From assembly GCF_003967355.1 (NCBI RefSeq), contig NZ_BIFH01000015.1, positions 190,888-254,887 on the forward strand: 64,000 bases of DNA, in the 5' to 3' direction. The notes under the pieces are model-generated. The model was given only the letters and a program-made list of their open reading frames with translations. It was not told the origin of the DNA and did no database searches. This document shows, piece after piece, positions 1 through 64,000 of the stretch. The position numbers were made by a program, and so were the translations under genes. Positions within the stretch are counted from its first letter, which is position 1, and each line of letters begins with the position of its first letter. Source of the stretch: Embleya hyalina. GTDB taxonomy: Bacteria > Actinomycetota > Actinomycetes > Streptomycetales > Streptomycetaceae.

Positions 1-1
1 G

Positions 2-40
2 GCGCTCGTCGCCGCGAAGGTCAGGCAGGTCACGCGCTAG
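2..40 (+). CDS. C-terminal end of a truncated upstream gene (probable phage protein)
   Basis: Reading frame 2 is open from the window edge and ends at a TAG at 38-40, giving only about a dozen residues. It runs in the direction of the tail genes that follow, so the last residues of a head-tail connector or gp10-like protein are a reasonable guess from phage gene order. The fragment is too short to identify. The TAG and the antisense stop of the next gene share the palindrome CTAG. Confidence 0.3.
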   Translation, partial: ALVAAKVRQVTR

Positions 41-555
41 GAGAGCTCGTCAATGGGCCTTCCCTCACGGATACGCATAGCTGCATCTCGGCCGAGATCC
101 GTGGGGAGCAGGTAACTCACACTCACGGTCCCGTCATTGACTGTTGCCCAGGTCGGTGGGTTCTCATCGAACTCGACCAGGCCATCCGTGACGAGATTGC
201 CAAATGCCCAGATCATCCCCCGCGGAATGGCCACCCTTTCGCGTGTTGGGTCATCGGCCAGCCAGTTGAGTGCCTGAAGCTCCAAGGGGCCGTATCGATC
301 GTTCAACACGCCAAGGTTGATCTTGTACTGCTGCATGGCCAGACGGTCCATGTCCTTCGACAGGTCGTAGCGCGTGTGGCAGGTCGGGCAGAGCGCGATC
401 AGGTTCTCGAACCGATGTTCACGGACCTTTTCCCACGGCACGATGTGCGCGATCTCAACGGGGTGGGCCCGACAAGTCGGAATCGCGCACCGATGGCCAG
501 CTTCCACCAGGACTGATCGTTGCAGCGGGGCGGAAATCTTCGGACGTTCGCTCAT
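37..555 (-). CDS. HNH endonuclease-like protein, antisense insert in the phage tail module
   Basis: A 172-residue protein with a clear HNH/zinc pattern in its first 64 residues: Cys23-x4-Cys28, His37 in an AHIVPW context, Asn51, then Cys56-x2-Cys59-His60. This is the fold of HNH nucleases, which cut DNA with a single metal ion. The C-terminal 100 residues are not recognised. ATG 555 is chosen; a GTG at 561 is the alternative, and neither has a good ribosome binding site. The gene points against all neighbouring phage genes and ends on top of the preceding gene's stop, which suggests a moron or homing-type insertion. A role in packaging or in cutting foreign DNA is possible but unproven. Confidence 0.75.
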   Translation of the reverse strand: MSERPKISAPLQRSVLVEAGHRCAIPTCRAHPVEIAHIVPWEKVREHRFENLIALCPTCHTRYDLSKDMDRLAMQQYKINLGVLNDRYGPLELQALNWLADDPTRERVAIPRGMIWAFGNLVTDGLVEFDENPPTWATVNDGTVSVSYLLPTDLGRDAAMRIREGRPIDELS

Positions 556-595
556 CGACACACGCTAAGCGACGCGCACGCCGAGGGAGGTTCCT

Positions 596-1018
596 TTGGA
601 TCTGGATCTAATCGACGGCCTGGCGCGCTTGCTCGCCGCCCGCGGCCTGGTCACCTACGACCCAACCGGCGCGAGCGGCGACGTGTTCGCCGAGCACATG
701 CCGGCGGGCCCGGACTCGGTGGTCGTGCTCGCCCTGTACGGCGGGCCCGAACCCGACTCGCGGATCCCGGTCGACGAGCCGTCTCTACAGGTCCGGGTAC
801 GCGGCACGGCCGACCCCCGCACCTCGCGCCGCCGTTCCTACGCCATCTACTCGGCCCTGCACGGCCTGACCCGCACCGCTCTGCCGGACGGCACCTGGCT
901 GGTGCTGTGCGTCGCCCAGGCCCCGCCGGCGTCGATGGGCGTGGACGCGAACGGCCAGCACGAACACACGACGAACTACCGCCTGACCGTGGGCGCGCCC
1001 ACGACACACCGCCCATGA
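596..1018 (+). CDS. Phage tail terminator / minor capsid-type protein
   Basis: A 140-residue protein starting at TTG 596 with a strong ribosome binding site (GAGGGAGG, 583-590). Its size, its position just before the tail tube gene, and its alpha/beta composition with short beta-rich segments match tail terminator (tail completion) proteins of actinobacterial siphoviruses. Such proteins cap the tail tube and join it to the head. No catalytic motif is visible. The next gene starts 10 bp after its stop and is clearly co-transcribed. Assignment rests mainly on gene order; a head-tail connector is the alternative. Confidence 0.6.
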   Translation: MDLDLIDGLARLLAARGLVTYDPTGASGDVFAEHMPAGPDSVVVLALYGGPEPDSRIPVDEPSLQVRVRGTADPRTSRRRSYAIYSALHGLTRTALPDGTWLVLCVAQAPPASMGVDANGQHEHTTNYRLTVGAPTTHRP

Positions 1019-1028
1019 GGAGGCACCC

Positions 1029-1481
1029 ATGAGCCAGCGACCCATCGACGCGAGAGGCTGGGTCTACCAGGTCGAGAGCGTGCCGGACACGTGGCTCGAC
1101 ATCACCCACGTCAACTCGTTCACGTACAACCCCGGCGAGAACGAAGAGACTGCCGAGACGACCTGGTTCGGGTCGGACGGCTACTACGAGGAAGACGTGA
1201 TGCAGAGGGGGGCGAGCCTGTCCCTGGAGGGTCAGCACGCCACCGACAGCGTCACCGGTGCCCAGGACCCGGGTCAGGCGTACATCGACAACGTTTGGGC
1301 GCTGGGCCTCGGTGTCGCCTCCCACAACCGCTTCAGGTTCAGGCACGAGACCCAGACGTCCTGGGTCGTGTGGGATGCCACCATGAGCCCCGGGGAGAAG
1401 GGCGGCGGCAACAACGACAAGTCGTCCTGGTCCGTAACTATCCGACGCTCCGGTGCCCCGATGACTATGGTCGTCGCATGA
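1029..1481 (+). CDS. Phage major tail tube protein
   Basis: A 150-residue protein with the ribosome binding site GAGGAGG about 6 bp before ATG 1029. It sits between the terminator and the chaperone pair, where siphoviruses place the major tail (tube) subunit, and it has the length and Thr/Ser/Gly-rich beta character of that family. The protein would polymerise into the hollow tube through which DNA passes. It overlaps the next start (ATG 1478) by 4 bp, so the chaperone is probably translated by coupling. Confidence 0.7.
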   Translation: MSQRPIDARGWVYQVESVPDTWLDITHVNSFTYNPGENEETAETTWFGSDGYYEEDVMQRGASLSLEGQHATDSVTGAQDPGQAYIDNVWALGLGVASHNRFRFRHETQTSWVVWDATMSPGEKGGGNNDKSSWSVTIRRSGAPMTMVVA

Positions 1482-1915
1482 GCGAGCACGTACAGCCTTT
1501 GGAGGCCGAGGACTTCGATGCGTGGGTCTCCGAGACCAACGCGAACATCCGGCCCGCGAGCATCAAAATCGGTGGGACGGTACACGTCATGCCGGTTGGC
1601 GTTCCGATTGCCTTCACGCTCCAGACCCGGCGCTTGGCCGACCGCGAGGACGTCGGCGCGCTGCGGACCATCCTGGTACCCATCTTCGGCGAACAGGCCC
1701 TCGACGCCTGGGAGTCGACGAGTCCATTCGGTACCGAGGCACTGCCGGTTCTGTTGCGCTGGTGTGGCGCGAACATGGCCAAGCCCGGCTCGATGAGCAT
1801 CGCCGAGGCCGCCGCGTCGGTCGAAGAGGACGACGCGGGAAAAGCCCCGAAGAACAGGGCCGAGAAGCGAGCCGCCGCCAAGAAGACCAAGAGTTCTGGC
1901 AAGCGGTCCTGACCC
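1478..1915 (+). CDS. Tail assembly chaperone, short form (gpG-like)
   Basis: A 144-residue protein whose ATG overlaps the tail-tube stop. The C-terminus is strongly basic and alanine/lysine rich. It occupies the slot of lambda gpG, which coats the tape measure protein during tail assembly and is lost from the mature tail. A perfect slippery heptamer, GGGAAAA, lies in frame at 1837-1843 (codons G GGA AAA), so a fraction of ribosomes should shift -1 and produce the longer G-T form. Frame arithmetic confirms that the downstream open frame is exactly the -1 frame. Confidence 0.75.
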
Positions 1916-2118
1916 ACTGGCGCGTAGTTGAGGCCGATCTCCGACGCGAGTACGGCCTCGATCCGCATGCCGTACGGCGCCTGACCACACGCGAGTTCGG
2001 TGTCTGTCTCGGCGGCCTGTCCGGCGACGCCCTGTTCCGCGAGGCATGGCGCCGCACCCCGCGGCGGGTCGTCGACCCGGCGGAGATCGCAGCGATCACC
2101 GGCATCCCCAGCACCTGA
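1478..2118 (+). CDS. Tail assembly chaperone, frameshifted long form (gpGT-like)
   Basis: The product of -1 frameshifting at 1837-1843: about 122 residues shared with the short form followed by about 91 residues from the -1 frame (1843-2118). The added part contains FWQAVLTHW and a helical arginine-rich stretch, typical of the T domain that binds tail tube subunits. Lambda-like siphoviruses need a fixed ratio of G to GT. The T domain has no good start of its own before the slip site. The tape measure gene follows 26 bp later, the usual order. Confidence 0.72.
1837..1843 (+). promoter_or_regulatory. Programmed -1 ribosomal frameshift site GGGAAAA
   Basis: In the zero frame of the short chaperone the bases read G GGA AAA, an exact X XXY YYZ slippery heptamer. 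Slipping back one base continues with AGC CCC GAA and enters an open frame that runs to 2118. This is the standard way phages make the GT chaperone. A downstream stimulatory hairpin was not worked out. Confidence 0.8.
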
Positions 2119-2144
2119 CGCAGCACCACGGGAGGTGACGACCC

Positions 2145-4853
2145 GTGGCGTTGAACGTGGGCGAACTCGTCGGGTTTGCCAGCCTGGACACGCGCGACCT
2201 GGACCGCGGCGCCGGTCACGTCACGGCCGTAATGCAGGGTCTCGCGGGTGACGTGACCCGCACGTCCGAGCAGGCCGGTACGGGCGCCGGGCAGGGCCTG
2301 ATCGGGCGCCTGGTCGACCAGATTCGGGCGGGCGCCGCCTCGGCAGTGCAGAGCCTGGCGAACGTGCTCGCGCCCGGGTCGACGCAGGCCGGCAACCAGG
2401 CTGGCGACGCCACGGCCGCCGCGCTCCAGGCCCAGCTCGACGCCGGCGCCCGCCAGGCCGGGGCGAGTGCAGGCAACGCGCTCGACGCCTCCCTGACCTC
2501 CGGCGCTCGGCAGGCCGGCGACCAGGCGGGCAACGCTGGCGGCGACGCGCTCGGCAACAGCCTGGAGGCCGAGGCCGACCAGGCGGGCGACGCCGCGGGC
2601 GAGGCAGCGTCGGGCGGGCTGAAGACCAAGCTGGTCGCCGGCGCCGCGGTCGCCGGCGTCGCCGCCGGGGCGGCCCTGTTCAAGGGCATGTCCGAGGCGA
2701 TGGACCAGGAGAAGGCGAACGACGTGCTCGCCGCCGAGCTGGGCGCATCGCCCGAGATGGCACGCGAGTTCGGCGGCATCGCCGGCCATCTGTTCAGCCG
2801 GGCATACGGCGAGAACATCACCGAGGTCAACGACGCGTTGCGCGGCGTGTGGTCCCAGGGCCTGGTCGACGAGGACGCGGCGGGCGCCGACATCGAGCGG
2901 GTCACGGCGCGGGCGATGGACGCGACCACGATCCTGCGCGAAGACATCGGCAAGACGACGTCGACCGCCGGTCAGATGATCAAGACCGGCATCGCCAAGA
3001 ATGCCGAGGAGGCATTCGACATTCTCGTTCGAGGCGCCCAGCAGGGCGTCAACAAGAGCGAGGATTTGCTGGATACCTTCAACGAATACCCCACGCAGTT
3101 CCGGAAGTTGGGGCTCGATGCGACAACCGCGATGGGCCTGCTCAGTCAGGGGCTGAAGAACGGCGCGAGGGACAGCGACCTCGTCGCCGACGCGCTCAAG
3201 GAATTCTCGATCCGCGCGATCGACGGCAGTAAGGGCGCCTCGGACGCGTACAAGGCCCTCGGCTTGGACGCCGAGGCGATGACGGCAAAGATCGCCCGCG
3301 GCGGCCCGGAAGCGTCCGCCGGCCTGCAAACCGTCCTCGACAGGTTGCGGGCCATGAAGGACCCGGTGGAACAGAACGCCGCCGCCGTGGGCCTGTTCGG
3401 CACCCAGAGCGAAGACCTGGGCAAGGCGTTGTACGCGCTCGATCCGTCCACAGCCGTGGCCGCCATGGGTGATGTGGCCGGCGCTGCCGACCGGGCGGGC
3501 AAGACCTTGCACGACAACGCCAGCACCAAGATCGAGGCGTTCAAGCGCAAGTTGACCCAGGCGTTCGTCGAGACGTTGGGTGACAAGGTGCTGCCGCGCG
3601 CCGAGGACTTCGCGCGGGCGATGAAGGACAAGTTCGGGCCGTCCGTGCGTGATGCCGGACGGTGGGTGCGGGACGACCTCATGCCGGTCCTGCGCGACAT
3701 TGCGGGCTGGCTCAATGACCATGTCGTTCCGGCAGCGGTCACCACAGGGCGCGTGATCAAGGACGACGTCGTACCGGCGCTGAAGGACGCGAAGACCTGG
3801 GTCGAGAACAACAAGGAACCGCTGCTCGCCGTCGCTGGCATCATCACGCTGTTCCTCCTGCCCGCGATGGTCGCGGCCGGTGTCGGTGCCACGGTGAGCG
3901 CGGCCACGCAGGTGACCGCGTGGGTGCTGACCCGCACGACCGCGACTACATCGGCCATCACTTCGGCTGCTGCCCACTGGACGACGATCGCGGGCTGGGT
4001 CGCAGCCGGCGCGGCGGCCACCTGGAACGCGGCGGTCATCGTGGCCGGTTGGGTTCTGATGGGCACTCAGGCGCTGATCCGCGGCGCGCAGATGGCGGCG
4101 GCCTGGATTCTGGCGATGGGTCCGATTGCGTGGGTGACGGTGGCGATCATCGCCATCGCCGCGCTGGTCATCTACTACTGGGACGAGATCGTCGCGGGTA
4201 CGAAGCGGGCCTGGTCGTGGGTGACCGGCAGCGTGGCTGCGGCCTGGCAGTGGATCAAGGACACCGTGGCGTCGGGCGGCCGTTGGGTCTCGGACAAGAC
4301 ATCCGACATGGCATCGGCCGTAACCGGGTTCTTTGGGTCGATGGTGACCGGAGCGCAGGACAAGGGACGCGCGCTGGTCGACTGGCTGCGCGGTCTCCCG
4401 GGGGACATGCTGCGGGCGCTCGGCGACCTCGGACGGCTGCTCTGGGATGCCGGCACCAAGGTCATGCAGGGCCTGCTCGACGGCATCAGTTCGAAGGTCA
4501 GCGCGGTGAAGAGTCTGCTGTCGAACATCACGGACATGATCCCGTTCTCCAAGGGTCCGCCCGTGAAGGACGCCAAGCTGCTGACTCCGAACGGCAAGCT
4601 GATCATGGCCGGACTCATGCGCGGCATCGACTCGCAAACCCCCGCGCTGCGGGCCCAGTTGGCGGGCCTGACCGCGTCGATGCCGTCGATGGCGGCGCCG
4701 CCGCCGCGGATCGCCTCGGTCGGCGGCACCACCCCGGTCGCCGCGGACCGCACGGGCCCGATGGTGCAGATCAACGGCGGATGGCACTCGGGCGGCGAAT
4801 CACCCGATCAGCTCGCCGCCGCGCTGGACTGGCAGATGCGCGGACGGGGGTGA
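2145..4853 (+). CDS. Phage tape measure protein
   Basis: A 902-residue protein, the largest of the phage block, starting at GTG 2145 behind GGAGGTGA (2131-2138). The first 180 residues repeat Ala/Gly/Gln/Asp units such as AGDQAGN, forming a long helical rod. A middle part resembles the phage tail tape measure core (about 230-470). Two strongly hydrophobic stretches follow at about 555-590 and 640-675, the latter preceding tryptophan-rich segments. Tape measure proteins set tail length and help DNA cross the host membrane. The predicted rod fits a moderately long flexible tail. Confidence 0.9.
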   Translation: MALNVGELVGFASLDTRDLDRGAGHVTAVMQGLAGDVTRTSEQAGTGAGQGLIGRLVDQIRAGAASAVQSLANVLAPGSTQAGNQAGDATAAALQAQLDAGARQAGASAGNALDASLTSGARQAGDQAGNAGGDALGNSLEAEADQAGDAAGEAASGGLKTKLVAGAAVAGVAAGAALFKGMSEAMDQEKANDVLAAELGASPEMAREFGGIAGHLFSRAYGENITEVNDALRGVWSQGLVDEDAAGADIERVTARAMDATTILREDIGKTTSTAGQMIKTGIAKNAEEAFDILVRGAQQGVNKSEDLLDTFNEYPTQFRKLGLDATTAMGLLSQGLKNGARDSDLVADALKEFSIRAIDGSKGASDAYKALGLDAEAMTAKIARGGPEASAGLQTVLDRLRAMKDPVEQNAAAVGLFGTQSEDLGKALYALDPSTAVAAMGDVAGAADRAGKTLHDNASTKIEAFKRKLTQAFVETLGDKVLPRAEDFARAMKDKFGPSVRDAGRWVRDDLMPVLRDIAGWLNDHVVPAAVTTGRVIKDDVVPALKDAKTWVENNKEPLLAVAGIITLFLLPAMVAAGVGATVSAATQVTAWVLTRTTATTSAITSAAAHWTTIAGWVAAGAAATWNAAVIVAGWVLMGTQALIRGAQMAAAWILAMGPIAWVTVAIIAIAALVIYYWDEIVAGTKRAWSWVTGSVAAAWQWIKDTVASGGRWVSDKTSDMASAVTGFFGSMVTGAQDKGRALVDWLRGLPGDMLRALGDLGRLLWDAGTKVMQGLLDGISSKVSAVKSLLSNITDMIPFSKGPPVKDAKLLTPNGKLIMAGLMRGIDSQTPALRAQLAGLTASMPSMAAPPPRIASVGGTTPVAADRTGPMVQINGGWHSGGESPDQLAAALDWQMRGRG

Positions 4854-4857
4854 CGGA

Positions 4858-5724
4858 ATGGCCGGCGAGTTCGTCACCGGACCGGGACTGATCCAGTTTC
4901 GTGACCTGGTCCTCGGCCCGGATCCGCTGCGCTGGCGCGGCCTGGAGGGGTGGCAGGAACTGCCGTCCTCCGACGACGCGTCGGCGCCACGGTCGGGTCA
5001 GCACGGGACGTTGCCGGGACCGCTGCTCGCGCAGGCCCGCACGGTCACCCTCGACGTCCTGATGCGCGTGGCCGGCGATCCGGGGGCGGTGGTCGATCGG
5101 ATCGAGCGCGCCACAGCACTCGTCGACGACGAGACCCCGCTGGTCGTGTGGCTCGATTCGCGCGGGCCCCGAATGGTGTTCGGCCGGGTGGTCCGGTGCC
5201 GGATCCCGGTCGACCGCGCGTACCGGATCGGGACCGTGGTCGGCATCCCGATTCAGTGGTCGTGCTCGGACCCGCGCCGGTACGGACTCGCGGAACAGTC
5301 TGCCGTCACCGGCCTGCCTCAGGCGGAGGGCGGGTTGACGTTCCCGTTGACGTTCCCGCTCGACTGGGGCACGCCGGCCGTCTCCGGCACCCTCACGGCC
5401 GTGAACTCCGGCTACGCGCCGACGAGTCCGATCGTCGAGTTCGTCGGGCCGGTCGACACGCCGGCGATGGTGCGCCTGTCCGACGGTACGCGCCTGGAGT
5501 ACGACCTGGTGCTGGGCGCGGGCGAAACCCTCACCGTCGACACACGCTCTCAGTCGGTGCGCCTGGCCGGCGCCGACCGGTTGTACACGGCTACCAGCCG
5601 CTCCGTGCCGGAGGAGTGGTTTCGCCTCGAACCCGGAGCAACGGACCTGGCGTTCAGGGCCGCGCCCGGTTCGACCGATCCCGCCGCGTCCATGACGGTG
5701 CGCTGGCGGTCTGCCTACTGGTGA
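4858..5724 (+). CDS. Phage distal tail (Dit-like) protein
   Basis: A 288-residue protein starting 5 bp after the tape measure stop. The order tape measure, then a roughly 290-residue protein opening with a phage tail family pattern (GLIQFRDLVLGPDPLRW, then TVTLDVLMR), matches siphoviral distal tail proteins of Streptomyces phages. These form the ring at the tail tip that carries the receptor-binding proteins. The C-terminal part is beta-rich (YSY-like galectin fold expected). Evidence is family resemblance and position. Confidence 0.7.
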   Translation: MAGEFVTGPGLIQFRDLVLGPDPLRWRGLEGWQELPSSDDASAPRSGQHGTLPGPLLAQARTVTLDVLMRVAGDPGAVVDRIERATALVDDETPLVVWLDSRGPRMVFGRVVRCRIPVDRAYRIGTVVGIPIQWSCSDPRRYGLAEQSAVTGLPQAEGGLTFPLTFPLDWGTPAVSGTLTAVNSGYAPTSPIVEFVGPVDTPAMVRLSDGTRLEYDLVLGAGETLTVDTRSQSVRLAGADRLYTATSRSVPEEWFRLEPGATDLAFRAAPGSTDPAASMTVRWRSAYW

Positions 5725-5737
5725 CCTGGAGGTCAGC

Positions 5738-6814
5738 GTGACTGTACGTGTGAGTTGGCTGTACCCGTCGCCGGCGGGTCCCGCCGGCGGGCAGTCCCGC
5801 GAGGACACCCGGCTCAGCCCGATCGGCACGATGTGGCCGACCGGCCCGACGACGACCCGGTCCGGCGTGATCCCCGGCGGGTCGCCGCTGGCGCTGTCCG
5901 GGTCCGGCATGACGGCGACGATCGGCCTCGGGCGGGCGGTTGTGCAGGGCACGGCGGCCCAGGGTGCCTATGCCGCCGCCGTGACCGCGCCGCATGCGGT
6001 GACCCTGGCCAATGGGCACGCCAGCCTGCCGCGGATCGACGTGATCGCACTGCGCGTGTACGACACGGTGTACGACGCGTCCGGGCAGAGCATCGGTGAC
6101 GTCGTCGTTGTGAAGGGCACGGAAGCGGCATCGCCGACGGCGCCCGCGATGCCGTCGCCCACGACCATGCCGCTGTACCAGATCACCGTCCCGGCCGGTG
6201 CGAGCGCGGGCACGGGCGGTCTGACGTGGGGCGGCGCCACCGACCTACGAGTCTGGACCGTCGCCGCCGGCGGGGTGCTTCCCGACCCGGCCGGGACGGC
6301 ACCCGGTGGCCACACCGACCAGCTCCGTATCCGCGCGGGCCGCATCGAGCGGTGGACCGGGTCGGCCTGGACCGAACTGGACCTGCCGTCGCTGCTGGCC
6401 GCGAGTACCTGGGGTGCCTGGACGGCGTATACGCCGACGTGGACGGCACAAGGGGGGTCAACGGCGCTCGGGACGGGGGGCTCGATCAGCGGCGCGTACT
6501 GCCGGACCGGGCGGATGATCACAGCCCGGATCGCGATGAAGATCGGCACGTCCGGATACTCCGGCGGGACCGGGTCGTGGAGGTGGTCCCTGCCCGTGAC
6601 ACCGGTCCTGCCCGCCGGGGCGCTGATGCCGTCCGGGATCGCACATGGTCAGGACGCTGGGGTTGCCAACTACACCGGCGTCGCGGATCTCACGTCGTCC
6701 GGTATCGAGATCTCCTCCCACACGGGGATCGCTCCCTGGAACCCCACGTTGCCGTTCACCTGGGGCGTAAACGATCTGGTCGGCATCCAGGTGACCTACG
6801 AGGCCACATCGTGA
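5738..6814 (+). CDS. Phage minor tail / tail-tip protein
   Basis: A 358-residue protein from GTG 5738, 13 bp after the distal tail gene. It is rich in Gly, Thr, Ala and Pro, with repeated beta-like segments and a tryptophan-bearing stretch near residues 190-230 (VWTVAAGGVLPDP and RIERWTGSAWTEL), a pattern seen in baseplate or fibre-base proteins of actinophages. It probably contributes to adsorption. The stop overlaps the next start as GTGA. Confidence 0.55.
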   Translation: MTVRVSWLYPSPAGPAGGQSREDTRLSPIGTMWPTGPTTTRSGVIPGGSPLALSGSGMTATIGLGRAVVQGTAAQGAYAAAVTAPHAVTLANGHASLPRIDVIALRVYDTVYDASGQSIGDVVVVKGTEAASPTAPAMPSPTTMPLYQITVPAGASAGTGGLTWGGATDLRVWTVAAGGVLPDPAGTAPGGHTDQLRIRAGRIERWTGSAWTELDLPSLLAASTWGAWTAYTPTWTAQGGSTALGTGGSISGAYCRTGRMITARIAMKIGTSGYSGGTGSWRWSLPVTPVLPAGALMPSGIAHGQDAGVANYTGVADLTSSGIEISSHTGIAPWNPTLPFTWGVNDLVGIQVTYEATS

Positions 6815-7911
6815 CGGCCGCCTATCGCGTGCTTTTCACCGACCTCCGCAGCGACCAGGTCCTGGACGCGATCCCCGTCGATGGCATGTCCTTCGACGAC
6901 TACATCGGCAAGTCGGGCAGCCTGCGGGCGTCGATCCCGGTCACGTCGGCGGAGATGGCGCGCCGCGTGCAGCTGCTCGTACCGGCCCGCACAGCAGTGT
7001 GGGTGTACCGCGGCGGCCAGGTCTGGTGGGGCGGCATCGTGTGGCAGGCCACGCCGACGGTCGGCGACCGCGGCGCGGCGGCCTATTCGATCCAGGCCGC
7101 GACGTGGGACAGCTACCTCGACCGGCGCGTCCTGATGACCACGTACGAGACCCCGCCGGGCGGCGTCGACCAGCTGGACATCGCGCGCGAGCTGGTCGCG
7201 TACACGGCCGAGCAGCCGGGCGGGGACATCGGCATCACCATCGACTACGGCCAGGTGTCCGGGATCGTTCGGGACCGGACGTACAGCCGGTACGACCAGC
7301 CGCGCATCCGGCAACTGCTCGACCAACTCGCGGCCGTGCAGGGTGGGTTCGAATGGCGAATCTCCAGCGAACTCGACGAGTTCGGCGCCCGAGTCAAACG
7401 GCTTGTCCTCGGCTATCCGAGGATCACCGCCGGGTCGACCGACGTGGTCCTGGACTACCCGGGGCCGATCCGGGTGTACTCGGATCCGGAGGACGGCGGC
7501 GGCCGCGCGACGCACTGGCAGAGCCGCGGCGCGACGACCAACCGCAACCAGGCCGCCGACTCGAACCCCATGCTGACCGACGTCCAGGAGGTCGCCGGCG
7601 CGATCGACGCCGGGTGGCCGCGGCTCGACGGCACCAGCGACCACACCACCGTCGAGGACCCGGCGACCCTGCTCGGGCACGCCCAGGCCGACCTCGGCCG
7701 GGCCTGGACGCAGACCACGATCCCCGAGATCACCATCACCCCGGGCGACCGCCTGTCGCCGGCGATGCTCGGCGCGACGGTGCGGGTGCGCCGCCGGGAC
7801 CTGTGGCACCCGGCCGGCGACGACCGCCGGTACCGCGTGGTCGGCATGTCCGTGACCCCACCGACCCGATCAAGCGGCGAGACCGCGAGGTTGTTCCTGG
7901 AGGCCGCCTGA
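6811..7911 (+). CDS. Phage tail-tip protein, Gp37-like
   Basis: A 366-residue protein starting at GTG 6811, which overlaps the previous stop by 4 bp; the same frame is open far upstream, but only this start fits the coupled arrangement. The sequence (AAYRVLFTDLRSDQVLDAIPV, later VWVYRGGQVWWGGIVW) resembles the Gp37-like / minor tail proteins of Rhodococcus and Streptomyces siphoviruses, related to the gp27-type tail hub. It would form part of the cell-puncturing tip. It ends at TGA overlapping the next ATG. Confidence 0.6.
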   Translation: MTAAYRVLFTDLRSDQVLDAIPVDGMSFDDYIGKSGSLRASIPVTSAEMARRVQLLVPARTAVWVYRGGQVWWGGIVWQATPTVGDRGAAAYSIQAATWDSYLDRRVLMTTYETPPGGVDQLDIARELVAYTAEQPGGDIGITIDYGQVSGIVRDRTYSRYDQPRIRQLLDQLAAVQGGFEWRISSELDEFGARVKRLVLGYPRITAGSTDVVLDYPGPIRVYSDPEDGGGRATHWQSRGATTNRNQAADSNPMLTDVQEVAGAIDAGWPRLDGTSDHTTVEDPATLLGHAQADLGRAWTQTTIPEITITPGDRLSPAMLGATVRVRRRDLWHPAGDDRRYRVVGMSVTPPTRSSGETARLFLEAA

Positions 7912-8636
7912 TGCCCGCGATCCCCACCGATCTGCTCGACCGGATCCGGCGCCTGGAGGACGCCGTTCGTATCCTCGCCGGCCGGGCCAACATCCGGCCG
8001 GCGCTCGACGAGATCCTGGCCGGCCGGGTCCGGATCGGCGAGGGCGGCACGCTGTGGGTCGAGGCCCCCAACGGCGAGGTCGTCCTGGCCACCGGGTTGT
8101 ACGCGGCCGGCAAATACGGCGTGTACGCGGGTAGGTCCGAGGGCAGCGGGGCCGCCCTGGTGATCGGCGGCGAGGACGCCGGCATTCCCCAGATGATCCG
8201 GATCTTCCCTCGGCCGGCGGGTCACGGGGCGATCGTGATGGACGACGCGACCGACGACGGCTGGCTGGGCCGGCCGTGGCTCCCGTACCCACTGCCGGCG
8301 TCGGTGTTCGCAACCGACTGGCCGTCGACCACGGGCGGTTCGTGGGGCGCGGTGTCCAGGTCGTACGCGCCTCGGCAGCACTCACACATCGTGGTGTTCG
8401 GAAGCGCCTACGCCGACACCGGTACGAGCGGGCAGATGCGGCTGGTCATCAACGGCACCCAGTACGGACCCACCGTGACGGCACCGAGCGGGGGTTTCGG
8501 GTCGCTGGATTGGCGCGGCCCGCTCGGTGCGGGCGCATGGGGCGATCTGCTGACGATCGAGGTCCAGTGCCAACGCACCGGGGGCGGCGGATCCGTGTAC
8601 GCCCATCTGTCCGAACTGTACGGAGTGAACTCGTGA
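7911..8636 (+). CDS. Putative tail fibre or tail-associated protein
   Basis: A 241-residue protein starting at ATG 7911 inside the previous stop. A short helix with a heptad-like pattern (LLDRIRRLEDAVRILAG, about 6-23) is followed by beta-rich, glycine-rich sequence, the layout of a trimeric fibre or its attachment domain. No enzymatic motif is visible. Host-receptor binding is inferred from position after the tail-tip genes. It ends overlapping the next GTG. Confidence 0.5.
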   Translation: MPAIPTDLLDRIRRLEDAVRILAGRANIRPALDEILAGRVRIGEGGTLWVEAPNGEVVLATGLYAAGKYGVYAGRSEGSGAALVIGGEDAGIPQMIRIFPRPAGHGAIVMDDATDDGWLGRPWLPYPLPASVFATDWPSTTGGSWGAVSRSYAPRQHSHIVVFGSAYADTGTSGQMRLVINGTQYGPTVTAPSGGFGSLDWRGPLGAGAWGDLLTIEVQCQRTGGGGSVYAHLSELYGVNS

Positions 8637-8818
8637 GCACCGAGCCCGAGCCCGACATCGATCCTCGGCCGGCCGTCCCTCGTGCCGTCCCGACCGCGCA
8701 TCCCGACCCCCGCGCCGGCTGCGGCGCGCCGCTCGACCCGCCCGAGGCCCCCTCGGCGTCCGATCCCCCCGACCCGGTGCTGCCGCAACCGGCCGCGACC
8801 CCCCAGGAGGCACCCTGA
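8633..8818 (+). CDS. Small proline-rich phage protein
   Basis: A 61-residue open frame from GTG 8633, overlapping the stop of the fibre gene by 4 bp and ending at TGA 8816-8818, which overlaps the endolysin ATG. More than a quarter of its residues are proline, with many Asp, Glu and Ala. The tight coupling on both sides supports translation. The function is unknown; it may be a linker or a chaperone for the fibre or lysis genes. Confidence 0.45.
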   Translation: MSTEPEPDIDPRPAVPRAVPTAHPDPRAGCGAPLDPPEAPSASDPPDPVLPQPAATPQEAP

Positions 8819-9567
8819 TGGCCTGGTATTCCGGCGCCACGAAGCGCGAGCTGCAACCCGAGTCCGATGCCCAACCGGTCATCCGCCCCACGCAGTTGAT
8901 CCTGCACTCGATCGCCGCGCCGTGGTCCGGTGAGCGGATGTACGAGTACTGGCGCGACTCGACCAACCTCGAATCCCACTTCGGCTGCGCGTACGACGGC
9001 GGCCTGTTCCAGTTCGTCGGCACCGAGACCCGCGCCGACGCGAACGCGTCGGCGAACCGGCGGGCCGACGGCACCGGGGCGGTCAGTGTCGAGACCGCGT
9101 CCAACCTGGAGCACACCGATCCGTGGACCGACGCCCAGGTCGCGAGCCTGATCCGGCTCGGGGTGTGGATGCACCAGCAGCATGGTGTGCCGCTGCGGAT
9201 CTGCCGCACCTGGGACGACCCCGGGTTCGGCTACCACCGCTTGTTCGTCCAGTGGTCCGTCGGCGGCACCGCGTGCCCCGGCGACGCCCGGGTGCGGCAG
9301 TTCCGCGACCAGATTTTTCCGGGCATCGTCGCGCGCGCGACCGGTGCCACCAACCCCCAGGAGGACGACATGCCCAGTGCTCAGGAGATCGCCGCCGCTG
9401 TGTGGGCGTTTACCGTCCCGAACGAGGCGGCCAACGACGCGCCCGTATCGACCGGCACGATCATGGAGTGGCGGGACGAGCAGACGCTGGAGACGTGGCG
9501 GCGGATCGACAAGCTCACCGCCGCCGTGACCGAGCTGACCGCCGAGGTCAAGAAGGGACGGGCGTGA
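8818..9567 (+). CDS. Phage endolysin, N-acetylmuramoyl-L-alanine amidase (PGRP/amidase_2 type)
   Basis: A 249-residue protein. The N-terminal 175 residues carry the zinc ligands expected of the amidase_2/PGRP fold: His30 in LILHS, His140 in GFGYHRLF and Cys153 in TACPGD. This enzyme splits the amide bond between muramic acid and the stem peptide. The remaining residues form a linker and a coiled-coil-like C-terminus (about 200-245) that could bind the wall or oligomerise. There is no signal peptide, so release depends on a holin, consistent with the membrane proteins that follow. The start overlaps the previous gene's stop. Confidence 0.85.
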   Translation: MAWYSGATKRELQPESDAQPVIRPTQLILHSIAAPWSGERMYEYWRDSTNLESHFGCAYDGGLFQFVGTETRADANASANRRADGTGAVSVETASNLEHTDPWTDAQVASLIRLGVWMHQQHGVPLRICRTWDDPGFGYHRLFVQWSVGGTACPGDARVRQFRDQIFPGIVARATGATNPQEDDMPSAQEIAAAVWAFTVPNEAANDAPVSTGTIMEWRDEQTLETWRRIDKLTAAVTELTAEVKKGRA

Positions 9568-9827
9568 TGGCCATCTCCGGCGCGAATCGGCGGATGATCC
9601 GCACGTCGGTGCAGTGGGTGATCTCGGCCGCCGCTGCGGCGCCGCTGATCGTCGATGCGTCCGGGATTCCGGAGGCGACGCCGGGTGTTGCTGTGGGCCT
9701 GGCGGTCGCTGCTGGCCTGACCCGGGTGATGGCCCTGCCGGCGGTCGATCGGCTGCTGCCGTCGTGGCTGCGGGCGGTCGACCCGCGCGCCGACATACGG
9801 CCGGCGCTGGACGGGAGGCGCGAGTGA
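9567..9827 (+). CDS. Putative holin
   Basis: An 86-residue protein starting within the endolysin stop codon (TGATG). It has a short basic N-terminus, then two hydrophobic stretches at about 14-30 and 38-58, and a charged C-terminus, the layout of a class II holin. A hole-forming membrane protein directly after the endolysin is the normal lysis cassette. Holins are too divergent to assign by sequence alone. Confidence 0.6.
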   Translation: MAISGANRRMIRTSVQWVISAAAAAPLIVDASGIPEATPGVAVGLAVAAGLTRVMALPAVDRLLPSWLRAVDPRADIRPALDGRRE

Positions 9828-10105
9828 CGACGCCCACCGCACTACCCGACCCGGCCGCGTCCGGCTCGGTGTCCGTCGCCCTCGAACTCGCCGAGCTGCG
9901 GCGGTCGGTCGACGTCGGCAACGCCACCGTCCAGGGCCAACTCGCCCTGTTGGTGCAGCGGACGGACCAGACCGATCGGCGGATGGAGGATCACGAGTCC
10001 AGGCTGGACGCGCTGGAGCGCAACCGCTGGCCTCTGCCCAGCATCGCGGCACTGTGCGGCGTCGCCGGCTTGGCGGTGGCCGCATGGCAGGCCACCGGCC
10101 GCTGA
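9824..10105 (+). CDS. Small coiled-coil membrane protein (DUF2746-like, second lysis protein)
   Basis: A 93-residue protein from GTG 9824, sharing GTGA with the previous stop. Residues 20-65 form an amphipathic helix (SVALELAELRRSVDVGN, then QTDRRMEDHESRLDALERNR), followed by one transmembrane helix near the C-terminus (PSIAALCGVAGLAVAAW). Actinophages often carry such a DUF2746-type protein beside the holin, where it may tune lysis timing. This is the last plus-strand gene of the phage block. Confidence 0.55.
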   Translation: MTTPTALPDPAASGSVSVALELAELRRSVDVGNATVQGQLALLVQRTDQTDRRMEDHESRLDALERNRWPLPSIAALCGVAGLAVAAWQATGR

Positions 10106-10119
10106 CCGCGCACGACAAC

Positions 10120-10147
10120 GGCCCGCCCCTCATCTCGGGGGCGGGCC
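10120..10147. terminator. Bidirectional hairpin terminator at the end of the phage block
   Basis: A perfect 10-bp stem, GGCCCGCCCC with GGGGCGGGCC, and an 8-base loop, 15 bp after the last phage stop and 18 bp before the stop of the convergent minus-strand gene. There is no long T-run, as is usual in high-GC actinobacteria. It would separate the two opposing transcripts. Confidence 0.75.
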
Positions 10148-10164
10148 GGCTTCGTCGTGTCCGG

Positions 10165-10809
10165 CTACCGGTCGGTGTTGTCGCCGCGGACCAGCCGCCG
10201 GTAGGCCCTGGCCTCGGCCGCCGCCGAGGTGGCCGGCCCGGCGGTGATCGTGTTGATCAGCGCGGTGCGCATCGTGGCCACGGCGGCGGCCGGTGGCGTG
10301 GCGGTGCCCGCCGTCAGAACGATGTCGGCGGCCCGCTCGCGGCTGATGCCGGCGATGCGGGCGAGGGCGGGGACCGGGACACCGGCCGCGTGCGCGGCGG
10401 CGATGGCGGCGTGGGTCGCCGGGTGGGCGGTGCCGTGCGCGCGTGCCGCGTCGGCGACCGCGTCGAGGGCCTGGCTGCGGTGGGTGCTCACCGGGTCGAC
10501 GACCTGGCGGCGGCTGGGACGGGTGACGTCGCGGTGCCGTTGCAGGAGTACGGCGACGGCTCGGACCGTGGTGCGTGTCGTCGCGGCGATCTCGGGCGTC
10601 GGCACGTGGTGTTGGTGCGCGTCGATGATGGTGGCGTGCAGGAGCGCGGCGGCGGCGCGCAGGGCGAGCCGGCAGCGGCGGCGCTCGTCGACGGTCTCGG
10701 CCGCCGCCAGGTCCCGCGCCATCTCGGCGCGGGTGGCAGCAGCGGCGGCCAGGTGTTCGAGCACGGCCTTGCGCGCGCGGGCCTGGTCGACGGCCGCCGC
10801 CCGGGTCAC
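10165..10809 (-). CDS. Hypothetical helical protein with HTH-like segment
   Basis: A 214-residue protein beginning at GTG 10809, which overlaps the stop of the upstream minus-strand gene by a few bases, so the two form an operon. It is Ala/Arg/Thr rich and nearly all helical. The stretch GVPVPALARIAGISRERAADIVL near residue 155 looks like a helix-turn-helix, and THRSQALDAVADAARAHG is a second helical module. No catalytic residues are evident. It could be a DNA-binding protein of the integrated element, or host accessory DNA. Confidence 0.55.
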   Translation of the reverse strand: MTRAAAVDQARARKAVLEHLAAAAATRAEMARDLAAAETVDERRRCRLALRAAAALLHATIIDAHQHHVPTPEIAATTRTTVRAVAVLLQRHRDVTRPSRRQVVDPVSTHRSQALDAVADAARAHGTAHPATHAAIAAAHAAGVPVPALARIAGISRERAADIVLTAGTATPPAAAVATMRTALINTITAGPATSAAAEARAYRRLVRGDNTDR

Positions 10810-11399
10810 CGGTCCGCCGCCCGGGTCGCGACGTGCCGCGCGATCTCGCGGTCGGCGAGCGCCGCCCGAATGCCCTCGCTGTCGAGCCAGCCGCCGATGC
10901 GGTCGTGCAGCGCGGCGACCTGGTCGATGCTGTAGCCGGTGACGGGCGCCGGGTCGAGGCACAACCGCGGCTCGGGCACGGTGCCGGTGGGGATCAGGTC
11001 CAGGCGGTGCCGGGCGATGTCGTCGAGGAGGATCTTGCGGTGGTGCTCCTGCAAGTTGATGATCCCGCGCGGCTCCGGCTGGTCGCCGTCGATGGCGGAG
11101 ATGTACAGCCGCAGCCGGAGGCCGGTGCCCTCTCGGTGTAGGCGGGCCCGGCAGGGTGGGCGGTCCTCCGGGCGCGGCGGCCGGAGGAGCGTGCCCGCGA
11201 GGATGCCGACGTCGGCGTCGGAGAGGTGGAACGCGGCGCGCTCGTAGGCGGGGACCGCTGCCGCCGCGGGCGCCGTCGGTCCCGCGCTGAGGGCGGCGAA
11301 CACGTCCAGGCGCCACGGCCGAGGGTGGTCGGCGGGTTCGAGGTGGATGCTCCAGGCGGCCAGCGACACGGTCACGGGTGCTGCCTCGACGTCGGTCAT
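10806..11399 (-). CDS. Hypothetical protein, first gene of a two-gene minus-strand operon
   Basis: A 197-residue acidic-to-neutral protein of unknown family starting at ATG 11399. It contains segments such as YISAIDGDQPEPRGIINLQEH and a C-terminal helix (GIRAALADREIARHVATRAADR). I do not recognise a domain. Codon usage is as GC-biased as the phage genes. It is followed with overlap by the HTH-like gene. The pair points back toward the phage block and may be the last accessory genes of the prophage. Confidence 0.5.
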   Translation of the reverse strand: MTDVEAAPVTVSLAAWSIHLEPADHPRPWRLDVFAALSAGPTAPAAAAVPAYERAAFHLSDADVGILAGTLLRPPRPEDRPPCRARLHREGTGLRLRLYISAIDGDQPEPRGIINLQEHHRKILLDDIARHRLDLIPTGTVPEPRLCLDPAPVTGYSIDQVAALHDRIGGWLDSEGIRAALADREIARHVATRAADR

Positions 11400-11666
11400 G
11401 CGGGCTCCAACGCGGTGTGGGTAACGCGGGGCGGGGCCGGTGCCGCCATCGGGGCGGCGCGGGTAGACCTCCAGCGGTCGGGCCCCGCCGGCCCCGCCTC
11501 GCGGGTGGCCCGGCCCGGCGGCATCTCACGGGCAGTGGTCGCCGCCGGGCCGGGGTCTCGGGAACGCACTCCAGGCGAACTCACCCAAAGATCGCGGAAC
11601 GCTGCGTAGCGCGCGATACCCAGCCGGTAATCTCACGGTGATATAGCCAACCACCGAGGACCACCA

Positions 11667-12512
11667 TTGAGCCTGTTGCCGATTTCGTTACCTGACTCGG
11701 TCTGGCAGAGGGCCGACCTTCGCGAGGCACTGCGGGCCCGTGATGTCGGTCGACTGTTCAGGTACACCCAGCAGTTCAGCGGCGCCAGCCAGGCCCGCAT
11801 CGCCTCGGCCGTGGATATGGCCCAAGGCCGCGTGAACGAACTCATCAAGGGTCGACGCACGGTTCGCGAACTCGACGTATTCGAACGAGTTGCCGACGGT
11901 CTGACCATGCCGGACGATGCCCGGCACCTCCTCGGCCTGGCCTCGCGCCGTGAAGCCCGCGGCGGCGGCCGAGCGTTCGATCTGTCCGCCTTCCCGGAGG
12001 TCGTGCGCGTCTTCACCGAACAGGCCGCCGCAGCCGACGAGATCCAACGGGCAGCCCGAACGGCCGACGAACTGGATGTACTGGCGGTGCGGGGTCTGGG
12101 CCTGATCGGCCTGAACGACTCGTTGCTACGGAGTTCCTTAACTCGACCGGACGGGGAACGCCTGCGCCTGCGCGTTCTCCTTCTCGATCCGGAGTGCTCG
12201 GCGCTGGCTGATCGAGCGGCGGAGATCGGTGAATCCGCAGAGAGCATGGCCAACGGAGTGCGTCTCACCGCAGCTCGGCTACGCGATCTGGTCGACGTGT
12301 GTGACGTCCAGGTGCGCTGGTACCGGTCGCTGCCTACATGGCGCCTGATCCGAGTCGGGAAGGTCGTCTACGTGTCCGCTTTCGACTCAGGTTGGGAGGG
12401 CCACGAATCGGCGCTGTACAAGGTCATGGAGACGCCATACGGGCCCCTGTATCGGGGGTTTCGCCGTATGTTCAACGGACTCATGGACGACGGTGCGCTG
12501 TTGCCCGCCTGA
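11667..12512 (+). CDS. XRE-type regulator with C-terminal DUF5919/PLD-like domain; two TTA codons
   Basis: A 281-residue protein starting at TTG 11667 with ribosome binding site CGAGGA (11655-11660). Residues 27-65 form a lambda-type helix-turn-helix (ASQARIASAVDMAQGRVNEL). The C-terminal half (about 150-275) has LRLRVLLLDPEC, LPTWRLIRVGKVVYVSAF and EGHESALYKV, a pattern like the DUF5919 or inactive phospholipase-D-like sensor domains fused to XRE regulators. Leu8 and Leu158 are both encoded by TTA (11688-11690 and 12138-12140), so translation should require the bldA tRNA encoded 770 bp away. It is 15 bp upstream of, and probably co-transcribed with, the CYTH gene. Confidence 0.7.
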   Translation: MSLLPISLPDSVWQRADLREALRARDVGRLFRYTQQFSGASQARIASAVDMAQGRVNELIKGRRTVRELDVFERVADGLTMPDDARHLLGLASRREARGGGRAFDLSAFPEVVRVFTEQAAAADEIQRAARTADELDVLAVRGLGLIGLNDSLLRSSLTRPDGERLRLRVLLLDPECSALADRAAEIGESAESMANGVRLTAARLRDLVDVCDVQVRWYRSLPTWRLIRVGKVVYVSAFDSGWEGHESALYKVMETPYGPLYRGFRRMFNGLMDDGALLPA

Positions 12513-12527
12513 CTGGGAGGACACCTG

Positions 12528-13091
12528 ATGATCGAGGCAGAACTGAAGGCCCGCGTGCGCGATCCGGAACACGTCCTCGACGCCCTGGAGAAGTTCGCGG
12601 CCGGACGCCCCGAGGTCTACCAGGACACGTACTACGACGACCCCGAACGCACGCTCACTGCCGGAGACCGCGAGCTGCGGATCAGGACCGTACACGGAGC
12701 CGAGACCATCTCGGTGATGACGTACAAGGGCGCACGGGTTGACGAGGCATCCGGATCGAAGCCGGAGCACGAGACTCGCGTCGAGGACGCCGCGGCCGCT
12801 CATGCCTTGCTGCGTGGCCTCGGGTACACGCCGACGATCGAGTTCGAGAAGCGCTGCCGAAACTACGACTTTGAGCGGGACGGACGCCAACTGCTTGCCA
12901 CGCTCGTGCGCGTCCCCGAGTTGGACGAGACCTTCATCGAGATCGAAACCCTGGTCGAGGCCGACCATCAGGTCGCAGGCGCCCTGACCGCGGTGCGCGA
13001 GGTGCTGGAGGGTCTTGGGATCGGTAACGATGCGTTGACCACGGAGCTGTACACGGATGCCGTAGCCGCCCGACGCAGGGACGTGCGATAG
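12528..13091 (+). CDS. CYTH-fold protein, class IV adenylate cyclase-like (CyaB type)
   Basis: A 187-residue protein with a good ribosome binding site (GGGAGGA) before ATG 12528. It opens with the CYTH signature ExExK (Glu3, Glu5, Lys7), and further charged beta-strand motifs follow (RELRIRTV, MTYKGARVD, FEKRCRNY, TFIEIETLV), as expected for a triphosphate tunnel fold. Family members include class IV adenylate cyclases, thiamine triphosphatases and tripolyphosphatases; substrate cannot be told from sequence. The pairing with an XRE/DUF5919 regulator suggests that the product or substrate is a signal for that regulator. Confidence 0.8.
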   Translation: MIEAELKARVRDPEHVLDALEKFAAGRPEVYQDTYYDDPERTLTAGDRELRIRTVHGAETISVMTYKGARVDEASGSKPEHETRVEDAAAAHALLRGLGYTPTIEFEKRCRNYDFERDGRQLLATLVRVPELDETFIEIETLVEADHQVAGALTAVREVLEGLGIGNDALTTELYTDAVAARRRDVR

Positions 13092-13206
13092 CGCCGCCGA
13101 TGGATCCGATCGAAATTTCTATGGGCGATAGCGCCACCTTCACATGCGGAACCGGAGTTCCGGGTGGTGCACAGGGGGTGACAAACAATGATCTTGGTTC
13201 GCTCAT

Positions 13207-13236
13207 CCGTTGACAGACCCGCACTTCTGTCAACGG
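13207..13236. promoter_or_regulatory. Perfect 10-bp inverted repeat between CYTH gene and bldA
   Basis: CCGTTGACAG (13207-13216) and CTGTCAACGG (13227-13236) are perfect inverted repeats around a 10-base spacer. It lies 116 bp after the CYTH stop. It may act as a terminator for the plus-strand pair (no T-run is seen) or as a protein-binding site such as a recombinase core. Confidence 0.5.
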
Positions 13237-13246
13237 CAGCGATCAT

Positions 13247-13276
13247 GAAAATGGCTCCTTAGCAGGTCAGAGCCAT
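13247..13276 (-). terminator. Intrinsic terminator of the bldA transcript
   Basis: Read on the minus strand, ATGGCTC pairs with GAGCCAT around a 12-base loop and is followed by TTTT, a classical intrinsic terminator beginning about 8 bp beyond the 3' end of the tRNA. Confidence 0.7.
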
Positions 13277-13283
13277 GATCATC

Positions 13284-13368
13284 TGGTCCCCGGAGCGGGA
13301 CTCGAACCCGCACGACCTTGCGGCCAAGGAGGTTTAAGCTCCTCGTGTCTGCGTTCCACCATCCGGGG
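13284..13368 (-). tRNA. bldA: tRNA-Leu(UAA), bldA type, CCA encoded
   Basis: On the minus strand the 85 bases fold as a class II tRNA: acceptor CCCCGGA with TCCGGGG, D arm starting GTGGAACGCAGACAC, anticodon stem AGGAG/CTCCT with loop CTTAAAC, a long variable arm (GGCC GCAA GGTC) typical of tRNA-Leu, T arm GCGGG-TTCGAGT-CCCGC, and an encoded CCA. The anticodon is TAA (13334-13336), which reads UUA. In streptomycetes the single tRNA reading UUA is bldA, a developmental switch that permits translation of rare TTA-containing genes late in growth. The window contains such TTA genes close by. Confidence 0.95.
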
Positions 13369-13929
13369 GCGATGCTGAGCGTAGCGGCCCCGGCGCACCG
13401 GGTTGACCCCCTGAATTTCACGGCCTCGCGAACGGCTCGCGGCGACCCGTTCGATCGCGGAGAGCGACGGGAGGTAACCCGTCCCGATGCCGTACGGATG
13501 ATGCCGAATGGGCGCTTTGAGGCGCCTGATCAGGGGATATACCGCATTCGGCCGGGCCTGCGCGGTACCCGTGGTCGCGTCGGGAGTCCCGCTTCGGGTC
13601 GGCCGGCGGGCGGCCGGCGACCGGCCGCCGGAGGTGCGCGAGACCCCCGTCGGCACCGTCTGATTCGATCGATTTCGACCATGAATGAGCGAAACCGACG
13701 AAGAGTGAGTAAGTGTGATCAGACGTCCTGGATCATGCGCAGTCTTGTGGAAGCGTGGGTAGGCAGCACGAATCGGAACGGTTCCGTCGCCCGACGTGGC
13801 CACCGATGAAACAGGCGACGACCCGCCCACGAATCGCGTCCGACGAACCGCCGCACGCGACGCCCCGACGAGCCGCTCGACGAACCGCCCGAGGAACACC
13901 CGAGGAACACCCGAGGAAAGAGGTCTCCT
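13369..13929. other. Intergenic region between bldA and the ABC ATPase gene
   Basis: About 560 bp upstream of both bldA (minus) and the ABC gene (plus), so it must hold their promoters; a TACGCT on the minus strand near 13378-13383 is a possible -10 box for bldA. Just before the ABC start an 11-bp unit, CCCGAGGAACA, is repeated in tandem at 13888, 13899 and (partly) 13910. No convincing gene is present. Confidence 0.5.
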
Positions 13930-14706
13930 GTGACCGCCACCGAACCCAGCGCGGGAGTCGGGACGCACGGCGCGCTCGCCGCCGTCGCCACCGACCTGAC
14001 CAAGGTCTACGGCGAGGGCGAAACGCGGGTGATCGCGCTCGACGGCGTCTCGGTCGGCTTCCGGCGCGCGGAGTACACCGCGATCATGGGGCCCTCCGGG
14101 TCGGGCAAGTCCACGCTGATGCACTGCATGGCGGGGCTCGACTCGATCACGTTCGGCTCGGTGCGACTGGGCGACGCGGAGTTGTCCACGCTGAACGACA
14201 AACAACTCACCCTGCTCCGCCGGGAGAAGGTCGGTTTCGTCTTCCAGTCGTTCAACCTGCTGCCCACGCTCACCGCCCTGGAGAACATCACGCTCCCGAT
14301 GGACATCGCGGGGGTCAAGCCCGACAGGGCCTGGCTCGACCACGTGATCGAGACCGTGGGGTTGCGCGACCGGCTCAGGCACCGCCCCACCGAACTCTCC
14401 GGCGGCCAGCAGCAGCGTGTCGCGTGCGCCCGCGCGCTGGCGAGCAAGCCGGAGATCATCTTCGCCGACGAGCCGACCGGCAACCTCGACTCGCGCTCCG
14501 GCGCCGAGGTGTTGGGCTTCCTCCGCAGCAGCGTCTACGACCTGGGCCAGACCATCGTGATGGTCACCCACGACCCGAACGCGGCCTCCTACGCGGACCG
14601 CGTGGTGTTCCTGGCCGACGGCCGGATCGTCGACGAGATGACCGCGCCGACCGCCGACCTGGTCCTGGAACGCATGAAGCGCTTCGAGGCACAGCGCACG
14701 AGCTGA
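13930..14706 (+). CDS. ABC transporter ATP-binding protein, LolD/MacB type, without adjacent permease
   Basis: A 258-residue ATPase from GTG 13930 (GAGG box upstream). Walker A is GPSGSGKST at 54-62, the signature LSGGQQQRV starts at 156, and Walker [14 protein letters not shown] at about 176 is the LolD/MacB variant. Such ATPases drive FtsX-type permeases that export or extract lipids, peptides or drugs. In related actinobacteria the FtsX/MacB-like permease normally follows directly; here a terminator hairpin and the opposing ndh gene follow instead. Confidence 0.9.
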
Positions 14707-14716
14707 GGAACGCGAC

Positions 14717-14749
14717 GGAGCCCGGTACGCACAGGGCGTACCGGGCTCC
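14717..14749. terminator. Bidirectional terminator between ABC ATPase and ndh
   Basis: A perfect 14-bp stem (GGAGCCCGGTACGC with GCGTACCGGGCTCC) around a 5-base loop, lying between the two convergent stops (14706 and 14762). Confidence 0.85.
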
Positions 14750-14761
14750 GCGGCGAACGAC

Positions 14762-16111
14762 TTACGACTTGGCCACAGGCTCCGCGGCCGGCCGAGGCGC
14801 CGGCAGCGCCGCCTCGGCGAACTCGTCGCGCGGGTGCTCCATCGCGCCGAGCGAGACGATCTCGCGCCGGAAGAACGCCGACAGCGTCCAGTCGGCGAAG
14901 ACCCGGAACTTGCGGTTGAACGTCGGCACCATCGCACCGTGGTAGGTGCGGTGGAACAGCCAGGCCGGCAGGCCCTTGAGCTTGAACCGGCCGAACATCA
15001 CCGCGACGCCCTTGTGCAGACCGAGGCCGGCCACCGCGCCGAGGTTCTTGTGCTTGTACTCCTGCGGCGGGAAGCCGCGCATCACCGAGACGACGTTGTC
15101 GCCCAGGACTCGCGCCTGGCGCACCGCGTGCTGCGCGTTCGGCGGGCACCAGGCACCCTCGCCCGCGGCCAGGTCCGGCACCTGCGCGTTGTCGCCGGCG
15201 GCGAACACGTTGTCCATGCCGACCACCTGGAGGGTGGTGCGGGTGTCGACGTGACCGCGCGGGCCGAGCGGCAGACCGTACTCCGACAGCACCGGGTTGG
15301 GCTTGACGCCCGCGGTCCACAGGATCGTCGAGGCGTCGAACTCGATGTCGTTCGAGAGCACGCAGTGCTTGTCGACGCACGACTTGAGCGAGGTCTCCAG
15401 GTGGAACTCGATGTCCCGGCTCTTCAGCCGCTCCAACGTCCACGCGCCGAGCTCGGGACCGACTTCGGGGAGGATGCGGTTGGCCGCCTCCACCATCACG
15501 AAGCGCATGTCCTCGCGCTTGAGGTTCTTGTAGTAGCGCACCGCGTCGCGGGCCATGTCCTCGACCTCGGCCAGCGCCTCGATACCGGCGAAGCCGCCGC
15601 CGACGAAGCAGAACGTCAGCGCCTTGCGGCGGATGTCCTCGTCGGTGGTGGAGTCGGCCAGGTCGAGCTGCCCGAGCACGTGGTTGCGCAGTGCGATGGC
15701 TTCTTCGATGGTCTTGAGACCGATGCCGTTCTCGGCGAGGCCGGGAATGGGGAAGGTCCGCGATATGGAGCCGAGCGCGATGACGATGTAGTCGAAGCCG
15801 AGTTCGTAGGACTCGCCGGCCAGCGGCTCGACGAGGGCCACCTTGCGGTCGTGGTCGACGGAGGTGACCCGGCCGTTGACGATCTCGGCGTTGGGCAGGA
15901 CACGGCGCAGCGGCACCACGACGTGGCGCGGTGAGATGCTGCCGGCGGCCGCTTCCGGGAGGAAGGGCTGGTAGGTCATGTACGACCGCGGGTCGACGAC
16001 CGTGACGGTCGCTTCGCCGAAGCGCATCTTCTTGAGGATGCGCTGCGCGGCGTACAGACCAACGTAGCCGCCGCCGACGATGAGGATGCGAGGGCGATCC
16101 GTGTTGCTCAT
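14762..16111 (-). CDS. ndh: Type II NADH dehydrogenase (NDH-2)
   Basis: A 449-residue flavoprotein that oxidises NADH and reduces menaquinone without pumping protons. The N-terminal FAD-binding Rossmann motif is ILIVGGGYVGL (residues 9-19), the second dinucleotide motif CFVGGGFAGIEALAE binds NADH, and the C-terminal FAD contact NVFAAGDNAQ is present. The C-terminal amphipathic region (FNRKFRVFADWTLSAFFRRE) is the usual membrane anchor. ATG 16111 gives the standard length; there is no strong ribosome binding site. A perfect Rex-type operator lies 319 bp upstream, which suggests control by the cellular NADH/NAD ratio. Confidence 0.93.
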   Translation of the reverse strand: MSNTDRPRILIVGGGYVGLYAAQRILKKMRFGEATVTVVDPRSYMTYQPFLPEAAAGSISPRHVVVPLRRVLPNAEIVNGRVTSVDHDRKVALVEPLAGESYELGFDYIVIALGSISRTFPIPGLAENGIGLKTIEEAIALRNHVLGQLDLADSTTDEDIRRKALTFCFVGGGFAGIEALAEVEDMARDAVRYYKNLKREDMRFVMVEAANRILPEVGPELGAWTLERLKSRDIEFHLETSLKSCVDKHCVLSNDIEFDASTILWTAGVKPNPVLSEYGLPLGPRGHVDTRTTLQVVGMDNVFAAGDNAQVPDLAAGEGAWCPPNAQHAVRQARVLGDNVVSVMRGFPPQEYKHKNLGAVAGLGLHKGVAVMFGRFKLKGLPAWLFHRTYHGAMVPTFNRKFRVFADWTLSAFFRREIVSLGAMEHPRDEFAEAALPAPRPAAEPVAKS

Positions 16112-16429
16112 GTTTGGAAGTATCCACCGATCGAAGTCGCCGGTGCTTCGAGGCCGCGCGCAGTACCGAAGGGGCCGTCTGGTACCCTTCGTCCTTTTGC
16201 TTGTGCATTTGTGCACGGTGGGCGGTCGGGGAGGATCCACCCGACCTCGACACCCGGCGACTCGATCCCGGTGACCTGCGTCGATCCTGCCCGAGGGGTC
16301 CGGGGGCGGCGCAATGTGATCTCCACCTCGGCTCCTCGACGACCGTGATCGTCGAAGGCGGGGACCGTCTCGAACCGGGTCGACCAGAGGAAAACGGCCC
16401 CACATGGCCAACTTTTGCCCCGTCGACCA

Positions 16430-16445
16430 TGTGAAGGGATTCACA
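16430..16445. promoter_or_regulatory. Rex-type redox operator (ROP)
   Basis: TGTGAA-GGGA-TTCACA matches both half-sites of the streptomycete Rex consensus TGTGAA-N4-TTCACA exactly. Rex binds such sites when NADH is low and represses respiratory genes. The site lies 319 bp upstream of the ndh start codon with no gene between, so ndh is the likely target. The spacing implies a long leader or a distal promoter. Confidence 0.8.
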
Positions 16446-16499
16446 AACTTTCGTCCGTGTCCGAACGTTGGACAGGGGTCGTTGGTTCCCCGGCGGCGC

Positions 16500-16562
16500 T
16501 TGTCCGCTCCCTGTCCGCTCCCTGTCGGGTCGCTGTTCGGTCGCTGTTCGCTCCTTGTCGGC
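16500..16562. repeat. Short tandem 11-bp repeats upstream of ndh
   Basis: Two kinds of 11-bp unit occur back to back: TCCCTGTCCGC-like units, then GGTCGCTGTTC twice, ending with GCTCCTTGTCG. The regular 11-bp (one helical turn) phase would place a bound protein on one face of the helix. No known iteron is recognised. Confidence 0.5.
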
Positions 16563-16670
16563 CCGGGGGACGGGATGGGCGTGACGACGTGCGGGGGCAA
16601 CTCGCGGGCGCGCCAAAGGGGTCGGGGCGGACGCGGCCGCGAGCGTGGGGTGGCGGGACGAGGGGCGGGG

Positions 16671-17618
16671 CTACTCGCCGACCGGGGTCTCGGCCTCGGA
16701 CCAGGCGATGCCGTCCAGGATGTCGTGTTCGCTGACCACGACCTCGGTCAGGCCGGTGCGTTCCATGATCGTGCGCAGGACCAGGGCGCCCGCGGCGATC
16801 ACGTCGACGCGGCCCGGGTGCAGGACGGGGATGGTCGTGCGTTCGGCGTGGGTGCTCGCCAGGAGGTGGGCGGTGACGGTGCGGACCTGGTCCAGGGTCA
16901 GCCGGGCGTGGTGGATCACGGTCGAGTCGTATGCGGGCAGGTCGAGCGCGATGCCCGCGACCGTGGTGACCGAGCCGGCCAGGCCGACCAGGGTGCGGGC
17001 CCGCTCCAGGGGGACCACGGCCGCGACCTGGTCCAGGGCCGCCTCGATGTCGGTGATCGCGGCGGCGATCTGCGCCGGCGTCGGCGGGTCGTCGCGCAGG
17101 TGGCGCTCGGTCATCCGGACGCAGCCGATGTCCACCGACCGGGACGCCTCGGGCCGGTCGGTGCCGAGCACGAACTCGGTGGAGCCGCCGCCCAGGTCGA
17201 CCACGAGGTAGGGCGTCTCGACAACGCCGGTCCCGGCCGGTTCGCGGGTCGCCCCCACGAAGGACAGCGCGGCCTCCTCGTCGCCCGAGATCACCTCCGG
17301 CTCGACGCCCAGGATCTTCCGGACGCCGTCCCGGAACTCGTCCCGGTTCTCCGCGTCCCGGCTGGCGCTGGTGGCCACGAAACGCACCCGCTCGGCGTCC
17401 AGTTCGCGGATCACCTCGGCGTACTCGACACACGCCGCGAAGGTGCGCTCCAGGGCCTCCGGAGCCAGTCGGCCGGTCCGGTCCACGCCCTGGCCGAGCC
17501 GGACGATCCGCATCCGGCGGTCCAGGTCGACCAGGGTGCCGGCGGCCGGGTCCAGGTCGGCGACGAGCAGGCGGATGGAGTTGGTGCCGCAGTCGATCGC
17601 GGCCACGCGTCGGGTCAT
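16671..17618 (-). CDS. Exopolyphosphatase / guanosine pentaphosphate phosphatase (Ppx/GppA family)
   Basis: A 315-residue ASKHA-fold phosphatase. The family marks are AIDCGTNSIRLL near the start, ATSASRDAENR, EVISGDEEA and the phosphate-binding DLGGGSTEF loop at about 143-151. It lacks the C-terminal HD-like domains of the long E. coli enzymes, as is normal for the actinobacterial Ppx1 form. It removes terminal phosphate from polyphosphate or pppGpp. The start overlaps the DUF501 stop by 4 bp, indicating an operon with DUF501. Confidence 0.88.
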   Translation of the reverse strand: MTRRVAAIDCGTNSIRLLVADLDPAAGTLVDLDRRMRIVRLGQGVDRTGRLAPEALERTFAACVEYAEVIRELDAERVRFVATSASRDAENRDEFRDGVRKILGVEPEVISGDEEAALSFVGATREPAGTGVVETPYLVVDLGGGSTEFVLGTDRPEASRSVDIGCVRMTERHLRDDPPTPAQIAAAITDIEAALDQVAAVVPLERARTLVGLAGSVTTVAGIALDLPAYDSTVIHHARLTLDQVRTVTAHLLASTHAERTTIPVLHPGRVDVIAAGALVLRTIMERTGLTEVVVSEHDILDGIAWSEAETPVGE

Positions 17619-18193
17619 CGGGTCTCGTCCTCCGGGGCGGCGACGTCGGCGGGCGGAGCGGGGGTGGGAGGGGCGGCGGCGGCGGGAGAGGCGTCGGGAG
17701 AGGCGTCGGCGGGGGCGTCCACGCACACGCACGGGCCCTTGGCCCACCAGTCGGGCAGCGCGTCCAGCGCCTCGTCGCCGAGCGGGTTGACGCCCCGTCC
17801 GGCGGCCAGCGCGTGGCCCGCCAGGACGTGCAGGCACTTGACCCGGTCCGGCATGCCGCCCGCCGACGGGAAGCCCTCCAGCACCTCGATCGTGTCCCGG
17901 CGCGCGATGTAGTCCTCGTGCGCGGCGGCGTACCGGGCGGCCAGATCCTCGTCCTCGGCCAGGCGCGCGTTCATCTCGCGCATGACGTTGTTCGCCTCCA
18001 GCGTCCCGATCGCGGACGCCGCCCGGGGGCAGGTCAGGTAGTACAGGGTCGGGAACGGCGAGCCGTCCTCCAGACGCGGGGCGGTCTCCACGACGTCCGG
18101 CAGCCCACACGGGCACCGGTGTGCGACGCCGCGCAGACCACGCGGGGTACGGCCGAGCTGCGCCTTGACGGCGTCGATGTCCTGCTGATCCAT
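17615..18193 (-). CDS. DUF501 family protein
   Basis: A 192-residue protein with the actinobacterial DUF501 pattern: VAHRCPCGLPDVVETAPRL, YYLTCPRAASAIGTLE and VKCLHVLAGHALAAG, with conserved cysteines and histidine that may bind a metal. A proline/alanine-rich tail of about 30 residues is specific to this protein. Its biochemical role is unknown, but the order ftsB, DUF501, ppx is conserved in actinobacteria, including mycobacteria. Start ATG 18193; the stop overlaps the ppx start. Confidence 0.85.
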   Translation of the reverse strand: MDQQDIDAVKAQLGRTPRGLRGVAHRCPCGLPDVVETAPRLEDGSPFPTLYYLTCPRAASAIGTLEANNVMREMNARLAEDEDLAARYAAAHEDYIARRDTIEVLEGFPSAGGMPDRVKCLHVLAGHALAAGRGVNPLGDEALDALPDWWAKGPCVCVDAPADASPDASPAAAAPPTPAPPADVAAPEDETR

Positions 18194-18340
18194 GGAGGGA
18201 GTATGTCCTGTTTCGCTGAATGGTTCGGACCGACGTTCGACCGGGGTGCCGCCCCGGAGCCGCGCGCCGCGGCCGGTCACGGCGGGCGGTCGCGGCGGGC
18301 GGCGCGGAACCGGCGGGCCCGGCGGGGACCCGGACCGGGC

Positions 18341-18976
18341 CTAGCCGATCGACGTGGCGGGTGTCCTCGTGGGCGTCGGGGGCGTGCTGGGGGTCGGCGT
18401 ACCGGCCTTGTCCGCGTCGCGGGTGGAGTCCCACAGCTTCCGGTACCAGGGCGGCGAACCGGCCTGGGCCGGGGTCGGCGGCGCCGGGTTGCCCGCGGTG
18501 CCGGCGGGCGGCACCACCAGGTAGGCGGTGTCGCCCGGGTAGACGAAGTGCAGCCGCTCGCGCGCCTGTTGCCGGACGTACGCCGGGTCGTTCCAGCGCT
18601 CCAGGTCGGACCGCATGCGCTCGGTCTCGGACTGCTGCTTGCGGGTGCTCTCGCGCAGGTCGGCCACGTCGGAGCGCTGCGCCAGGTATTGCCGCAGCGG
18701 GTAGACGAGGGCGATCGCCAGGCTCAGCACCACCAGGGTCAGCACGATCCACTTGCCGCCGCCGCGCCGGCGCAGCCGACCAAGGCCCGCCGCCGCGGCC
18801 GAGTCCTTGAAGGACCCGGCCGCCTTCGGCTTGGCGGGCCTCGCCCCGGCCGACCTCGACGGGGCCGACGCCGGGCGCGTACCGCGGGCCTGGCGCGGCG
18901 GCGCGACGGCTCGGGACGCGCGGGCGACCCGAGTCGGCCCGGCCGTCCTGCGACCGCCCTCGCCCTGCTCGCTCAC
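18341..18976 (-). CDS. FtsB/DivIC-type septum formation initiator
   Basis: A 211-residue bitopic membrane protein from GTG 18976. A basic, Pro/Ala-rich cytoplasmic N-terminus of about 75 residues is followed by one transmembrane helix (WIVLTLVVLSLAIALVYPL), a coiled coil (SDVADLRESTRKQQSETERMRSDLERW) and an extracellular FtsB motif (DPAYVRQQARERLHFVYPGD). The family links the division proteins FtsL and FtsQ at the septum. It lies 56 bp after eno and is probably in its operon. The Pro/Thr-rich tail is long for the family. Confidence 0.88.
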   Translation of the reverse strand: MSEQGEGGRRTAGPTRVARASRAVAPPRQARGTRPASAPSRSAGARPAKPKAAGSFKDSAAAAGLGRLRRRGGGKWIVLTLVVLSLAIALVYPLRQYLAQRSDVADLRESTRKQQSETERMRSDLERWNDPAYVRQQARERLHFVYPGDTAYLVVPPAGTAGNPAPPTPAQAGSPPWYRKLWDSTRDADKAGTPTPSTPPTPTRTPATSIG

Positions 18977-19032
18977 GCGTCCTCCCGCCGTTCCGTCGAT
19001 TCGGCGCCGGCGGTCCCCCGCTCGACCGGGTG

Positions 19033-20439
<1,407 letters not shown>

Positions 20440-20475
20440 CTAGGGTGACGCTCGGTCGAGGGACGGGGCGTACAC

Positions 20476-20838
20476 ATGACCGAACCGGATCCGGGGGACA
20501 TATCGCCGCTCACGCGGGAGATCGACCGACTGCTCGCGGACGAGGGCGACCCGCGGGCGCTGCTGAGCGCGCTGCTCGCGGCCCGGCTGTACTGCGAACG
20601 CCCCGAGCGGGTCGGCTTCGCGGCGATCGGCCCGCCGGGTGGCGGGGTGGTTCCGGTGTTCACGTCCGAGGAGCAGTTGGCGCTGTTCGTCCGGGGCGGA
20701 TGCGACTGGTTCGCCGTCGAAGGCGCCGACCTGGTGCGGCTGTTGCCGCCCGGTTACGACATCGCGATCGACCTGGCCGGCCCGACGCCCGTGCGGCTGC
20801 GGGCGAGTCTGTGGAACGCGGAGGCGGCGGATGGGTGA
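20476..20838 (+). CDS. SseB-like domain protein
   Basis: A 120-residue protein with the SseB N-terminal fold pattern: LLSALLAARLYCERP, VVPVFTSEEQLALFVRGG and a C-terminal VRLLPPGYDIAIDLAGP. In actinobacteria SseB-like proteins accompany type VII secretion substrates and polymorphic toxins, probably as chaperones or accessory factors. It overlaps the WXG100-like gene by 8 bp, and both lead into the Rhs gene. A TAGGGT near 20443 could be its -10 box. Confidence 0.75.
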   Translation: MTEPDPGDISPLTREIDRLLADEGDPRALLSALLAARLYCERPERVGFAAIGPPGGGVVPVFTSEEQLALFVRGGCDWFAVEGADLVRLLPPGYDIAIDLAGPTPVRLRASLWNAEAADG

Positions 20839-21178
20839 CGGGTTCGAGGTCGACAGCGCGTTCGTGCGCGGAGCCGGTACGGAGTTGATCGAGGCGCTGA
20901 CGGTCGCCCGGGAGATCGCGCAGAAGCAACAGCCGCTGCGGGATGGGCTGGTGGCGCTGCAGAAGTACTACTCGTCGCCGTTCCAGGCCGGCGAGATCGT
21001 GCTGGAGTCCGCCAAGGCGATGGCCGCGCTGGTGAACCTCGGCGAGAACATCGCGATCGCGCTGGAGATGGCCGCGCAGCAGTACGAGGCGGCCGAACGC
21101 GACGCCGAGGCCCGGTTCTTCACGCCCGGCGGCGCGGCCTCGATCCACGCGGGCGACGACATGGGCACCACGAACTGA
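20831..21178 (+). CDS. WXG100/ESX-like small helical protein
   Basis: A 115-residue helical protein starting at ATG 20831 inside the end of the SseB-like gene. It is the right size for WXG100/ESAT-6-type proteins, with helix-forming segments (IEALTVAREIAQKQQPLRDGLVALQ, AMAALVNLGENIAIALEMAAQQYEAAERDAEARF), but lacks a clean WXG turn. It lies 13 bp before the Rhs toxin and probably pairs with the toxin's helical N-terminus for secretion. Confidence 0.65.
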   Translation: MGDGFEVDSAFVRGAGTELIEALTVAREIAQKQQPLRDGLVALQKYYSSPFQAGEIVLESAKAMAALVNLGENIAIALEMAAQQYEAAERDAEARFFTPGGAASIHAGDDMGTTN

Positions 21179-21191
21179 CGGAGGCCGCCCG

Positions 21192-24100
21192 GTGTTGGTA
21201 TCCGGCGAACCGCTCACCCCCGACTCGCAGCCTCGCGGCCTGATACCGGGCGACTGGGAGGTGTTACAGGCGCTCGCCGACGTGCTGACCCGGTTCTCGG
21301 CGCAGGCGCTGGAGGCCAAGGGCCGGCTCGGCAAAATCGAGGGCAGGGACCTCTGGCAGGGCGACGCGGCGGAGGGCTTTCGCAAGGACCTCGGGATCGT
21401 CACCGAGATCCTGGGCCTGCACGGAAAGGAATACCCGAGCGTCGCCGCGAAGTTGCGCGAGTTCGCCGAGGTGTTGCGGTTCGCCCAGGGCGAGTGCGCG
21501 AACGAGATCATCCCCAAGGCGAAGCAGGCGTTCTGGCTGATCGAGGCGCAGGCGCGCGAGCAGGAGTCGTACGACCTCGCCAAGCGCGCTCAGGATGTGC
21601 GGAAGGCCGACGGCGTCGGCAAGGAGTGCCTGCCCGCGCTGCCGCACAAGCCCGAGGGCCATCCGGGCGCGGACATGTTGCGCGAGGCGCAGGCGCAGTT
21701 GCAGCGGGTGCGCGAGCGGGTGGAAAAGGCCGACGCGCACGCGCTGTTGGAACTACGCAAGTCCCGTGGCGTCCTCGACCTCGACCCGGACATGTGGAAG
21801 ACACTCCGCCAGGCCGGGATCGATTTCGCCCAGGGCGCCGCCGGCGGGGTCTTCGAACTCGCGAGCTTCGCGTGGACGATCGACCCGGGTCGGATCTTCG
21901 TCGACCCGATCGCGTACGCCACCGACCTGAAGGGCATCGCGGGCGGCATGCTCGGCATCGCCCGGGACCCGGTCGGGTTCGCCCAGGACACGGTCGTCAC
22001 GTCGTGGGAGGACTTCAAGAAGAACCCGGCCCGCTGGCTCGGCCACGCGGCACCCGACCTGGCCCTGACGCTGGCCACGCGCGGCGGCAACAAGGCGCTG
22101 ACGCCCGCCCAGCAGGTCGAGAAGAACATCGCCAAGCGGGACAACCCGCGTTGCCGGGCCGCGGAGGCGTGCACGCGCGAGGGCGAGCCGATCGACGTGG
22201 TCACCGGCGAGATGGTGCTGCCGCAGACCGACGTGACACTGGCGGGCGCGCTGCCGCTGGTGCTGGAGCGACACCACCGGACGGCTTTCGGCGGGGGCCG
22301 GTTCTTCGGTACGCGGTGGGCGTCGACGTTGGACCAGTGCGTGCGTCTGGGCGCGGATCGGGTCACCTTCACCGCCGCCGACGGGATGACGCTGCGCTAT
22401 CCGGTGCCGAGGCCGGGCGAGGCGGTGCTGCCGATGGGCGGATACCGGTGGCCCCTGGTGTGGGACGGCACCGGCACGTTCACGGTCACCGACCCGCGGC
22501 GGGGGTGGACGTGGTCCTTCGCGGCGCTGCCGGGCCCGGCATCGCGCCGAATACCGGTGCGGGCGCTGGCGGATCGCAACGGGAACCGCGTCGACTACCA
22601 CTACGACGCCGAGGGTGTGCCGCGCGAGGTCACCCACTCGGGCGGCTACCGGGTGGCGGTCGACTCGGCGGAGGGGCTGATCACGGGGTACCGCTTGCTC
22701 GGCGCGGACCCGCTCACCCACACGAGCACGGCCGACCCGGCGGCCTCCGTCGACCTCGTCACCTTCACCCACGACGCCCCCGGCAACCTCACCGAAGTCG
22801 TCAACTCCTCCGGCCGCCCCCTGCGCTTCACCTACGACGCCCACCACCGCATGACGTCCTGGACCGACCGCAACAACACCTGGTACCAGTACGAATACGA
22901 CGGGGCCGGCCGCTGCGTACGCGGCTCCGGCATCAACGGCGTCCTGGACAACACCTTTGCCTACGACGAGGCATCGCGGATCACCAGGATGACCGACGCC
23001 TTGGGCGCCGTCCGCACCTACGAATACAACGACTGGTCGCAGGTCATCCGCGAAACCGACCCCCTCGGCGGCACCAGGCTCACCGAATGGGACTCCTACA
23101 ACCGCCGAGTGGCCGTCACCGACGAACTGGGCCACACCACGCGGTACTCCTACGACGCGTGGGACAACACCATCGGCGTAGTCCTCCCCAACGGCACCTT
23201 CACAGTCGCCGACCACGACCCGCTCCTGTGCCGCCCAACCCGCATCACCGCCCCGGACGGCGAAGTCCGCCAACACACCTACGACAGTCGCGGCAACCTC
23301 CTCACCACCACCGACGAACTCGGCGCGACCACATCCCACACCTACAACGAGTCCGGCCACCTCACCAGCATCACCAACGCCCTGGGCCACACCACAACGC
23401 TCACCCCCAACCCGGCCGGCCTGCCCATAGCGGTAACCGACCCCCTGAACGCCACCACACACATCACCCACAACGCCTTCGGCCGAACCACCACCCTGAC
23501 CGACCCCCTCGGCCACACCACCAAAACCACCTGGACTGTGGAAGGCAAACCGGCGTTGCGCGAACGTCCCGACGGCACGAATGAATCCTGGACCTGGGAC
23601 GGGGAGGGAAACCTTCGCCACCACGTCAACCCGGCAGGCTTCACCACGTCCTACGAGTCCACCCACTTCGACCTGCCGGCGGTCCGAACCGGCCCGGACG
23701 GCGCACGACTGGAATTCACCTACGACGCCGAACTCCGCCTCACCGAAGTCACCAACCCACAGGGCCACACCTGGCGCTACACCTACGACCCGGCAGGCCG
23801 TCTCGCCGCCGAGACGGACTTCAACGGCCGAGGGTTGACCTACCACTACGACGCAGCCGGTCGGCTGATTCGACACAGGAACGGCGCGGGAGAAATCACC
23901 ACGTACACCCGCGACGCCACCGGCTGGGTCACTTCTCAGCGACACGTCGCAACACAACACGAAACGAATTACCACTTCGACGCCGCCGGCCGCCTGATTC
24001 GGGCTATCGCTCCGGAGGCGGATCTGGTCCTCACCTACGACGCCCTCGGCCGCATCACGGCCGAGACCACCAACGGCCGTACGTTGTCCAACGTGTACGA

Positions 24101-25625
24101 CGCGGCGGGAAACCGTGTTCGCCGGACAACTCCTGCCGGCCACGTCACCGAATGGACCTACGATCCTACGGGCCGCCCCACGGCCTTACATATCGTCGGA
24201 AACACTCTCGAATTCACCTTCGATCCCGCCGGGCGCGAAACAATCCGTCGTTTCGGAGATCGAGTCACTCTCGCTCAAGAGTGGAACGAGACTAATCACG
24301 TCATCTCCCAGGCGATCTGCGTCGGGGATCCTGCCGGCAGGATCGCTGCTTCCCTGGACCCGAACCTCGGCGTCACCGAACGTTCTCGTCGGAATTACAC
24401 CTACCGGGCCGACGGCTACGTCACATCGATCGACGAACCGGCCATCGGCCTCAAGACGTACGACTTGAATGAGGTGGGCCGTATCACCGCCGTTCACGCG
24501 CACGGTTGGACGGAACGCTATGCGTACGACCCAGCCGGAAATCAGCGCCATGCCGACTGGCCCGAATCCGAGGGCGCTGGAGGCGGGCGGGAGGTCGTCG
24601 GAACCCTGATTCATCGGGCCGGCCGCATCCATTATCGATATGACGATCAAGGACGCATGATCCAACGGACGCAAAAGACCCTGTCCGGGAAGTCCAAGTA
24701 CTGGATCTACACCTGGGGTCCCGAGGATCGACTGGCGAGCGTCGTTACGCCGGACGGCGCCACGTGGCAATATATTTATGATCCGCTGGCTCGCCGAATA
24801 GCCAAGAGGAAATTGACGACCGGCGGCACCGTTGCGACCGAAGTGCTGTTTTCCTGGGACAACTCATTCTTGGCAGAGCAGGGTTCGCCCGGAGGCGCAA
24901 CGATCACCTGGGAGTACGAGTTCGGGGATAATCACCGCCCACTCCTGCAAATCAACACTTCCGCAGGAGAGGAGGGGGAAGACTCGCACTGTCTTGCAGT
25001 CGCCTGCGCCCTCGATGGGACTCCTGTCGAACTCGTCGACAACAAAGGGGCCATTGCCTGGCATTCTCGGCATACGTTGTGGGGCACGAGGATTGCGACC
25101 ACACCCGGAGATTTGGACTGTCCACTCGGCTTCCCGGGACAATACCGCGACCTGGAGTCCCAAGTATTCCATAGTGTTTTTCGGCAATACGATCCAAACC
25201 TTGCCCAATTTTGCAGCCCCGACCCTTTGGGCATCGAAGCATCACCCAACCATCACGCCTACGTCATAAACCCCGTCTCATGGTCGGATCCACTCGGACT
25301 GGCTCCTCAGGGCGCCAAGGATCCCATCAATCTCGGGCCGGGATTCACGGCAAGAATCGATGTCTTTCCCATGGGATTGGGGACCGATTTCGAAATTCAT
25401 GTCTACAAGGGCGGCGTCGACTACGGCGTCTACGGCAGTACTGGATGGTTCGCCAAGCACGGCCACGGAACGGACATCGAGGTTCCGGCCGCAATCGAAA
25501 ACTCATTGAGAGGGATGGCCATCGAGATGCTTCGCAGAACCAATAGACTGGGTCCACGTGGAACCGAAGATATATCGGGCGATAATTGGCATCGCCCGAG
25601 ACTGACCGGCGGAGGTTGTAAATGA
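21192..25625 (+). CDS. Rhs-type polymorphic toxin with T7SS-like N-terminus and unrecognised C-terminal toxin
   Basis: A 1477-residue protein from GTG 21192 (GGAGG upstream). Residues 1-220 are helical and resemble a type VII secretion substrate head. A DUF6531-like entry follows (EPIDVVTGEMVLPQTDVTL, about 330), then about 25 YD/RHS repeats (YDAAGRL, YDPAGR types, 460-1250) that form the toxin-wrapping shell. The RHS core ends with YDPNLAQFCSPDPLG and NPVSWSDPLGL near 1370, where autoproteolysis releases the tip in this family. The last 107 residues (EIHVYKGGVDYG, GWFAKHGHGTDIEVP) are the presumptive toxin, not recognised. Codons 25 and 999 are TTA, implying bldA dependence. Base composition drops after about 24.2 kb, suggesting module exchange. 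Confidence 0.9.
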   Translation: MLVSGEPLTPDSQPRGLIPGDWEVLQALADVLTRFSAQALEAKGRLGKIEGRDLWQGDAAEGFRKDLGIVTEILGLHGKEYPSVAAKLREFAEVLRFAQGECANEIIPKAKQAFWLIEAQAREQESYDLAKRAQDVRKADGVGKECLPALPHKPEGHPGADMLREAQAQLQRVRERVEKADAHALLELRKSRGVLDLDPDMWKTLRQAGIDFAQGAAGGVFELASFAWTIDPGRIFVDPIAYATDLKGIAGGMLGIARDPVGFAQDTVVTSWEDFKKNPARWLGHAAPDLALTLATRGGNKALTPAQQVEKNIAKRDNPRCRAAEACTREGEPIDVVTGEMVLPQTDVTLAGALPLVLERHHRTAFGGGRFFGTRWASTLDQCVRLGADRVTFTAADGMTLRYPVPRPGEAVLPMGGYRWPLVWDGTGTFTVTDPRRGWTWSFAALPGPASRRIPVRALADRNGNRVDYHYDAEGVPREVTHSGGYRVAVDSAEGLITGYRLLGADPLTHTSTADPAASVDLVTFTHDAPGNLTEVVNSSGRPLRFTYDAHHRMTSWTDRNNTWYQYEYDGAGRCVRGSGINGVLDNTFAYDEASRITRMTDALGAVRTYEYNDWSQVIRETDPLGGTRLTEWDSYNRRVAVTDELGHTTRYSYDAWDNTIGVVLPNGTFTVADHDPLLCRPTRITAPDGEVRQHTYDSRGNLLTTTDELGATTSHTYNESGHLTSITNALGHTTTLTPNPAGLPIAVTDPLNATTHITHNAFGRTTTLTDPLGHTTKTTWTVEGKPALRERPDGTNESWTWDGEGNLRHHVNPAGFTTSYESTHFDLPAVRTGPDGARLEFTYDAELRLTEVTNPQGHTWRYTYDPAGRLAAETDFNGRGLTYHYDAAGRLIRHRNGAGEITTYTRDATGWVTSQRHVATQHETNYHFDAAGRLIRAIAPEADLVLTYDALGRITAETTNGRTLSNVYDAAGNRVRRTTPAGHVTEWTYDPTGRPTALHIVGNTLEFTFDPAGRETIRRFGDRVTLAQEWNETNHVISQAICVGDPAGRIAASLDPNLGVTERSRRNYTYRADGYVTSIDEPAIGLKTYDLNEVGRITAVHAHGWTERYAYDPAGNQRHADWPESEGAGGGREVVGTLIHRAGRIHYRYDDQGRMIQRTQKTLSGKSKYWIYTWGPEDRLASVVTPDGATWQYIYDPLARRIAKRKLTTGGTVATEVLFSWDNSFLAEQGSPGGATITWEYEFGDNHRPLLQINTSAGEEGEDSHCLAVACALDGTPVELVDNKGAIAWHSRHTLWGTRIATTPGDLDCPLGFPGQYRDLESQVFHSVFRQYDPNLAQFCSPDPLGIEASPNHHAYVINPVSWSDPLGLAPQGAKDPINLGPGFTARIDVFPMGLGTDFEIHVYKGGVDYGVYGSTGWFAKHGHGTDIEVPAAIENSLRGMAIEMLRRTNRLGPRGTEDISGDNWHRPRLTGGGCK

Positions 25626-26086
25626 AATTTATCGAGATCGAATGGCGGACCGACACCAGGGGGTTTTGGCTGGACCCCCGGCCATATCTTGGCGAACTTC
25701 CGAAAATGAGGTCGACCCTTCCTCAGGGAGCCTGGGAGTTCGCCACCGATCCGGGGCACTACGATTTCAGCAGCGCCAGATGCGTAAAGGATTTGGGGTT
25801 CGACACCCTCGTGACTCCGGCGAACAGTCGCCAGGGTCTCGAAATTCTCTTCTCCCCGAACCCTTGGAAGCACGAGGAGGCGTTGCGCATCCGTTACACC
25901 GGCATCGAAAGCCTGTCCGTGGATTGGGAAAGTCAAGCTGCGGGTGGCAGCGTAAGAGATTCCCTTCTTCTCGATGAAATCCTGCCCACCGATTCAGGGT
26001 GCCGACACGAGATCGCTCTCACCGGCGCAACCATCCTGATCACATGCGCCGACCTGACCGCATCGTGGGAGCCTCGAAACCGATGA
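25622..26086 (+). CDS. Putative immunity protein of the Rhs toxin
   Basis: A 154-residue protein whose ATG overlaps the Rhs stop as ATGA, so synthesis is coupled to the toxin. It is acidic-to-neutral and beta-rich (KFIEIEWRTDTRGFW, LRIRYTGIESLSVDW, IALTGATILITCADL), like small cytosolic immunity proteins, and shares the lower GC of the toxin tip. No known immunity family was recognised. Function is inferred only from the tight coupling that such pairs show. Confidence 0.7.
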   Translation: MKFIEIEWRTDTRGFWLDPRPYLGELPKMRSTLPQGAWEFATDPGHYDFSSARCVKDLGFDTLVTPANSRQGLEILFSPNPWKHEEALRIRYTGIESLSVDWESQAAGGSVRDSLLLDEILPTDSGCRHEIALTGATILITCADLTASWEPRNR

Positions 26087-26187
26087 TAGAAACGGACGAC
26101 GAACATGAAGTTATGCCGACGTCGGCTCGATATATCCTGAATCTGCGAGAAACCGCCCGTCTCGATCCGAACCATCCGCAGATCTGA
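26083..26187 (+). CDS. Very small open frame after the immunity gene
   Basis: A 34-residue frame from ATG 26083 that overlaps the immunity stop (ATGA) and ends 22 bp before the next gene. It is acidic, with no recognisable domain. It may be a coupled micro-gene or a remnant of a displaced immunity gene; the evidence is only the overlap. Confidence 0.25.
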   Translation: MIETDDEHEVMPTSARYILNLRETARLDPNHPQI

Positions 26188-26208
26188 AAACATCGGAGGA
26201 GGATCTCG

Positions 26209-26718
26209 ATGGACCCGTCGAACGCTCACATATCCGCCCTGGAAGGATGTGACGGTCGGGGCTACGGGGATACTCCGCTGGGGAGCAAGAGGGATCGGTT
26301 GATCGGGTCCTTCGTGGACCTTGTGGCAAACCGCGATGATTTGACCTATGCGATCGAACTCGGACGGCAGAAGAGGCGGTGGGATGCTCTCGACACCTAT
26401 GCCGCTCGGATGGCGTCGATCGCCGTTCGGGAACGCGATTCCGACATCCTTCGCCGAGGGCTGGTCGCGGCGCTGATCGCCATGAAATCGACCGACGATG
26501 AGCGTGAGACCCTGCCGACCCTGAGTCTTCTCTACCGGGCGTGGGAAATTCTGGGCGATCGGGACTTGCGTTTTCGTGCGCCGCGCGATCTGCGCGTCCA
26601 GGAAGACGACGATCCTCTCGTCGCCTTCGCTCGGCGCTCCCCCGACGACCGAGGAATCCGAGCGATGGGCTACCGCGAAGGCAGCGACTCCGAAGGGTTT
26701 CGATTCCTTGACCGATGA
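26209..26718 (+). CDS. Hypothetical helical protein downstream of the Rhs pair
   Basis: A 169-residue protein with the ribosome binding site GGAGGAGG about 8 bp before ATG 26209. The N-terminal part is helical (RDRLIGSFVDLVANRDDLTYAIELGRQKRRWDALDTYAARMASIAVRERD). It could be a second immunity protein for an older toxin tip. Its C-terminus is Arg/Asp rich and peters out, and good coding signals continue in other frames after the stop, hinting at a frameshift. Confidence 0.5.
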   Translation: MDPSNAHISALEGCDGRGYGDTPLGSKRDRLIGSFVDLVANRDDLTYAIELGRQKRRWDALDTYAARMASIAVRERDSDILRRGLVAALIAMKSTDDERETLPTLSLLYRAWEILGDRDLRFRAPRDLRVQEDDDPLVAFARRSPDDRGIRAMGYREGSDSEGFRFLDR

Positions 26719-27131
26719 CTCGACGGAGATGAGCGTCTGGGAATTATGGGGCGCCGTGGTTCCACTTCACAGCCGACCCCAAGGCCCTTCTCGTCCCGCC
26801 GCCGAGCGGCAGGGTCTGCTCTCCGGGACGAACCCGAGGGAGGGCGGATCCTCTCCGAAGTCCGCACCGGGCGACGCGGTTATTCGGTGGCTCGGCGAAC
26901 CTGCCGGCCAAACGACCCGGGACGGAGATCGCGTTCAGCGCGGCGTTCCCCTGCGACGGGCAAATGCTCGGCCGCAGGTGGCGTGACTTGCTTGACGGGT
27001 TCGAGGAGCTTCCGGGGGATCGTGGCACCGGAGTACGCGGCTGGTCGCGAGCGGTTCGATCGCGGCCTCGGGCGCTCGCTTCCGGCAGGAGGTGACCAGC
27101 CTTCGGCGGGGGGTGTCGCTAGGGTTTTGGG
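26719..27131 (+). pseudogene. Decayed coding region (probable frameshifted immunity/accessory gene)
   Basis: No intact gene spans these 413 bp, but protein-like sequence appears in two frames: ELWGAVV around 26735-26755, and in the frame beginning 26733 NYGAPWFHFTADPKALL, then TEIAFSAAFPCDGQMLGRRW and LLDGFEELPG, open to a TGA near 27095. Lacking a start codon, this looks like the broken remainder of a gene that once followed or fused to the preceding one. Confidence 0.4.
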
Positions 27132-27851
27132 GTGGTCGACGACAGCGGTGGTGTGCGGGCTGTGCAGCGGGAGTTCGCCGTCCAAGGGACTGCGGAGGTG
27201 TACGCGTTCCTGGGCGGGATCGTGGACGAGATGGTGCGGGCGTTCGCGGTTTCGGAGGAGGAGGCGTTTCTCCGAGTGGATCGGCATATGCGGCCCTACC
27301 GCTGGGACTTCACGGAGGACCGCGATCGCCGGTTCCTCTTCGAATACTCCGAGGAATACTGGGCCGGCGAGATCTACCTGGAGTCGGATCCGTGGCGGCA
27401 GCTCTCGGGAGACGATCACAGCCGATCGCGGCCTCGGCCGATGCCCGAGGCCGGGGATCCGGAGTTCGGGGGCTTGGCGCTGGGGGACCACCTCGCACCT
27501 GTCGAGATGTTCGTGACGTGGGACGGCGAGCTCGACGACTTCGTGTTCATCGTGGCCGGAGCGCGGCAGAGCACGGGTGGGCATGCCGCGCGGATCGAGA
27601 ACGAGCGCGTGGAGATCTCGATCATCGGTGAGCTGTACGACGCCGAGTCCGACCGGGGATATGTGTCGATGACCTGTCGGCCGAAGGACGGCACCTCCTG
27701 GGCGGACCTCTCGGAGGATTTGCGGATGATCGTCTACCGGCTGCACGCCGCTGGGTTGGAGTATTCACGGGCAACCGTGGCCGATGGTGGTGAGCCGCTC
27801 AGGATTCTCCGGCGGGATCGACGCACGTTCCATATGCTGCGGAAGGCGTGA
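27132..27851 (+). CDS. Hypothetical protein of the Rhs neighbourhood
   Basis: A 239-residue protein from GTG 27132, with no strong ribosome binding site. Segments such as FLFEYSEEYWAGEIYLESDPW, VEMFVTWDGELDDFVFIVAG and VYRLHAAGLEYSRATVADGG suggest an alpha/beta protein. No known family was recognised. Its position after the toxin locus and its acidic character fit an immunity-like or housekeeping accessory role. It overlaps the convergent downstream gene by 53 bp. Confidence 0.5.
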   Translation: MVDDSGGVRAVQREFAVQGTAEVYAFLGGIVDEMVRAFAVSEEEAFLRVDRHMRPYRWDFTEDRDRRFLFEYSEEYWAGEIYLESDPWRQLSGDDHSRSRPRPMPEAGDPEFGGLALGDHLAPVEMFVTWDGELDDFVFIVAGARQSTGGHAARIENERVEISIIGELYDAESDRGYVSMTCRPKDGTSWADLSEDLRMIVYRLHAAGLEYSRATVADGGEPLRILRRDRRTFHMLRKA

Positions 27852-29049
27852 GGTCGGGTTCGCCCGTCGGGTCGCCGAACTCGACGCTCATCCGGGTCGC
27901 GCCTGCCTCCTGTAGGCGCCAGGCCACGCGACGTACGTCCCGCAGGACCTCCTGCCACGAGACCCCTGTGCACGGCGTGCAGGTCAGCGACCACATCGGG
28001 ATCGCCTCGGGGTCGTCGGGGGCCGGTTCCGGCAGGCGGGTGATCCGTACGGCGATGGCTTCGAGTTCGATCGCATCGGACGCGGATGGGGCCAACGTTG
28101 CCGGATCGAGCGCAACGGGGCGCGCCCGCACGAGGGTTGCCGTGAGGACGTCCACGTCCACCGCCCATGCGACCAGGCACACCAGCGCCGTCCCCCAGTC
28201 GCCGATCGCCTCGCGGACCAGTTGCGGATCGACGGGTTCGGCCGCCGCCTCGGGGGCGAACTCGGCTCGCTCGATCACCTCAGCGAGCCGATCGCGGTCC
28301 TCCCACCCCTCGGCGATCGCCGTGGCCCACTCGTAGGCACTTGCTCGGTCGAGGAAGCGGGCGGCGTGCTCCGGTGGCATTCCGGCCACGGCGTCGAGCA
28401 GCGTGCACTCGACCCACCGGAACGCGTCGCCGGCATACCAGTGGTGGCTGTCGGCCAGCTCTCGAACCACCTCCGTGAGCGCCCGGCACACTTCGTCGTC
28501 GCCGGTCACCGTGGGCCCCTGCCCGACCGGCACCCGCCCACCCGGTATCAAGCCCGCTTCGATCAGCGAGGCCGCAACGCGCACCGCCATCGCATCCTCC
28601 ACGGCGAAGCAGTACTCGATGTACGACTCGCATCCGGCCGGGGGCTCGTACGGAGCGGGCACCACGTACACCCGGACGGCGTCGCCGTCGGGTACGAAGC
28701 CGATCTTCTCCAGCCAGCCACAAGTGCCGGGCTGACCAAGCCACCTCGGAGCCAGATGCGAAACGTCGACCCCTGGCGGGGCGTCGTCCGGCCCTGCGGC
28801 GACGAGCACCACGGTGTACGGCTCGGCTTGGGCAATACGCTCGACGATCTCCTCTTTCGGAAGACCGGTCCACTCCATGAGCGTTTCGAGCGCATCGGAG
28901 TCGGGACGCTGCGCAACGAACGCGGCAAACATGACCACGTCGCCCGCGGTACGCATATTGCGCCCCCGCGACGGCACCGCATGAAGCCGACCGGAATCCG
29001 CCACCGTCAACCCGCCCGAAAGGCCGGCCCCCACGAGATCGTCAGACAT
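27799..29049 (-). CDS. Hypothetical acidic protein
   Basis: A 416-residue acidic protein from ATG 29049. Repeated alpha/beta segments are visible (DVVMFAAFVAQRPDSDALETLMEW, TVVLVAAGPDDAPPGVDVSHL, WVECTLLDAVAGMPPEHAARFLDRASAYEWATAIAEGWEDRDRLAEVI is the longest helical part). The C-terminus ends LRDVRRVAWRLQEAGATRMSVEFGDP, similar in layout to the end of the convergent 27132 gene (LRMIVYRLHAAGLEYSRATV), so the two may be distant relatives. Function unknown. Confidence 0.5.
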   Translation of the reverse strand: MSDDLVGAGLSGGLTVADSGRLHAVPSRGRNMRTAGDVVMFAAFVAQRPDSDALETLMEWTGLPKEEIVERIAQAEPYTVVLVAAGPDDAPPGVDVSHLAPRWLGQPGTCGWLEKIGFVPDGDAVRVYVVPAPYEPPAGCESYIEYCFAVEDAMAVRVAASLIEAGLIPGGRVPVGQGPTVTGDDEVCRALTEVVRELADSHHWYAGDAFRWVECTLLDAVAGMPPEHAARFLDRASAYEWATAIAEGWEDRDRLAEVIERAEFAPEAAAEPVDPQLVREAIGDWGTALVCLVAWAVDVDVLTATLVRARPVALDPATLAPSASDAIELEAIAVRITRLPEPAPDDPEAIPMWSLTCTPCTGVSWQEVLRDVRRVAWRLQEAGATRMSVEFGDPTGEPDLTPSAAYGTCVDPAGES

Positions 29050-29179
29050 GCGGCGAGGGTATCCGGCGACGTGAATCACCGGGTTGCGGAGGGAGATTGC
29101 CTGCGGCGGTGGCGGTGCCGGTGGTGCCGTTGTGGCAGTCGGCGGGGGGGACGCCTCTTGCTGTCCGCTCTTCGGCTGC

Positions 29180-29757
29180 GGTGTGCCGGTGCGGGGCCGG
29201 TGGTCCGCGTCGGGGGGTGGGTCGCCACCGGCGTGCGGGCTCCGAGACTCCGGGCGTCCGGCAAGGCGGACGTATTGCTCGGCGAAAACCGACCGGCAGC
29301 GGCGGGCAGGGAGGACGGTCAAGTCAAGTCCGCCGGGCGGCCTTCCCGAATGGGTCGGGCGTTCCCGGCGCGCGTTGCGCTGTTGGTAGCGGGTGGCCGG
29401 TGCGGGGATGGTCGGAGTCGGTGGTGGGTCGCCGCCGGCGTGCGGGGCTCCAAGACTCGAAGCTCCCGACGAGGCGGGCGCGTTGGTCGGCGAAAACCGG
29501 CTGCCGGCGGCGGCAGGGTGAGGGGCCGGGTCGAGCCCGCCGGAGAGCCTTCCCGAGTGGGCCGGGTGCTCCCGGCGGGCGTTGCGCTGGTGGTTGCGGG
29601 CCGGCTGGTGCGGGGTCGGCCGGAGTCGGTGATGGGCCGCCGCCGGCGTGCGGGGCTACGAGACCCGGGACTCCCGACGAGGCGGGCGCCTTGATCGGCG
29701 AAAAGCGGCCTGCAGCGGCGGGCAGGGAGGGCGCTCGGGTCGAGTCTGCCGGCGAGC
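29180..29757 (+). repeat. Tandem array of about 207-bp units (nearly three copies)
   Basis: Landmark GTGCGGG recurs at 29233, 29440 and 29648, spacing 207 and 208 bp. Each copy continues with a GACTC...CCCGACGAGGCGGGCGC-like core, then TCGGCGAAAA and a GCGGGCAGGG block. The copies differ by scattered substitutions. Confidence 0.7.
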
Positions 29758-30177
29758 CTAGGGGATATCGAGGTGCGATGGGTGCGTGTGGGGGCGGGAG
29801 TTCACGAAACCGGACGGTGTGGGGTGCCGCAGTCTCGGTGTGCGAGAAAACCGCAGGTCAGTGGGAAGGGAAGCCGTTTCGAGTGCCTCGGGATCCGGTT
29901 TCGGCTCCCACTGGGCACTTTCGGTCACCTCAACGGCCTCTGCGAGGTCGCAGCGCCCGAAGCCGACCCCGACCGGGCAGTTTCGGTCTCCGCGCCGGCG
30001 TCGAGGAGATCGGAGCACACGAAACCGGCACTCGACGCCCGACTTTCCACCCCGACCCCGCAAAACCGCAGGTCACCGAAACCCGGAGCCCACAACCATC
30101 GACAGCGATCCGGTTTCGAGCCCCAACTCCCCTCCAAACACACCCGAAACACCCCGACCCCCTCGAGAAGGCCACCC

Positions 30178-30300
30178 GGAGGACTCGACCCGACCGCCCA
30201 CCCGCTCCCTCGCTGCAGGCCGCGTTTCGCCGAGCAAGGCGCCCGTCTCGTCGGGAGTCCCGGGTCTCGTAGCCGAGGCGTGGCGCCGGGGTTGTGGTCG
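30178..30300 (-). repeat. Inverted partial copy of the 207-bp unit
   Basis: Read on the minus strand, CTACGAGACCCGGGACTCCC is followed by GACGAGACGGGCGCCTTG and CTCGGCGAAA, matching the third direct copy (29656-29705) almost base for base. The inverted placement about 500 bp from the array could allow a large stem or inversion. Confidence 0.7.
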
Positions 30301-30453
30301 CCGTCGCCGTCGCCGGCCGGACTGTCGGGGTGGGGACTTCGGGGGGACGTGGTGGGGACGGGGAGGGGCAGATCGTGGTTCTGGCGTAAATGTGGTCATA
30401 TCGGCGATAGCGTGGCCGGTATTGGTTCATGCAGCCCTCGGGGGTGGCACGTT

Positions 30454-31518
30454 ATGACGGCGAAACCCGGCAATCCGGCGCTCGTTCGCGCACGATACGC
30501 GCATGGGTGGATTGGGCAGCGGCATCTCTCGGCCGCCTTTCGGGAGTGCGCGGCGGGATTGGGGCTGCGGCTGGATGTGAGCGTGCGGCAGGTTCGACGC
30601 TGGGAATCGGCGAACCCGCCTTGGCCGACGCCCGATTACGTACGGGTGCTGGAAAGCATGTTCGGCGTGCCGCTGGATCGGCTGGGGTTCGTCCGCCCGG
30701 CGCACTTGGTGGATGTGGATCCGGCGATGGACGACGGCCTTGCCTTCCGGGAACTCAAAGGTGGTGAGCAACCGGGTTGGTGGCGTACGGAGTCCGACGA
30801 GATGGCCGGGAACGCGCACTACGCGCGACTGGTGGAGGCGGAACAGTCTGCTGTAGCTGTCCGGTCGTACCTGCCGACCCTGCTTCGCGGTCTGCTGCAA
30901 ACGTTCGAGTACGCCTTCGCCGTCATTCGAGCCGGTTCACCGACCCTGGCACAGGACGAGGTGTTGCGTCGTGCGAAGCGCCGAGTGGAACGCCTCGACG
31001 ATGTCACGAAGTCCCCGTCCCCGCAGCGCTCGTTGTGGTTCATCGTTCACGATTCGGCGCTTCGCAATCCGGTCGGTGGGTGGCAGACCCTCGCTGATCA
31101 ACTCGGTCGTATCTTGGTCGTGCTTTCGCGGCGATCCGACATCCGCCTCCAGGTACTCCCCGACGATGTGGGCGCGCATCCGGGTCTCAACTCCGGACCG
31201 TTCACCTGGTACGACTTCGGGAGAGATCGCGTTGTCTACCTCGAAGGACTCACAGGTCGTTCCTGGACCTCTCGTCCGACCTGCCTCGCCGCCCACACGC
31301 CGGCCTACGATCATCTGCAAGCGGCTGCCCTGACCGTGGACGAGTCGATCGAACTCGTGGCGAAGCGGGCCCGGGAAGCGGAGATGAACGCATGGGCTTC
31401 GAGGACAAGCGTGCCCGGTGGAAGACCTGCAGCCACAGTGGAAACGAAGACTGCGTCGCCGTCGCCCGCCTCGGCTCCGTCGGGGTTCGAGACTCCAAGG
31501 TCGTCGACGGACCGATAG
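30454..31518 (+). CDS. Scr1-type XRE regulator (DUF5753)
   Basis: A 354-residue protein. The N-terminus has an atypical XRE-like helix-turn-helix with VRQVRRWESANPPWPTPDYVRVLE (about 45-68), and the centre and C-terminus have the DUF5753/Scr1 pattern: LPTLLRGLLQTFEYAFAVI, RRVERLDD, LWFIVHDSALRNPVG and GPFTWYDFG. In streptomycetes such regulators work with a small DUF397 partner in whiJ-like systems. The frame is open far upstream, but ATG 30454 gives the family start. The last 40 residues run on past the normal Scr1 end and overlap the DUF397 gene in another frame. Confidence 0.85.
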   Translation: MTAKPGNPALVRARYAHGWIGQRHLSAAFRECAAGLGLRLDVSVRQVRRWESANPPWPTPDYVRVLESMFGVPLDRLGFVRPAHLVDVDPAMDDGLAFRELKGGEQPGWWRTESDEMAGNAHYARLVEAEQSAVAVRSYLPTLLRGLLQTFEYAFAVIRAGSPTLAQDEVLRRAKRRVERLDDVTKSPSPQRSLWFIVHDSALRNPVGGWQTLADQLGRILVVLSRRSDIRLQVLPDDVGAHPGLNSGPFTWYDFGRDRVVYLEGLTGRSWTSRPTCLAAHTPAYDHLQAAALTVDESIELVAKRAREAEMNAWASRTSVPGGRPAATVETKTASPSPASAPSGFETPRSSTDR

Positions 31519-31574
31519 TCACCATGCCTCCTGCTGCGTGGCGGGCGCTTCTCGATGGAGTCCGTCTGCGCTGA
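31392..31574 (+). CDS. DUF397 small protein, partner of the Scr1-type regulator
   Basis: A 60-residue protein with the clear DUF397 pattern: WKTCSHSGNEDCVAVARL, VGVRDSKVVDGPIVTM and PAAWRALLDGVR. DUF397 proteins sit directly downstream of Scr1-type regulators and are thought to bind and modulate them. Its ATG at 31392 lies 127 bp inside the regulator frame, a much larger overlap than usual, so the regulator's original stop was probably lost by a frameshift or point change. Confidence 0.85.
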   Translation: MGFEDKRARWKTCSHSGNEDCVAVARLGSVGVRDSKVVDGPIVTMPPAAWRALLDGVRLR

Positions 31575-31947
31575 GTGCGGACAGCGCAACTGGCCTGGGG
31601 GAAGCACCGGTTGCGGTGCGCCGGGCGGGCTGTTGCACGTGATTGCCGAGGCGGGCGCGGGATTTCGGGGGTCCGCGTCGGGCGACCAACCTTCTGTAAC
31701 ACCTGCGGCCGGGGACCGGCCCGTGGGGTGTCACCAGGGCAAACGTGGTGTTGGGGTGGGGTCGAAGAGGGCTGTGTCGGGGTGCGCTGTGCTCTTTGGT
31801 GACCATGTCACCGGTCTGTGACAGCGCCGTCGTGGGTCGACGACTCCCGTATCGCCCGGGCGTGCGGCCTCGCAATAGTGATCGAGCAAGCACCGCGGGG
31901 CCTCGCCGGCTCCGGGCTTCGATCACCGGATACCAAGGGGACGTTCA
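31575..31947. other. Intergenic region before the lipoprotein gene
   Basis: 373 bp without a convincing gene. A perfect dyad GGTGAC-CAT-GTCACC at 31798-31812 lies about 136 bp before the lipoprotein start and may be an operator. Short GC-rich frames here have no support. Confidence 0.5.
31798..31812. promoter_or_regulatory. Perfect dyad GGTGAC-CAT-GTCACC upstream of the lipoprotein
   Basis: Six-base half-sites around a 3-base centre, in the lipoprotein's upstream region. The binding protein is unknown; the dyad length suits a dimeric repressor. Confidence 0.4.
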
Positions 31948-32682
31948 ATGTTCGGGAACCGCAGCAGGGCCTTCCTCCTCTCCGCCGCCGTCGTCGGCGG
32001 CGCGATGATGATGACGGCGTGCCAGGGCACCGATTCGGGCAACGCCGCGCAGGGCAACCCGCCCGCCGCCGCTCCGGCGGGCCAGGCCGTCACCCAGCAG
32101 TCGTCCGGCGCCTCGACCACCGGCGGCAACCAGGCCGGTGCGAACACCACCGCCGGGACCGGCTCCACCGGCTCCGGCTCCACCGTCAAGGACTCCGGGA
32201 AGACCGTCACGCCGAACAAGGCCGCCGGCAACACCTCCGGCGGCGGCAACTCCGGCTCCGGCGGCCCCGCCAAGTGCCGCACCGACGACCTGAGCTTCCT
32301 CGCCGACGACGTCACCATCGACGGCGACGGCAACCGCACCGTGGCCGTCACCCTGAACAACCTCGCCGGCGACTGCTCGATGTTCGGCTTCGCCGGCGTC
32401 GACCTCAAGACCACCGCCGGACCGATCTCCGCCAAGCGCACCAGCGAACCCGTCTTCCCGATCACCCTCAAGCGCGACACGTCGATCTCCTTCGGCATCC
32501 ACTACCCGAGCAACGACTCCGGCGGCTCCGGCGTCCGCATCACCGGCCTGCTCGTCACCCCGCCCGGGGAGACCAAGGCCGCCGACATCCCCTGGCCCGG
32601 CGCCGCCACCCTCCCCGTCACCGACGGCACCGGCTCCCCCGTCACCGTCGGCCCCATGGGCAGCGCCGGCCAGGGCGGCTGA
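31948..32682 (+). CDS. Secreted lipoprotein with DUF4232-like domain
   Basis: A 244-residue protein. A basic signal peptide with hydrophobic core ends at the lipobox MMTAC, so Cys25 is expected to be lipidated and the protein anchored outside the membrane. A long low-complexity Gly/Ser/Thr/Asn linker (30-110) precedes a beta-rich domain with a Cys pair (CRTDDLSF and LAGDCSMFGFAGVDL) matching the DUF4232 lipoprotein family. Such proteins are common streptomycete surface lipoproteins of unknown role. AAGGGGA lies 10 bp before ATG 31948. Confidence 0.85.
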   Translation: MFGNRSRAFLLSAAVVGGAMMMTACQGTDSGNAAQGNPPAAAPAGQAVTQQSSGASTTGGNQAGANTTAGTGSTGSGSTVKDSGKTVTPNKAAGNTSGGGNSGSGGPAKCRTDDLSFLADDVTIDGDGNRTVAVTLNNLAGDCSMFGFAGVDLKTTAGPISAKRTSEPVFPITLKRDTSISFGIHYPSNDSGGSGVRITGLLVTPPGETKAADIPWPGAATLPVTDGTGSPVTVGPMGSAGQGG

Positions 32683-32689
32683 CCCGCGG

Positions 32690-34015
32690 TCACAGGTAGA
32701 CCGGATGCAACCGGCCCGAGCGCGCCACGTTGAGGCGTGCGTCGTGGCCGGTGCGGGCGAAGGCGGAGACCAGGCGGCCGTCGACGGCGCCGAGGGCAAG
32801 GTCGTGGCGTCGGCCCGACCCGTTCGGGGTGGCGGGCGCGCGCGGGGCGGGCACGTACTCCTGGACCAGCCAGCCGAATTCGAAGGCGTGCTCCACGGCG
32901 CCGGTCCAGGCGGCGTCCGGGGATTCCCGGCCGATGACGACCCCGCGACCCCGGGTGTCGAGCGGGTGCTTGAGGACGTAGCGCTCCCGGTCACGGCCCA
33001 CGGCGCGCAGAACGGCGCCGTCGCACAGCGAGATGTTGCGCGACCAGGGGACGGCCGGCCCGACACGCCGGTGGTCGGCCGCGCCGAACAGGCCGGCGAA
33101 CAGCGGGTCCGACAGCACGGCCAGGCAGAGTTTGTTGTCCCCGAGGAATCGGCCGCGCAGGCCGTTCTGGACGAAGAGGCTCCGCTTCCGTACCGCCCGC
33201 AGGTAGGGCATCGCGTCGACGCCCATCCGCAGCAGGTCCCGGGTCGAGATCTTGGCGTAGGCGTGCGCGATCGGCTCCCCGTCGACGACGGTGGTACCGC
33301 CGGGGTCGGTACGCAGGTCGCGCGGATCGGCGTGCACCACGCGGATCCCGATCGCCGTCAGACCGGCCTCGTAGTCGTTTATCTCGTTGCGATTGGCCCC
33401 CTGCGGGCACAGCAGGGCGACCGAGCGCGGTCGGACCCCGGTGTGCCGCAGCGCCAGATCGGCCAGCCAACTGCCGGTCCAGGTGGGCACGTCGGCGGGC
33501 AGCGGAGCGGGCAGCGCGACCCCCTGTCGGGTCAGCAGCACACGCCACGCGGCCCGGCCCCGGCCCGCCGCGGTGAGTCCGGCGGGGCAGTTCGCGTTGG
33601 TCTCCAGCACCCGCAACCGTCCGTCGGGGTGGGGCAGCAGGTCCAGCCGCATCAGATGTACGCGGTGATCGCGCGCCGCGGCGACCTCCTCGCGCAGCGG
33701 CTCGGGCACGGTGAGCACCCGGCGCAGTCGCGGATCGTGGTCGTACGCGCTCAGGATCGTCTCGATCATCCGGTGGTACGCGGCGAGGAAGGCGTCCAGT
33801 TCCGGGCGCAGTCCCGACCGCAGGCACAGCGGTGGCCCCAGCGGGCGCGGCCGTTGCGCGACCCCGTCCCGCAGGACCAGGGCACGGGTCAGCTCCCGCC
33901 CCTGCGGCGTATGCGCCAGCCGAGCCGCGTGTCGGGCGAACGACTCGTCGAGACCCGGCCAGACATGGGCCCCGGGCCCCGCAGGCGGACGGCGCGGGGA
34001 ATGACGCTTTGTCAC
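32690..34015 (-). CDS. ATP-grasp family protein, circularly permuted type
   Basis: A 441-residue protein from GTG 34015. The pattern LLPHPDGRLRVLETNANCPAGL, then YVLKHPLDTRGRGVVIG and GWLVQEYVP matches the circularly permuted ATP-grasp / glutathionylspermidine-synthase-like family that forms amide or peptide bonds from ATP. The order of the metal- and nucleotide-binding parts is consistent with that group. The same frame is open about 350 bp farther upstream, but that extension is Asp/Arg repeat sequence. The substrate is unknown. Confidence 0.7.
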   Translation of the reverse strand: MTKRHSPRRPPAGPGAHVWPGLDESFARHAARLAHTPQGRELTRALVLRDGVAQRPRPLGPPLCLRSGLRPELDAFLAAYHRMIETILSAYDHDPRLRRVLTVPEPLREEVAAARDHRVHLMRLDLLPHPDGRLRVLETNANCPAGLTAAGRGRAAWRVLLTRQGVALPAPLPADVPTWTGSWLADLALRHTGVRPRSVALLCPQGANRNEINDYEAGLTAIGIRVVHADPRDLRTDPGGTTVVDGEPIAHAYAKISTRDLLRMGVDAMPYLRAVRKRSLFVQNGLRGRFLGDNKLCLAVLSDPLFAGLFGAADHRRVGPAVPWSRNISLCDGAVLRAVGRDRERYVLKHPLDTRGRGVVIGRESPDAAWTGAVEHAFEFGWLVQEYVPAPRAPATPNGSGRRHDLALGAVDGRLVSAFARTGHDARLNVARSGRLHPVYL

Positions 34016-34438
34016 GGGCTCGATGCCGGTCCTCCTGACCTTCGTGGCCGGCCGGCCCGGTCGACCTCCTCGGCCCGCGGCCCGCGGCCCGCTTTCCGTC
34101 GGTTCGGCGCTCGGCGTCGCCGTCTCCCCGCGCGTGCCGGTGCGGTCGAGCCGATCGAGCCGATCAGACCCGTCGGTCCGATCGAGCCGATCGAGGATCC
34201 ACGCATCCGCCGCCGCCACCGCATCGGCACCGCCTGTCACCACGAGCCTCCCGGTTCGACTGTATCCACCCACCGAACCCGGCAAACCGGACAACAACCA
34301 GGCACGCCACCGACCCCCGGCCGCACCGCACCGACCGCCAGGGCCCACCCGTGCCGTAACAGGCGGCACTTTCCGGCCACTTCTGGTTTGCTGGGATCAA
34401 ACGTTTTCAGTCACAAGCCGGAAAGGGCTTGGTTCCGC
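34016..34438. other. Divergent intergenic region with GATCGAGCC-type short repeats
   Basis: Between the divergent ATP-grasp (minus) and small membrane protein (plus) starts. It contains repeated 9-bp units of the form GCCGATCGA at 34147-34196. Read through on the minus strand they encode DRLDR repeats, so a longer ATP-grasp start cannot be excluded. Confidence 0.5.
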
Positions 34439-34768
34439 GTGGAGTTGTTCGCGATTGTCTTCGTCTCCGTGGCCGGCGGGGGCGTTCTCGTCCGCGCGCG
34501 CACGGTCGTCCGGATGTACGAACTCGCCGCATGGCAGCGCTGGTTGCCGCTGGGTCTCGCGCTGATCGGGATCGCCACGAGTCTGCTGCGGGCCGAGGAC
34601 GTGGTGCCGGTCGCCGGGCTGATCGCCCTGCCGTGCTACGTGGCCTCGGTGTTGTTCGCCCAGGCGGGGATCCAGCACGCCGTCGACGAGGCGGCCCGGC
34701 GTCGCCGAAGCGACGTCACGATCCCGGCCCCGGACCCAGACCGAACACCCGCCAGCGCTTGGGGGTGA
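34439..34768 (+). CDS. Small membrane protein
   Basis: A 109-residue protein from GTG 34439 with an N-terminal hydrophobic segment (FAIVFVSVAGGGVLV), a second (WLPLGLALIGIATSLL) and a third (VVPVAGLIALPCYVASVLF), then an arginine-rich cytoplasmic end. It has no recognisable family beyond a small actinobacterial membrane protein. It converges on, and overlaps by 53 bp, the PPOX gene. Confidence 0.55.
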   Translation: MELFAIVFVSVAGGGVLVRARTVVRMYELAAWQRWLPLGLALIGIATSLLRAEDVVPVAGLIALPCYVASVLFAQAGIQHAVDEAARRRRSDVTIPAPDPDRTPASAWG

Positions 34769-35144
34769 CCACGCCCAGGCTGGTGCCCTCGCGGGACAGC
34801 GGGCGCTGCTGTTGCGCCAGCCCCGCCTCGCCCAGGATGTGCCGCATCGCGAATTCCCAGCGCTCCTGCGCCCATTCGTCCTCGCGCATGGCCACCTCGC
34901 CCCACACGATGACGTGCGCGATGTCGCCATCGCGCGCCATCGACAGACACACCCGCGGATCGTGTTCCAGATTCGCCTTCTTGGTGCGACCGGTGAGGCT
35001 GAGGTAGAGGTACTCGTCGTCGTACGCCAGCATCACCGGGGTCACGTGCGGTTCCCCCGTCGGGGTCACCGTGCCCACGTGCACCCAGTGCTCCGGGTCG
35101 CCGAGCATCGCGTCCAGAGCCGTCTTCAGTTCGGGGTCGATCAC
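34716..35144 (-). CDS. PPOX-class flavin/F420-binding oxidoreductase
   Basis: A 142-residue protein of the pyridoxamine-phosphate-oxidase-like split-barrel fold: HVGTVTPTGEPHVTPVM, then YLYLSLTGRTKKANLEHDPRVCLSM. Members bind FMN or coenzyme F420 and reduce small substrates. It starts at GTG 35144 with AAAGG about 10 bp upstream. The specific substrate cannot be predicted. Confidence 0.82.
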   Translation of the reverse strand: MIDPELKTALDAMLGDPEHWVHVGTVTPTGEPHVTPVMLAYDDEYLYLSLTGRTKKANLEHDPRVCLSMARDGDIAHVIVWGEVAMREDEWAQERWEFAMRHILGEAGLAQQQRPLSREGTSLGVVTPKRWRVFGLGPGPGS

Positions 35145-35246
35145 GGAGGATCCGCCTTTCGCAGCACAGGGGCCTCACTGCCACCGTACTGCGCCTCCCA
35201 CCCCACCGGTCACGGGATCACCGTCCCAACGGTGTACGGAAATCGT

Positions 35247-36749
35247 CTAGAAGTCGTCCGGATACGGTGCCGACACCACCTCGACCACGCTCGGCGCCGG
35301 TGTCGCGTACCCCGGCAGCAGCTCGGACAGCAGTGCCCGCACCGCCCTCGTGTCGTTGACCGCCGCCGCCTCGTACAGCTCCGGCAGCCGGACCACCGCG
35401 TCCAGGGCCTGCCCCGGCGGCACCGTCGCCTGGATCCGCCGGTGCTCGGTGGGCAGTCGTTCCTCGCCGGCGGCGAACAGCGCCTCGTTGAGCTTCTCGC
35501 CGGGCCGCAGGCCGGTGAACCGGATCGGCACATTGGGCAGGTTCACCTGTTCGGCGAACTTGTGCACCAGGTCCACGATCCGTACCGGCTCGCCCATGTC
35601 GAGGACGAAGATCTCCCCGCCCTGGGCCATCCGGCCCGCCTCCAGGACCAGCCCGACGGCCTCCTCGATGGTCATGAAGAACCGGGTGACGTCGGGGTGC
35701 GTGACGGTGACCGGGCCGCCGGCGCGCAGTTGCTCGGCCAGTACGGACAGCAGCGAGCCGCGGCTGCCCAGCACGTTGCCGAACCGCACACCCGCGAACA
35801 CCCCGGGCGCCTGCGTGTTCGCCTGCACGATCAGCTCGGCCAGCCGCTTGGTGGCGCCGAGCACCGAGACCGGGTCCGCCGCCTTGTCGGTGGAGATCAG
35901 CACGAAGCGTTCGACCCCGATGTCCAGGGCCGCCCGGACCAGGTTCTCCGTACCCAGCACATTGGACTTCACCGCCTCGCACGGATGCCGCTCGAGCAGC
36001 GGCAGGTGCTTGTGCGCGGCGGCGTGGAAGACCACCTCCGGCTTGAGTTCGTGGAAGAGCTGCTCGATCCGCGGCCGATCCCGGATGTCGGCGATCACCA
36101 ACGACTCGTCGTCGAGCAACGCCTCGCCCCACACGTCGAGTTGCAACCGATGCAGGTTGGACTCGTCGTGGTCGAGCATGTACATCCGGCTCGGTCCGAA
36201 GCCGAACACCTGGCGGCACAGCTCGCTGCCGATCGAGCCGCCGGCGCCGGTGATCAGCACCCGACGCCCGGCGATCACCTCGCGCACCGACGCCGAGACC
36301 ACGTGCAGTTCCTGCCGACCGATCAGCCGGTTGACGTCGAGCATGCGCATGTCGCTGCCGACCACGTCGCGCCGCAACGCGACCAGGAAGGACGGCAGAT
36401 ATCGCACGGCGGCGCCGATCGCGGCCGCGCCGGCGGCGACCTTGCGGAACTCCTCGTGCGGAAGGCCCGGGATGGCCAGGACGACCACCTCGATGCCATG
36501 CTCCAATGCCACGTCGGTCAGGGCGTCGAGACCGCCCAGGACCGGAAGCAGATGTTGTGGATTGTCCGCGTCGGCGACCCGGACCCCGTCCTTGTCCGGA
36601 TCGTCGTCGAGAAATCCGATCGGACGCAACCCGAAATCGGGCGTCCGCAACAGATCCCTCGCCAACGCGCTGCCCGCCGACCCGGCCCCCACGACCAGGG
36701 TTCGCAGACCCGCTCCAGATACGTCCGTCGCTGCCGAACTCCGACCCAT
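35247..36749 (-). CDS. CapD-like nucleotide-sugar epimerase/dehydratase (soluble, no membrane domain)
   Basis: A 500-residue protein. An N-terminal Rossmann-like sensor domain (LRTLVVGAGSAGSAL, DDDPDKDG) is followed by the SDR catalytic domain: LITGAGGSIGSELCRQ binds NAD(P), and STDKAADPVSVLGATKRLAE matches the FlaA1/CapD-type active-site region rather than the classical YxxxK. The usual N-terminal membrane helices of CapD/WbpM are missing. It probably acts on UDP-HexNAc for surface polysaccharides. ATG 36749 is chosen for the GAGGGGGG site just upstream; a longer start at 36806 exists. Confidence 0.85.
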   Translation of the reverse strand: MGRSSAATDVSGAGLRTLVVGAGSAGSALARDLLRTPDFGLRPIGFLDDDPDKDGVRVADADNPQHLLPVLGGLDALTDVALEHGIEVVVLAIPGLPHEEFRKVAAGAAAIGAAVRYLPSFLVALRRDVVGSDMRMLDVNRLIGRQELHVVSASVREVIAGRRVLITGAGGSIGSELCRQVFGFGPSRMYMLDHDESNLHRLQLDVWGEALLDDESLVIADIRDRPRIEQLFHELKPEVVFHAAAHKHLPLLERHPCEAVKSNVLGTENLVRAALDIGVERFVLISTDKAADPVSVLGATKRLAELIVQANTQAPGVFAGVRFGNVLGSRGSLLSVLAEQLRAGGPVTVTHPDVTRFFMTIEEAVGLVLEAGRMAQGGEIFVLDMGEPVRIVDLVHKFAEQVNLPNVPIRFTGLRPGEKLNEALFAAGEERLPTEHRRIQATVPPGQALDAVVRLPELYEAAAVNDTRAVRALLSELLPGYATPAPSVVEVVSAPYPDDF

Positions 36750-37211
36750 CAAGCCCCCCTCGGTCAGGAGCAGCGTGATCGGCCTCGGATCGTGCACCGA
36801 CCACACGCGGCACCGACACGCCGGTGCAGCCAGGCGTCCCGCCTCGTCGCACCACGCCCACCCCGGCGGTCGTACGCAACTGCCCCTATTGCCCCCACAA
36901 CCCCCGACGGCCCCACGATCACGGCGTCACTTGCGGCCCAGGCGCATCGGGTGGACCAACAGCCGCGCAGGCAACCACCGGCACTCGGGATTCAGCGTAA
37001 GGCCCGTCCCGGGCCGCCGTCGCGGTTTTGCCCAAACGCCCGAGAGTTTGGTGTTTGCCGTTTGCGCGACGGAACGCCGCGCGGCTCCGCCACGTCCCCT
37101 TCTGTTCCCCGAGCACGAGAATCGGGCCCCACCCGTTCCGTCGCCCGGGCACGCGGATCGGCCCCACCCGCGACACACGCGGATGGGGCCGATCCCGAGT
37201 CCTGCGACCGC
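36750..37211. other. Intergenic region upstream of the CapD-like gene
   Basis: 462 bp between the CapD-like start and the stop of the ESX-like gene, both on the minus strand. Its right end holds the terminator hairpin at 37157-37193. A dyad CCAAAC...GTTTGG around 37031-37050 could be an operator for the CapD-like gene. No gene is seen. Confidence 0.5.
37157..37193 (-). terminator. Terminator hairpin after the large ESX-like gene
   Basis: ATCGGCCCCA-C-CCGCG pairs with CGCGG-A-TGGGGCCGAT around a 5-base loop, a 15-bp stem with one internal mismatch, 19 bp downstream of the ESX-like stop. Confidence 0.7.
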
Positions 37212-38669
37212 TCAGTCCACCACCGGCGGAGCCGTGGTGCGGTCGCCCACCCACGTCTCCTCCTCCTCGCGCAGGTAGTCGGCGCGCTGCCGCCGGTCGC
37301 GCCGGTCGCGCTCCCCGCCGCCCGCGCCCATCCCGCCGCCGCGCATCCCGCCGCGACCGGCGCCGGTCTGGCCGCCCGCACCCGCGCCCGCCCGCCCGGC
37401 CAGACCGGTGCCGCCGGAGGAGAACCGGCCGGACCCGCTCGCGGTACGCGGAGTACCGCCGACCACGCCACCGCTCTGCCCGGTGAACCGGCGCCCACCC
37501 GCGCCCCCGGGCCTGCCGCCGGACGGGTGCTCGCCGCCACCGCCGCCGCCGGGGCCGCGCCCGAAGGGCCGACCACCGGTGACCGGCTCGGTCGACGACT
37601 GGACGTTGGGGTTGCGCCCGTTGCCGAGAAGCGGGTTCGAGGTCAACTGGGCCTTGGTGACCCCGGTCTTGCCACCGGGCGGGATGCCGCCCTTGCCGCC
37701 GCCGAGCCCCGGCGGGAAGCCGCCGGGCAGACCACCGGGCGGATTCTGCTGGAAGGGACCGCTGCCACCGGGACCGGGCAGACCGGGACCCGTGGGCCCG
37801 GGGTCCGCCACCGGCGTGGGCCCGTTCTGGAACGGACCGGTGCCCTGGAGGTCGGTACCGGCCGGCGACACGTGGCCGCCGGGACTTCCGACACCCCCGG
37901 ACCCCGAGCCGCCCGAACCCGAGCCGTCGGAGCCGGAGTACACCACGCCGCCGCCGTCCCCGTTGGGCCCGTGCCCGGGGATCAGCGTCCCGCCGTCACG
38001 ACCCGTCCTGGTCCGTACCGTCGAGTTGTTGCCGCTCCGCCGAGGGTCGCCGGTCGTATCGCGGCCGCCGTTGTGCGTCACGTGCGGCAGCGCGGGCAGC
38101 GGCGGGAATTCCACCACCGGCGCCTTGGCCAGCGTCTCGGTGGTCACCGTGTAGGTGCTGCCCAGGCTCTCCATCCGCCGGATGGCCTCCTGGCGCGCCT
38201 GCTCCAACTCGGTCTTGGCCGAGGCGACCAGAACCTTCTTGTCGGGGCTGTCGCCGGGTTGGCACAGCAGCTTCTTGTCACCGTTGCTGTCCACGATGAC
38301 CTTGGCGTTCGCCGGCACCTCCGGCATGGTCAGCAGCGCGAAGCTCAACTCGCTGCCCGCGTGGTCCATCGCGGTGCCGACCGTGCCCGAGTGCTCCGCG
38401 AACTTGCGCGTCGCGACCATGACCTTGCCGGCCCAATCGCGGAAGCTGTCGGCGGACTTGCCCTTCCACTCCAGTCGGCTGATCCGCGTCTCCAACGCCG
38501 TCGTCAGCGTCTCCAGCGTCTCCTTGGCATCGAGCAACGCCTTTCCCGACGCCGTCAGTTCGGCGGGTCGCGCGCCGTCGATCATCTTCTTCAGCGCCTC
38601 GTGCGAAAACTCGTCGAACTTGGTGGGACCGTCTCCCCACCCGCCGCCACCGCCCGCATCCGCAACCAT
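37212..38669 (-). CDS. WXG100-domain protein with long Gly/Pro-rich tail (type VII secretion substrate-like)
   Basis: A 485-residue protein. Residues about 25-135 are helical and carry LEWKGKSADSFRDWAGKV, a WxG-type turn as in WXG100/ESX proteins. From about 190 the protein is Gly/Ser/Pro rich with repeats of GGSGSGG and PGG. It ends DYLREEEETWVGDRTTAPPVVD, similar to other actinobacterial ESX-associated tails. Such proteins are secreted by, or support, type VII secretion. The partner gene lies upstream on the same strand. Confidence 0.75.
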   Translation of the reverse strand: MVADAGGGGGWGDGPTKFDEFSHEALKKMIDGARPAELTASGKALLDAKETLETLTTALETRISRLEWKGKSADSFRDWAGKVMVATRKFAEHSGTVGTAMDHAGSELSFALLTMPEVPANAKVIVDSNGDKKLLCQPGDSPDKKVLVASAKTELEQARQEAIRRMESLGSTYTVTTETLAKAPVVEFPPLPALPHVTHNGGRDTTGDPRRSGNNSTVRTRTGRDGGTLIPGHGPNGDGGGVVYSGSDGSGSGGSGSGGVGSPGGHVSPAGTDLQGTGPFQNGPTPVADPGPTGPGLPGPGGSGPFQQNPPGGLPGGFPPGLGGGKGGIPPGGKTGVTKAQLTSNPLLGNGRNPNVQSSTEPVTGGRPFGRGPGGGGGGEHPSGGRPGGAGGRRFTGQSGGVVGGTPRTASGSGRFSSGGTGLAGRAGAGAGGQTGAGRGGMRGGGMGAGGGERDRRDRRQRADYLREEEETWVGDRTTAPPVVD

Positions 38670-38717
38670 CTCGTCACCCCGTCCCCGTAGTCCGCGTCAC
38701 GTCGAATCGGACCCCGT

Positions 38718-39143
38718 TCAGGGGGTCTTCGCCGGCGGCGCGGGAGCCGGCGCGTTGTTCGCGTAGTCCTGTTGCAGAGCCTTGTACTTGGCGGTGAACT
38801 CCGCCTCGTTGCCCTCGTACGTGCCCTGCACGTACTGGACGGTCATCTGCATCGCCTCGATCTGGCGCTTGAGCTGCGTCGAGAGGTCGATCAGCTCCGA
38901 GCGCACGTCGACGTAGGCCGACCACAGCCGGATCGCCTCGCCGAAGTTGCCCGAGGCGTCCAGCTCGACGCGGTTGTCCACCAGCTTGTGCGGTGCCGCG
39001 GTGGACGCGTCCAGGTCGTCCAACGCGCGCTGGACGTCCTTCTGGAACTGCACCATCGATTCCAGACCGACGGACAGCGCCTGCATGTCCGACGACGAAA
39101 CCCCCACGGGCCCGCCGTCACCGGTATCCGCGATGAGCACCAT
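38718..39143 (-). CDS. Small helical ESX partner-like protein
   Basis: A 141-residue protein, helical with a central coiled coil (LESMVQFQKDVQRALDDLDAS, VRSELIDLSTQLKRQIEAMQMTVQYVQGTY), the size of ESX/PE-PPE-type partners. It begins at ATG 39143, with GGGGGA about 9 bp upstream; a GTG at 39152 sits too close to that site. It lies 48 bp upstream of the WXG100-domain gene on the same strand, so the two are probably co-transcribed and act together. Confidence 0.65.
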   Translation of the reverse strand: MVLIADTGDGGPVGVSSSDMQALSVGLESMVQFQKDVQRALDDLDASTAAPHKLVDNRVELDASGNFGEAIRLWSAYVDVRSELIDLSTQLKRQIEAMQMTVQYVQGTYEGNEAEFTAKYKALQQDYANNAPAPAPPAKTP

Positions 39144-39398
39144 CTGCCACACTCCCCCGTGCGTGGAGCCGATACCTCACCCCGTCACCACGCAGCTAGT
39201 TACCAACGCACCGCGCGTGCCCCACATCCGAGGCGGCGCATCGCGGCACACCCGTATCCGTGTCCTCAGACTACCCAGCCGATATGACCGATGGGTACGG
39301 GGTAACCCTCGCTTCGGACGGTGACCGGGTATCGATTCGGTGAACCACGAACGCGCGGAATACCCGACATGTCCCATCGCCGGGTCCCCCGATGCGAA

Positions 39399-41180
39399 CT
39401 ATTCGGCCTCTTCGGCCAGTTCCAGCCAGCGCATCTCCAACTCGTCCCGCTCGTCCCGGATCGCGCGCAGCTCGGCGTCGAGCGCGGAGACCTTGTCGAA
39501 GTCGGTGGCATGCTCGGCCAGGCCGTCGTGCACCTTCTTCTCCCGGTCGGCCAGCTTGGTCAACTGCCGCTCGACACGCTGGAGTTCCTTCTTCGCCGCC
39601 CGGGTGTCCCCGCCACTGCGGCGGACCGGCGCGGCGGCGGTGGCGCCCGCCTCGACGACGGCGTGCCGGCGCTGGAGGTATTCCTCGATGCCGCCCGGCA
39701 ACATCCGCAAGGTACGGTCGCCGAGCAGCGCGAGCACCGTGTCGGTGGTGCGCTCGACGAAGTAGCGGTCGTGGCTGACGATCACCAGCGAACCCGGCCA
39801 GCCGTCGAGCAGGTCCTCGAGCTGGGTCAGCGTCTCGATGTCGAGGTCGTTGGTCGGTTCGTCCATGAACAGCACGTTGGGCTCGTCCATCAGCAGCCGC
39901 AGCAGCTGCAACCGGCGCCGCTCGCCACCGGACAGGTCGGCGACCGGCGTCCACTGCTTCTCGCCGGTGAAGCCGAACTGCTCGCACAGCTGACCGGCGG
40001 TCAGCTCCTTGCCCTTGCCGATCTCGACCCGCTCGCGCACCTGGGAGACCGCCTCCAGGACCCGCAACGTGCCCGGCAGTTCGACGACCTCCTGGGAGAG
40101 GTAGGCGAGCTTGACGGTGCGCCCGACCACGATCTTGCCCGCGGCCGGCTGCCGGTCCTCGTAGGCCGCGTCCTTGAGCGCGCGAAGCAGCGAGGTCTTG
40201 CCCGCGCCGTTGACCCCGACCAGGCCGATCCGGTCGCCCGGGCCCAGGTTCCAGGTCAGGTGCTCCAGGAGGGTCTTGGGGCCCGCCTCGATCCGTACGT
40301 CGAGCAGTTCGAACACGGTCTTGCCCAGGCGCGCGTTGGCGAAGCCGCGCAGCGCCAGGGTGTCGCGCGGCGGCGGCTCGTCGGCGATCAGCTCGTTCGC
40401 CGCCTCGATCCGGAACTTGGGCTTGGAGGTGCGCGCGGGGGCGCCGCGGCGCAGCCAGGCCAGCTCCTTGCGGACCAGGTTCTGCCGCTTGGTCTCCTCG
40501 GTGCTCGCGATCCGCGCGCGCTCGGCGCGGGCCAGGACGTACGCCGAGTAGCCGCCCTCGTAGTCGTGCACCTTGCCGCCCTGCACGTCCCACGTGCGGG
40601 TGCAGACCTCGTCCAGGAACCAGCGGTCGTGGGTGACCACGACGAGCGCGGAGCGCCGGGTCTTGAGGTGCCCGGCCAGCCAGGCGATGCCCTCGACGTC
40701 GAGGTGGTTGGTCGGCTCGTCGAGGATGATCAGGTCGTGCTCTTCGATCAGCAGCTTGGCCAGCGCGATCCGGCGCCGCTCACCGCCGGACAGCGGGCCG
40801 ATCACCGAGTCGATGCCGCTCTCGAAGCCGGGCATGGACAAGCCGCCGAACAGCCCGGTCAGCACATCGCGGATGCGCGCGTCGCCCGCCCACTCGTGCT
40901 CGGGGCGGTCGCCGACGATCTCCCGGCGCACGGTGGCCGTCGGATCGAGGTCGTCCTGCTGGCTGAGGATGCCCAGGCTGAGCCCGCCCACGTGGGTGAC
41001 CCGGCCCGAATCGACCGGTTCCCGCTGGGCCATCACCCGGATCAGCGTGGTCTTGCCGTCACCGTTGCGACCCACGACCCCGATCCGGTCGCCTTCGGCC
41101 ACACCGAGGGACACTTCGTCGAGCAGGGTGCGCATGACGTACGCCTTGCCGACTGACTCAAGATTGACCAGGTTCGCCAT
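39399..41180 (-). CDS. ABC-F family ATPase (Uup/EttA-like)
   Basis: A 593-residue protein with two ABC domains and no membrane helices. The first Walker A is GVVGRNGDGKTTL near 37, with signature LSGGERRR and Walker B LIILDEPTNHLD; the second has GLVGVNGAGKTSL, LSGGERRR and FMDEPTNDLD. The linker contains the P-site tip region (KPKFRIEAANELIADEPP), and a C-terminal coiled coil (RAAKKELQRVERQLTKLADRE) is of the Uup type. ABC-F proteins act on ribosomes in translation quality control or antibiotic protection; the Uup-like class is more likely here. Confidence 0.92.
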   Translation of the reverse strand: MANLVNLESVGKAYVMRTLLDEVSLGVAEGDRIGVVGRNGDGKTTLIRVMAQREPVDSGRVTHVGGLSLGILSQQDDLDPTATVRREIVGDRPEHEWAGDARIRDVLTGLFGGLSMPGFESGIDSVIGPLSGGERRRIALAKLLIEEHDLIILDEPTNHLDVEGIAWLAGHLKTRRSALVVVTHDRWFLDEVCTRTWDVQGGKVHDYEGGYSAYVLARAERARIASTEETKRQNLVRKELAWLRRGAPARTSKPKFRIEAANELIADEPPPRDTLALRGFANARLGKTVFELLDVRIEAGPKTLLEHLTWNLGPGDRIGLVGVNGAGKTSLLRALKDAAYEDRQPAAGKIVVGRTVKLAYLSQEVVELPGTLRVLEAVSQVRERVEIGKGKELTAGQLCEQFGFTGEKQWTPVADLSGGERRRLQLLRLLMDEPNVLFMDEPTNDLDIETLTQLEDLLDGWPGSLVIVSHDRYFVERTTDTVLALLGDRTLRMLPGGIEEYLQRRHAVVEAGATAAAPVRRSGGDTRAAKKELQRVERQLTKLADREKKVHDGLAEHATDFDKVSALDAELRAIRDERDELEMRWLELAEEAE

Positions 41181-41235
41181 CAGACCGAACCGCCGTACCG
41201 CAACGCTCGCATTCGACCAAGCCTAACGGTCCCCA

Positions 41236-42177
41236 CTACACCGTGTTCTCGCGCTCCACCGGAACGACCCGGCGCGGCAGTACCCGGGCCCCGGGCACCG
41301 CGCCGAACGCGACCCGCGCGGCCCGGCAGGTGCCGGAGTCGGTCAGCCGCTCGGCCACCAGGTGGGCGGTCTCCCGGTCCGGTGCCAGGAACGCGCAGGT
41401 GGGTCCGGAGCCGGAGACCAGCGAGCCGACGGCGCCCGCGGCCATCCCCGCCGCGAGCGTCGCGGCCAGCGCGGGCCGCAGCGACAGCGCGGCCGGTTGC
41501 AGATCGTTGACCAGGTTCGCGCCCAGCGCGTGCGCGTCGCCCGCCCGCAGCGCGGCGATCAACTCGGCCCGCGGCGCGGGCGGCCCGACGGGCTCGCCGG
41601 CCAGCTCGCGCAGCCGGTCGCACTCGCCGTAGACGGCGGGCGTGGACAGCCCGCCGTCGGCGAGCGCGAAGACCCAGTGGAAGCGCGCCGTGGTCGGCAC
41701 CGACGCCAGCCGCTCGCCCCGCCCGGTGCCGATCGCGGTCCCGCCCAGGTCGGAGAACGGTACGTCGCTGCCCAGCTCCGCGCCGAGCCGGCGCAACATC
41801 GGGCGCGGGGTGTCGCCGCGCCACAGCGTGTCGCACGCGAGCAGCGTGGCCGCGGCGTCCGCGCTGCCGCCGGCCATGCCGCCCGCGACCGGGATGCCCT
41901 TGCGGATGTGGATGCCCACGTTCGGCTCGCGGCCGAGCCGGTCGGCGAGCAGGATCGCCGCGCGCGCGGCCAGGTTGTTGTGGTCCAGCGGGACGTCGCC
42001 GACGCCCTCGCCCTCGCAGGTCACCTCGAGCCGGTCCGCGGGGGTGACGGTGACCTCGTCGTACAGCGACACGGCGTGGAAGACGCTGACCAGCTCGTGA
42101 AAGCCGTCGGGCCGCACACCACCGACCGCGAGCTGCAGATTGACCTTCGCGGGAACGCTGACGGTGACGGAAGACAC
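41236..42177 (-). CDS. ispE: 4-diphosphocytidyl-2-C-methyl-D-erythritol kinase
   Basis: A 313-residue GHMP kinase of the MEP isoprenoid pathway. Marks include VSVPAKVNLQLAVGGVRPDGFHEL and the ATP-binding loop IPVAGGMAGGSADAAATL, then LGSDVPF and GSLVSGSGPTCAFL. GTG 42177 is chosen because GAAGGAG lies 11 bp upstream and the protein starts at the family position; the frame itself extends to the ksgA stop. It follows ksgA on the same strand, the common ksgA-ispE order. Confidence 0.92.
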   Translation of the reverse strand: MSSVTVSVPAKVNLQLAVGGVRPDGFHELVSVFHAVSLYDEVTVTPADRLEVTCEGEGVGDVPLDHNNLAARAAILLADRLGREPNVGIHIRKGIPVAGGMAGGSADAAATLLACDTLWRGDTPRPMLRRLGAELGSDVPFSDLGGTAIGTGRGERLASVPTTARFHWVFALADGGLSTPAVYGECDRLRELAGEPVGPPAPRAELIAALRAGDAHALGANLVNDLQPAALSLRPALAATLAAGMAAGAVGSLVSGSGPTCAFLAPDRETAHLVAERLTDSGTCRAARVAFGAVPGARVLPRRVVPVERENTV

Positions 42178-42279
42178 GGCTAGTGGAACTCCTTCGTGGC
42201 CCGGTCGGGCCTCTTCGGACGCGGGCCGTGCGAACTCCCCGGCACCGTCGCCGATGGTATCGACGGCGGCACCCGGCAC

Positions 42280-43179
42280 TCAGTCGCGGGGCTCGTTCGG
42301 GGCGGCTTCGGGGCGGCTGTCGGGGCGGTGCTCGGCGATCCGGGCGAACTCCGCCACCCCCAGCGCCTCGCCGCGCGTGCGCGGGTCGATCCCGGCCGCG
42401 CGCAGCGCCTCCTCGGCCCCGGCCGCCGAGCCGGCCCAGCCCGCCAGCGCCGCCCGCAGCGTCTTGCGCCGCTGCGCGAAGGCCGCGTCCACCACCGCGA
42501 ACACCTCCGCGCGGGTCGCGGTGGTCGGCGGCGGGTCGCGGCGTACGAACGACACCAGGCCGGAGTCGACGTTGGGCGCGGGCCAGAACACGTTGCGCCC
42601 GATCGCACCCGCGCGCTTGACGTCCGCGTACCAGGCGGCCTTGACCGACGGCACCCCGTACACCTTGCCGCCGGGCGTCGCCGCGAGCCGGTCGGCCACC
42701 TCCGACTGCACCATCACCAGCAGTCGATCGAGCGAGGGGAAGGTCTGGAGCATGTGCAGCAGCACCGGCACCGAGACGTTGTAGGGCAGGTTCGCCACCA
42801 ACGCGGTGGGCGCCGGGCCGGGCAGCTCGGCGACCGTCATGGCGTCGGCGTGCACGAGCGCGAAATCGGCCGCCCGCTCCGGCATCCGGGCCGCGATCGT
42901 GGTCGGCAGGTGCCGGGCCAGGACCGGGTCGATCTCGATCGCGACCACCCGCGCGGCGCTCTCCAGCAGGGCCAGGGTCAACGAGCCGAGGCCGGGGCCG
43001 ATCTCGACGACGACGTCGTCGGGCCGCACACCCGCGGTCCGCACGATGCGGCGCACCGTGTTGGCGTCGATCACGAAGTTCTGGCCGAGCTGTTTGGTCG
43101 GGCGCACACCCAGGGCCTCGGCGAGCGCACGGATGTCCGCGGCACCGAGGAGTCCCGGTCCCGCGGGAAGATCACTCAC
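42280..43179 (-). CDS. rsmA: 16S rRNA (adenine(1518)-N6/adenine(1519)-N6)-dimethyltransferase
   Basis: A 299-residue SAM methyltransferase (KsgA). The pattern [17 protein letters not shown], then [17 protein letters not shown] binds SAM, and the catalytic [15 protein letters not shown] is present. It dimethylates two adenosines in the 3' end of 16S rRNA during 30S maturation; loss gives kasugamycin resistance. The GTG start overlaps the rpfB stop by 4 bp. Confidence 0.95.
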
Positions 43180-44336
43180 GAGAAGAGCCTACTGCCGCAC
43201 AGCGGCCACGGACTCGCCCCGCGCTGGACATACATGAGCTTTGCCCGATATGTCTGCTCGGACGCGGGCGCCTGACTGGCCACCCCGGTACCGCCCATCG
43301 ACTGCCAGGTCTGCGCGTCGAACTGGTAGAGCCCGTGATAGGTCCCCGAGCCGTCCACCACGTTCGCCCGGCCGCCCGACTCGCACTGCGCGAGCGCGTT
43401 CCAGTTGAGCTGGTCGGCCCCGGCCACCGAGTTCGGCATCTCCTTGGTGCCGACCTTGACGATCTGGGTGACCGGCTCCTTGATCACCTTCTCCGAGATC
43501 TTGCGCGGCTCCTGCTTGACGCCGTTGACCGTCTCGTACGAGTAGGTGATCTGCCGCAGCCCGACCACGCCCTTGGTGGCGACCTCCTCGGTGCCCTTGA
43601 ACTGGGTCGGGTCGTCCTGCTTGGTGGTCTTGAACGGGATCTTCTCGTCCTTGGTCACGGTGGTGCCGGTGACCCGCAGGATCGAGATGGTCTGCCCCTG
43701 CTGCGGATACGCGTCGGTCGGCACGTCCATCCGGTCCTGCGGCCCTATCGCGATGCCCGCCTGGTCCAGGGCGGCCTGCACGGTGGCCGCGTTGGTCCGC
43801 AGCGGGATGGTCTTGCCGTCGACCAGGAACGTGATCGCGCGTTCGGTGCGCACGTCCAGGTTGAGCCCCTGCCGGCCGATCGGCAGATCGCGCGAGACGG
43901 ACAGGTAGGCGCCGTCCGCCCGCACCCCGACCTGCTCCAGCGCCTCGGCCACCGACTTCGCGGTCACCCAGACCTGCTGCGGCCGGCCGTCGACGGTCAG
44001 GGTCAGCAGGCGGCCGTAGCGCACCGCGATCCGATCGCCGTCCTCGATGCCCGCCTTGCGGCCGGGCGCGACGATGTCGTGCTCGCCCACCTTGACGTCC
44101 TGGCGGTCGAGCAGCCCGGAGACGTCGGAGGCGAAGGTGTGCACGGTGCGCTCCTCGCCGTCCACGACGAGCTTGACCGTCTTGTCGTAGGCGACGAAGG
44201 CGGTGGTGCCGCCGACCAGGACGGCGACCACCAGGGCCTGCGGGACGAGCGAGCGCAGGGACGGGCCGGGGCGGCTGCCGCCCCTCCCCGCCCGGGCGGA
44301 GGTACGCCTGCGGGCGGAGCCGGCGGAACGACTCAA
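43176..44336 (-). CDS. Resuscitation-promoting factor, RpfB type (DUF348 x3, G5, transglycosylase)
   Basis: A 386-residue secreted protein. A basic N-terminus, one transmembrane segment ([19 protein letters not shown]), three DUF348 repeats ([40 protein letters not shown]), a G5 domain (250-310) and a C-terminal Rpf lysozyme-like domain with [20 protein letters not shown], the catalytic Glu in CESGG. It remodels peptidoglycan during spore germination or resuscitation. The start is set at TTG 44336, with AGGAG 7 bp upstream, in preference to the longer frame. It overlaps ksgA. Confidence 0.92.
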
Positions 44337-44442
44337 GGGTGCTCCTGAGGGGTTTCCGGGGGTCGGGTCCGGGGGTGTGATCCCGGGTGCGGGCCGAGGT
44401 TCCGCCCGACGAGCACCGGACTGTACACCGGCCCGGGACGCG

Positions 44443-44482
44443 GGCCGGCCGCCGCCCGGTCGTCCGGGTGACGGGCGGCCGG
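44443..44482 (-). terminator. Strong hairpin downstream of tatD
   Basis: GCCGGCCGCC plus CG pairs with CGGGCGGCCGGC around a small loop, 34 bp after the tatD stop on the minus strand. It probably ends the metG-tatD transcript before rpfB. Confidence 0.6.
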
Positions 44483-44515
44483 CGCGCACCGGCCCGCGGC
44501 GGGCCGGCGGGGCAA

Positions 44516-45412
44516 CTACGCGGGCGCGAACGCGCGTTCGGCGTTGGCCGCGAGCGCGGCGGCCAGCTCGTCCTCGGCCAGGCCCTTGACCTCGGCCATC
44601 GCCCGTACGGTGATCGGCACGAGGTAGGGCGCGTTGGGACGACCCCGGTAGGGCACCGGGGTCAGGAACGGCGCGTCGGTCTCGACCAGGATCAGCTCGG
44701 TCGGGGCCACCGTCAGCGCGTCGCGCAGCGGCTGCGCGCTCGGGTAGGTCACGTTGCCCGCGAAGGACATCAGGTAGCCGTACTCGGCGCAGGTCTTCGC
44801 CATCTCGGCGTCACCCGAGAAGCAGTGGAAGACCACCCGCTCCGGGGCGCCCTCCTCGGCCAGGATCCGCAACACGTCGGCGTGTGCCTCGCGGTCGTGG
44901 ATCACCAGCGGCTTGCGGTGCCGCTTGGCGATCCCGATGTGTCGGCGGAACGACTCCTGCTGGGTCGCCACGCCCTCGTCGCCGGTGCGGAAGTAGTCCA
45001 GGCCGGTCTCGCCGACCCCGCGCACGTGCGGCAGCGCGGCGAGCCGGTCGATCTCGGCGATCGCCGCGTCCAGGGCGGCCGCCCCACCGGGCGGGCGCCG
45101 CTGTCCGGACCACCCGTCGGGGTCGCCGAGCACGATCCGCGGCGCCTCGTTCGGGTGCAGCGCCACGGTGGCGTGCACCCGCTCGTGCGCGGCCGCGATC
45201 TCCGCCGCCCAGACCGAGGACGGCACGTCGATGCCGACCTGGACGAGGGTGTCCACCCCGACCGCGGCGGCGGCCGACAACGCGTCGGCCGGCGTCGTGT
45301 CCTGGAGGTCCAGATGCGTGTGCGCGTCCCAGACCGGCACCCGCAGCGGATCCGGGGCGGGCGGCGGGGTGGTGTCCCGAGGCCCGCCGTCCCGCCGCTT
45401 GCGCTTGCTCAC
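44516..45412 (-). CDS. TatD-family metal-dependent DNase/hydrolase
   Basis: A 298-residue TIM-barrel hydrolase. Metal ligands are seen in VWDAHTHLDLQD (HxH), RGVGETGLDYFR (Glu), PLVIHDREAH, VFHCFSGD and LVETDAPFL. TatD proteins act as 3'-5' exonucleases and D-aminoacyl hydrolases. The GTG start directly abuts the metG stop, so the two are in one operon. Confidence 0.9.
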   Translation of the reverse strand: MSKRKRRDGGPRDTTPPPAPDPLRVPVWDAHTHLDLQDTTPADALSAAAAVGVDTLVQVGIDVPSSVWAAEIAAAHERVHATVALHPNEAPRIVLGDPDGWSGQRRPPGGAAALDAAIAEIDRLAALPHVRGVGETGLDYFRTGDEGVATQQESFRRHIGIAKRHRKPLVIHDREAHADVLRILAEEGAPERVVFHCFSGDAEMAKTCAEYGYLMSFAGNVTYPSAQPLRDALTVAPTELILVETDAPFLTPVPYRGRPNAPYLVPITVRAMAEVKGLAEDELAAALAANAERAFAPA

Positions 45413-47032
45413 CTACGCGTCCGCCTTCTTCTCTTCCAGCCTCGGGAACAACACCGCGCCCTTGGTGATCACGGCCCCTTCGGGCAACCGCCCCCAGCGG
45501 CCCGCGTCCTGCACGTGCTGCGCGTCGAGCGCGCCCAGGTGGGCCTCGGCGCCGAGCGAGTCCCACAACTTGTGCGCGGTCTCCGGCATCACCGGGTTGA
45601 GCAGCACGGCGAGCGCGCGCAGCGACTCGGCCGAGGTGTACAGGATCGTGGCCAGCCGGGCCCGGCCCTCGGGGCTGTCGTCCTTGGCCACCTTCCACGG
45701 CTCCTGCTCCGTGATGTAGCCGTTGACCAGCTTCACGTAGCCGAACACCGCGTCCAGACCGGCCTGGAAGTCGAGCGCGCGGACCCGGTCGTCGGCGATC
45801 GAGACCGTCTCGATCAGCGCGCTGTGCAGCACGCCCTCGGCGTCCCCGTCGGCGGTGGAGGCGGGCAGCGCGCCGTCGAAGTACTTGCCGACCATGGCCG
45901 CCACGCGCGAGGCCAGGTTGCCGAAGTCGTTGGCCAGCTCGGAGGTGTACCGCGCGGAGAAGTCCTCCCACGAGAACGACCCGTCCTGGCCGAACTGGAT
46001 CGCGCGCAGGAAGTAGTAGCGGTAGGCGTCGACACCGAAGTGGTCGGTGAGCTGCCGCGGCGAGATGCCGGTCAGGTTCGACTTGCTCATCTTCTCGCCG
46101 CCGACCATCAGCCAGCCGTTCGCGAACACCCGCCCCGGCACCGGCAGGCCGTTGGCCATCAGCATCGCGGGCCAGATCACCGCGTGGAAGCGCAGGATGT
46201 CCTTGCCGACCAGGTGCACGTCGGCCGGGAAGGTCTGCTCGAACTTCGCCTGGTCCGCGCCGTAGCCGACGGCGGTGGCGTAGTTGAGCAGCGCGTCGAT
46301 CCACACGTAGATGACGTGCTTGGGGTCCCACGGCACCGGGATGCCCCAGTCGAACGTGGACCGCGAGATGGACAGGTCCTGCAGGCCCTGTCGGACGAAC
46401 TGCAACACCTCGTTGCGGGCCGAGGCCGGCTGGATGAAGTCCGGGTTGGCCTCGTAGAACTCGAGCAGCCGCGGACCGTACTCGGAGAGCTTGAAGAAGT
46501 AGTTCTCCTCCTTGAGCATCTCCACCGGACGCTTGTGGATCGGGCACAACTTCTGCCCGTCCTCGCCGTCGATCAGATCACCCGGCGCCTTGTACTCCTC
46601 GCACGCGACGCAGTACGGGCCCTCGTAGCCGCCCTTGTAGATCTCGCCCTTGTCGAACAGGTCCTGGACGAACTCCTGGACCCGGGCGGTGTGTCGCAGC
46701 TCGGTGGTGCGGATGAAGTCGTCGTTCGCGATCTCCAGGTGCTCCCACAGCGGCTTCCACGCCTCCGTGACCAGCTTGTCGCACCACTCCTGCGGAGTGA
46801 CCCCGTTCGCCTCGGCCGTGCGCATGATCTTCTGACCGTGCTCGTCCGTGCCGGTGAGGAACCACACCTTCTCGCCGCGCTGGCGGTGCCAGCGGGTGAG
46901 CACGTCGCCTGCGACGGTCGTATAGGCGTGGCCCAGGTGCGGGGCGTCATTTACGTAGTAAATGGGCGTTGTGACATAGAACGCCTTCGTGCGCTCGCCC
47001 GCAGTGTGTTCAGTGGTTCCAGTGGCCGCCAT
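45413..47032 (-). CDS. metG: Methionyl-tRNA synthetase
   Basis: A 539-residue class I synthetase charging tRNA-Met. The HIGH motif is APHLGHAY (residues 30-37), KMSKS appears as GEKMSKSNLTG near 315, and a zinc-type insertion CVACEEYKAPGDL with CPIHKRP is present. The C-terminal anticodon-binding helical domain is complete, without a tRNA-binding EMAP extension. ATG 47032 gives the family length. Its stop is contiguous with tatD. Confidence 0.96.
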   Translation of the reverse strand: MAATGTTEHTAGERTKAFYVTTPIYYVNDAPHLGHAYTTVAGDVLTRWHRQRGEKVWFLTGTDEHGQKIMRTAEANGVTPQEWCDKLVTEAWKPLWEHLEIANDDFIRTTELRHTARVQEFVQDLFDKGEIYKGGYEGPYCVACEEYKAPGDLIDGEDGQKLCPIHKRPVEMLKEENYFFKLSEYGPRLLEFYEANPDFIQPASARNEVLQFVRQGLQDLSISRSTFDWGIPVPWDPKHVIYVWIDALLNYATAVGYGADQAKFEQTFPADVHLVGKDILRFHAVIWPAMLMANGLPVPGRVFANGWLMVGGEKMSKSNLTGISPRQLTDHFGVDAYRYYFLRAIQFGQDGSFSWEDFSARYTSELANDFGNLASRVAAMVGKYFDGALPASTADGDAEGVLHSALIETVSIADDRVRALDFQAGLDAVFGYVKLVNGYITEQEPWKVAKDDSPEGRARLATILYTSAESLRALAVLLNPVMPETAHKLWDSLGAEAHLGALDAQHVQDAGRWGRLPEGAVITKGAVLFPRLEEKKADA

Positions 47033-47056
47033 ACCCGGAATCCTACGGCCGACGGA

Positions 47057-47096
47057 CCGCCGCCCGCCCCCGAGTATCCCCGGGGGCGGGCGGCGG
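47057..47096 (-). terminator. Perfect 16-bp terminator hairpin upstream of metG
   Basis: CCGCCGCCCGCCCCCG pairs perfectly with CGGGGGCGGGCGGCGG around an 8-base loop, 24 bp after the stop of the preceding minus-strand gene and 25 bp before the metG start. It should end the small zinc-ribbon gene's transcript. Confidence 0.8.
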
Positions 47097-47119
47097 CGTC
47101 CGGGCGACCCGGATCGGGG

Positions 47120-47506
47120 TCAGGCGGAGCGGTGCAGCGAGGGCAGGTGCCACCGCGAGGCGCCGCGCGGGGCGGGCACCTTGGCCGGCTTCGGGGCCTT
47201 GGGGGCCTTCGGGGTCTTGGCGGCCTTGACCGGCTTCACGGCCTTGACCGCCGCGACGGACCCGGAGGTACCGGCCGCCGAGGCGACCCGTCCGGCGGGC
47301 AGTATCCGCAGCCGGGTGCCGTCGCAGTGCTCGCACGCCGGCTTGGTGAACGGGGACGGCACAAGGGTCCCCTCGGAGTAGTAGCGGCACAGGCGCAATC
47401 CGTGCAGATCGGTCGCGTGGTGAATCTCGTAGTCGCGTTCCCAGCCTCGACCACACGACATACAGACGAAGGAGTAGGACTCGTGCACCACCGTCGGGTT
47501 CTCCAT
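47120..47506 (-). CDS. Small zinc-ribbon protein with Lys/Pro/Ala-rich tail
   Basis: A 128-residue protein from ATG 47506 with GAGGAGG 8 bp upstream. The N-terminus carries two Cys pairs (VCMSCGRGWERDY and ACEHCDGTRL) that could bind zinc. The C-terminal third is a low-complexity Lys/Ala/Pro stretch (VKPVKAAKTPKAPKAPKPAK). It is conserved in streptomycetes but of unknown function; nucleic-acid binding is possible given the basic tail. Confidence 0.65.
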   Translation of the reverse strand: MENPTVVHESYSFVCMSCGRGWERDYEIHHATDLHGLRLCRYYSEGTLVPSPFTKPACEHCDGTRLRILPAGRVASAAGTSGSVAAVKAVKPVKAAKTPKAPKAPKPAKVPAPRGASRWHLPSLHRSA

Positions 47507-47810
47507 GACGACCTCCTCACACGGGTGGGCCCGCCGACTGGTTCGAGGGCTTCCCGTGACCGGTATCCATGGAATGCCCGAGGGGGCCGCGACGTATCGA
47601 CCCGAACGGTTCCTTGACGGGGGGCACTACGGAATATTGATATTCCGAAAGACTCATCACCCGATCGAGTGCAGCGCCCTACCTGCCCGTTGCACGCGCT
47701 TGACCGTCGCGCCGTGCGCGGCGCGAGCGACGCGGACACGCCGGGTGGCGAGTGATTCACAGAGCGTTTCGGAAGGGGTGGATCGGGGCGATCCGGACGC
47801 CCGTGCCGAC
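47507..47810. other. Upstream region of the zinc-ribbon gene with palindrome
   Basis: 304 bp between rsmI (minus, 3' end) and the zinc-ribbon gene (minus, 5' end). It contains the palindrome at 47630-47647. No gene is seen. Confidence 0.5.
47630..47647. promoter_or_regulatory. Perfect palindrome CGGAATAT-TG-ATATTCCG
   Basis: Eight-base half-sites around a 2-base centre, unusually AT-rich for this genome. It lies about 125 bp upstream of the zinc-ribbon gene. A TTGACG near 47614 could pair with it as promoter elements on the plus strand. The dyad looks like an operator; the regulator is unknown. Confidence 0.55.
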
Positions 47811-48689
47811 CTACTTGCCCGCCTGGGCCGCCTTGGCCGCCACCACCGCGTCGAAGACCGTGCGCTTGGGCACGCCGACCTCCGCGGCCACCGCCGCGAT
47901 CGCCTCCTTGCGCGGCTGTCCGGCGGCCTCGCGTCCGGCCACCAGCGCGACGAGGTCGGCCGGGCCGAGCTGCGACGGGTCGGCCGGCGGCGCGCCCGCG
48001 ACCACCACGGTGATCTCGCCGCGCACGCCCGGCTCCGCCCACACGGCGAGTTCGGCCAGGGTGTCCCGGCGGACCTCCTCGTACGTCTTGGTCAACTCGC
48101 GACACACCGCGCCGCGCCGTTCGGCGCCCAGCGCCTCGGCCATCGCGGCCAGCGACTCGGCGAGCCGGTGCGGCGCCTCGAAGAACACCATCGTGCGCGG
48201 CTCGGCGGCCAACTCGGCGAGGCGTCGGGACCGCTCCCCGGCCTTTCGGGGCAGGAAGCCCTCGAAGCAGAACCGGTCCACCGGCAGACCGGACAGCGCC
48301 AGCGCGGTCAGCACCGCCGACGGTCCAGGTACGGCCGTCACCCGGATGTCCTCCGCCACCGCGGCCTCGACCAGGCGATATCCCGGATCGGACACCGACG
48401 GCATCCCGGCGTCGGTGATCAGGAGCACCCGCTTGCCCTCGCGCAACGCCCGGACCAGGTCCGGAGTGCGCGCCGCCTCGTTGCCCTCGAAGTACGACAC
48501 CACGCGCCCCGGCACCTCCACGCCGAGCGCGCCGGCCAGTCTGCGCAGCCGGCGGGTGTCCTCGGCGGCCACCACGTCGGCCGTGCCCAGCTCCGCGGCG
48601 AGTCGCGCGGGCGCGTCGCCCACGTCACCGATGGGGGTGCCGGCGAGTACGAGTACGCCGCTCTGAGAGGTGTGCTGTTCGTGTTCCAC
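47811..48689 (-). CDS. rsmI: 16S rRNA (cytidine(1402)-2'-O)-methyltransferase
   Basis: A 292-residue SPOUT-unrelated tetrapyrrole-methylase-fold enzyme. Marks are LVLAGTPIGDVGDAPARLAAEL, VVAAEDTRRLRRL, VLLITDAGMPSVSDPGYRLV, AVPGPSAVLTALALSGLP and EGFLPRKAGER. It methylates the ribose of C1402 in 16S rRNA with SAM, together with RsmH. The adjacent pmt gene is divergent, sharing the intervening 58 bp as promoter. Confidence 0.94.
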   Translation of the reverse strand: MEHEQHTSQSGVLVLAGTPIGDVGDAPARLAAELGTADVVAAEDTRRLRRLAGALGVEVPGRVVSYFEGNEAARTPDLVRALREGKRVLLITDAGMPSVSDPGYRLVEAAVAEDIRVTAVPGPSAVLTALALSGLPVDRFCFEGFLPRKAGERSRRLAELAAEPRTMVFFEAPHRLAESLAAMAEALGAERRGAVCRELTKTYEEVRRDTLAELAVWAEPGVRGEITVVVAGAPPADPSQLGPADLVALVAGREAAGQPRKEAIAAVAAEVGVPKRTVFDAVVAAKAAQAGK

Positions 48690-48735
48690 CCGGCCATCCT
48701 CTCCTTTCGCGCGCCCGGTCTCGCCCGCGCGTCAA

Positions 48736-48748
48736 TACGATGCTCCGG
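48736..48748 (+). promoter_or_regulatory. Candidate -10 box for a leaderless pmt transcript
   Basis: TACGAT (48736-48741) ends six bases before the GTG start at 48748, the right spacing for transcription to begin on or next to the start codon. No ribosome binding site precedes this GTG, consistent with a leaderless message. Confidence 0.45.
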
Positions 48749-50472
48749 TGACGAGTGACGTGGCGACCGATCAGCCGACCCGAAAGCGTGCCCCACAGGG
48801 GGATGCGGATTCCCCCGGCGACCCGGGGACCGCACGTCCGGAGCCGCGCGGTTGGGCCTGGTCGTTGGCTCGGTTCGGGTATCGGGATCGGCCGCCGACC
48901 TCGCTGCGCGAGCGGCTGGTGCCGTCGTACACCGACAACAGCGCCTACACCGGCGGCGGCTGGCTGCCGTGCATCCTGGTGACGCTCCTGGCCGGATTCA
49001 TCCGCTTCTGGAACCTCGGCAAACCCAAAGCGGTGATATTCGACGAGACCTACTACGCCAAGGACGCCTGGTCGCTCCTCAAACTCGGCTACGAGGGCAC
49101 CTGGCCCAAGGAGGCCAACGACCAGATCCTCGCCGGACAGACCGACACCCTCCAGACCCAGGGCTCCTACATCGTCCACCCGCCCATCGGGAAATGGACC
49201 ATCGCACTCGGCGAACAACTCTTCGGACTCACCCCGTTCGGATGGCGCTTCGCCCTCGCCGTCCTGGGCACCCTGTCCGTCCTCATGCTCTGCCGCATCG
49301 GCCGCCGCCTCCTCCGCTCCACCCTCCTGGGCTGCGTCGCCGGACTCCTCATGGCCCTCGACGGCCTCCACTTCGTCATGAGCCGCACCTCCCTCCTCGA
49401 CCTCGTCCTGATGTTCTGGATCCTCGCCGCCTTCGGCGCCCTGCTCATCGACCGCGACGACACCCGAGCCCTCGCCGCCCGCATGTTCAAGGACGGACCC
49501 GACGCCACCCGCGCCGCCACCGCACGCTTCGGCCTGCGCCCCTGGCGCATCGTCGCCGGCATCTGCCTCGGCCTCGCCTGCGGCACCAAATGGAGCGGCG
49601 TCTACGTCCTCGCCGCCCTCGGCGTCCTCACCGTCCTGTGGGACGCCGGCACCCGCCGCGCCTGCGGCGCACGCCGCCCCTACCGCGCCACCCTGCGCCA
49701 CGACGTCCTCTTCGCGTTCCTGTCCACCGTCGCCGTCGCCCTGGGCATCTACATCTGGTCCTGGACCGGCTGGTTCCTCACCGACAACGGCTACTTCCGC
49801 CACTGGGCCGACGACCGCGCCGGACTGTCCCCCGACCACGTCCTCGGCATCCCACTCCCCCAATTCGGCATGACCTGGGTCCCCGCACCCCTACGCAGCC
49901 TCTGGCACTACCACGCCGAAATGTGGTCCTTCCACACCGGCCTGGACAGCCCACACCCCTACCAGTCGAACCCATGGAGCTGGCTGGTCCTGGGCAGACC
50001 GGTGGCGTACTACTTCGAAACGGTCCACCAGGGCACGGCGGGCTGCACCGAACAGGACTGCTACCAAACCGTCCTCGGCATCGGCACCCCACTCCTGTGG
50101 TGGACCGGGGTGGTCGCGGTCGGCTACCTGCTGTTCCGCTGGGCCGGTCGGCGCGACTGGCGCGCCGGCGCCATCCTGTGCGGCCTGGCCGCCGCCTACC
50201 TCCCCTGGATGGCGTACCAGCAACGCACGATCTTCCTCTTCTACGCCGTCGCGTTCGTCCCGTTCCTGTGCCTGGCGGTGACGATGATGCTCGGCGCACT
50301 GCTCGGCCCACCGGGAGCCACCGAACGCCGACGCGCGTGGGGCACCGCGGGGGTCGTCGCGATCATCGCCCTGATCGCCTGGAACTTCCTGTACTTCTAC
50401 CCGATCTTCACCGGTGAGACGATCACCCGCAGCGGATGGCTGGACCGCATGTGGTTCAGCACCTGGATCTAG
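48748..50472 (+). CDS. Protein O-mannosyltransferase (PMT family)
   Basis: A 574-residue polytopic membrane enzyme with about ten transmembrane helices. The conserved first-loop acidic pair is in VIFDETYYAKDAWSL near residue 100, followed by YIVHPPIGKW and LDGLHFVMSRTSLLD, as in PMT1/GT39 proteins. Using polyprenyl-phosphate mannose it mannosylates secreted Ser/Thr-rich proteins; in streptomycetes the homologue is needed for phage receptor and lipoprotein glycosylation. GTG 48748 has no ribosome binding site but a close -10 box. Confidence 0.9.
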   Translation: MTSDVATDQPTRKRAPQGDADSPGDPGTARPEPRGWAWSLARFGYRDRPPTSLRERLVPSYTDNSAYTGGGWLPCILVTLLAGFIRFWNLGKPKAVIFDETYYAKDAWSLLKLGYEGTWPKEANDQILAGQTDTLQTQGSYIVHPPIGKWTIALGEQLFGLTPFGWRFALAVLGTLSVLMLCRIGRRLLRSTLLGCVAGLLMALDGLHFVMSRTSLLDLVLMFWILAAFGALLIDRDDTRALAARMFKDGPDATRAATARFGLRPWRIVAGICLGLACGTKWSGVYVLAALGVLTVLWDAGTRRACGARRPYRATLRHDVLFAFLSTVAVALGIYIWSWTGWFLTDNGYFRHWADDRAGLSPDHVLGIPLPQFGMTWVPAPLRSLWHYHAEMWSFHTGLDSPHPYQSNPWSWLVLGRPVAYYFETVHQGTAGCTEQDCYQTVLGIGTPLLWWTGVVAVGYLLFRWAGRRDWRAGAILCGLAAAYLPWMAYQQRTIFLFYAVAFVPFLCLAVTMMLGALLGPPGATERRRAWGTAGVVAIIALIAWNFLYFYPIFTGETITRSGWLDRMWFSTWI

Positions 50473-50478
50473 GGCGCG

Positions 50479-51093
50479 ATGTCGCCGTCGATGCCGAGGG
50501 AGGCTGCACCGGTGCCCGTCACTCGGGAGCAGGACATACGCAGGCGAGCCATCGACGCGACCCGCGACCTGGCCGCGGAGGGCGGCTACGACAGCGTGCA
50601 GATGCGCGACGTGGTCCGCCTGTCCCGGCTCTCCTCGGCGACCATCTACCGGCACTTCTCCTCGAAGGACCACCTGCTCGCGGCCACCCACCTGGAGTGG
50701 ATCGCGGCCCTGGAACGCAGCGGCGCGGCCCGTCCGGACGGCGCGAACGCGGCCGAGCGGGTCTGCGCGATCCTGCGCGACACCTGCCGCACGATGGCCC
50801 GCCACCCCCGCCTGACCGCCGCCCTGATCCACGCCCTCGGCTCCTCCGACCCGGGCGTCGGCGACTGCCATCGCGAAATCAACCGCATCATGAACACGAT
50901 GTTCCGCACGGCCCTGGCCGACGAGGTGACCAACGCCGACGAGTTCGTTCACCTGTTGGGCATCGCCTGGGAAGGCGCCCTGTTCAGCTGGGCCTTCGGC
51001 CGAATGACCATGACAGAGGTCGAACACACGGTCTGCCGAGCCACCCACCTACTCCTACTCGGCACCACCACAGAGGCCGCCACAACCCCCTGA
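50479..51093 (+). CDS. TetR-family transcriptional regulator
   Basis: A 204-residue protein. Residues 15-65 form the TetR helix-turn-helix (IRRRAIDATRDLAAEGGYDSVQMRDV, then LSSATIYRHFSSKDHLLAATH). The C-terminal ligand-binding half is helical (LTAALIHALGSS, DEFVHLLGIAWEGALFSWAFG). The layout resembles KstR-type regulators of sterol and lipid genes, but ligand and targets cannot be deduced. It begins 6 bp after the pmt stop; ATG 50491 is an alternative start. Confidence 0.88.
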   Translation: MSPSMPREAAPVPVTREQDIRRRAIDATRDLAAEGGYDSVQMRDVVRLSRLSSATIYRHFSSKDHLLAATHLEWIAALERSGAARPDGANAAERVCAILRDTCRTMARHPRLTAALIHALGSSDPGVGDCHREINRIMNTMFRTALADEVTNADEFVHLLGIAWEGALFSWAFGRMTMTEVEHTVCRATHLLLLGTTTEAATTP

Positions 51094-51527
51094 CAAACCC
51101 GAAACAAGCCACACACCCAAGCCCGTCGAAACCCAGCCCGTCCGGCGCCTGAGGACGCCCAACGCAGGCGCAACACACCGCAACCGGGACCGGCGAACAC
51201 AACCAAACCCAGCCCGTCCGGCACTTGAGGACGCCCATCGCAGGCACGACACACCGCAGCCCCGACCGACGAACACAACCCAATCCAGCCCGTCCGGCGT
51301 TTGAGGACGCTCGCCGCAGGCGCCCGGGAACCGCAGCCCGGACCGGCGAACACAACCCAGTCAGCCCGTCCGGCGCCTGAGGACACCCAACGCAGGCGCA
51401 ACACACCGCAGCCGGGACCGGCGAACACAACCAAACCCAGCCCGTCCGGCGCTTGAGGACAACCGGGTCGGGCCGCCCAAGCCCGTCCGGCGCCCGAGGA
51501 CCGGCCGGACGGGCCCACCCGCATCCA
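51094..51527. other. Intergenic region filled by the 76-bp tandem array
   Basis: Between the TetR stop and the convergent GDSL stop. Almost all of it is the repeat array listed separately; the open frames crossing it on both strands are repeats of the same peptide and not genes. Confidence 0.6.
51134..51510. repeat. Tandem array with 76-bp period, each unit starting CAGCCCGTCCGGC
   Basis: CAGCCCGTCCGGC recurs at 51134, 51210, 51286, 51362 and 51438, each exactly 76 bp apart, and a shortened copy starts near 51480. Within a unit are GAGGAC, GCAGGCGC and GACCGGCGAACACAACC-type blocks. The motif CAGCCCGTCCGGCG with TTGAGGAC is a recurrent element in streptomycete intergenic regions. Confidence 0.85.
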
Positions 51528-52355
51528 CTACGACGCCCGGCTCGCGCGTTCCGCGACAGTCAGGTCCAACGGCGCCAACTCCGGCCGCTTCGCCGTCACG
51601 TGATCCCCCGAGGACTGCCCCCGAAGCCGCCGCCCGATCCACGGCACCAGGTGCTCCCGAGCCCAATGCACGTTCTCCAACCGCGCCGCGCCCGCCGTCA
51701 CCGCGACCTCCTCCGCCGGCCACGGCGCGTCCGGGTCACCGTCGACGGCCAGCCCCAGCGCCCGACCGACCTTGAGCGCGACCCGATCGTGCCCCTCGGG
51801 CGACAGGTGCAGCCGATCCTCGCTCCAGGCCCGCCGATCGTGCAGCGAGGTGAGTCCCCACATGTCGGCCACCGCGCAGTCGTACCGATCCGCGACCGCC
51901 CGCAGCAGCTCGTTGTAGGTGGCCACCTTGCCCCGGATCAGCTTGAGCACCGGCACCCACCGTGTATCGAACCCGGTGAACACCACCACCCGCGCGCCCG
52001 CCGCCGTCAACGCCGCGACCGCTTCCTCGTACTCCGCGGCCAGCCGGTCCGGATCACTCCCGGGCCGCAACACGTCGTTGCCACCGGCACACAACGTCAC
52101 CAGATCGGGCCGCGCCGCGATGGCCAGCGGCACCTGCTCCTCGACGATCTGATGCAACAACTTCCCACGCACCGCGAGATTCGCGTACCGCAACCCCGGC
52201 CGCTCCACCGCCAGCCGAGCCGCGAACCGATCGGCCCACCCGAGATAGTTCCCGTCGGGCCCGGGGTCGCCGACACCCTCCGTAAAGCTGTCGCCGATTG
52301 CCACATAAGAGTTGATTTCGGACAGATTCCCGTGTGGATTCAATAGCTCGGCCAT
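51528..52355 (-). CDS. SGNH/GDSL-type hydrolase
   Basis: A 275-residue SGNH-fold esterase or lipase. Block I with the catalytic Ser is YVAIGDSFTEGVGDPGP (residues 17-33), block III is CAGGNDVLRPG (Asn) and block V is SEDRLHLSPEGHDRVA (Asp and His). No signal peptide is present, so it acts in the cytoplasm. The substrate is unknown; relatives hydrolyse acyl or acetyl esters. Confidence 0.9.
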   Translation of the reverse strand: MAELLNPHGNLSEINSYVAIGDSFTEGVGDPGPDGNYLGWADRFAARLAVERPGLRYANLAVRGKLLHQIVEEQVPLAIAARPDLVTLCAGGNDVLRPGSDPDRLAAEYEEAVAALTAAGARVVVFTGFDTRWVPVLKLIRGKVATYNELLRAVADRYDCAVADMWGLTSLHDRRAWSEDRLHLSPEGHDRVALKVGRALGLAVDGDPDAPWPAEEVAVTAGAARLENVHWAREHLVPWIGRRLRGQSSGDHVTAKRPELAPLDLTVAERASRAS

Positions 52356-52518
52356 GTCACCCGATGTTGGCAGTCCGATCCTCGGCTACGCGACCGTAAT
52401 AACGACCCGCTCACCCGAGGTGGTCGCGGCGCGACCACTATTCCCAACCCCACCGAAAGCAACGGGATTCCCCCGGAACGCAAGACTCCGGCAAATTCCA
52501 CACCCACTCCGGGAATGG

Positions 52519-52552
52519 CGAAAGCCCCGCCGGAGTTCCGGCGGGGCTTTCG
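52519..52552 (-). terminator. Terminator downstream of tRNA-Ala
   Basis: CGAAAGCCCCGCCGG pairs perfectly with CCGGCGGGGCTTTCG around the 4-base loop AGTT, immediately after the tRNA-Ala 3' end on the minus strand. The outer stem carries T/A pairs, giving a U-rich tail. Confidence 0.85.
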
Positions 52553-52559
52553 TGATGTG

Positions 52560-52633
52560 TGGACCTGTGGGGATTTGAACCCCAGACCCCCTCGATGCGA
52601 ACGAGGTGCGCTACCAGACTGCGCCACAGGCCC
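52560..52633 (-). tRNA. tRNA-Ala(CGC)
   Basis: The minus strand folds into a 74-base cloverleaf: acceptor GGGCCTG with CAGGTCC including the G3:U70 pair that marks tRNA-Ala, T8, D arm GCGC...GCGC, anticodon stem CCTCG/CGAGG with loop TTCGCAT and anticodon CGC (52597-52599), and T arm TGGGG-TTCAAAT-CCCCA. CCA is not encoded. It reads the codon GCG, abundant in this GC-rich genome. Confidence 0.93.
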
Positions 52634-52682
52634 AACGAGGAGAAACATTACCACCTCCCCGAGCCGGCTCGTGCACGGGTAT

Positions 52683-53927
52683 TCACTCGTTGCCGGCTCG
52701 GCGCCACTCGTGTTCGTAGAGCGGGAGGGAGTCGACCGAGGCGCCGTAGCCGGAGCGGGTGTCCTCGGCGTATTGGTCGAACAACGGGGTGGGTGGGCGC
52801 AGCGCCTCGGCCGGTTGCGGGTCCGGGACGGCGTGGATCTGCGGGCGCTCCGGCTCCTGTTCGGTGTCGCCGCGCGGGACGACCGGGGCCGTCACGTAGG
52901 TGGGCAGCGGGACGGGGACCGGGTCCCACGCGTCCCGGTCGGGGCCGTCGCCGGTGGCCAGTTCGGCGATCCACTCGGCCAGCGCGGGCTCCTCCGCCGC
53001 ACGCTCGCGTCGCCCCCGGGCCGAGCCGGCCGGGCCGGCGGCGGCGCCGCCCGCGCCCGCGGGGCCGGACGCACCCTGCGCACCGGAGCCCGAACGCGGG
53101 GTACGGGCCTGCCGCCCGTCGCCACCCGTCGGCGGCGTCGCGGGCCGAGGATCCACCGCGGCCCCGTCGGCGGCCTCACGCGTCCGGGCCCGGACCCGCG
53201 CCTCGTTCGCCGCGCCGGCGTCGGCCGGCGCGGCCGGCTTGGCCGCCGGTCGGGCCAGCCGGCGCAGACCCGCCTCGTAGCGGCGGCGCTCCTGGACCCG
53301 CAGATGCACGATGTACGCCGACAACAACACGCCGGGCACGGCGGGCAGCCACACCCAGGCGAGGCCGGCCACACCGGCCAGGATCGCGCCGGCGGTGAAG
53401 CCGGCGAACAGGCTCGCGATCACCCGGCGGCGACGGGTGAGCAGCGCGGCGCGCCCCTCGTCCCGACGCACCGGCGCGGCGGGGCGCTTGCCCGCACCAC
53501 CGCCCTTGCCCTTGGCCGCCGCGGCGGACCCGGCGCCCGACCCGGTCGCCTGCTGCGGCACCGACGACTGACCTGCCGCCCCGGCGGATGCCTGCACCGA
53601 AGCCTGCCCGCCCGAAGGCTGACTCGACGACGGCGAGTTCGAAGACGGCGAGTTCGAATCCTGTGCCCCGCCGCCCGACGGCCGCCGCCCGCGCCCGACC
53701 TCACCGGCGGCGCGACGCTCGGCGCCCTCCGTGCCGCTCTGCTCGGCCAGCGCCCGCGCCGAGCGGCGCTCGAAGGCGCCGCGACGGGACAGGATCCGGA
53801 TCGCGGTGGTGAAACGCTCGGTCGGCCGGGCCTCGTTCAGCTCGTCCTGTCGGCGAAGCCACATGGGCACCAGATAGGCAGCCCAGGCCCCCACGATCGC
53901 TGCGTAGATCAGGCCGCTGCCGTTCAC
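52683..53927 (-). CDS. GlpR-like membrane protein (receptor of gephyrin-like molybdotransferase Glp)
   Basis: A 414-residue protein. The N-terminus begins SGLIYAAIVGAWAAYLVPMWLRRQDELNEARPTERF, a transmembrane helix followed by a conserved cytoplasmic motif of actinobacterial GlpR. A second hydrophobic pair is at about 165-205, and the rest is Ala/Pro/Gly-rich. In corynebacteria GlpR binds the MoeA-like Glp and ties it to the Wag31 polar growth and division complex. The Glp-like gene lies 2.4 kb away on the same strand. Confidence 0.72.
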   Translation of the reverse strand: MNGSGLIYAAIVGAWAAYLVPMWLRRQDELNEARPTERFTTAIRILSRRGAFERRSARALAEQSGTEGAERRAAGEVGRGRRPSGGGAQDSNSPSSNSPSSSQPSGGQASVQASAGAAGQSSVPQQATGSGAGSAAAAKGKGGGAGKRPAAPVRRDEGRAALLTRRRRVIASLFAGFTAGAILAGVAGLAWVWLPAVPGVLLSAYIVHLRVQERRRYEAGLRRLARPAAKPAAPADAGAANEARVRARTREAADGAAVDPRPATPPTGGDGRQARTPRSGSGAQGASGPAGAGGAAAGPAGSARGRRERAAEEPALAEWIAELATGDGPDRDAWDPVPVPLPTYVTAPVVPRGDTEQEPERPQIHAVPDPQPAEALRPPTPLFDQYAEDTRSGYGASVDSLPLYEHEWRRAGNE

Positions 53928-54282
53928 GCTTCACACGCTAAGCCGGATGGGCACCGCATCGTCGGATTAGGCACGGTGTGTCGTGCGATCCGTTCTGATG
54001 CCCATGTGACGGATGTGACTACCGGGGCCATCGAGGCGACCGGATCGGTCGGGGTCGCCGAGACCCCCGAGGCCGACCGGGCAGCCGTGCCCCCGGAGGC
54101 TCCGGGGTCTGCCGAGGTGACACCGCTCATATCTCCGGGAGAGTAGCGAAATCGCGAGATCGATGTGTCGATATGGCGGGATCGACATCGAAGAGATTCC
54201 GAGAAGAGATACCGAGGCGGCCGGCGGTCGCCAGGCACCGTCCGGCCGAAACCACCGCGACCTCGTCGGGGCGAAACCCCCG
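53928..54282. other. Intergenic region upstream of the GlpR-like gene
   Basis: 355 bp between the GNAT stop and the GlpR-like start, both minus strand. It contains an imperfect inverted repeat TCGATGT-G-TCGAT (54160-54172) with ATCGACATCGA (54181-54191). No gene is seen. Confidence 0.5.
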
Positions 54283-54912
54283 CTACCAGGTGAACCCCCG
54301 GCTCTCCCGATAGGCGCGCCACCGCATCAACAGGCCCTCCGGGACCTCCTCGGCGTTCAGCGCGTAGGCCAGGTGGTCCCGCCAGTCGCCGTCGATGTGC
54401 AGGTAGCGCGGACGCAGGCCCTCCTCGCGGAATCCCAGCTTGTCCACCACCCGCCGACTGGCCCGGTTCTCCGGCCGGATGCACACCTCCAGGCGATGCA
54501 CGCCGAGCCGGAAGAAGCAGTGGTCGGACACCAGCGCGACGGCGGTCGGCATGACCCCGAGCCCGGCGACGCGCTCGTCGACCCAGTAGCCGATGTGCGC
54601 CGAGCACATCGACCCCCAGGTGATCCCGGCGACGGTGACCTGGCCGACCAACTGCCCGTCGTACAGCACCACGAACGGCAACATCCGTCCCGCGCCGGCC
54701 TCGGCGCGCAGGAAGCGGACCATCTGCCGGAAGGTCGGCCGCCGCCCGGCCGCCGACCCCGGCGGCACGGTCGCCTCCCAGCGGCGCAGCCACTCGCGAT
54801 TGCGGGTGTGCACCTCCTGCCAGGCGGCCGCGTCCCGGGCCCGGATCGGCCGCAGCGTCACCCGGCCCTCGGCGAGTTCCACGGGCCAACCGCGGGTCAG
54901 CGCGTGCCCCAT
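54283..54912 (-). CDS. GNAT-family N-acetyltransferase (RimJ/RimL-like)
   Basis: A 209-residue protein. The GNAT pattern VTLRPIRARDAAAWQEVHTRN, FVVLYDGQLVGQVTV, HIGYWVDERVAGLGVMPTAVAL (CoA pyrophosphate loop) and RLEVCIRPENRASRRVVDKLGFREEG matches ribosomal-protein N-terminal acetyltransferases. It lies directly after the Mog gene, overlapping it by 16 bp, so it may be part of the molybdenum-cofactor operon by position only. Confidence 0.87.
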   Translation of the reverse strand: MGHALTRGWPVELAEGRVTLRPIRARDAAAWQEVHTRNREWLRRWEATVPPGSAAGRRPTFRQMVRFLRAEAGAGRMLPFVVLYDGQLVGQVTVAGITWGSMCSAHIGYWVDERVAGLGVMPTAVALVSDHCFFRLGVHRLEVCIRPENRASRRVVDKLGFREEGLRPRYLHIDGDWRDHLAYALNAEEVPEGLLMRWRAYRESRGFTW

Positions 54913-55580
54913 GGCGGCTGCTGCGCCCCTCCGTAGCCCCCGCCGCCCTGGTAGCCGCCCCCGCCGCCGCCACCCTGGTAGCCGCCGCCGGCGCCGTAGC
55001 CGCCCTGATACCCGCCGCCGCCGGGCGGAGCCTGCTGCGGCCCGCCGCCCCCGAAGCCGCCGCCCCCGCCGCCGAAACCGCCGCCGCGCGCGTGGTCGCC
55101 GCCCTGGAGCTGGGAGACCACGTGCGGCAACACCTTCGCCAGCACCGTGATCCCGTCCTGCGCGCCGCCCGGCGAGCCGGGCAGGTTGACGATCAGGCTG
55201 CGGTAGGTCCAGTGCGAGTCCTGGGTGATCGCGACGCCGGCGACGCCGCGCGACAGGATCGAGGTCGGCACCTTGTCGAAGTTCTCCATCCGGATCGCCT
55301 CGGCGATGCCGGGTACCTCGTAGCTGATCACCCGGCTGGTCATCTGCGGGGTCTGGTCGAACGGGTTGAGCCCGGTCCCCCCGGTGGTGATGATCACGTC
55401 GTAATGGCCCGCACACGCGTCGCGCAGCGCCTGGGCGACCGGCTCGCCGTCCGGCACGATCTGCGGCCCGCGCGTCTCGAAGCCCATCTGTTGCAGCCCG
55501 CGCACGATCACCGGGCCGCTCTCGTCCTGGTAGGTCCCGGCCGCCGCGCGCGTGGACACGGTGATCACCATGGCTCGCAT
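54897..55580 (-). CDS. MogA/MoaB-type molybdopterin protein with long Gly-rich tail
   Basis: A 227-residue protein. The first 165 residues match the MogA/MoaB fold: RAMVITVSTRAAAGTY, DVIITTGGTGLNPFDQTP and SRGVAGVAI, then LIVNLPGSPGGAQDGI. This fold adenylylates molybdopterin or inserts metal. The last 60 residues are almost pure Gly with Tyr and Gln (GGYQGG repeats), not part of the family domain. ATG 55580 has GGAGGG 8 bp upstream and overlaps the moaC stop. Confidence 0.85.
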   Translation of the reverse strand: MRAMVITVSTRAAAGTYQDESGPVIVRGLQQMGFETRGPQIVPDGEPVAQALRDACAGHYDVIITTGGTGLNPFDQTPQMTSRVISYEVPGIAEAIRMENFDKVPTSILSRGVAGVAITQDSHWTYRSLIVNLPGSPGGAQDGITVLAKVLPHVVSQLQGGDHARGGGFGGGGGGFGGGGPQQAPPGGGGYQGGYGAGGGYQGGGGGGGYQGGGGYGGAQQPPWGTR

Positions 55581-56101
55581 CAGACTTGCCCTCCGTCCCG
55601 TTGTGTGGCCCCTGCCCCCGGGTCCCGCTGCCAGTCCCCGGAGGCTCCGCCCGTCTTCGCCTCGACCCGTACGTCGGTGATCACCGCGCCCGGGTCCACC
55701 GCCTTGACCATGTCCACCACCGTCAGCGCCGCCACGGAGACCGCCGTCAGCGCCTCCATCTCGACGCCGGTGCGGTCGGCGGTGCGCACGGTCGCGGTGA
55801 TCGCCACCGCGTCGTCGTGCACCGACAGATCCACCGCGACGCCGTGCAGCGCGATCGGGTGGCACAGCGGCACCAGGTCGGGGGTGCGCTTGGCCGCCAT
55901 GATGCCCGCGATCCGGGCGGTGGCCAGCGCGTCACCCTTGGGTACGCCCTCGCCGCGCAGGAGTTCGACCACCCGCGGCGACACGAGCACCCGGCCCGAC
56001 GCGGTTCCCGTACGGACGGAGACGTCCTTGGCCGTGACGTCCACCATGCGGGCCGCGCCGGCCTCGTCGAGGTGCGTGAGGTTCCTGGCGCCGCGCGTCA
56101 A
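55580..56101 (-). CDS. moaC: Cyclic pyranopterin monophosphate synthase
   Basis: A 173-residue protein of molybdenum cofactor biosynthesis. It converts 8-oxo-cyclic-GTP to cyclic pyranopterin monophosphate. Marks include RMVDVTAKDVSVRTGTASG, ATARIAGIMAAKRTPDLVPLCHPI and GVEMEALTAVSVAALTVVDMVKAVD, the classic MoaC active-site regions. It starts at TTG 56101 and overlaps the Mog gene. Confidence 0.92.
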   Translation of the reverse strand: MTRGARNLTHLDEAGAARMVDVTAKDVSVRTGTASGRVLVSPRVVELLRGEGVPKGDALATARIAGIMAAKRTPDLVPLCHPIALHGVAVDLSVHDDAVAITATVRTADRTGVEMEALTAVSVAALTVVDMVKAVDPGAVITDVRVEAKTGGASGDWQRDPGAGATQRDGGQV

Positions 56102-56285
56102 CTGTCCACCCCATACGGTGAGCCCCCCGTTGCGGTGGGCGTCGAAGTGCCGTCCGCGTCCGACTTCCGTGTGCGTCGAACCGGCGTTTCGTGCTGGGGC
56201 AACGTTAGAGGCACAACCGGGCGCCCCGCATGCGCGGGCCCGCCCGGACCCGGATCGTGGCGCCCGAACCCGAGCGCCGCGCCGC

Positions 56286-57506
56286 TCAGCCGAGCAGCAG
56301 CACGGACACCTCGGCGCCCTCGGCCACCGCGGTGACCTCGGCGGGAAGGCTGATCAGCGCGTTCGCCCGGGCGAGGCTGCCGAGCAGGTGGGAGCCGATG
56401 CCGCCGACCGGATCGACGGTGCCCTCGCCCACGCCGTCGACCGGCGGGGTGTACCGGGCGCGCAGGAACTGACGCTTGCCCTCGGGCGAGGTCAGTGCCG
56501 CCGAACAGGTCGCCCGCACGGTCGGGCGCTCGGTGACCTCGGCACCCTGCATCCGCAGCAGCGCCGGCCGGACGAACACCTCGAAGGACACGAAGGCGCT
56601 GACCGGATTGCCCGGCAGGGTGAAGATCGGCGTCTCGTCGGGGCCGATCACGCCGAAGCCCTGCGGCATCCCCGGCTGCATCGCGACCTTGCCGAACTCG
56701 ACCGTGCCCAGTTCGGACAACACTTCCTTGACCACGTCGTAGGCGCCCGCGCTGACTCCGCCGGTGGTGACCACCAGGTCCGCCCGGATCAGCTGGTCCT
56801 CGATCGTGTCGATCAGCACCTTGGGGTCGTCGGGCACGTTGCCGACCCGGTACGCGATGGCGCCGGCCTCGCGTGCGGCGGCGGTGAGCATGTAGCTGTT
56901 CGAGTCGCGGATCTGCCCGGGGCCGATCGGCCGGCCGGGCTGGATCAGCTCGCTGCCGGTGGACAGGATCACCACGCGCGGCCTGGGCCGGACCCGGATC
57001 CGCTCCCGGCCGATCGCGGCGAGCAGGCCGACCTGGGCGGAGCCGATCGTGGTCCCGGCGTCCAGCACGGTCTGCCCCGCCGACACGTCGTCGCCCCGCC
57101 GCCGGACGAACTGCCCCTTCGACGGCACCTTCGTGATCCGCACGGTCGGCATCCCCGCGTCGGTCCACTCCACCGGCACGATCGCCTCGGCGCCCTCCGG
57201 GACCGGAGCTCCGGTCATGATCCGCGCGCACGTGCCCGAACCGATCGCGACCTTCGGGGTGTCGCCGGCGGCGATGTCGTCCACCACCTCGAGCACCACC
57301 GGGTACTGCTCGCCCGCGTCGGCGACATCGGCGAGCCGCACCGCGTAGCCGTCCATCGACGAGTTGTCGAACGGCGGCAGGTCGCCGGTGGCGGCCACCT
57401 CGTCGACCAGGAGGCTGCCGTGCGCGTCGAGCAGTTGCAGTTCGAGGGGCGCGAGCGGGGCGATCCGTTCGAGGATCCCGCTCAGGTGGTCCTCGACGCT
57501 TTTCAT
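56286..57506 (-). CDS. glp: Gephyrin-like molybdopterin molybdotransferase (Glp, MoeA family)
   Basis: A 406-residue MoeA-fold protein. Marks: PPFDNSSMDGYAVR, GTCARIMTGAPVPEGAEAIVPVE, LSTGSELIQPG, VVTTGGVSAGAYDVV and FTLPGNPVSAFVSFEVFVRP. It normally inserts molybdate into molybdopterin; in actinobacteria the Glp form also joins the Wag31 elongasome through GlpR, which is encoded nearby. Its ATG overlaps the galU stop (ATGA), so the two are co-translated. Confidence 0.92.
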   Translation of the reverse strand: MKSVEDHLSGILERIAPLAPLELQLLDAHGSLLVDEVAATGDLPPFDNSSMDGYAVRLADVADAGEQYPVVLEVVDDIAAGDTPKVAIGSGTCARIMTGAPVPEGAEAIVPVEWTDAGMPTVRITKVPSKGQFVRRRGDDVSAGQTVLDAGTTIGSAQVGLLAAIGRERIRVRPRPRVVILSTGSELIQPGRPIGPGQIRDSNSYMLTAAAREAGAIAYRVGNVPDDPKVLIDTIEDQLIRADLVVTTGGVSAGAYDVVKEVLSELGTVEFGKVAMQPGMPQGFGVIGPDETPIFTLPGNPVSAFVSFEVFVRPALLRMQGAEVTERPTVRATCSAALTSPEGKRQFLRARYTPPVDGVGEGTVDPVGGIGSHLLGSLARANALISLPAEVTAVAEGAEVSVLLLG

Positions 57507-58429
57507 CCGTGCATCTCCTCGTTCACGTACCGCCTCAGCCAGGCCCGGAATTCGGGCCCGAGGTCTTCACGCTCGCATGCCAGCTTCACGATGGCACGCA
57601 GATAGTCGGCCCGGTCGCCCGTGTCGTAGCGGCGCCCTTCGAACAGCACGCCGTGCACGGTGCCGCCCTCGTCCGGCCCGCGCTTGGCGAGCACCCGCAG
57701 GGCGTCGGTCAGCTGGATCTCGCCGCCCCGGCCGGGCGGGGTGTGCTCCAGCACGTCGAACACCGCCGGGTCGAGCAGATAGCGGCCGATCACCGCGTAG
57801 TTGCTCGGCGCGGTCCCGGTCTCCGGCTTCTCCACCAGGTCGGTCACCCGCACCACGCCGGGCTCGGAGACACCCTCGGCGAGGGGTTCCACCGCCGCGC
57901 AGCCGTAGAGGTGGATCTGCGCCGGGTCGACCTCGATCAACGCCACGACGCTGCCGCCGAGTTCGCGGCGCACCCGGAGCATCGTGGCGAGCAGCGGATC
58001 ACGGGGGTCGATCAGGTCGTCGCCGAGCAGCACCGCGAACGGCTCGTCGCCCACGTGTGGCCGGGCGCAGGACACCGCGTGCCCGAGGCCGCGCGGGTCG
58101 CCCTGGCGCACGTAGTGGATCGCGGCCAACTCGCTCGACTCGCGGACCAGCTTGAGCCGGTCCAGGTCGCCCTTGGCGGCCAGCGCGTGTTCGAGTTCGT
58201 AGGCCCGGTCGAAGTGGTCCTCCAGGGCACGTTTGTTGCGCCCGGTGATCATCAGTACGTCGGTGAGCCCGGCCGCGACGGCCTCCTCGACCACGTACTG
58301 GATGGCCGGCGTGTCCACGACCGGCAACATCTCCTTGGGCGTGGCCTTCGTCGCCGGCAGGAAGCGGGTGCCGAGGCCGGCGGCGGGAACGACCGCTTTG
58401 GTGAGCCGGAACGGATGACGCGCAGACAT
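57503..58429 (-). CDS. galU: UTP--glucose-1-phosphate uridylyltransferase
   Basis: A 308-residue nucleotidyltransferase making UDP-glucose. The N-terminal KAVVPAAGLGTRFLPATKATPKEMLPVVD binds nucleotide, then FAVLLGDDLID, and VTDLVEKPETGTAPSNYAVIGRYLL is the sugar-binding part. UDP-glucose feeds cell-wall glycans and teichoic acids, in line with the surface polysaccharide genes in the window. Start ATG 58429; it overlaps the Glp gene. Confidence 0.95.
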   Translation of the reverse strand: MSARHPFRLTKAVVPAAGLGTRFLPATKATPKEMLPVVDTPAIQYVVEEAVAAGLTDVLMITGRNKRALEDHFDRAYELEHALAAKGDLDRLKLVRESSELAAIHYVRQGDPRGLGHAVSCARPHVGDEPFAVLLGDDLIDPRDPLLATMLRVRRELGGSVVALIEVDPAQIHLYGCAAVEPLAEGVSEPGVVRVTDLVEKPETGTAPSNYAVIGRYLLDPAVFDVLEHTPPGRGGEIQLTDALRVLAKRGPDEGGTVHGVLFEGRRYDTGDRADYLRAIVKLACEREDLGPEFRAWLRRYVNEEMHG

Positions 58430-58438
58430 GGCCGCACA

Positions 58439-59182
58439 CTAACGGGTGATGTCACCGGGGGTCCCGTGAAGGCCGGCGATTGGCCGGTTGTCGGCCGGCG
58501 ACCCGGTCTCGGCCGGGTCCGGGCCGCAGAACCGGTCGCCGCCCGCCCGCTTGGCCCGGGCCAGCGCCCGGTCGGCGGCACGCAGCAGGGTCGTGGCGTG
58601 GGTACCGTCCCCGGGGAGCACGGCGGTGCCGATCGCCATGGTCAGCGGGACCGGGTCGGTCGCGGTGCCGAACGTGCCCCGGCGTACGGCGTAGCACAGC
58701 CGCTCCGCCACCTTCGCCGCCCCGGCGGCGTCGGTCTCGGGCAGCAGGATCACGAACTCCTCGCCGCCGTACCGGGCGATGGTGTCCACCTGGCGGATCT
58801 CCAGGGCCAGCCGCTGGGCCACCTCGCGCAACACCGCGCCCGCGCCCTGGTGGCCGTGCCGCTCGTTGACCGCGCGGAAGTGGTCGAGGTCGAGCATGAG
58901 CAGCCCCAGCGGCCGACCGAACCGGGTCGCCCGCATCACCTCGCGGTCCAGCACGAGTTGCAGATAGCGGTAGTTCCATACGCCGGTCAGCGGATCGGTG
59001 ACCGACAGCCGCTCCAACTCGGCCCGGTTCAGCTCCAATCGGGTGACCTCGTGCCGCAGCTCGGGCAATTCGTTGCCGGCGATCGCGCGCAACCGGCGTA
59101 CGGCGACCGTCAGCGAGGCGACCGCGACCGCGAGCGCGCCGACGAGCAGGATGATCAGGAGGCGTTCGAAAGTCAGGCTCAT
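58439..59182 (-). CDS. GGDEF-domain diguanylate cyclase with one membrane anchor
   Basis: A 247-residue protein. One N-terminal transmembrane helix (LLIILLVGALAVAVASLTVAV), a short coiled coil, then a complete GGDEF domain: DPLTGVWNYRYLQ, LMLDLDHFRAVNERHGH and the active-site RYGGEEFVILLPE. The intact GGEEF motif suggests c-di-GMP synthesis. In streptomycetes c-di-GMP drives BldD dimerisation and blocks development. It sits 10 bp upstream of galU on the same strand. Confidence 0.9.
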   Translation of the reverse strand: MSLTFERLLIILLVGALAVAVASLTVAVRRLRAIAGNELPELRHEVTRLELNRAELERLSVTDPLTGVWNYRYLQLVLDREVMRATRFGRPLGLLMLDLDHFRAVNERHGHQGAGAVLREVAQRLALEIRQVDTIARYGGEEFVILLPETDAAGAAKVAERLCYAVRRGTFGTATDPVPLTMAIGTAVLPGDGTHATTLLRAADRALARAKRAGGDRFCGPDPAETGSPADNRPIAGLHGTPGDITR

Positions 59183-59273
59183 GCGGGATCCGGGTCCGGT
59201 GCGATGGCGCGAACTGTGTCGATTGCGCGGACTCCTTCGGTAACCCGTCCAAACACGTCATTCAGGGAACAGC

Positions 59274-59861
59274 ATGAAGGACATCCTCAACGACAAGGCC
59301 ACGCTGAGGTCACAGTTGATGAACTCACGGTCACACGCCGGGTCGGACCGGCGTGTCGCGGCGAGTCGCGCGCTCCGGGACGCGCTCCTCGCGCTCCCCG
59401 AGGTCGCCGCCGCGGGCACCGTCGCGGCGTATGTGCCGGTGGGCTCCGAGCCGGGTGGGCGGGATCTGGCCGAGGACCTGGCCGCCGGGTCCAGCCGGCG
59501 CGTGCTGCTGCCGGTGCTGCTGGCCGACAACGATCTGGACTGGGCGCTGTACGAGGGGCCGGCGTCGCTGGTGCCGGCCGGCCGCGGACTGCGCGAGCCG
59601 ATCGGGCCGCGGCTCGGCCCGGAGGGGGTGCGCGCCGCCGACGTGCTGGTGGTGCCCGGGCTCGCGGTGGACCGCCGGGGGATGCGGCTGGGGCGTGGCG
59701 GCGGCTCGTACGACCGGGCGCTGGCCCGGGTGCCGGAGACGGCGGTCACCGTGGTGCTGCTGTACGACGACGAGGTGCTCGACCGGGTGCCGGCCGAGCC
59801 GCACGACGTGCCCGTGGACATCGCGGTGACGCCCGCGGCGGTGTACCGGTTCACCCGGTAG
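59274..59861 (+). CDS. 5-formyltetrahydrofolate cyclo-ligase
   Basis: A 195-residue enzyme returning 5-formyl-THF to 5,10-methenyl-THF at the cost of ATP. The family marks are LRSQLMNSRS, AAYVPVGSEPGG and the nucleotide loop LGRGGGSYDRALARV. Start ATG 59274 with a weak AGGGA box. It is convergent with the acylase gene, ending 18 bp before it. Confidence 0.92.
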   Translation: MKDILNDKATLRSQLMNSRSHAGSDRRVAASRALRDALLALPEVAAAGTVAAYVPVGSEPGGRDLAEDLAAGSSRRVLLPVLLADNDLDWALYEGPASLVPAGRGLREPIGPRLGPEGVRAADVLVVPGLAVDRRGMRLGRGGGSYDRALARVPETAVTVVLLYDDEVLDRVPAEPHDVPVDIAVTPAAVYRFTR

Positions 59862-59879
59862 CACCGCCGCGGGCGCCCG

Positions 59880-62800
59880 TCACGGCTTGCCCGGCGCCGC
59901 CGGACCGGCCGGGAGCAGGGTCAGCCGATGTTTGGCCGCCTTGTCCACCGCCGCCGGCGTGAACGCCCACGGCAGGGTCTTGCCCTTGCGCCACAGGTCG
60001 GTCTGATCGGTGTAGTTGTCGTGCCACACGTGCCCGGAGGCGCCGGTCAGGTTGATCCACCGGGACGCGTCCAGGTCGGACATGTCCACCACCATCCGCA
60101 TCGACGGCACGGTGGTCACCTCGTAGCCCTGCGCGGCGTTCCAGCCGGTCGCGTTGACCAGCCCCTCGCCGCCGGACATCCCGTACGGCCCCCGGTTGAG
60201 CATCCACTTGACCACGCCCGGGCCCTCGGTGCCCAGGGTCTGGTTGCGCAGGGTCAGCGTGTGCAGTCGGCCCCACGACCAGGTGTCGATGTTCTTGCCG
60301 AGCCGGGCGGTGAGGTCCTTCTTGGCCTCGGTCATCGCCTTGTGCAGCAGTCCGTCGCGGGTGGTGATCGCGCCCGGGTTCTTGGAGATGTTCCACCACG
60401 GGCTCTCCGGGGTGGCGAGCAGTGTGCGCACGACCTCGTTCCACCGGTCGCCGCCGTCGGGCTGCGCGGTCGAGTCGTCCCGGTCACCGCACTGCACGTG
60501 CGTGTTGTCCGCGTTGCTGGCGCAGTCGTTGTCGGCCCGGACCGAGAACGGCATCTTGTCGCCGAACGCGAGCATCAGCACCTGGCGCCACACCGCGTTG
60601 AAGTACGCCGCGGCCGTGGAGTCGGCGTCGTTGCGCTTGTTCCAGTCCTTGAGCAGGTCCTGCGCCTCGCGCACCCACGGATCGTCGATCCGGACCGCGA
60701 GCAGGGCCGGGACCAGGAACTGCGCGACCGGGTTGACGTCGTCGACCTGCATCTTCTGCATCGTCGCCGGATCGATCTTGCCCGGCGCCTTGGTGATCAT
60801 CTCCTCGATCCGCGCGCTGCGGGCGCCGTACCCCCAGTCGGAGGTCAGCAGATACGGGTACGCCGGCGAGGTCACCGCGTTGTTCGCGGTGACGATGTAG
60901 CCGTCCGGCGGGTCGTACACGTTCGGCAACGACTCGAACGGGATGGTGCCGAGCCAGTCGTACTTCGAGTCCCACCCGTACACCGGCCACCGGCCGTCGC
61001 CGCTGCGCCGCAGCGGGATTTTGCCGGGCGCCTGGTAGCCGATGTGGCCCTCGACGTCGGCGTAGATCGCGTTCTGCGACGGCGCGTCGAAGTTCTTCAG
61101 CGCGGCGCGGAAGTCGTTCCAGTTCTGCGCCCGGTCCAGTTGGAAGAGCGCGTCCATCGAGGTACCCGGATCGAGCGCGGTCCAGCGCAGGGCGACCGCG
61201 TAACCGTCCTCGCGCTGGGGGCTCAGGTCGGGGATCGGCGCGTCCTTGCCGACGTCCTTCAGGTCGTCGGACGCGTCGGACGCGTCGGTCAGGATCGGTC
61301 CGTGCCGGGTGGTGCGCACGGTGATCTTTCGATCGGCGCCGCCGGCGACCTTGATGGTCTCCTCGCGGACCTCCTTGAACGGCTCCCACTTGGAGTCGTA
61401 GAGCACTCCGTCGCCCTGGACCTTCTCCAGGTACAGGTCGGTCACGTCGGCGCCGAGGTTGGTGAAGCCCCAGGAGATCTTCTGGTTGTGGCCGATGACC
61501 ACGCCGGGCATGCCGGAGAACGTATAGCCGGAGACGTCGTACTGGCACTGCGGTCCGACCGCGCGGCAGTGCAGCCCCATCTGGTACCAGACCGACGGCA
61601 GCGACGGCGACAGGTGCGGGTCGTTCGCGAGCAGCGGCTTGCCGGTGGTGGTGCGGCTGCCGGCCACCACCCACGAGTTGGAGCCGACGCCCGACGACTT
61701 CTCGCTGAACAGCGAGGGCAGTTGGGACAACGACTCGGAGAGGTTGGCCAGCGCGGACTGCGCGTTCTTGGACGGCGCCGGCGGCGGCGCGTCCTGGGCG
61801 AAGCGCTCGGTCTTGCCGTCCTTGACGATGTCGCCGTTGCGCACGATCGGCATGTTCGTGTCGTACGGGTACGGCGGGTACAGCTCGTCGATCTGGTTGA
61901 CCGTGAGCTTGTCGGACAGCAGCGCGCGGTCGATCTCGTCCTGCATGTTGGTCCGCAGGTCCCACGCCATCGCCTTGAGCCAGGCGACCGAGTCGACGGG
62001 CGTCCACGGTTCGGCCTTGTAGCCGTCGTGCACGAGACCGAGCAGCGCGTATTCGAACGACGCGTCGGCGCCCTTGTGGTCCTTCAGATACGCGTTGACC
62101 CCGTCGGCGTAGGCCTGGAGGAACTTCTGCGACTCCGGGGCGAGCGCCGCGTACTCCTGCTCGGCGACCTTGCGCCAGCCGAGCGTGCGCAGGAACTTGT
62201 CGTTGTCCACCTGCCCGGAACCGAACATCTCGGACAACCGGCCGGCGGTCATGTGCCGGCGTACGTCCATCTCCCAGAACCGGTCCTGGGCGTGTACGTA
62301 GCCCTGCCCCCGGAACAGGTCCTCGGACGTGTCCGCGTACACCTGCGGGATGCCCTCGGCGTCGCGGACCACGTCCACCTTGCCGGTCAGCCCCGCGATG
62401 CGCGCGGTGCCACTGGTCTGCGGGAACGAGTCGCGGGACAACTGCCAGCCCCACCAGCCGAGTCCGCCGGCCGCGATGGCGAGCACCACGACGAAGACGA
62501 TGGCGGTCAGCCGGAACCGGCGCCAGGCCTTGGACGGCCCCTTGGGGGTGTTCGAGCGTTCCTTGACCTTGCCGGTGCCGCCGGCGGCGGCCTCGGCGGC
62601 CTCGGCCCCGGCGGCGGGCTCGGCGGGCGGGCCGGGCGCGGCGGAGGGCGCGGGCGCGGACGCGGGTGCCGGGATCGGTGCCGGCACGGCCGGCGGCGGC
62701 TCCGCGGCGCGCGGGGCGGGCGGTACGGGCGCCGCGGCGGGCGGGGGGACCGATCCGGTGCCGGCCGGCTCCGCGTACGGCTCCAGGGGCGGGTAGGGCT

Positions 62801-63149
62801 CCCCGAGGGGGGACGATTCCGGTGGGGCGTACGGCTCTTGCCCGGCGTAGGGCTCCCGCGCCGGATACGGGTCCTGCCGCGGCGCGCTCTCCTGCGGGAC
62901 GCCGGGCCGGACGTAGGGTTCCTGCTCTGGCTCTTGCGGGGCGTACGGCTCGGGTTCGTCGTACGGCTCGGGCGCGGCCCGGCGCTCACGCTCCGCGCGT
63001 TCTTCCGCGCGCCGCTGGGCCGCGACCGGATCCGCCGCGGCCCACTGCGATGTGGGCCACTCGCCCGTGGGCCAGTCGTCCCACCCGGAGGATGAGGCGT
63101 CCTGGCCACCGGGGGGCTGCTCCGGGTCGGGCGTCTTCGAGGGAGGCAT
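59880..63149 (-). CDS. Membrane-anchored penicillin acylase family (Ntn-hydrolase) protein with (E)PY-rich cytoplasmic head
   Basis: A 1089-residue protein. Residues 1-205 are cytoplasmic, rich in Pro/Glu/Tyr with repeated EPY units and a second Pro/Ala block. One transmembrane helix follows ([21 protein letters not shown], near 220). The extracellular part carries the acylase pattern: [34 protein letters not shown] and the Ntn nucleophile Ser in [27 protein letters not shown] near 491. The family cleaves amide bonds of acylated substrates, including penicillins and acyl-homoserine lactones; the true substrate is unknown. ATG 63149 has AAGGA 6 bp upstream. Confidence 0.9.
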   Translation of the reverse strand: [1089 protein letters not shown]

Positions 63150-63454
63150 CAAGGTCCTTATGCGGTCGGTGCGGCAAGGGACACCTTAAAAGCCGAGTGT
63201 CGTCGACAGCACAGCCACGGGTACGAGACGGGACCCCTGTGGGGTATGGATCCTTCGCTTTGGTAAAATATTTGCCAGGCGTAGGTAATTGATCGCCGGT
63301 TCGCCGGCGCGGCAGGGCCCCCCGTTCCAAGGCCCGCTGATTCCCTGCGCATTCGCGGCGCCGGCTTCGCCCGTCGTCGTCTGCCTTCATGTTCAAGCAC
63401 TCCGTGCGGCCGCCTGGGGGGTGGCCGGACCGACGACCGCCGGAGGTGACGCAC
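63150..63454. other. Divergent intergenic region with AT-rich patch
   Basis: 305 bp between the divergent acylase and antiporter starts, holding both promoters. An AT-rich near-palindrome TTTGGTAAAATATTTGCC at 63259-63276 stands out in this GC-rich DNA and may be a promoter or operator core. No gene is seen. Confidence 0.5.
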
Positions 63455-64000
63455 GTGTCCGTGCCCGAGCTCAACCAGGTCCTGCTCCTGGGTGCCATCG
63501 TCATGCTGTCCGCCGTCATAGCGGTCCGCCTGGCGACCCGCACCGGGCTGCCGAGCCTGCTGCTCTACCTCGGACTCGGAATGGTGATCGGGGCCGACGG
63601 CCTCGGCATAGGTTTCGACAACGCCGAACTGACCCAGACGCTCGGCTACGCCGCGCTGATAGTGATCCTCGCGGAGGGCGGGATCGCCACCAGCTGGAAG
63701 GAGATCAAGCCGTCGGTGCCGGCGGCGGCGGTGTTGTCCACCGTCGGGGTCGGAGTGAGCGTCGCGGTCACCGCGTTGGCCACGAAGATCGTGCTGGACG
63801 TGGACTGGTCGACCGCGATCCTGATGGGCGCGATCGTCTCCTCCACGGACGCCGCCGCGGTCTTCTCGGTGTTGCGCAAGTTGCCGCTGCCGCACCGGTT
63901 GACCGGGTTGCTGGAGGCCGAATCCGGGTTCAACGACGCGCCGGTGGTGATCCTGGTGGTCACGTTCGCCCACACGGGCCACATCGAACCGTGGTACATG
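63455..64000 (+). CDS. Cation/proton antiporter, CPA1/CvrA type (cut by window edge)
   Basis: The frame is open from GTG 63455, with GGAGGTGA 6 bp upstream, to the end of the window (182 codons, no stop). It encodes several transmembrane helices (LLLGAIVMLSAVIAVRLATRT, LLLYLGLGMVIGADGLG) and the Na+/H+ antiporter pattern GAIVSSTDAAAVFSVL, GLLEAESGFNDAPVVIL with the conserved Asp pair. Potassium/proton antiporters of this family usually end in an RCK/TrkA_C regulatory domain that may bind c-di-AMP; that part is outside the window. Confidence 0.9.
   Translation, partial: MSVPELNQVLLLGAIVMLSAVIAVRLATRTGLPSLLLYLGLGMVIGADGLGIGFDNAELTQTLGYAALIVILAEGGIATSWKEIKPSVPAAAVLSTVGVGVSVAVTALATKIVLDVDWSTAILMGAIVSSTDAAAVFSVLRKLPLPHRLTGLLEAESGFNDAPVVILVVTFAHTGHIEPWYM

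Follow-up and report, generated by a model that had tools for sequence, protein, structure and literature searches.

The bldA Locus and Its Neighbours

The window, the whole stretch of 64,000 nucleotides that was analysed, contains an intact bldA gene on the reverse strand (13284–13368), detected by ARAGORN and encoding tRNA-Leu(UAA), a developmental checkpoint tRNA. On its 5′ side lies a chromosomal gene for an ABC transporter ATPase (13930–14706, +) that flanks bldA family-wide; this conserved abc-bldA linkage is usually extended by a BI-1-like gene, abc-bldA-BI-1 being the commonest order, with the BI-1 gene at ≤1 kb in 47 of the 80 bldA loci surveyed. Here the 3′ side carries two forward-strand genes, encoding an XRE regulator (11667–12512) and a CYTH-domain protein (12528–13091), and bldA is found on the opposite strand 771 bp past the stop codon of the former, matching the spacing of about 770 bp given in a sequence-only reading of this DNA. 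The same reading regarded bldA as the only tRNA able to read UUA and was right for the assembly, a draft about 98% complete, in which no second tRNA-Leu(UAA) occurs; in fact, among the 61 tRNA matches in 12.05 Mb, the 10 other tRNAs with a long variable arm were all typed and none is UAA. Rfam reported bldA in the genome search but, at the gathering threshold, not in the scan of the window.

The Prophage and Its Attachment Site

A search of the genome with its own tRNA gene located a second, partial copy of this gene 37.6 kb to the left of bldA, outside the window. A 49-bp direct repeat, GCAGGTCAGAGCCATGATCATCTGGTCCCCGGAGCGGGACTCGAACCCG, is present as attR (13262–13310, corresponding to C15:204149–204197) and, with 100% identity, as attL (C15:166522–166570), and 27 of its 49 bp belong to the 3′ end of bldA; the repeat was not seen in a repeat search of the window alone, attL lying outside it. 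The two copies delimit a complete siphovirus prophage of 37,627 bp (C15:166522–204197), recognised by phage gene matches, direct repeats, and an empty site, whose right-hand part occupies positions 1–13310 of the window. A tyrosine integrase (Pfam 4e-22) begins 154 bp inside attL and is followed by a nearby excisionase, and family matches between the repeats identify virion genes (terminase, portal, capsid, tape measure, and tail) and replication and lysis genes (SSB, DnaB-like helicase, and an amidase endolysin) together with other phage genes. In particular, the window includes the tail tape-measure protein (2145–4853, +; PhageMin_Tail 2.6e-22, PHROG tape measure) and the endolysin (amidase_2; 8818–9567, +; family matches). 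An integrase beside one att site, virion genes, and identical repeats overlapping a tRNA 3′ end are the marks of a prophage at a tRNA gene.

Two small overlapping genes on the reverse strand (10165–10809 and 10806–11399) separate the XRE-CYTH cargo from the lysis genes; they are known from gene calling, and their sole family match is a weak one to an HTH. A divergent HTH protein (C15:168350–168802, i.e., L004:8350–8802, −) is encoded between integrase and excisionase and is the likely immunity repressor; the XRE cargo regulator is therefore probably not the lysogeny switch. Among isolated phages, the portal protein has its nearest relatives in Streptomyces phages, with Raleigh and Picard as examples (52–54%). 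IMG/VR already holds this provirus (IMGVR_UViG_2868451029_000001, L156; integrase 100% identical), as a 36.3-kb prediction (C15:165370–201696) with gene-snapped ends that omits the XRE regulator, the CYTH gene, and attR and takes in the chromosomal BI-1 gene.

In a sister species (G004) the site is empty, as seen at base resolution: the left flank runs directly into the right one, and the two overlap by exactly 49 bp. In this species about 320 bp separate bldA from the BI-1 gene, and neither the XRE nor the CYTH gene is there. The suspicion that the regulator belongs to an acquired cassette is thus supported, since its gene is part of a prophage with attL and attR as its limits and with an empty counterpart in a related genome. 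The sequence shows that a siphovirus inserted at the 3′ end of bldA and brought the XRE regulator as cargo; the regulator very probably neighbours bldA because the prophage that carries it uses this 3′ end as its attachment site, and bldA is whole after the insertion because the 49-bp att core restores the tRNA end.

Recurrent Integration at bldA

A related prophage, with an integrase 81% identical, occupies the same bldA site in another species of the genus (G031), with left chromosomal flank, repeat, and integrase in the same order, and integrases of another lineage, which share about 45% identity with those of the first, directly adjoin tRNA-Leu(UAA) in four further species (G297, G341, G392, and G067). 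The search of 395 family genomes, confined to these two lineages, shows bldA to be a recurrent attB, used in six species by two integrase lineages. Other integrases are found at a similar distance beside Ser, His, Ala, Met, or SeC tRNAs, and the attachment site therefore varies among lineages. The integrase lineage at tRNA-Leu(UAA) (L308, L309, L311, and L101; G392, G341, G067, and G297) is a candidate bldA-specific integration vector. Among phage genomes, none with a bldA-like attP was recognised, the matches listed consisting for the most part of tRNA-Leu genes of phages and of records without annotation.

The order of the BI-1 gene is variable in several genera, as seen in the 80-locus synteny survey, and for this reason its absence was not counted as a sign of insertion. 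A moved or inverted BI-1-like gene was observed in several lineages (L131, L216, L126, L181, L209, L210, L212, L213, and genus g3 loci). The 3′ side of bldA seems to be a variable spot, and this variability possibly reflects the scars of other insertions.

The arrangement resembles that of known tRNA-integrating phages and AICEs, which share the tyrosine integrase, an att core of 40–50 bp over the tRNA 3′ end, and the regeneration of the tRNA (PMC10865867, PMC3218068): mycobacteriophage Omega integrates at tRNA-Leu-CAA with a 44-bp core (PMC10865867), mycobacterial AICEs integrate at a tRNA-Leu (PMC3218068), and pSAM2-like AICEs are a further example. In contrast to these, the target here is tRNA-Leu(UAA), i.e., bldA, and no report of bldA as attB was found in the literature searches, whose coverage is incomplete, so that its absence is unproven. 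Integration at a tRNA gene is also common to tRNA-dependent lysogeny (Guerrero-Bustamante and Hatfull 2024, PMC10865867), in which, however, the phage brings a substitute tRNA and shares a core of about 10 bp with its host; in this prophage a 49-bp core rebuilds the tRNA, ARAGORN finds bldA intact, and the assembly has no other UAA tRNA that could act as a replacement.

The XRE-CYTH Module and Its Putative Operator

The regulator and CYTH genes are located just inside attR, at the end of the prophage away from the integrase. The regulator comprises an HTH and a PLD-like C-terminal domain; its AlphaFold model (mean pLDDT 82, pTM 0.56) shows a domain of PLD-like topology joined to the HTH, and the best Foldseek matches, TrmBL2, F13, phospholipase D, and FAM83, are weak (TM about 0.33). 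TrmB-like regulators (HTH and PLD-like ligand domain; TrmBL2, 5bpd) are the best match and share the PLD-like effector fold, but the HTH here is of the XRE type and the TM-score is low. Its partner belongs to the class IV adenylate cyclase/triphosphate tunnel family (Pfam CYTH 1.3e-21), as indicated by a TIGR00318 (class IV adenylate cyclase) score of 72.9 bits against a cut-off of 57.95, and by an invariant ExExK motif (E3-x-E5-x-K7); motif and score together place the product of 12528–13091 in the CYTH/class IV adenylate cyclase family, and an enzymatic activity is predicted. The PLD-like domain of the modelled regulator probably senses a ligand linked to the CYTH reaction.

A CYTH gene stands next to the regulator in 76 of 80 named homologous loci, and a comparison of 16 wider contexts revealed no further gene family with a constant position next to the two; XRE-CYTH is therefore a free-standing two-gene module. 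No XRE homologs were found in IMG/VR, and defence-system models gave no match for the regulator, the CYTH protein, or two neighbours. The temperate Streptomyces phage mu1/6 (S. aureofaciens) also carries the cassette as gp2-gp1, with an XRE protein at 61% and a CYTH protein at 69% and the same operator in its perfect version, and its presence there supports the presumed mobility of the cassette; mu1/6 is, however, a different phage, and its pair is without TTA codons. The mu1/6 pair is annotated only as "transcriptional regulator" and "unknown".

The candidate autoregulatory operator, ATCTCACGGTGATAT (11630–11644), is a one-mismatch version, changed in the right arm, of the family palindrome ATCTCACnGTGAGAT, which is present with ≤2 mismatches upstream of 72 of the 80 regulator homologs and takes an ATCTCAT variant in the Nocardia and Glycomyces relatives. 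With ≤1 mismatch there are two such sites in the genome, and 11630–11644 is the sole one in the window; the second (C14:140950) has no clear gene context, is at chance level, and was rejected as a real operator. Autoregulation of the XRE gene through the candidate operator is suggested by this conservation.

TTA Codons of the Regulator and of Its Family

The regulator gene encodes 281 aa from a TTG start and, as had been read from the sequence, has TTA at codons 8 (11688–11690) and 158 (12138–12140). The start is preceded by GAGGA just upstream, and the N-terminus aligns with the M-x-T-A-L-x-P-I-x-L-P of about 25 homologs; TTG is therefore a credible start and codon 8 is translated. An in-frame TTA codon behind a supported start is one mark of a bldA-dependent gene, and bldA-dependent translation of the regulator can fairly be expected from established Streptomyces biology. 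The rarity of TTA in this genome was also correctly anticipated: in 1.0 Mb of genome regions, TTA accounts for 14 of 277,098 codons and is present in 9 of 854 called genes, two or more times in 4 of these, a share that is probably somewhat higher in reality because gene calling was biased towards high GC3. The remaining 45 genes called in the prophage have none, with <1 expected from about 11,000 codons. A second two-TTA gene near bldA, 7.8 kb away on the chromosomal side, encodes an RHS/YD-repeat protein (21192–25625, +; 1477 aa, T7SS-signal-like N-terminus, Pfam RHS_repeat 5.6e-87) with TTA at codons 25 and 999.

Two TTA codons in one gene had been taken as a strong sign of bldA control, and this stands in part. 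The probability of two TTAs in 281 codons is 1e-4 at the genome-average rate, and 92% of TTA-bearing ORFs in 213 Streptomyces genomes have a single TTA (PMC10327506); on the other hand, it is of the order of 0.01 at similar GC3 (about 0.007 at the rate of genes with GC3 0.80–0.85), and about 0.03 if the rate of the regulator family itself is used. For an acquired gene with a GC3 of 0.75, when the remainder of the prophage has about 0.91, such a pair is less striking. This difference also favours a reading in which the codons have no regulatory meaning and are the residue of a lower-GC, horizontally moved gene, the regulator being made adequately whenever transcribed. Such an explanation, which agrees with the low conservation of TTA sites generally described for acquired genes (PMC10327506), is a serious possibility, although not the probable one, since the family has more TTA than composition predicts.

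In fact, TTA is found in 18 of the 80 family regulators versus 25 of 614 neighbouring genes and only 3 of 76 CYTH operon partners, and the 18 observed exceed the 4.4–5.6 expected after GC3 and Leu matching, with a P of about 1e-5 to 1e-6 that treats genes as independent, without ancestry correction, the codons falling at no fewer than about 13 distinct positions. Restricted to GC3 0.75–0.90, TTA genes are 14 of 63 regulators and 15 of 253 neighbours (P = 3e-4), so that the family is about 3–4 times as TTA-rich as its GC3-matched neighbours. A third of the family TTA positions are within the first 25 codons, and this share fits the 5′ bias of TTA in streptomycetes (PMC4255298). At the level of single positions, nearly all relatives have CTN, the more frequent case, or a codon for another amino acid in place of codons 8 and 158; conservation of a TTA among orthologs, as in adpA, is not seen in the 80 homologs, whose TTA codons are scattered over many positions. 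TTA codons are thus partly meaningful at the family level, where bldA-type control seems to have been repeatedly gained and lost, with nothing in the 80 loci to link it to physical closeness of bldA. Because TTA positions turn over, the bldA dependence of this particular regulator may be no more than incidental.

Possible Effects on bldA

The CYTH gene and bldA are convergent and about 190 bp apart, a geometry in which read-through from the XRE-CYTH operon could produce RNA antisense to bldA and lower the tRNA level in the lysogen, as a cis effect of the insertion. Between the two genes there is, however, a strong hairpin with a perfect 11-bp stem (13207–13236; RNA fold of 13092–13283, z = −3.1), possibly a bidirectional stop or insulator, and the antisense effect is judged improbable.

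A local feedback or addiction loop, in which the regulator depends on bldA and acts back on its promoter, was the interpretation originally proposed. Two TTA codons beside the sole tRNA that reads them, and a TTA-enriched regulator family, speak for it, and mutual control has a precedent in the TTA-bearing regulator AdpA (PMC4255298). In the AdpA-bldA feedforward loop AdpA synthesis is bldA-dependent, but the TTA of AdpA is conserved and AdpA activates bldA, neither of which is seen for the XRE regulator. Against the loop, none of the 80 named homologous regulator loci has a tRNA-Leu(UAA) within 6 kb, the TTA positions are not conserved, and the attachment site explains the adjacency. Moreover, the promoter region of bldA (13369–13929), where a check for regulator binding had been suggested, contains no match to the operator with up to 3 mismatches; the conserved palindrome lies at the promoter of the regulator itself and not at that of bldA, and self-regulation is therefore its best-supported role. 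Nor is there anything to make bldA dependent on the cassette, because the att core regenerates the tRNA whole. The loop is accordingly very improbable.

That the XRE-CYTH pair, conserved across Actinomycetia, is an old chromosomal neighbour of bldA beside which the prophage merely inserted is almost certainly wrong, being contradicted by the empty site of the sister species with its short bldA-BI-1 interval, by the location of both genes between the two repeat copies, and by the lack of any homolog at E 1e-20 in the sister genomes G004, G020, and G031.

Proposed Course of Events and Implications

In the preferred reading, the first step of which is evident from the sequence, the tyrosine integrase recombined the 3′ end of bldA with an attP core of 49 bp, and the 37.6 kb thus inserted now separate the tRNA gene from its usual successor, the BI-1-like gene; the core restores the tRNA, and the host keeps a whole bldA gene. 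The prophage, putatively active, carries a two-gene cargo operon for the XRE/PLD-like regulator and the CYTH enzyme just inside attR. The regulator may repress or tune its own operon through the palindrome at 11630–11644, with its PLD-like domain probably responding to a ligand connected with the CYTH reaction, and the two UUA codons in its mRNA would allow efficient synthesis only when bldA tRNA is abundant, late or during development. The position beside bldA is a consequence of the attachment site and not itself a control circuit. A further idea, that bldA is an adaptive docking site at which phages tie excision or lysogenic gene expression to bldA activity and through it to the developmental stage of the host, with a cargo regulator that contains TTA codons responding in trans to this signal as well, is speculative and unlikely.

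The analysis defines a widespread, mobile, and probably self-regulated XRE-CYTH module in which a putative operator is conserved and TTA codons recur. At least two integrase lineages at bldA place phages physically at a developmental checkpoint, and attachment at this gene gives an easy test of whether lysogeny has an effect on bldA expression and sporulation.
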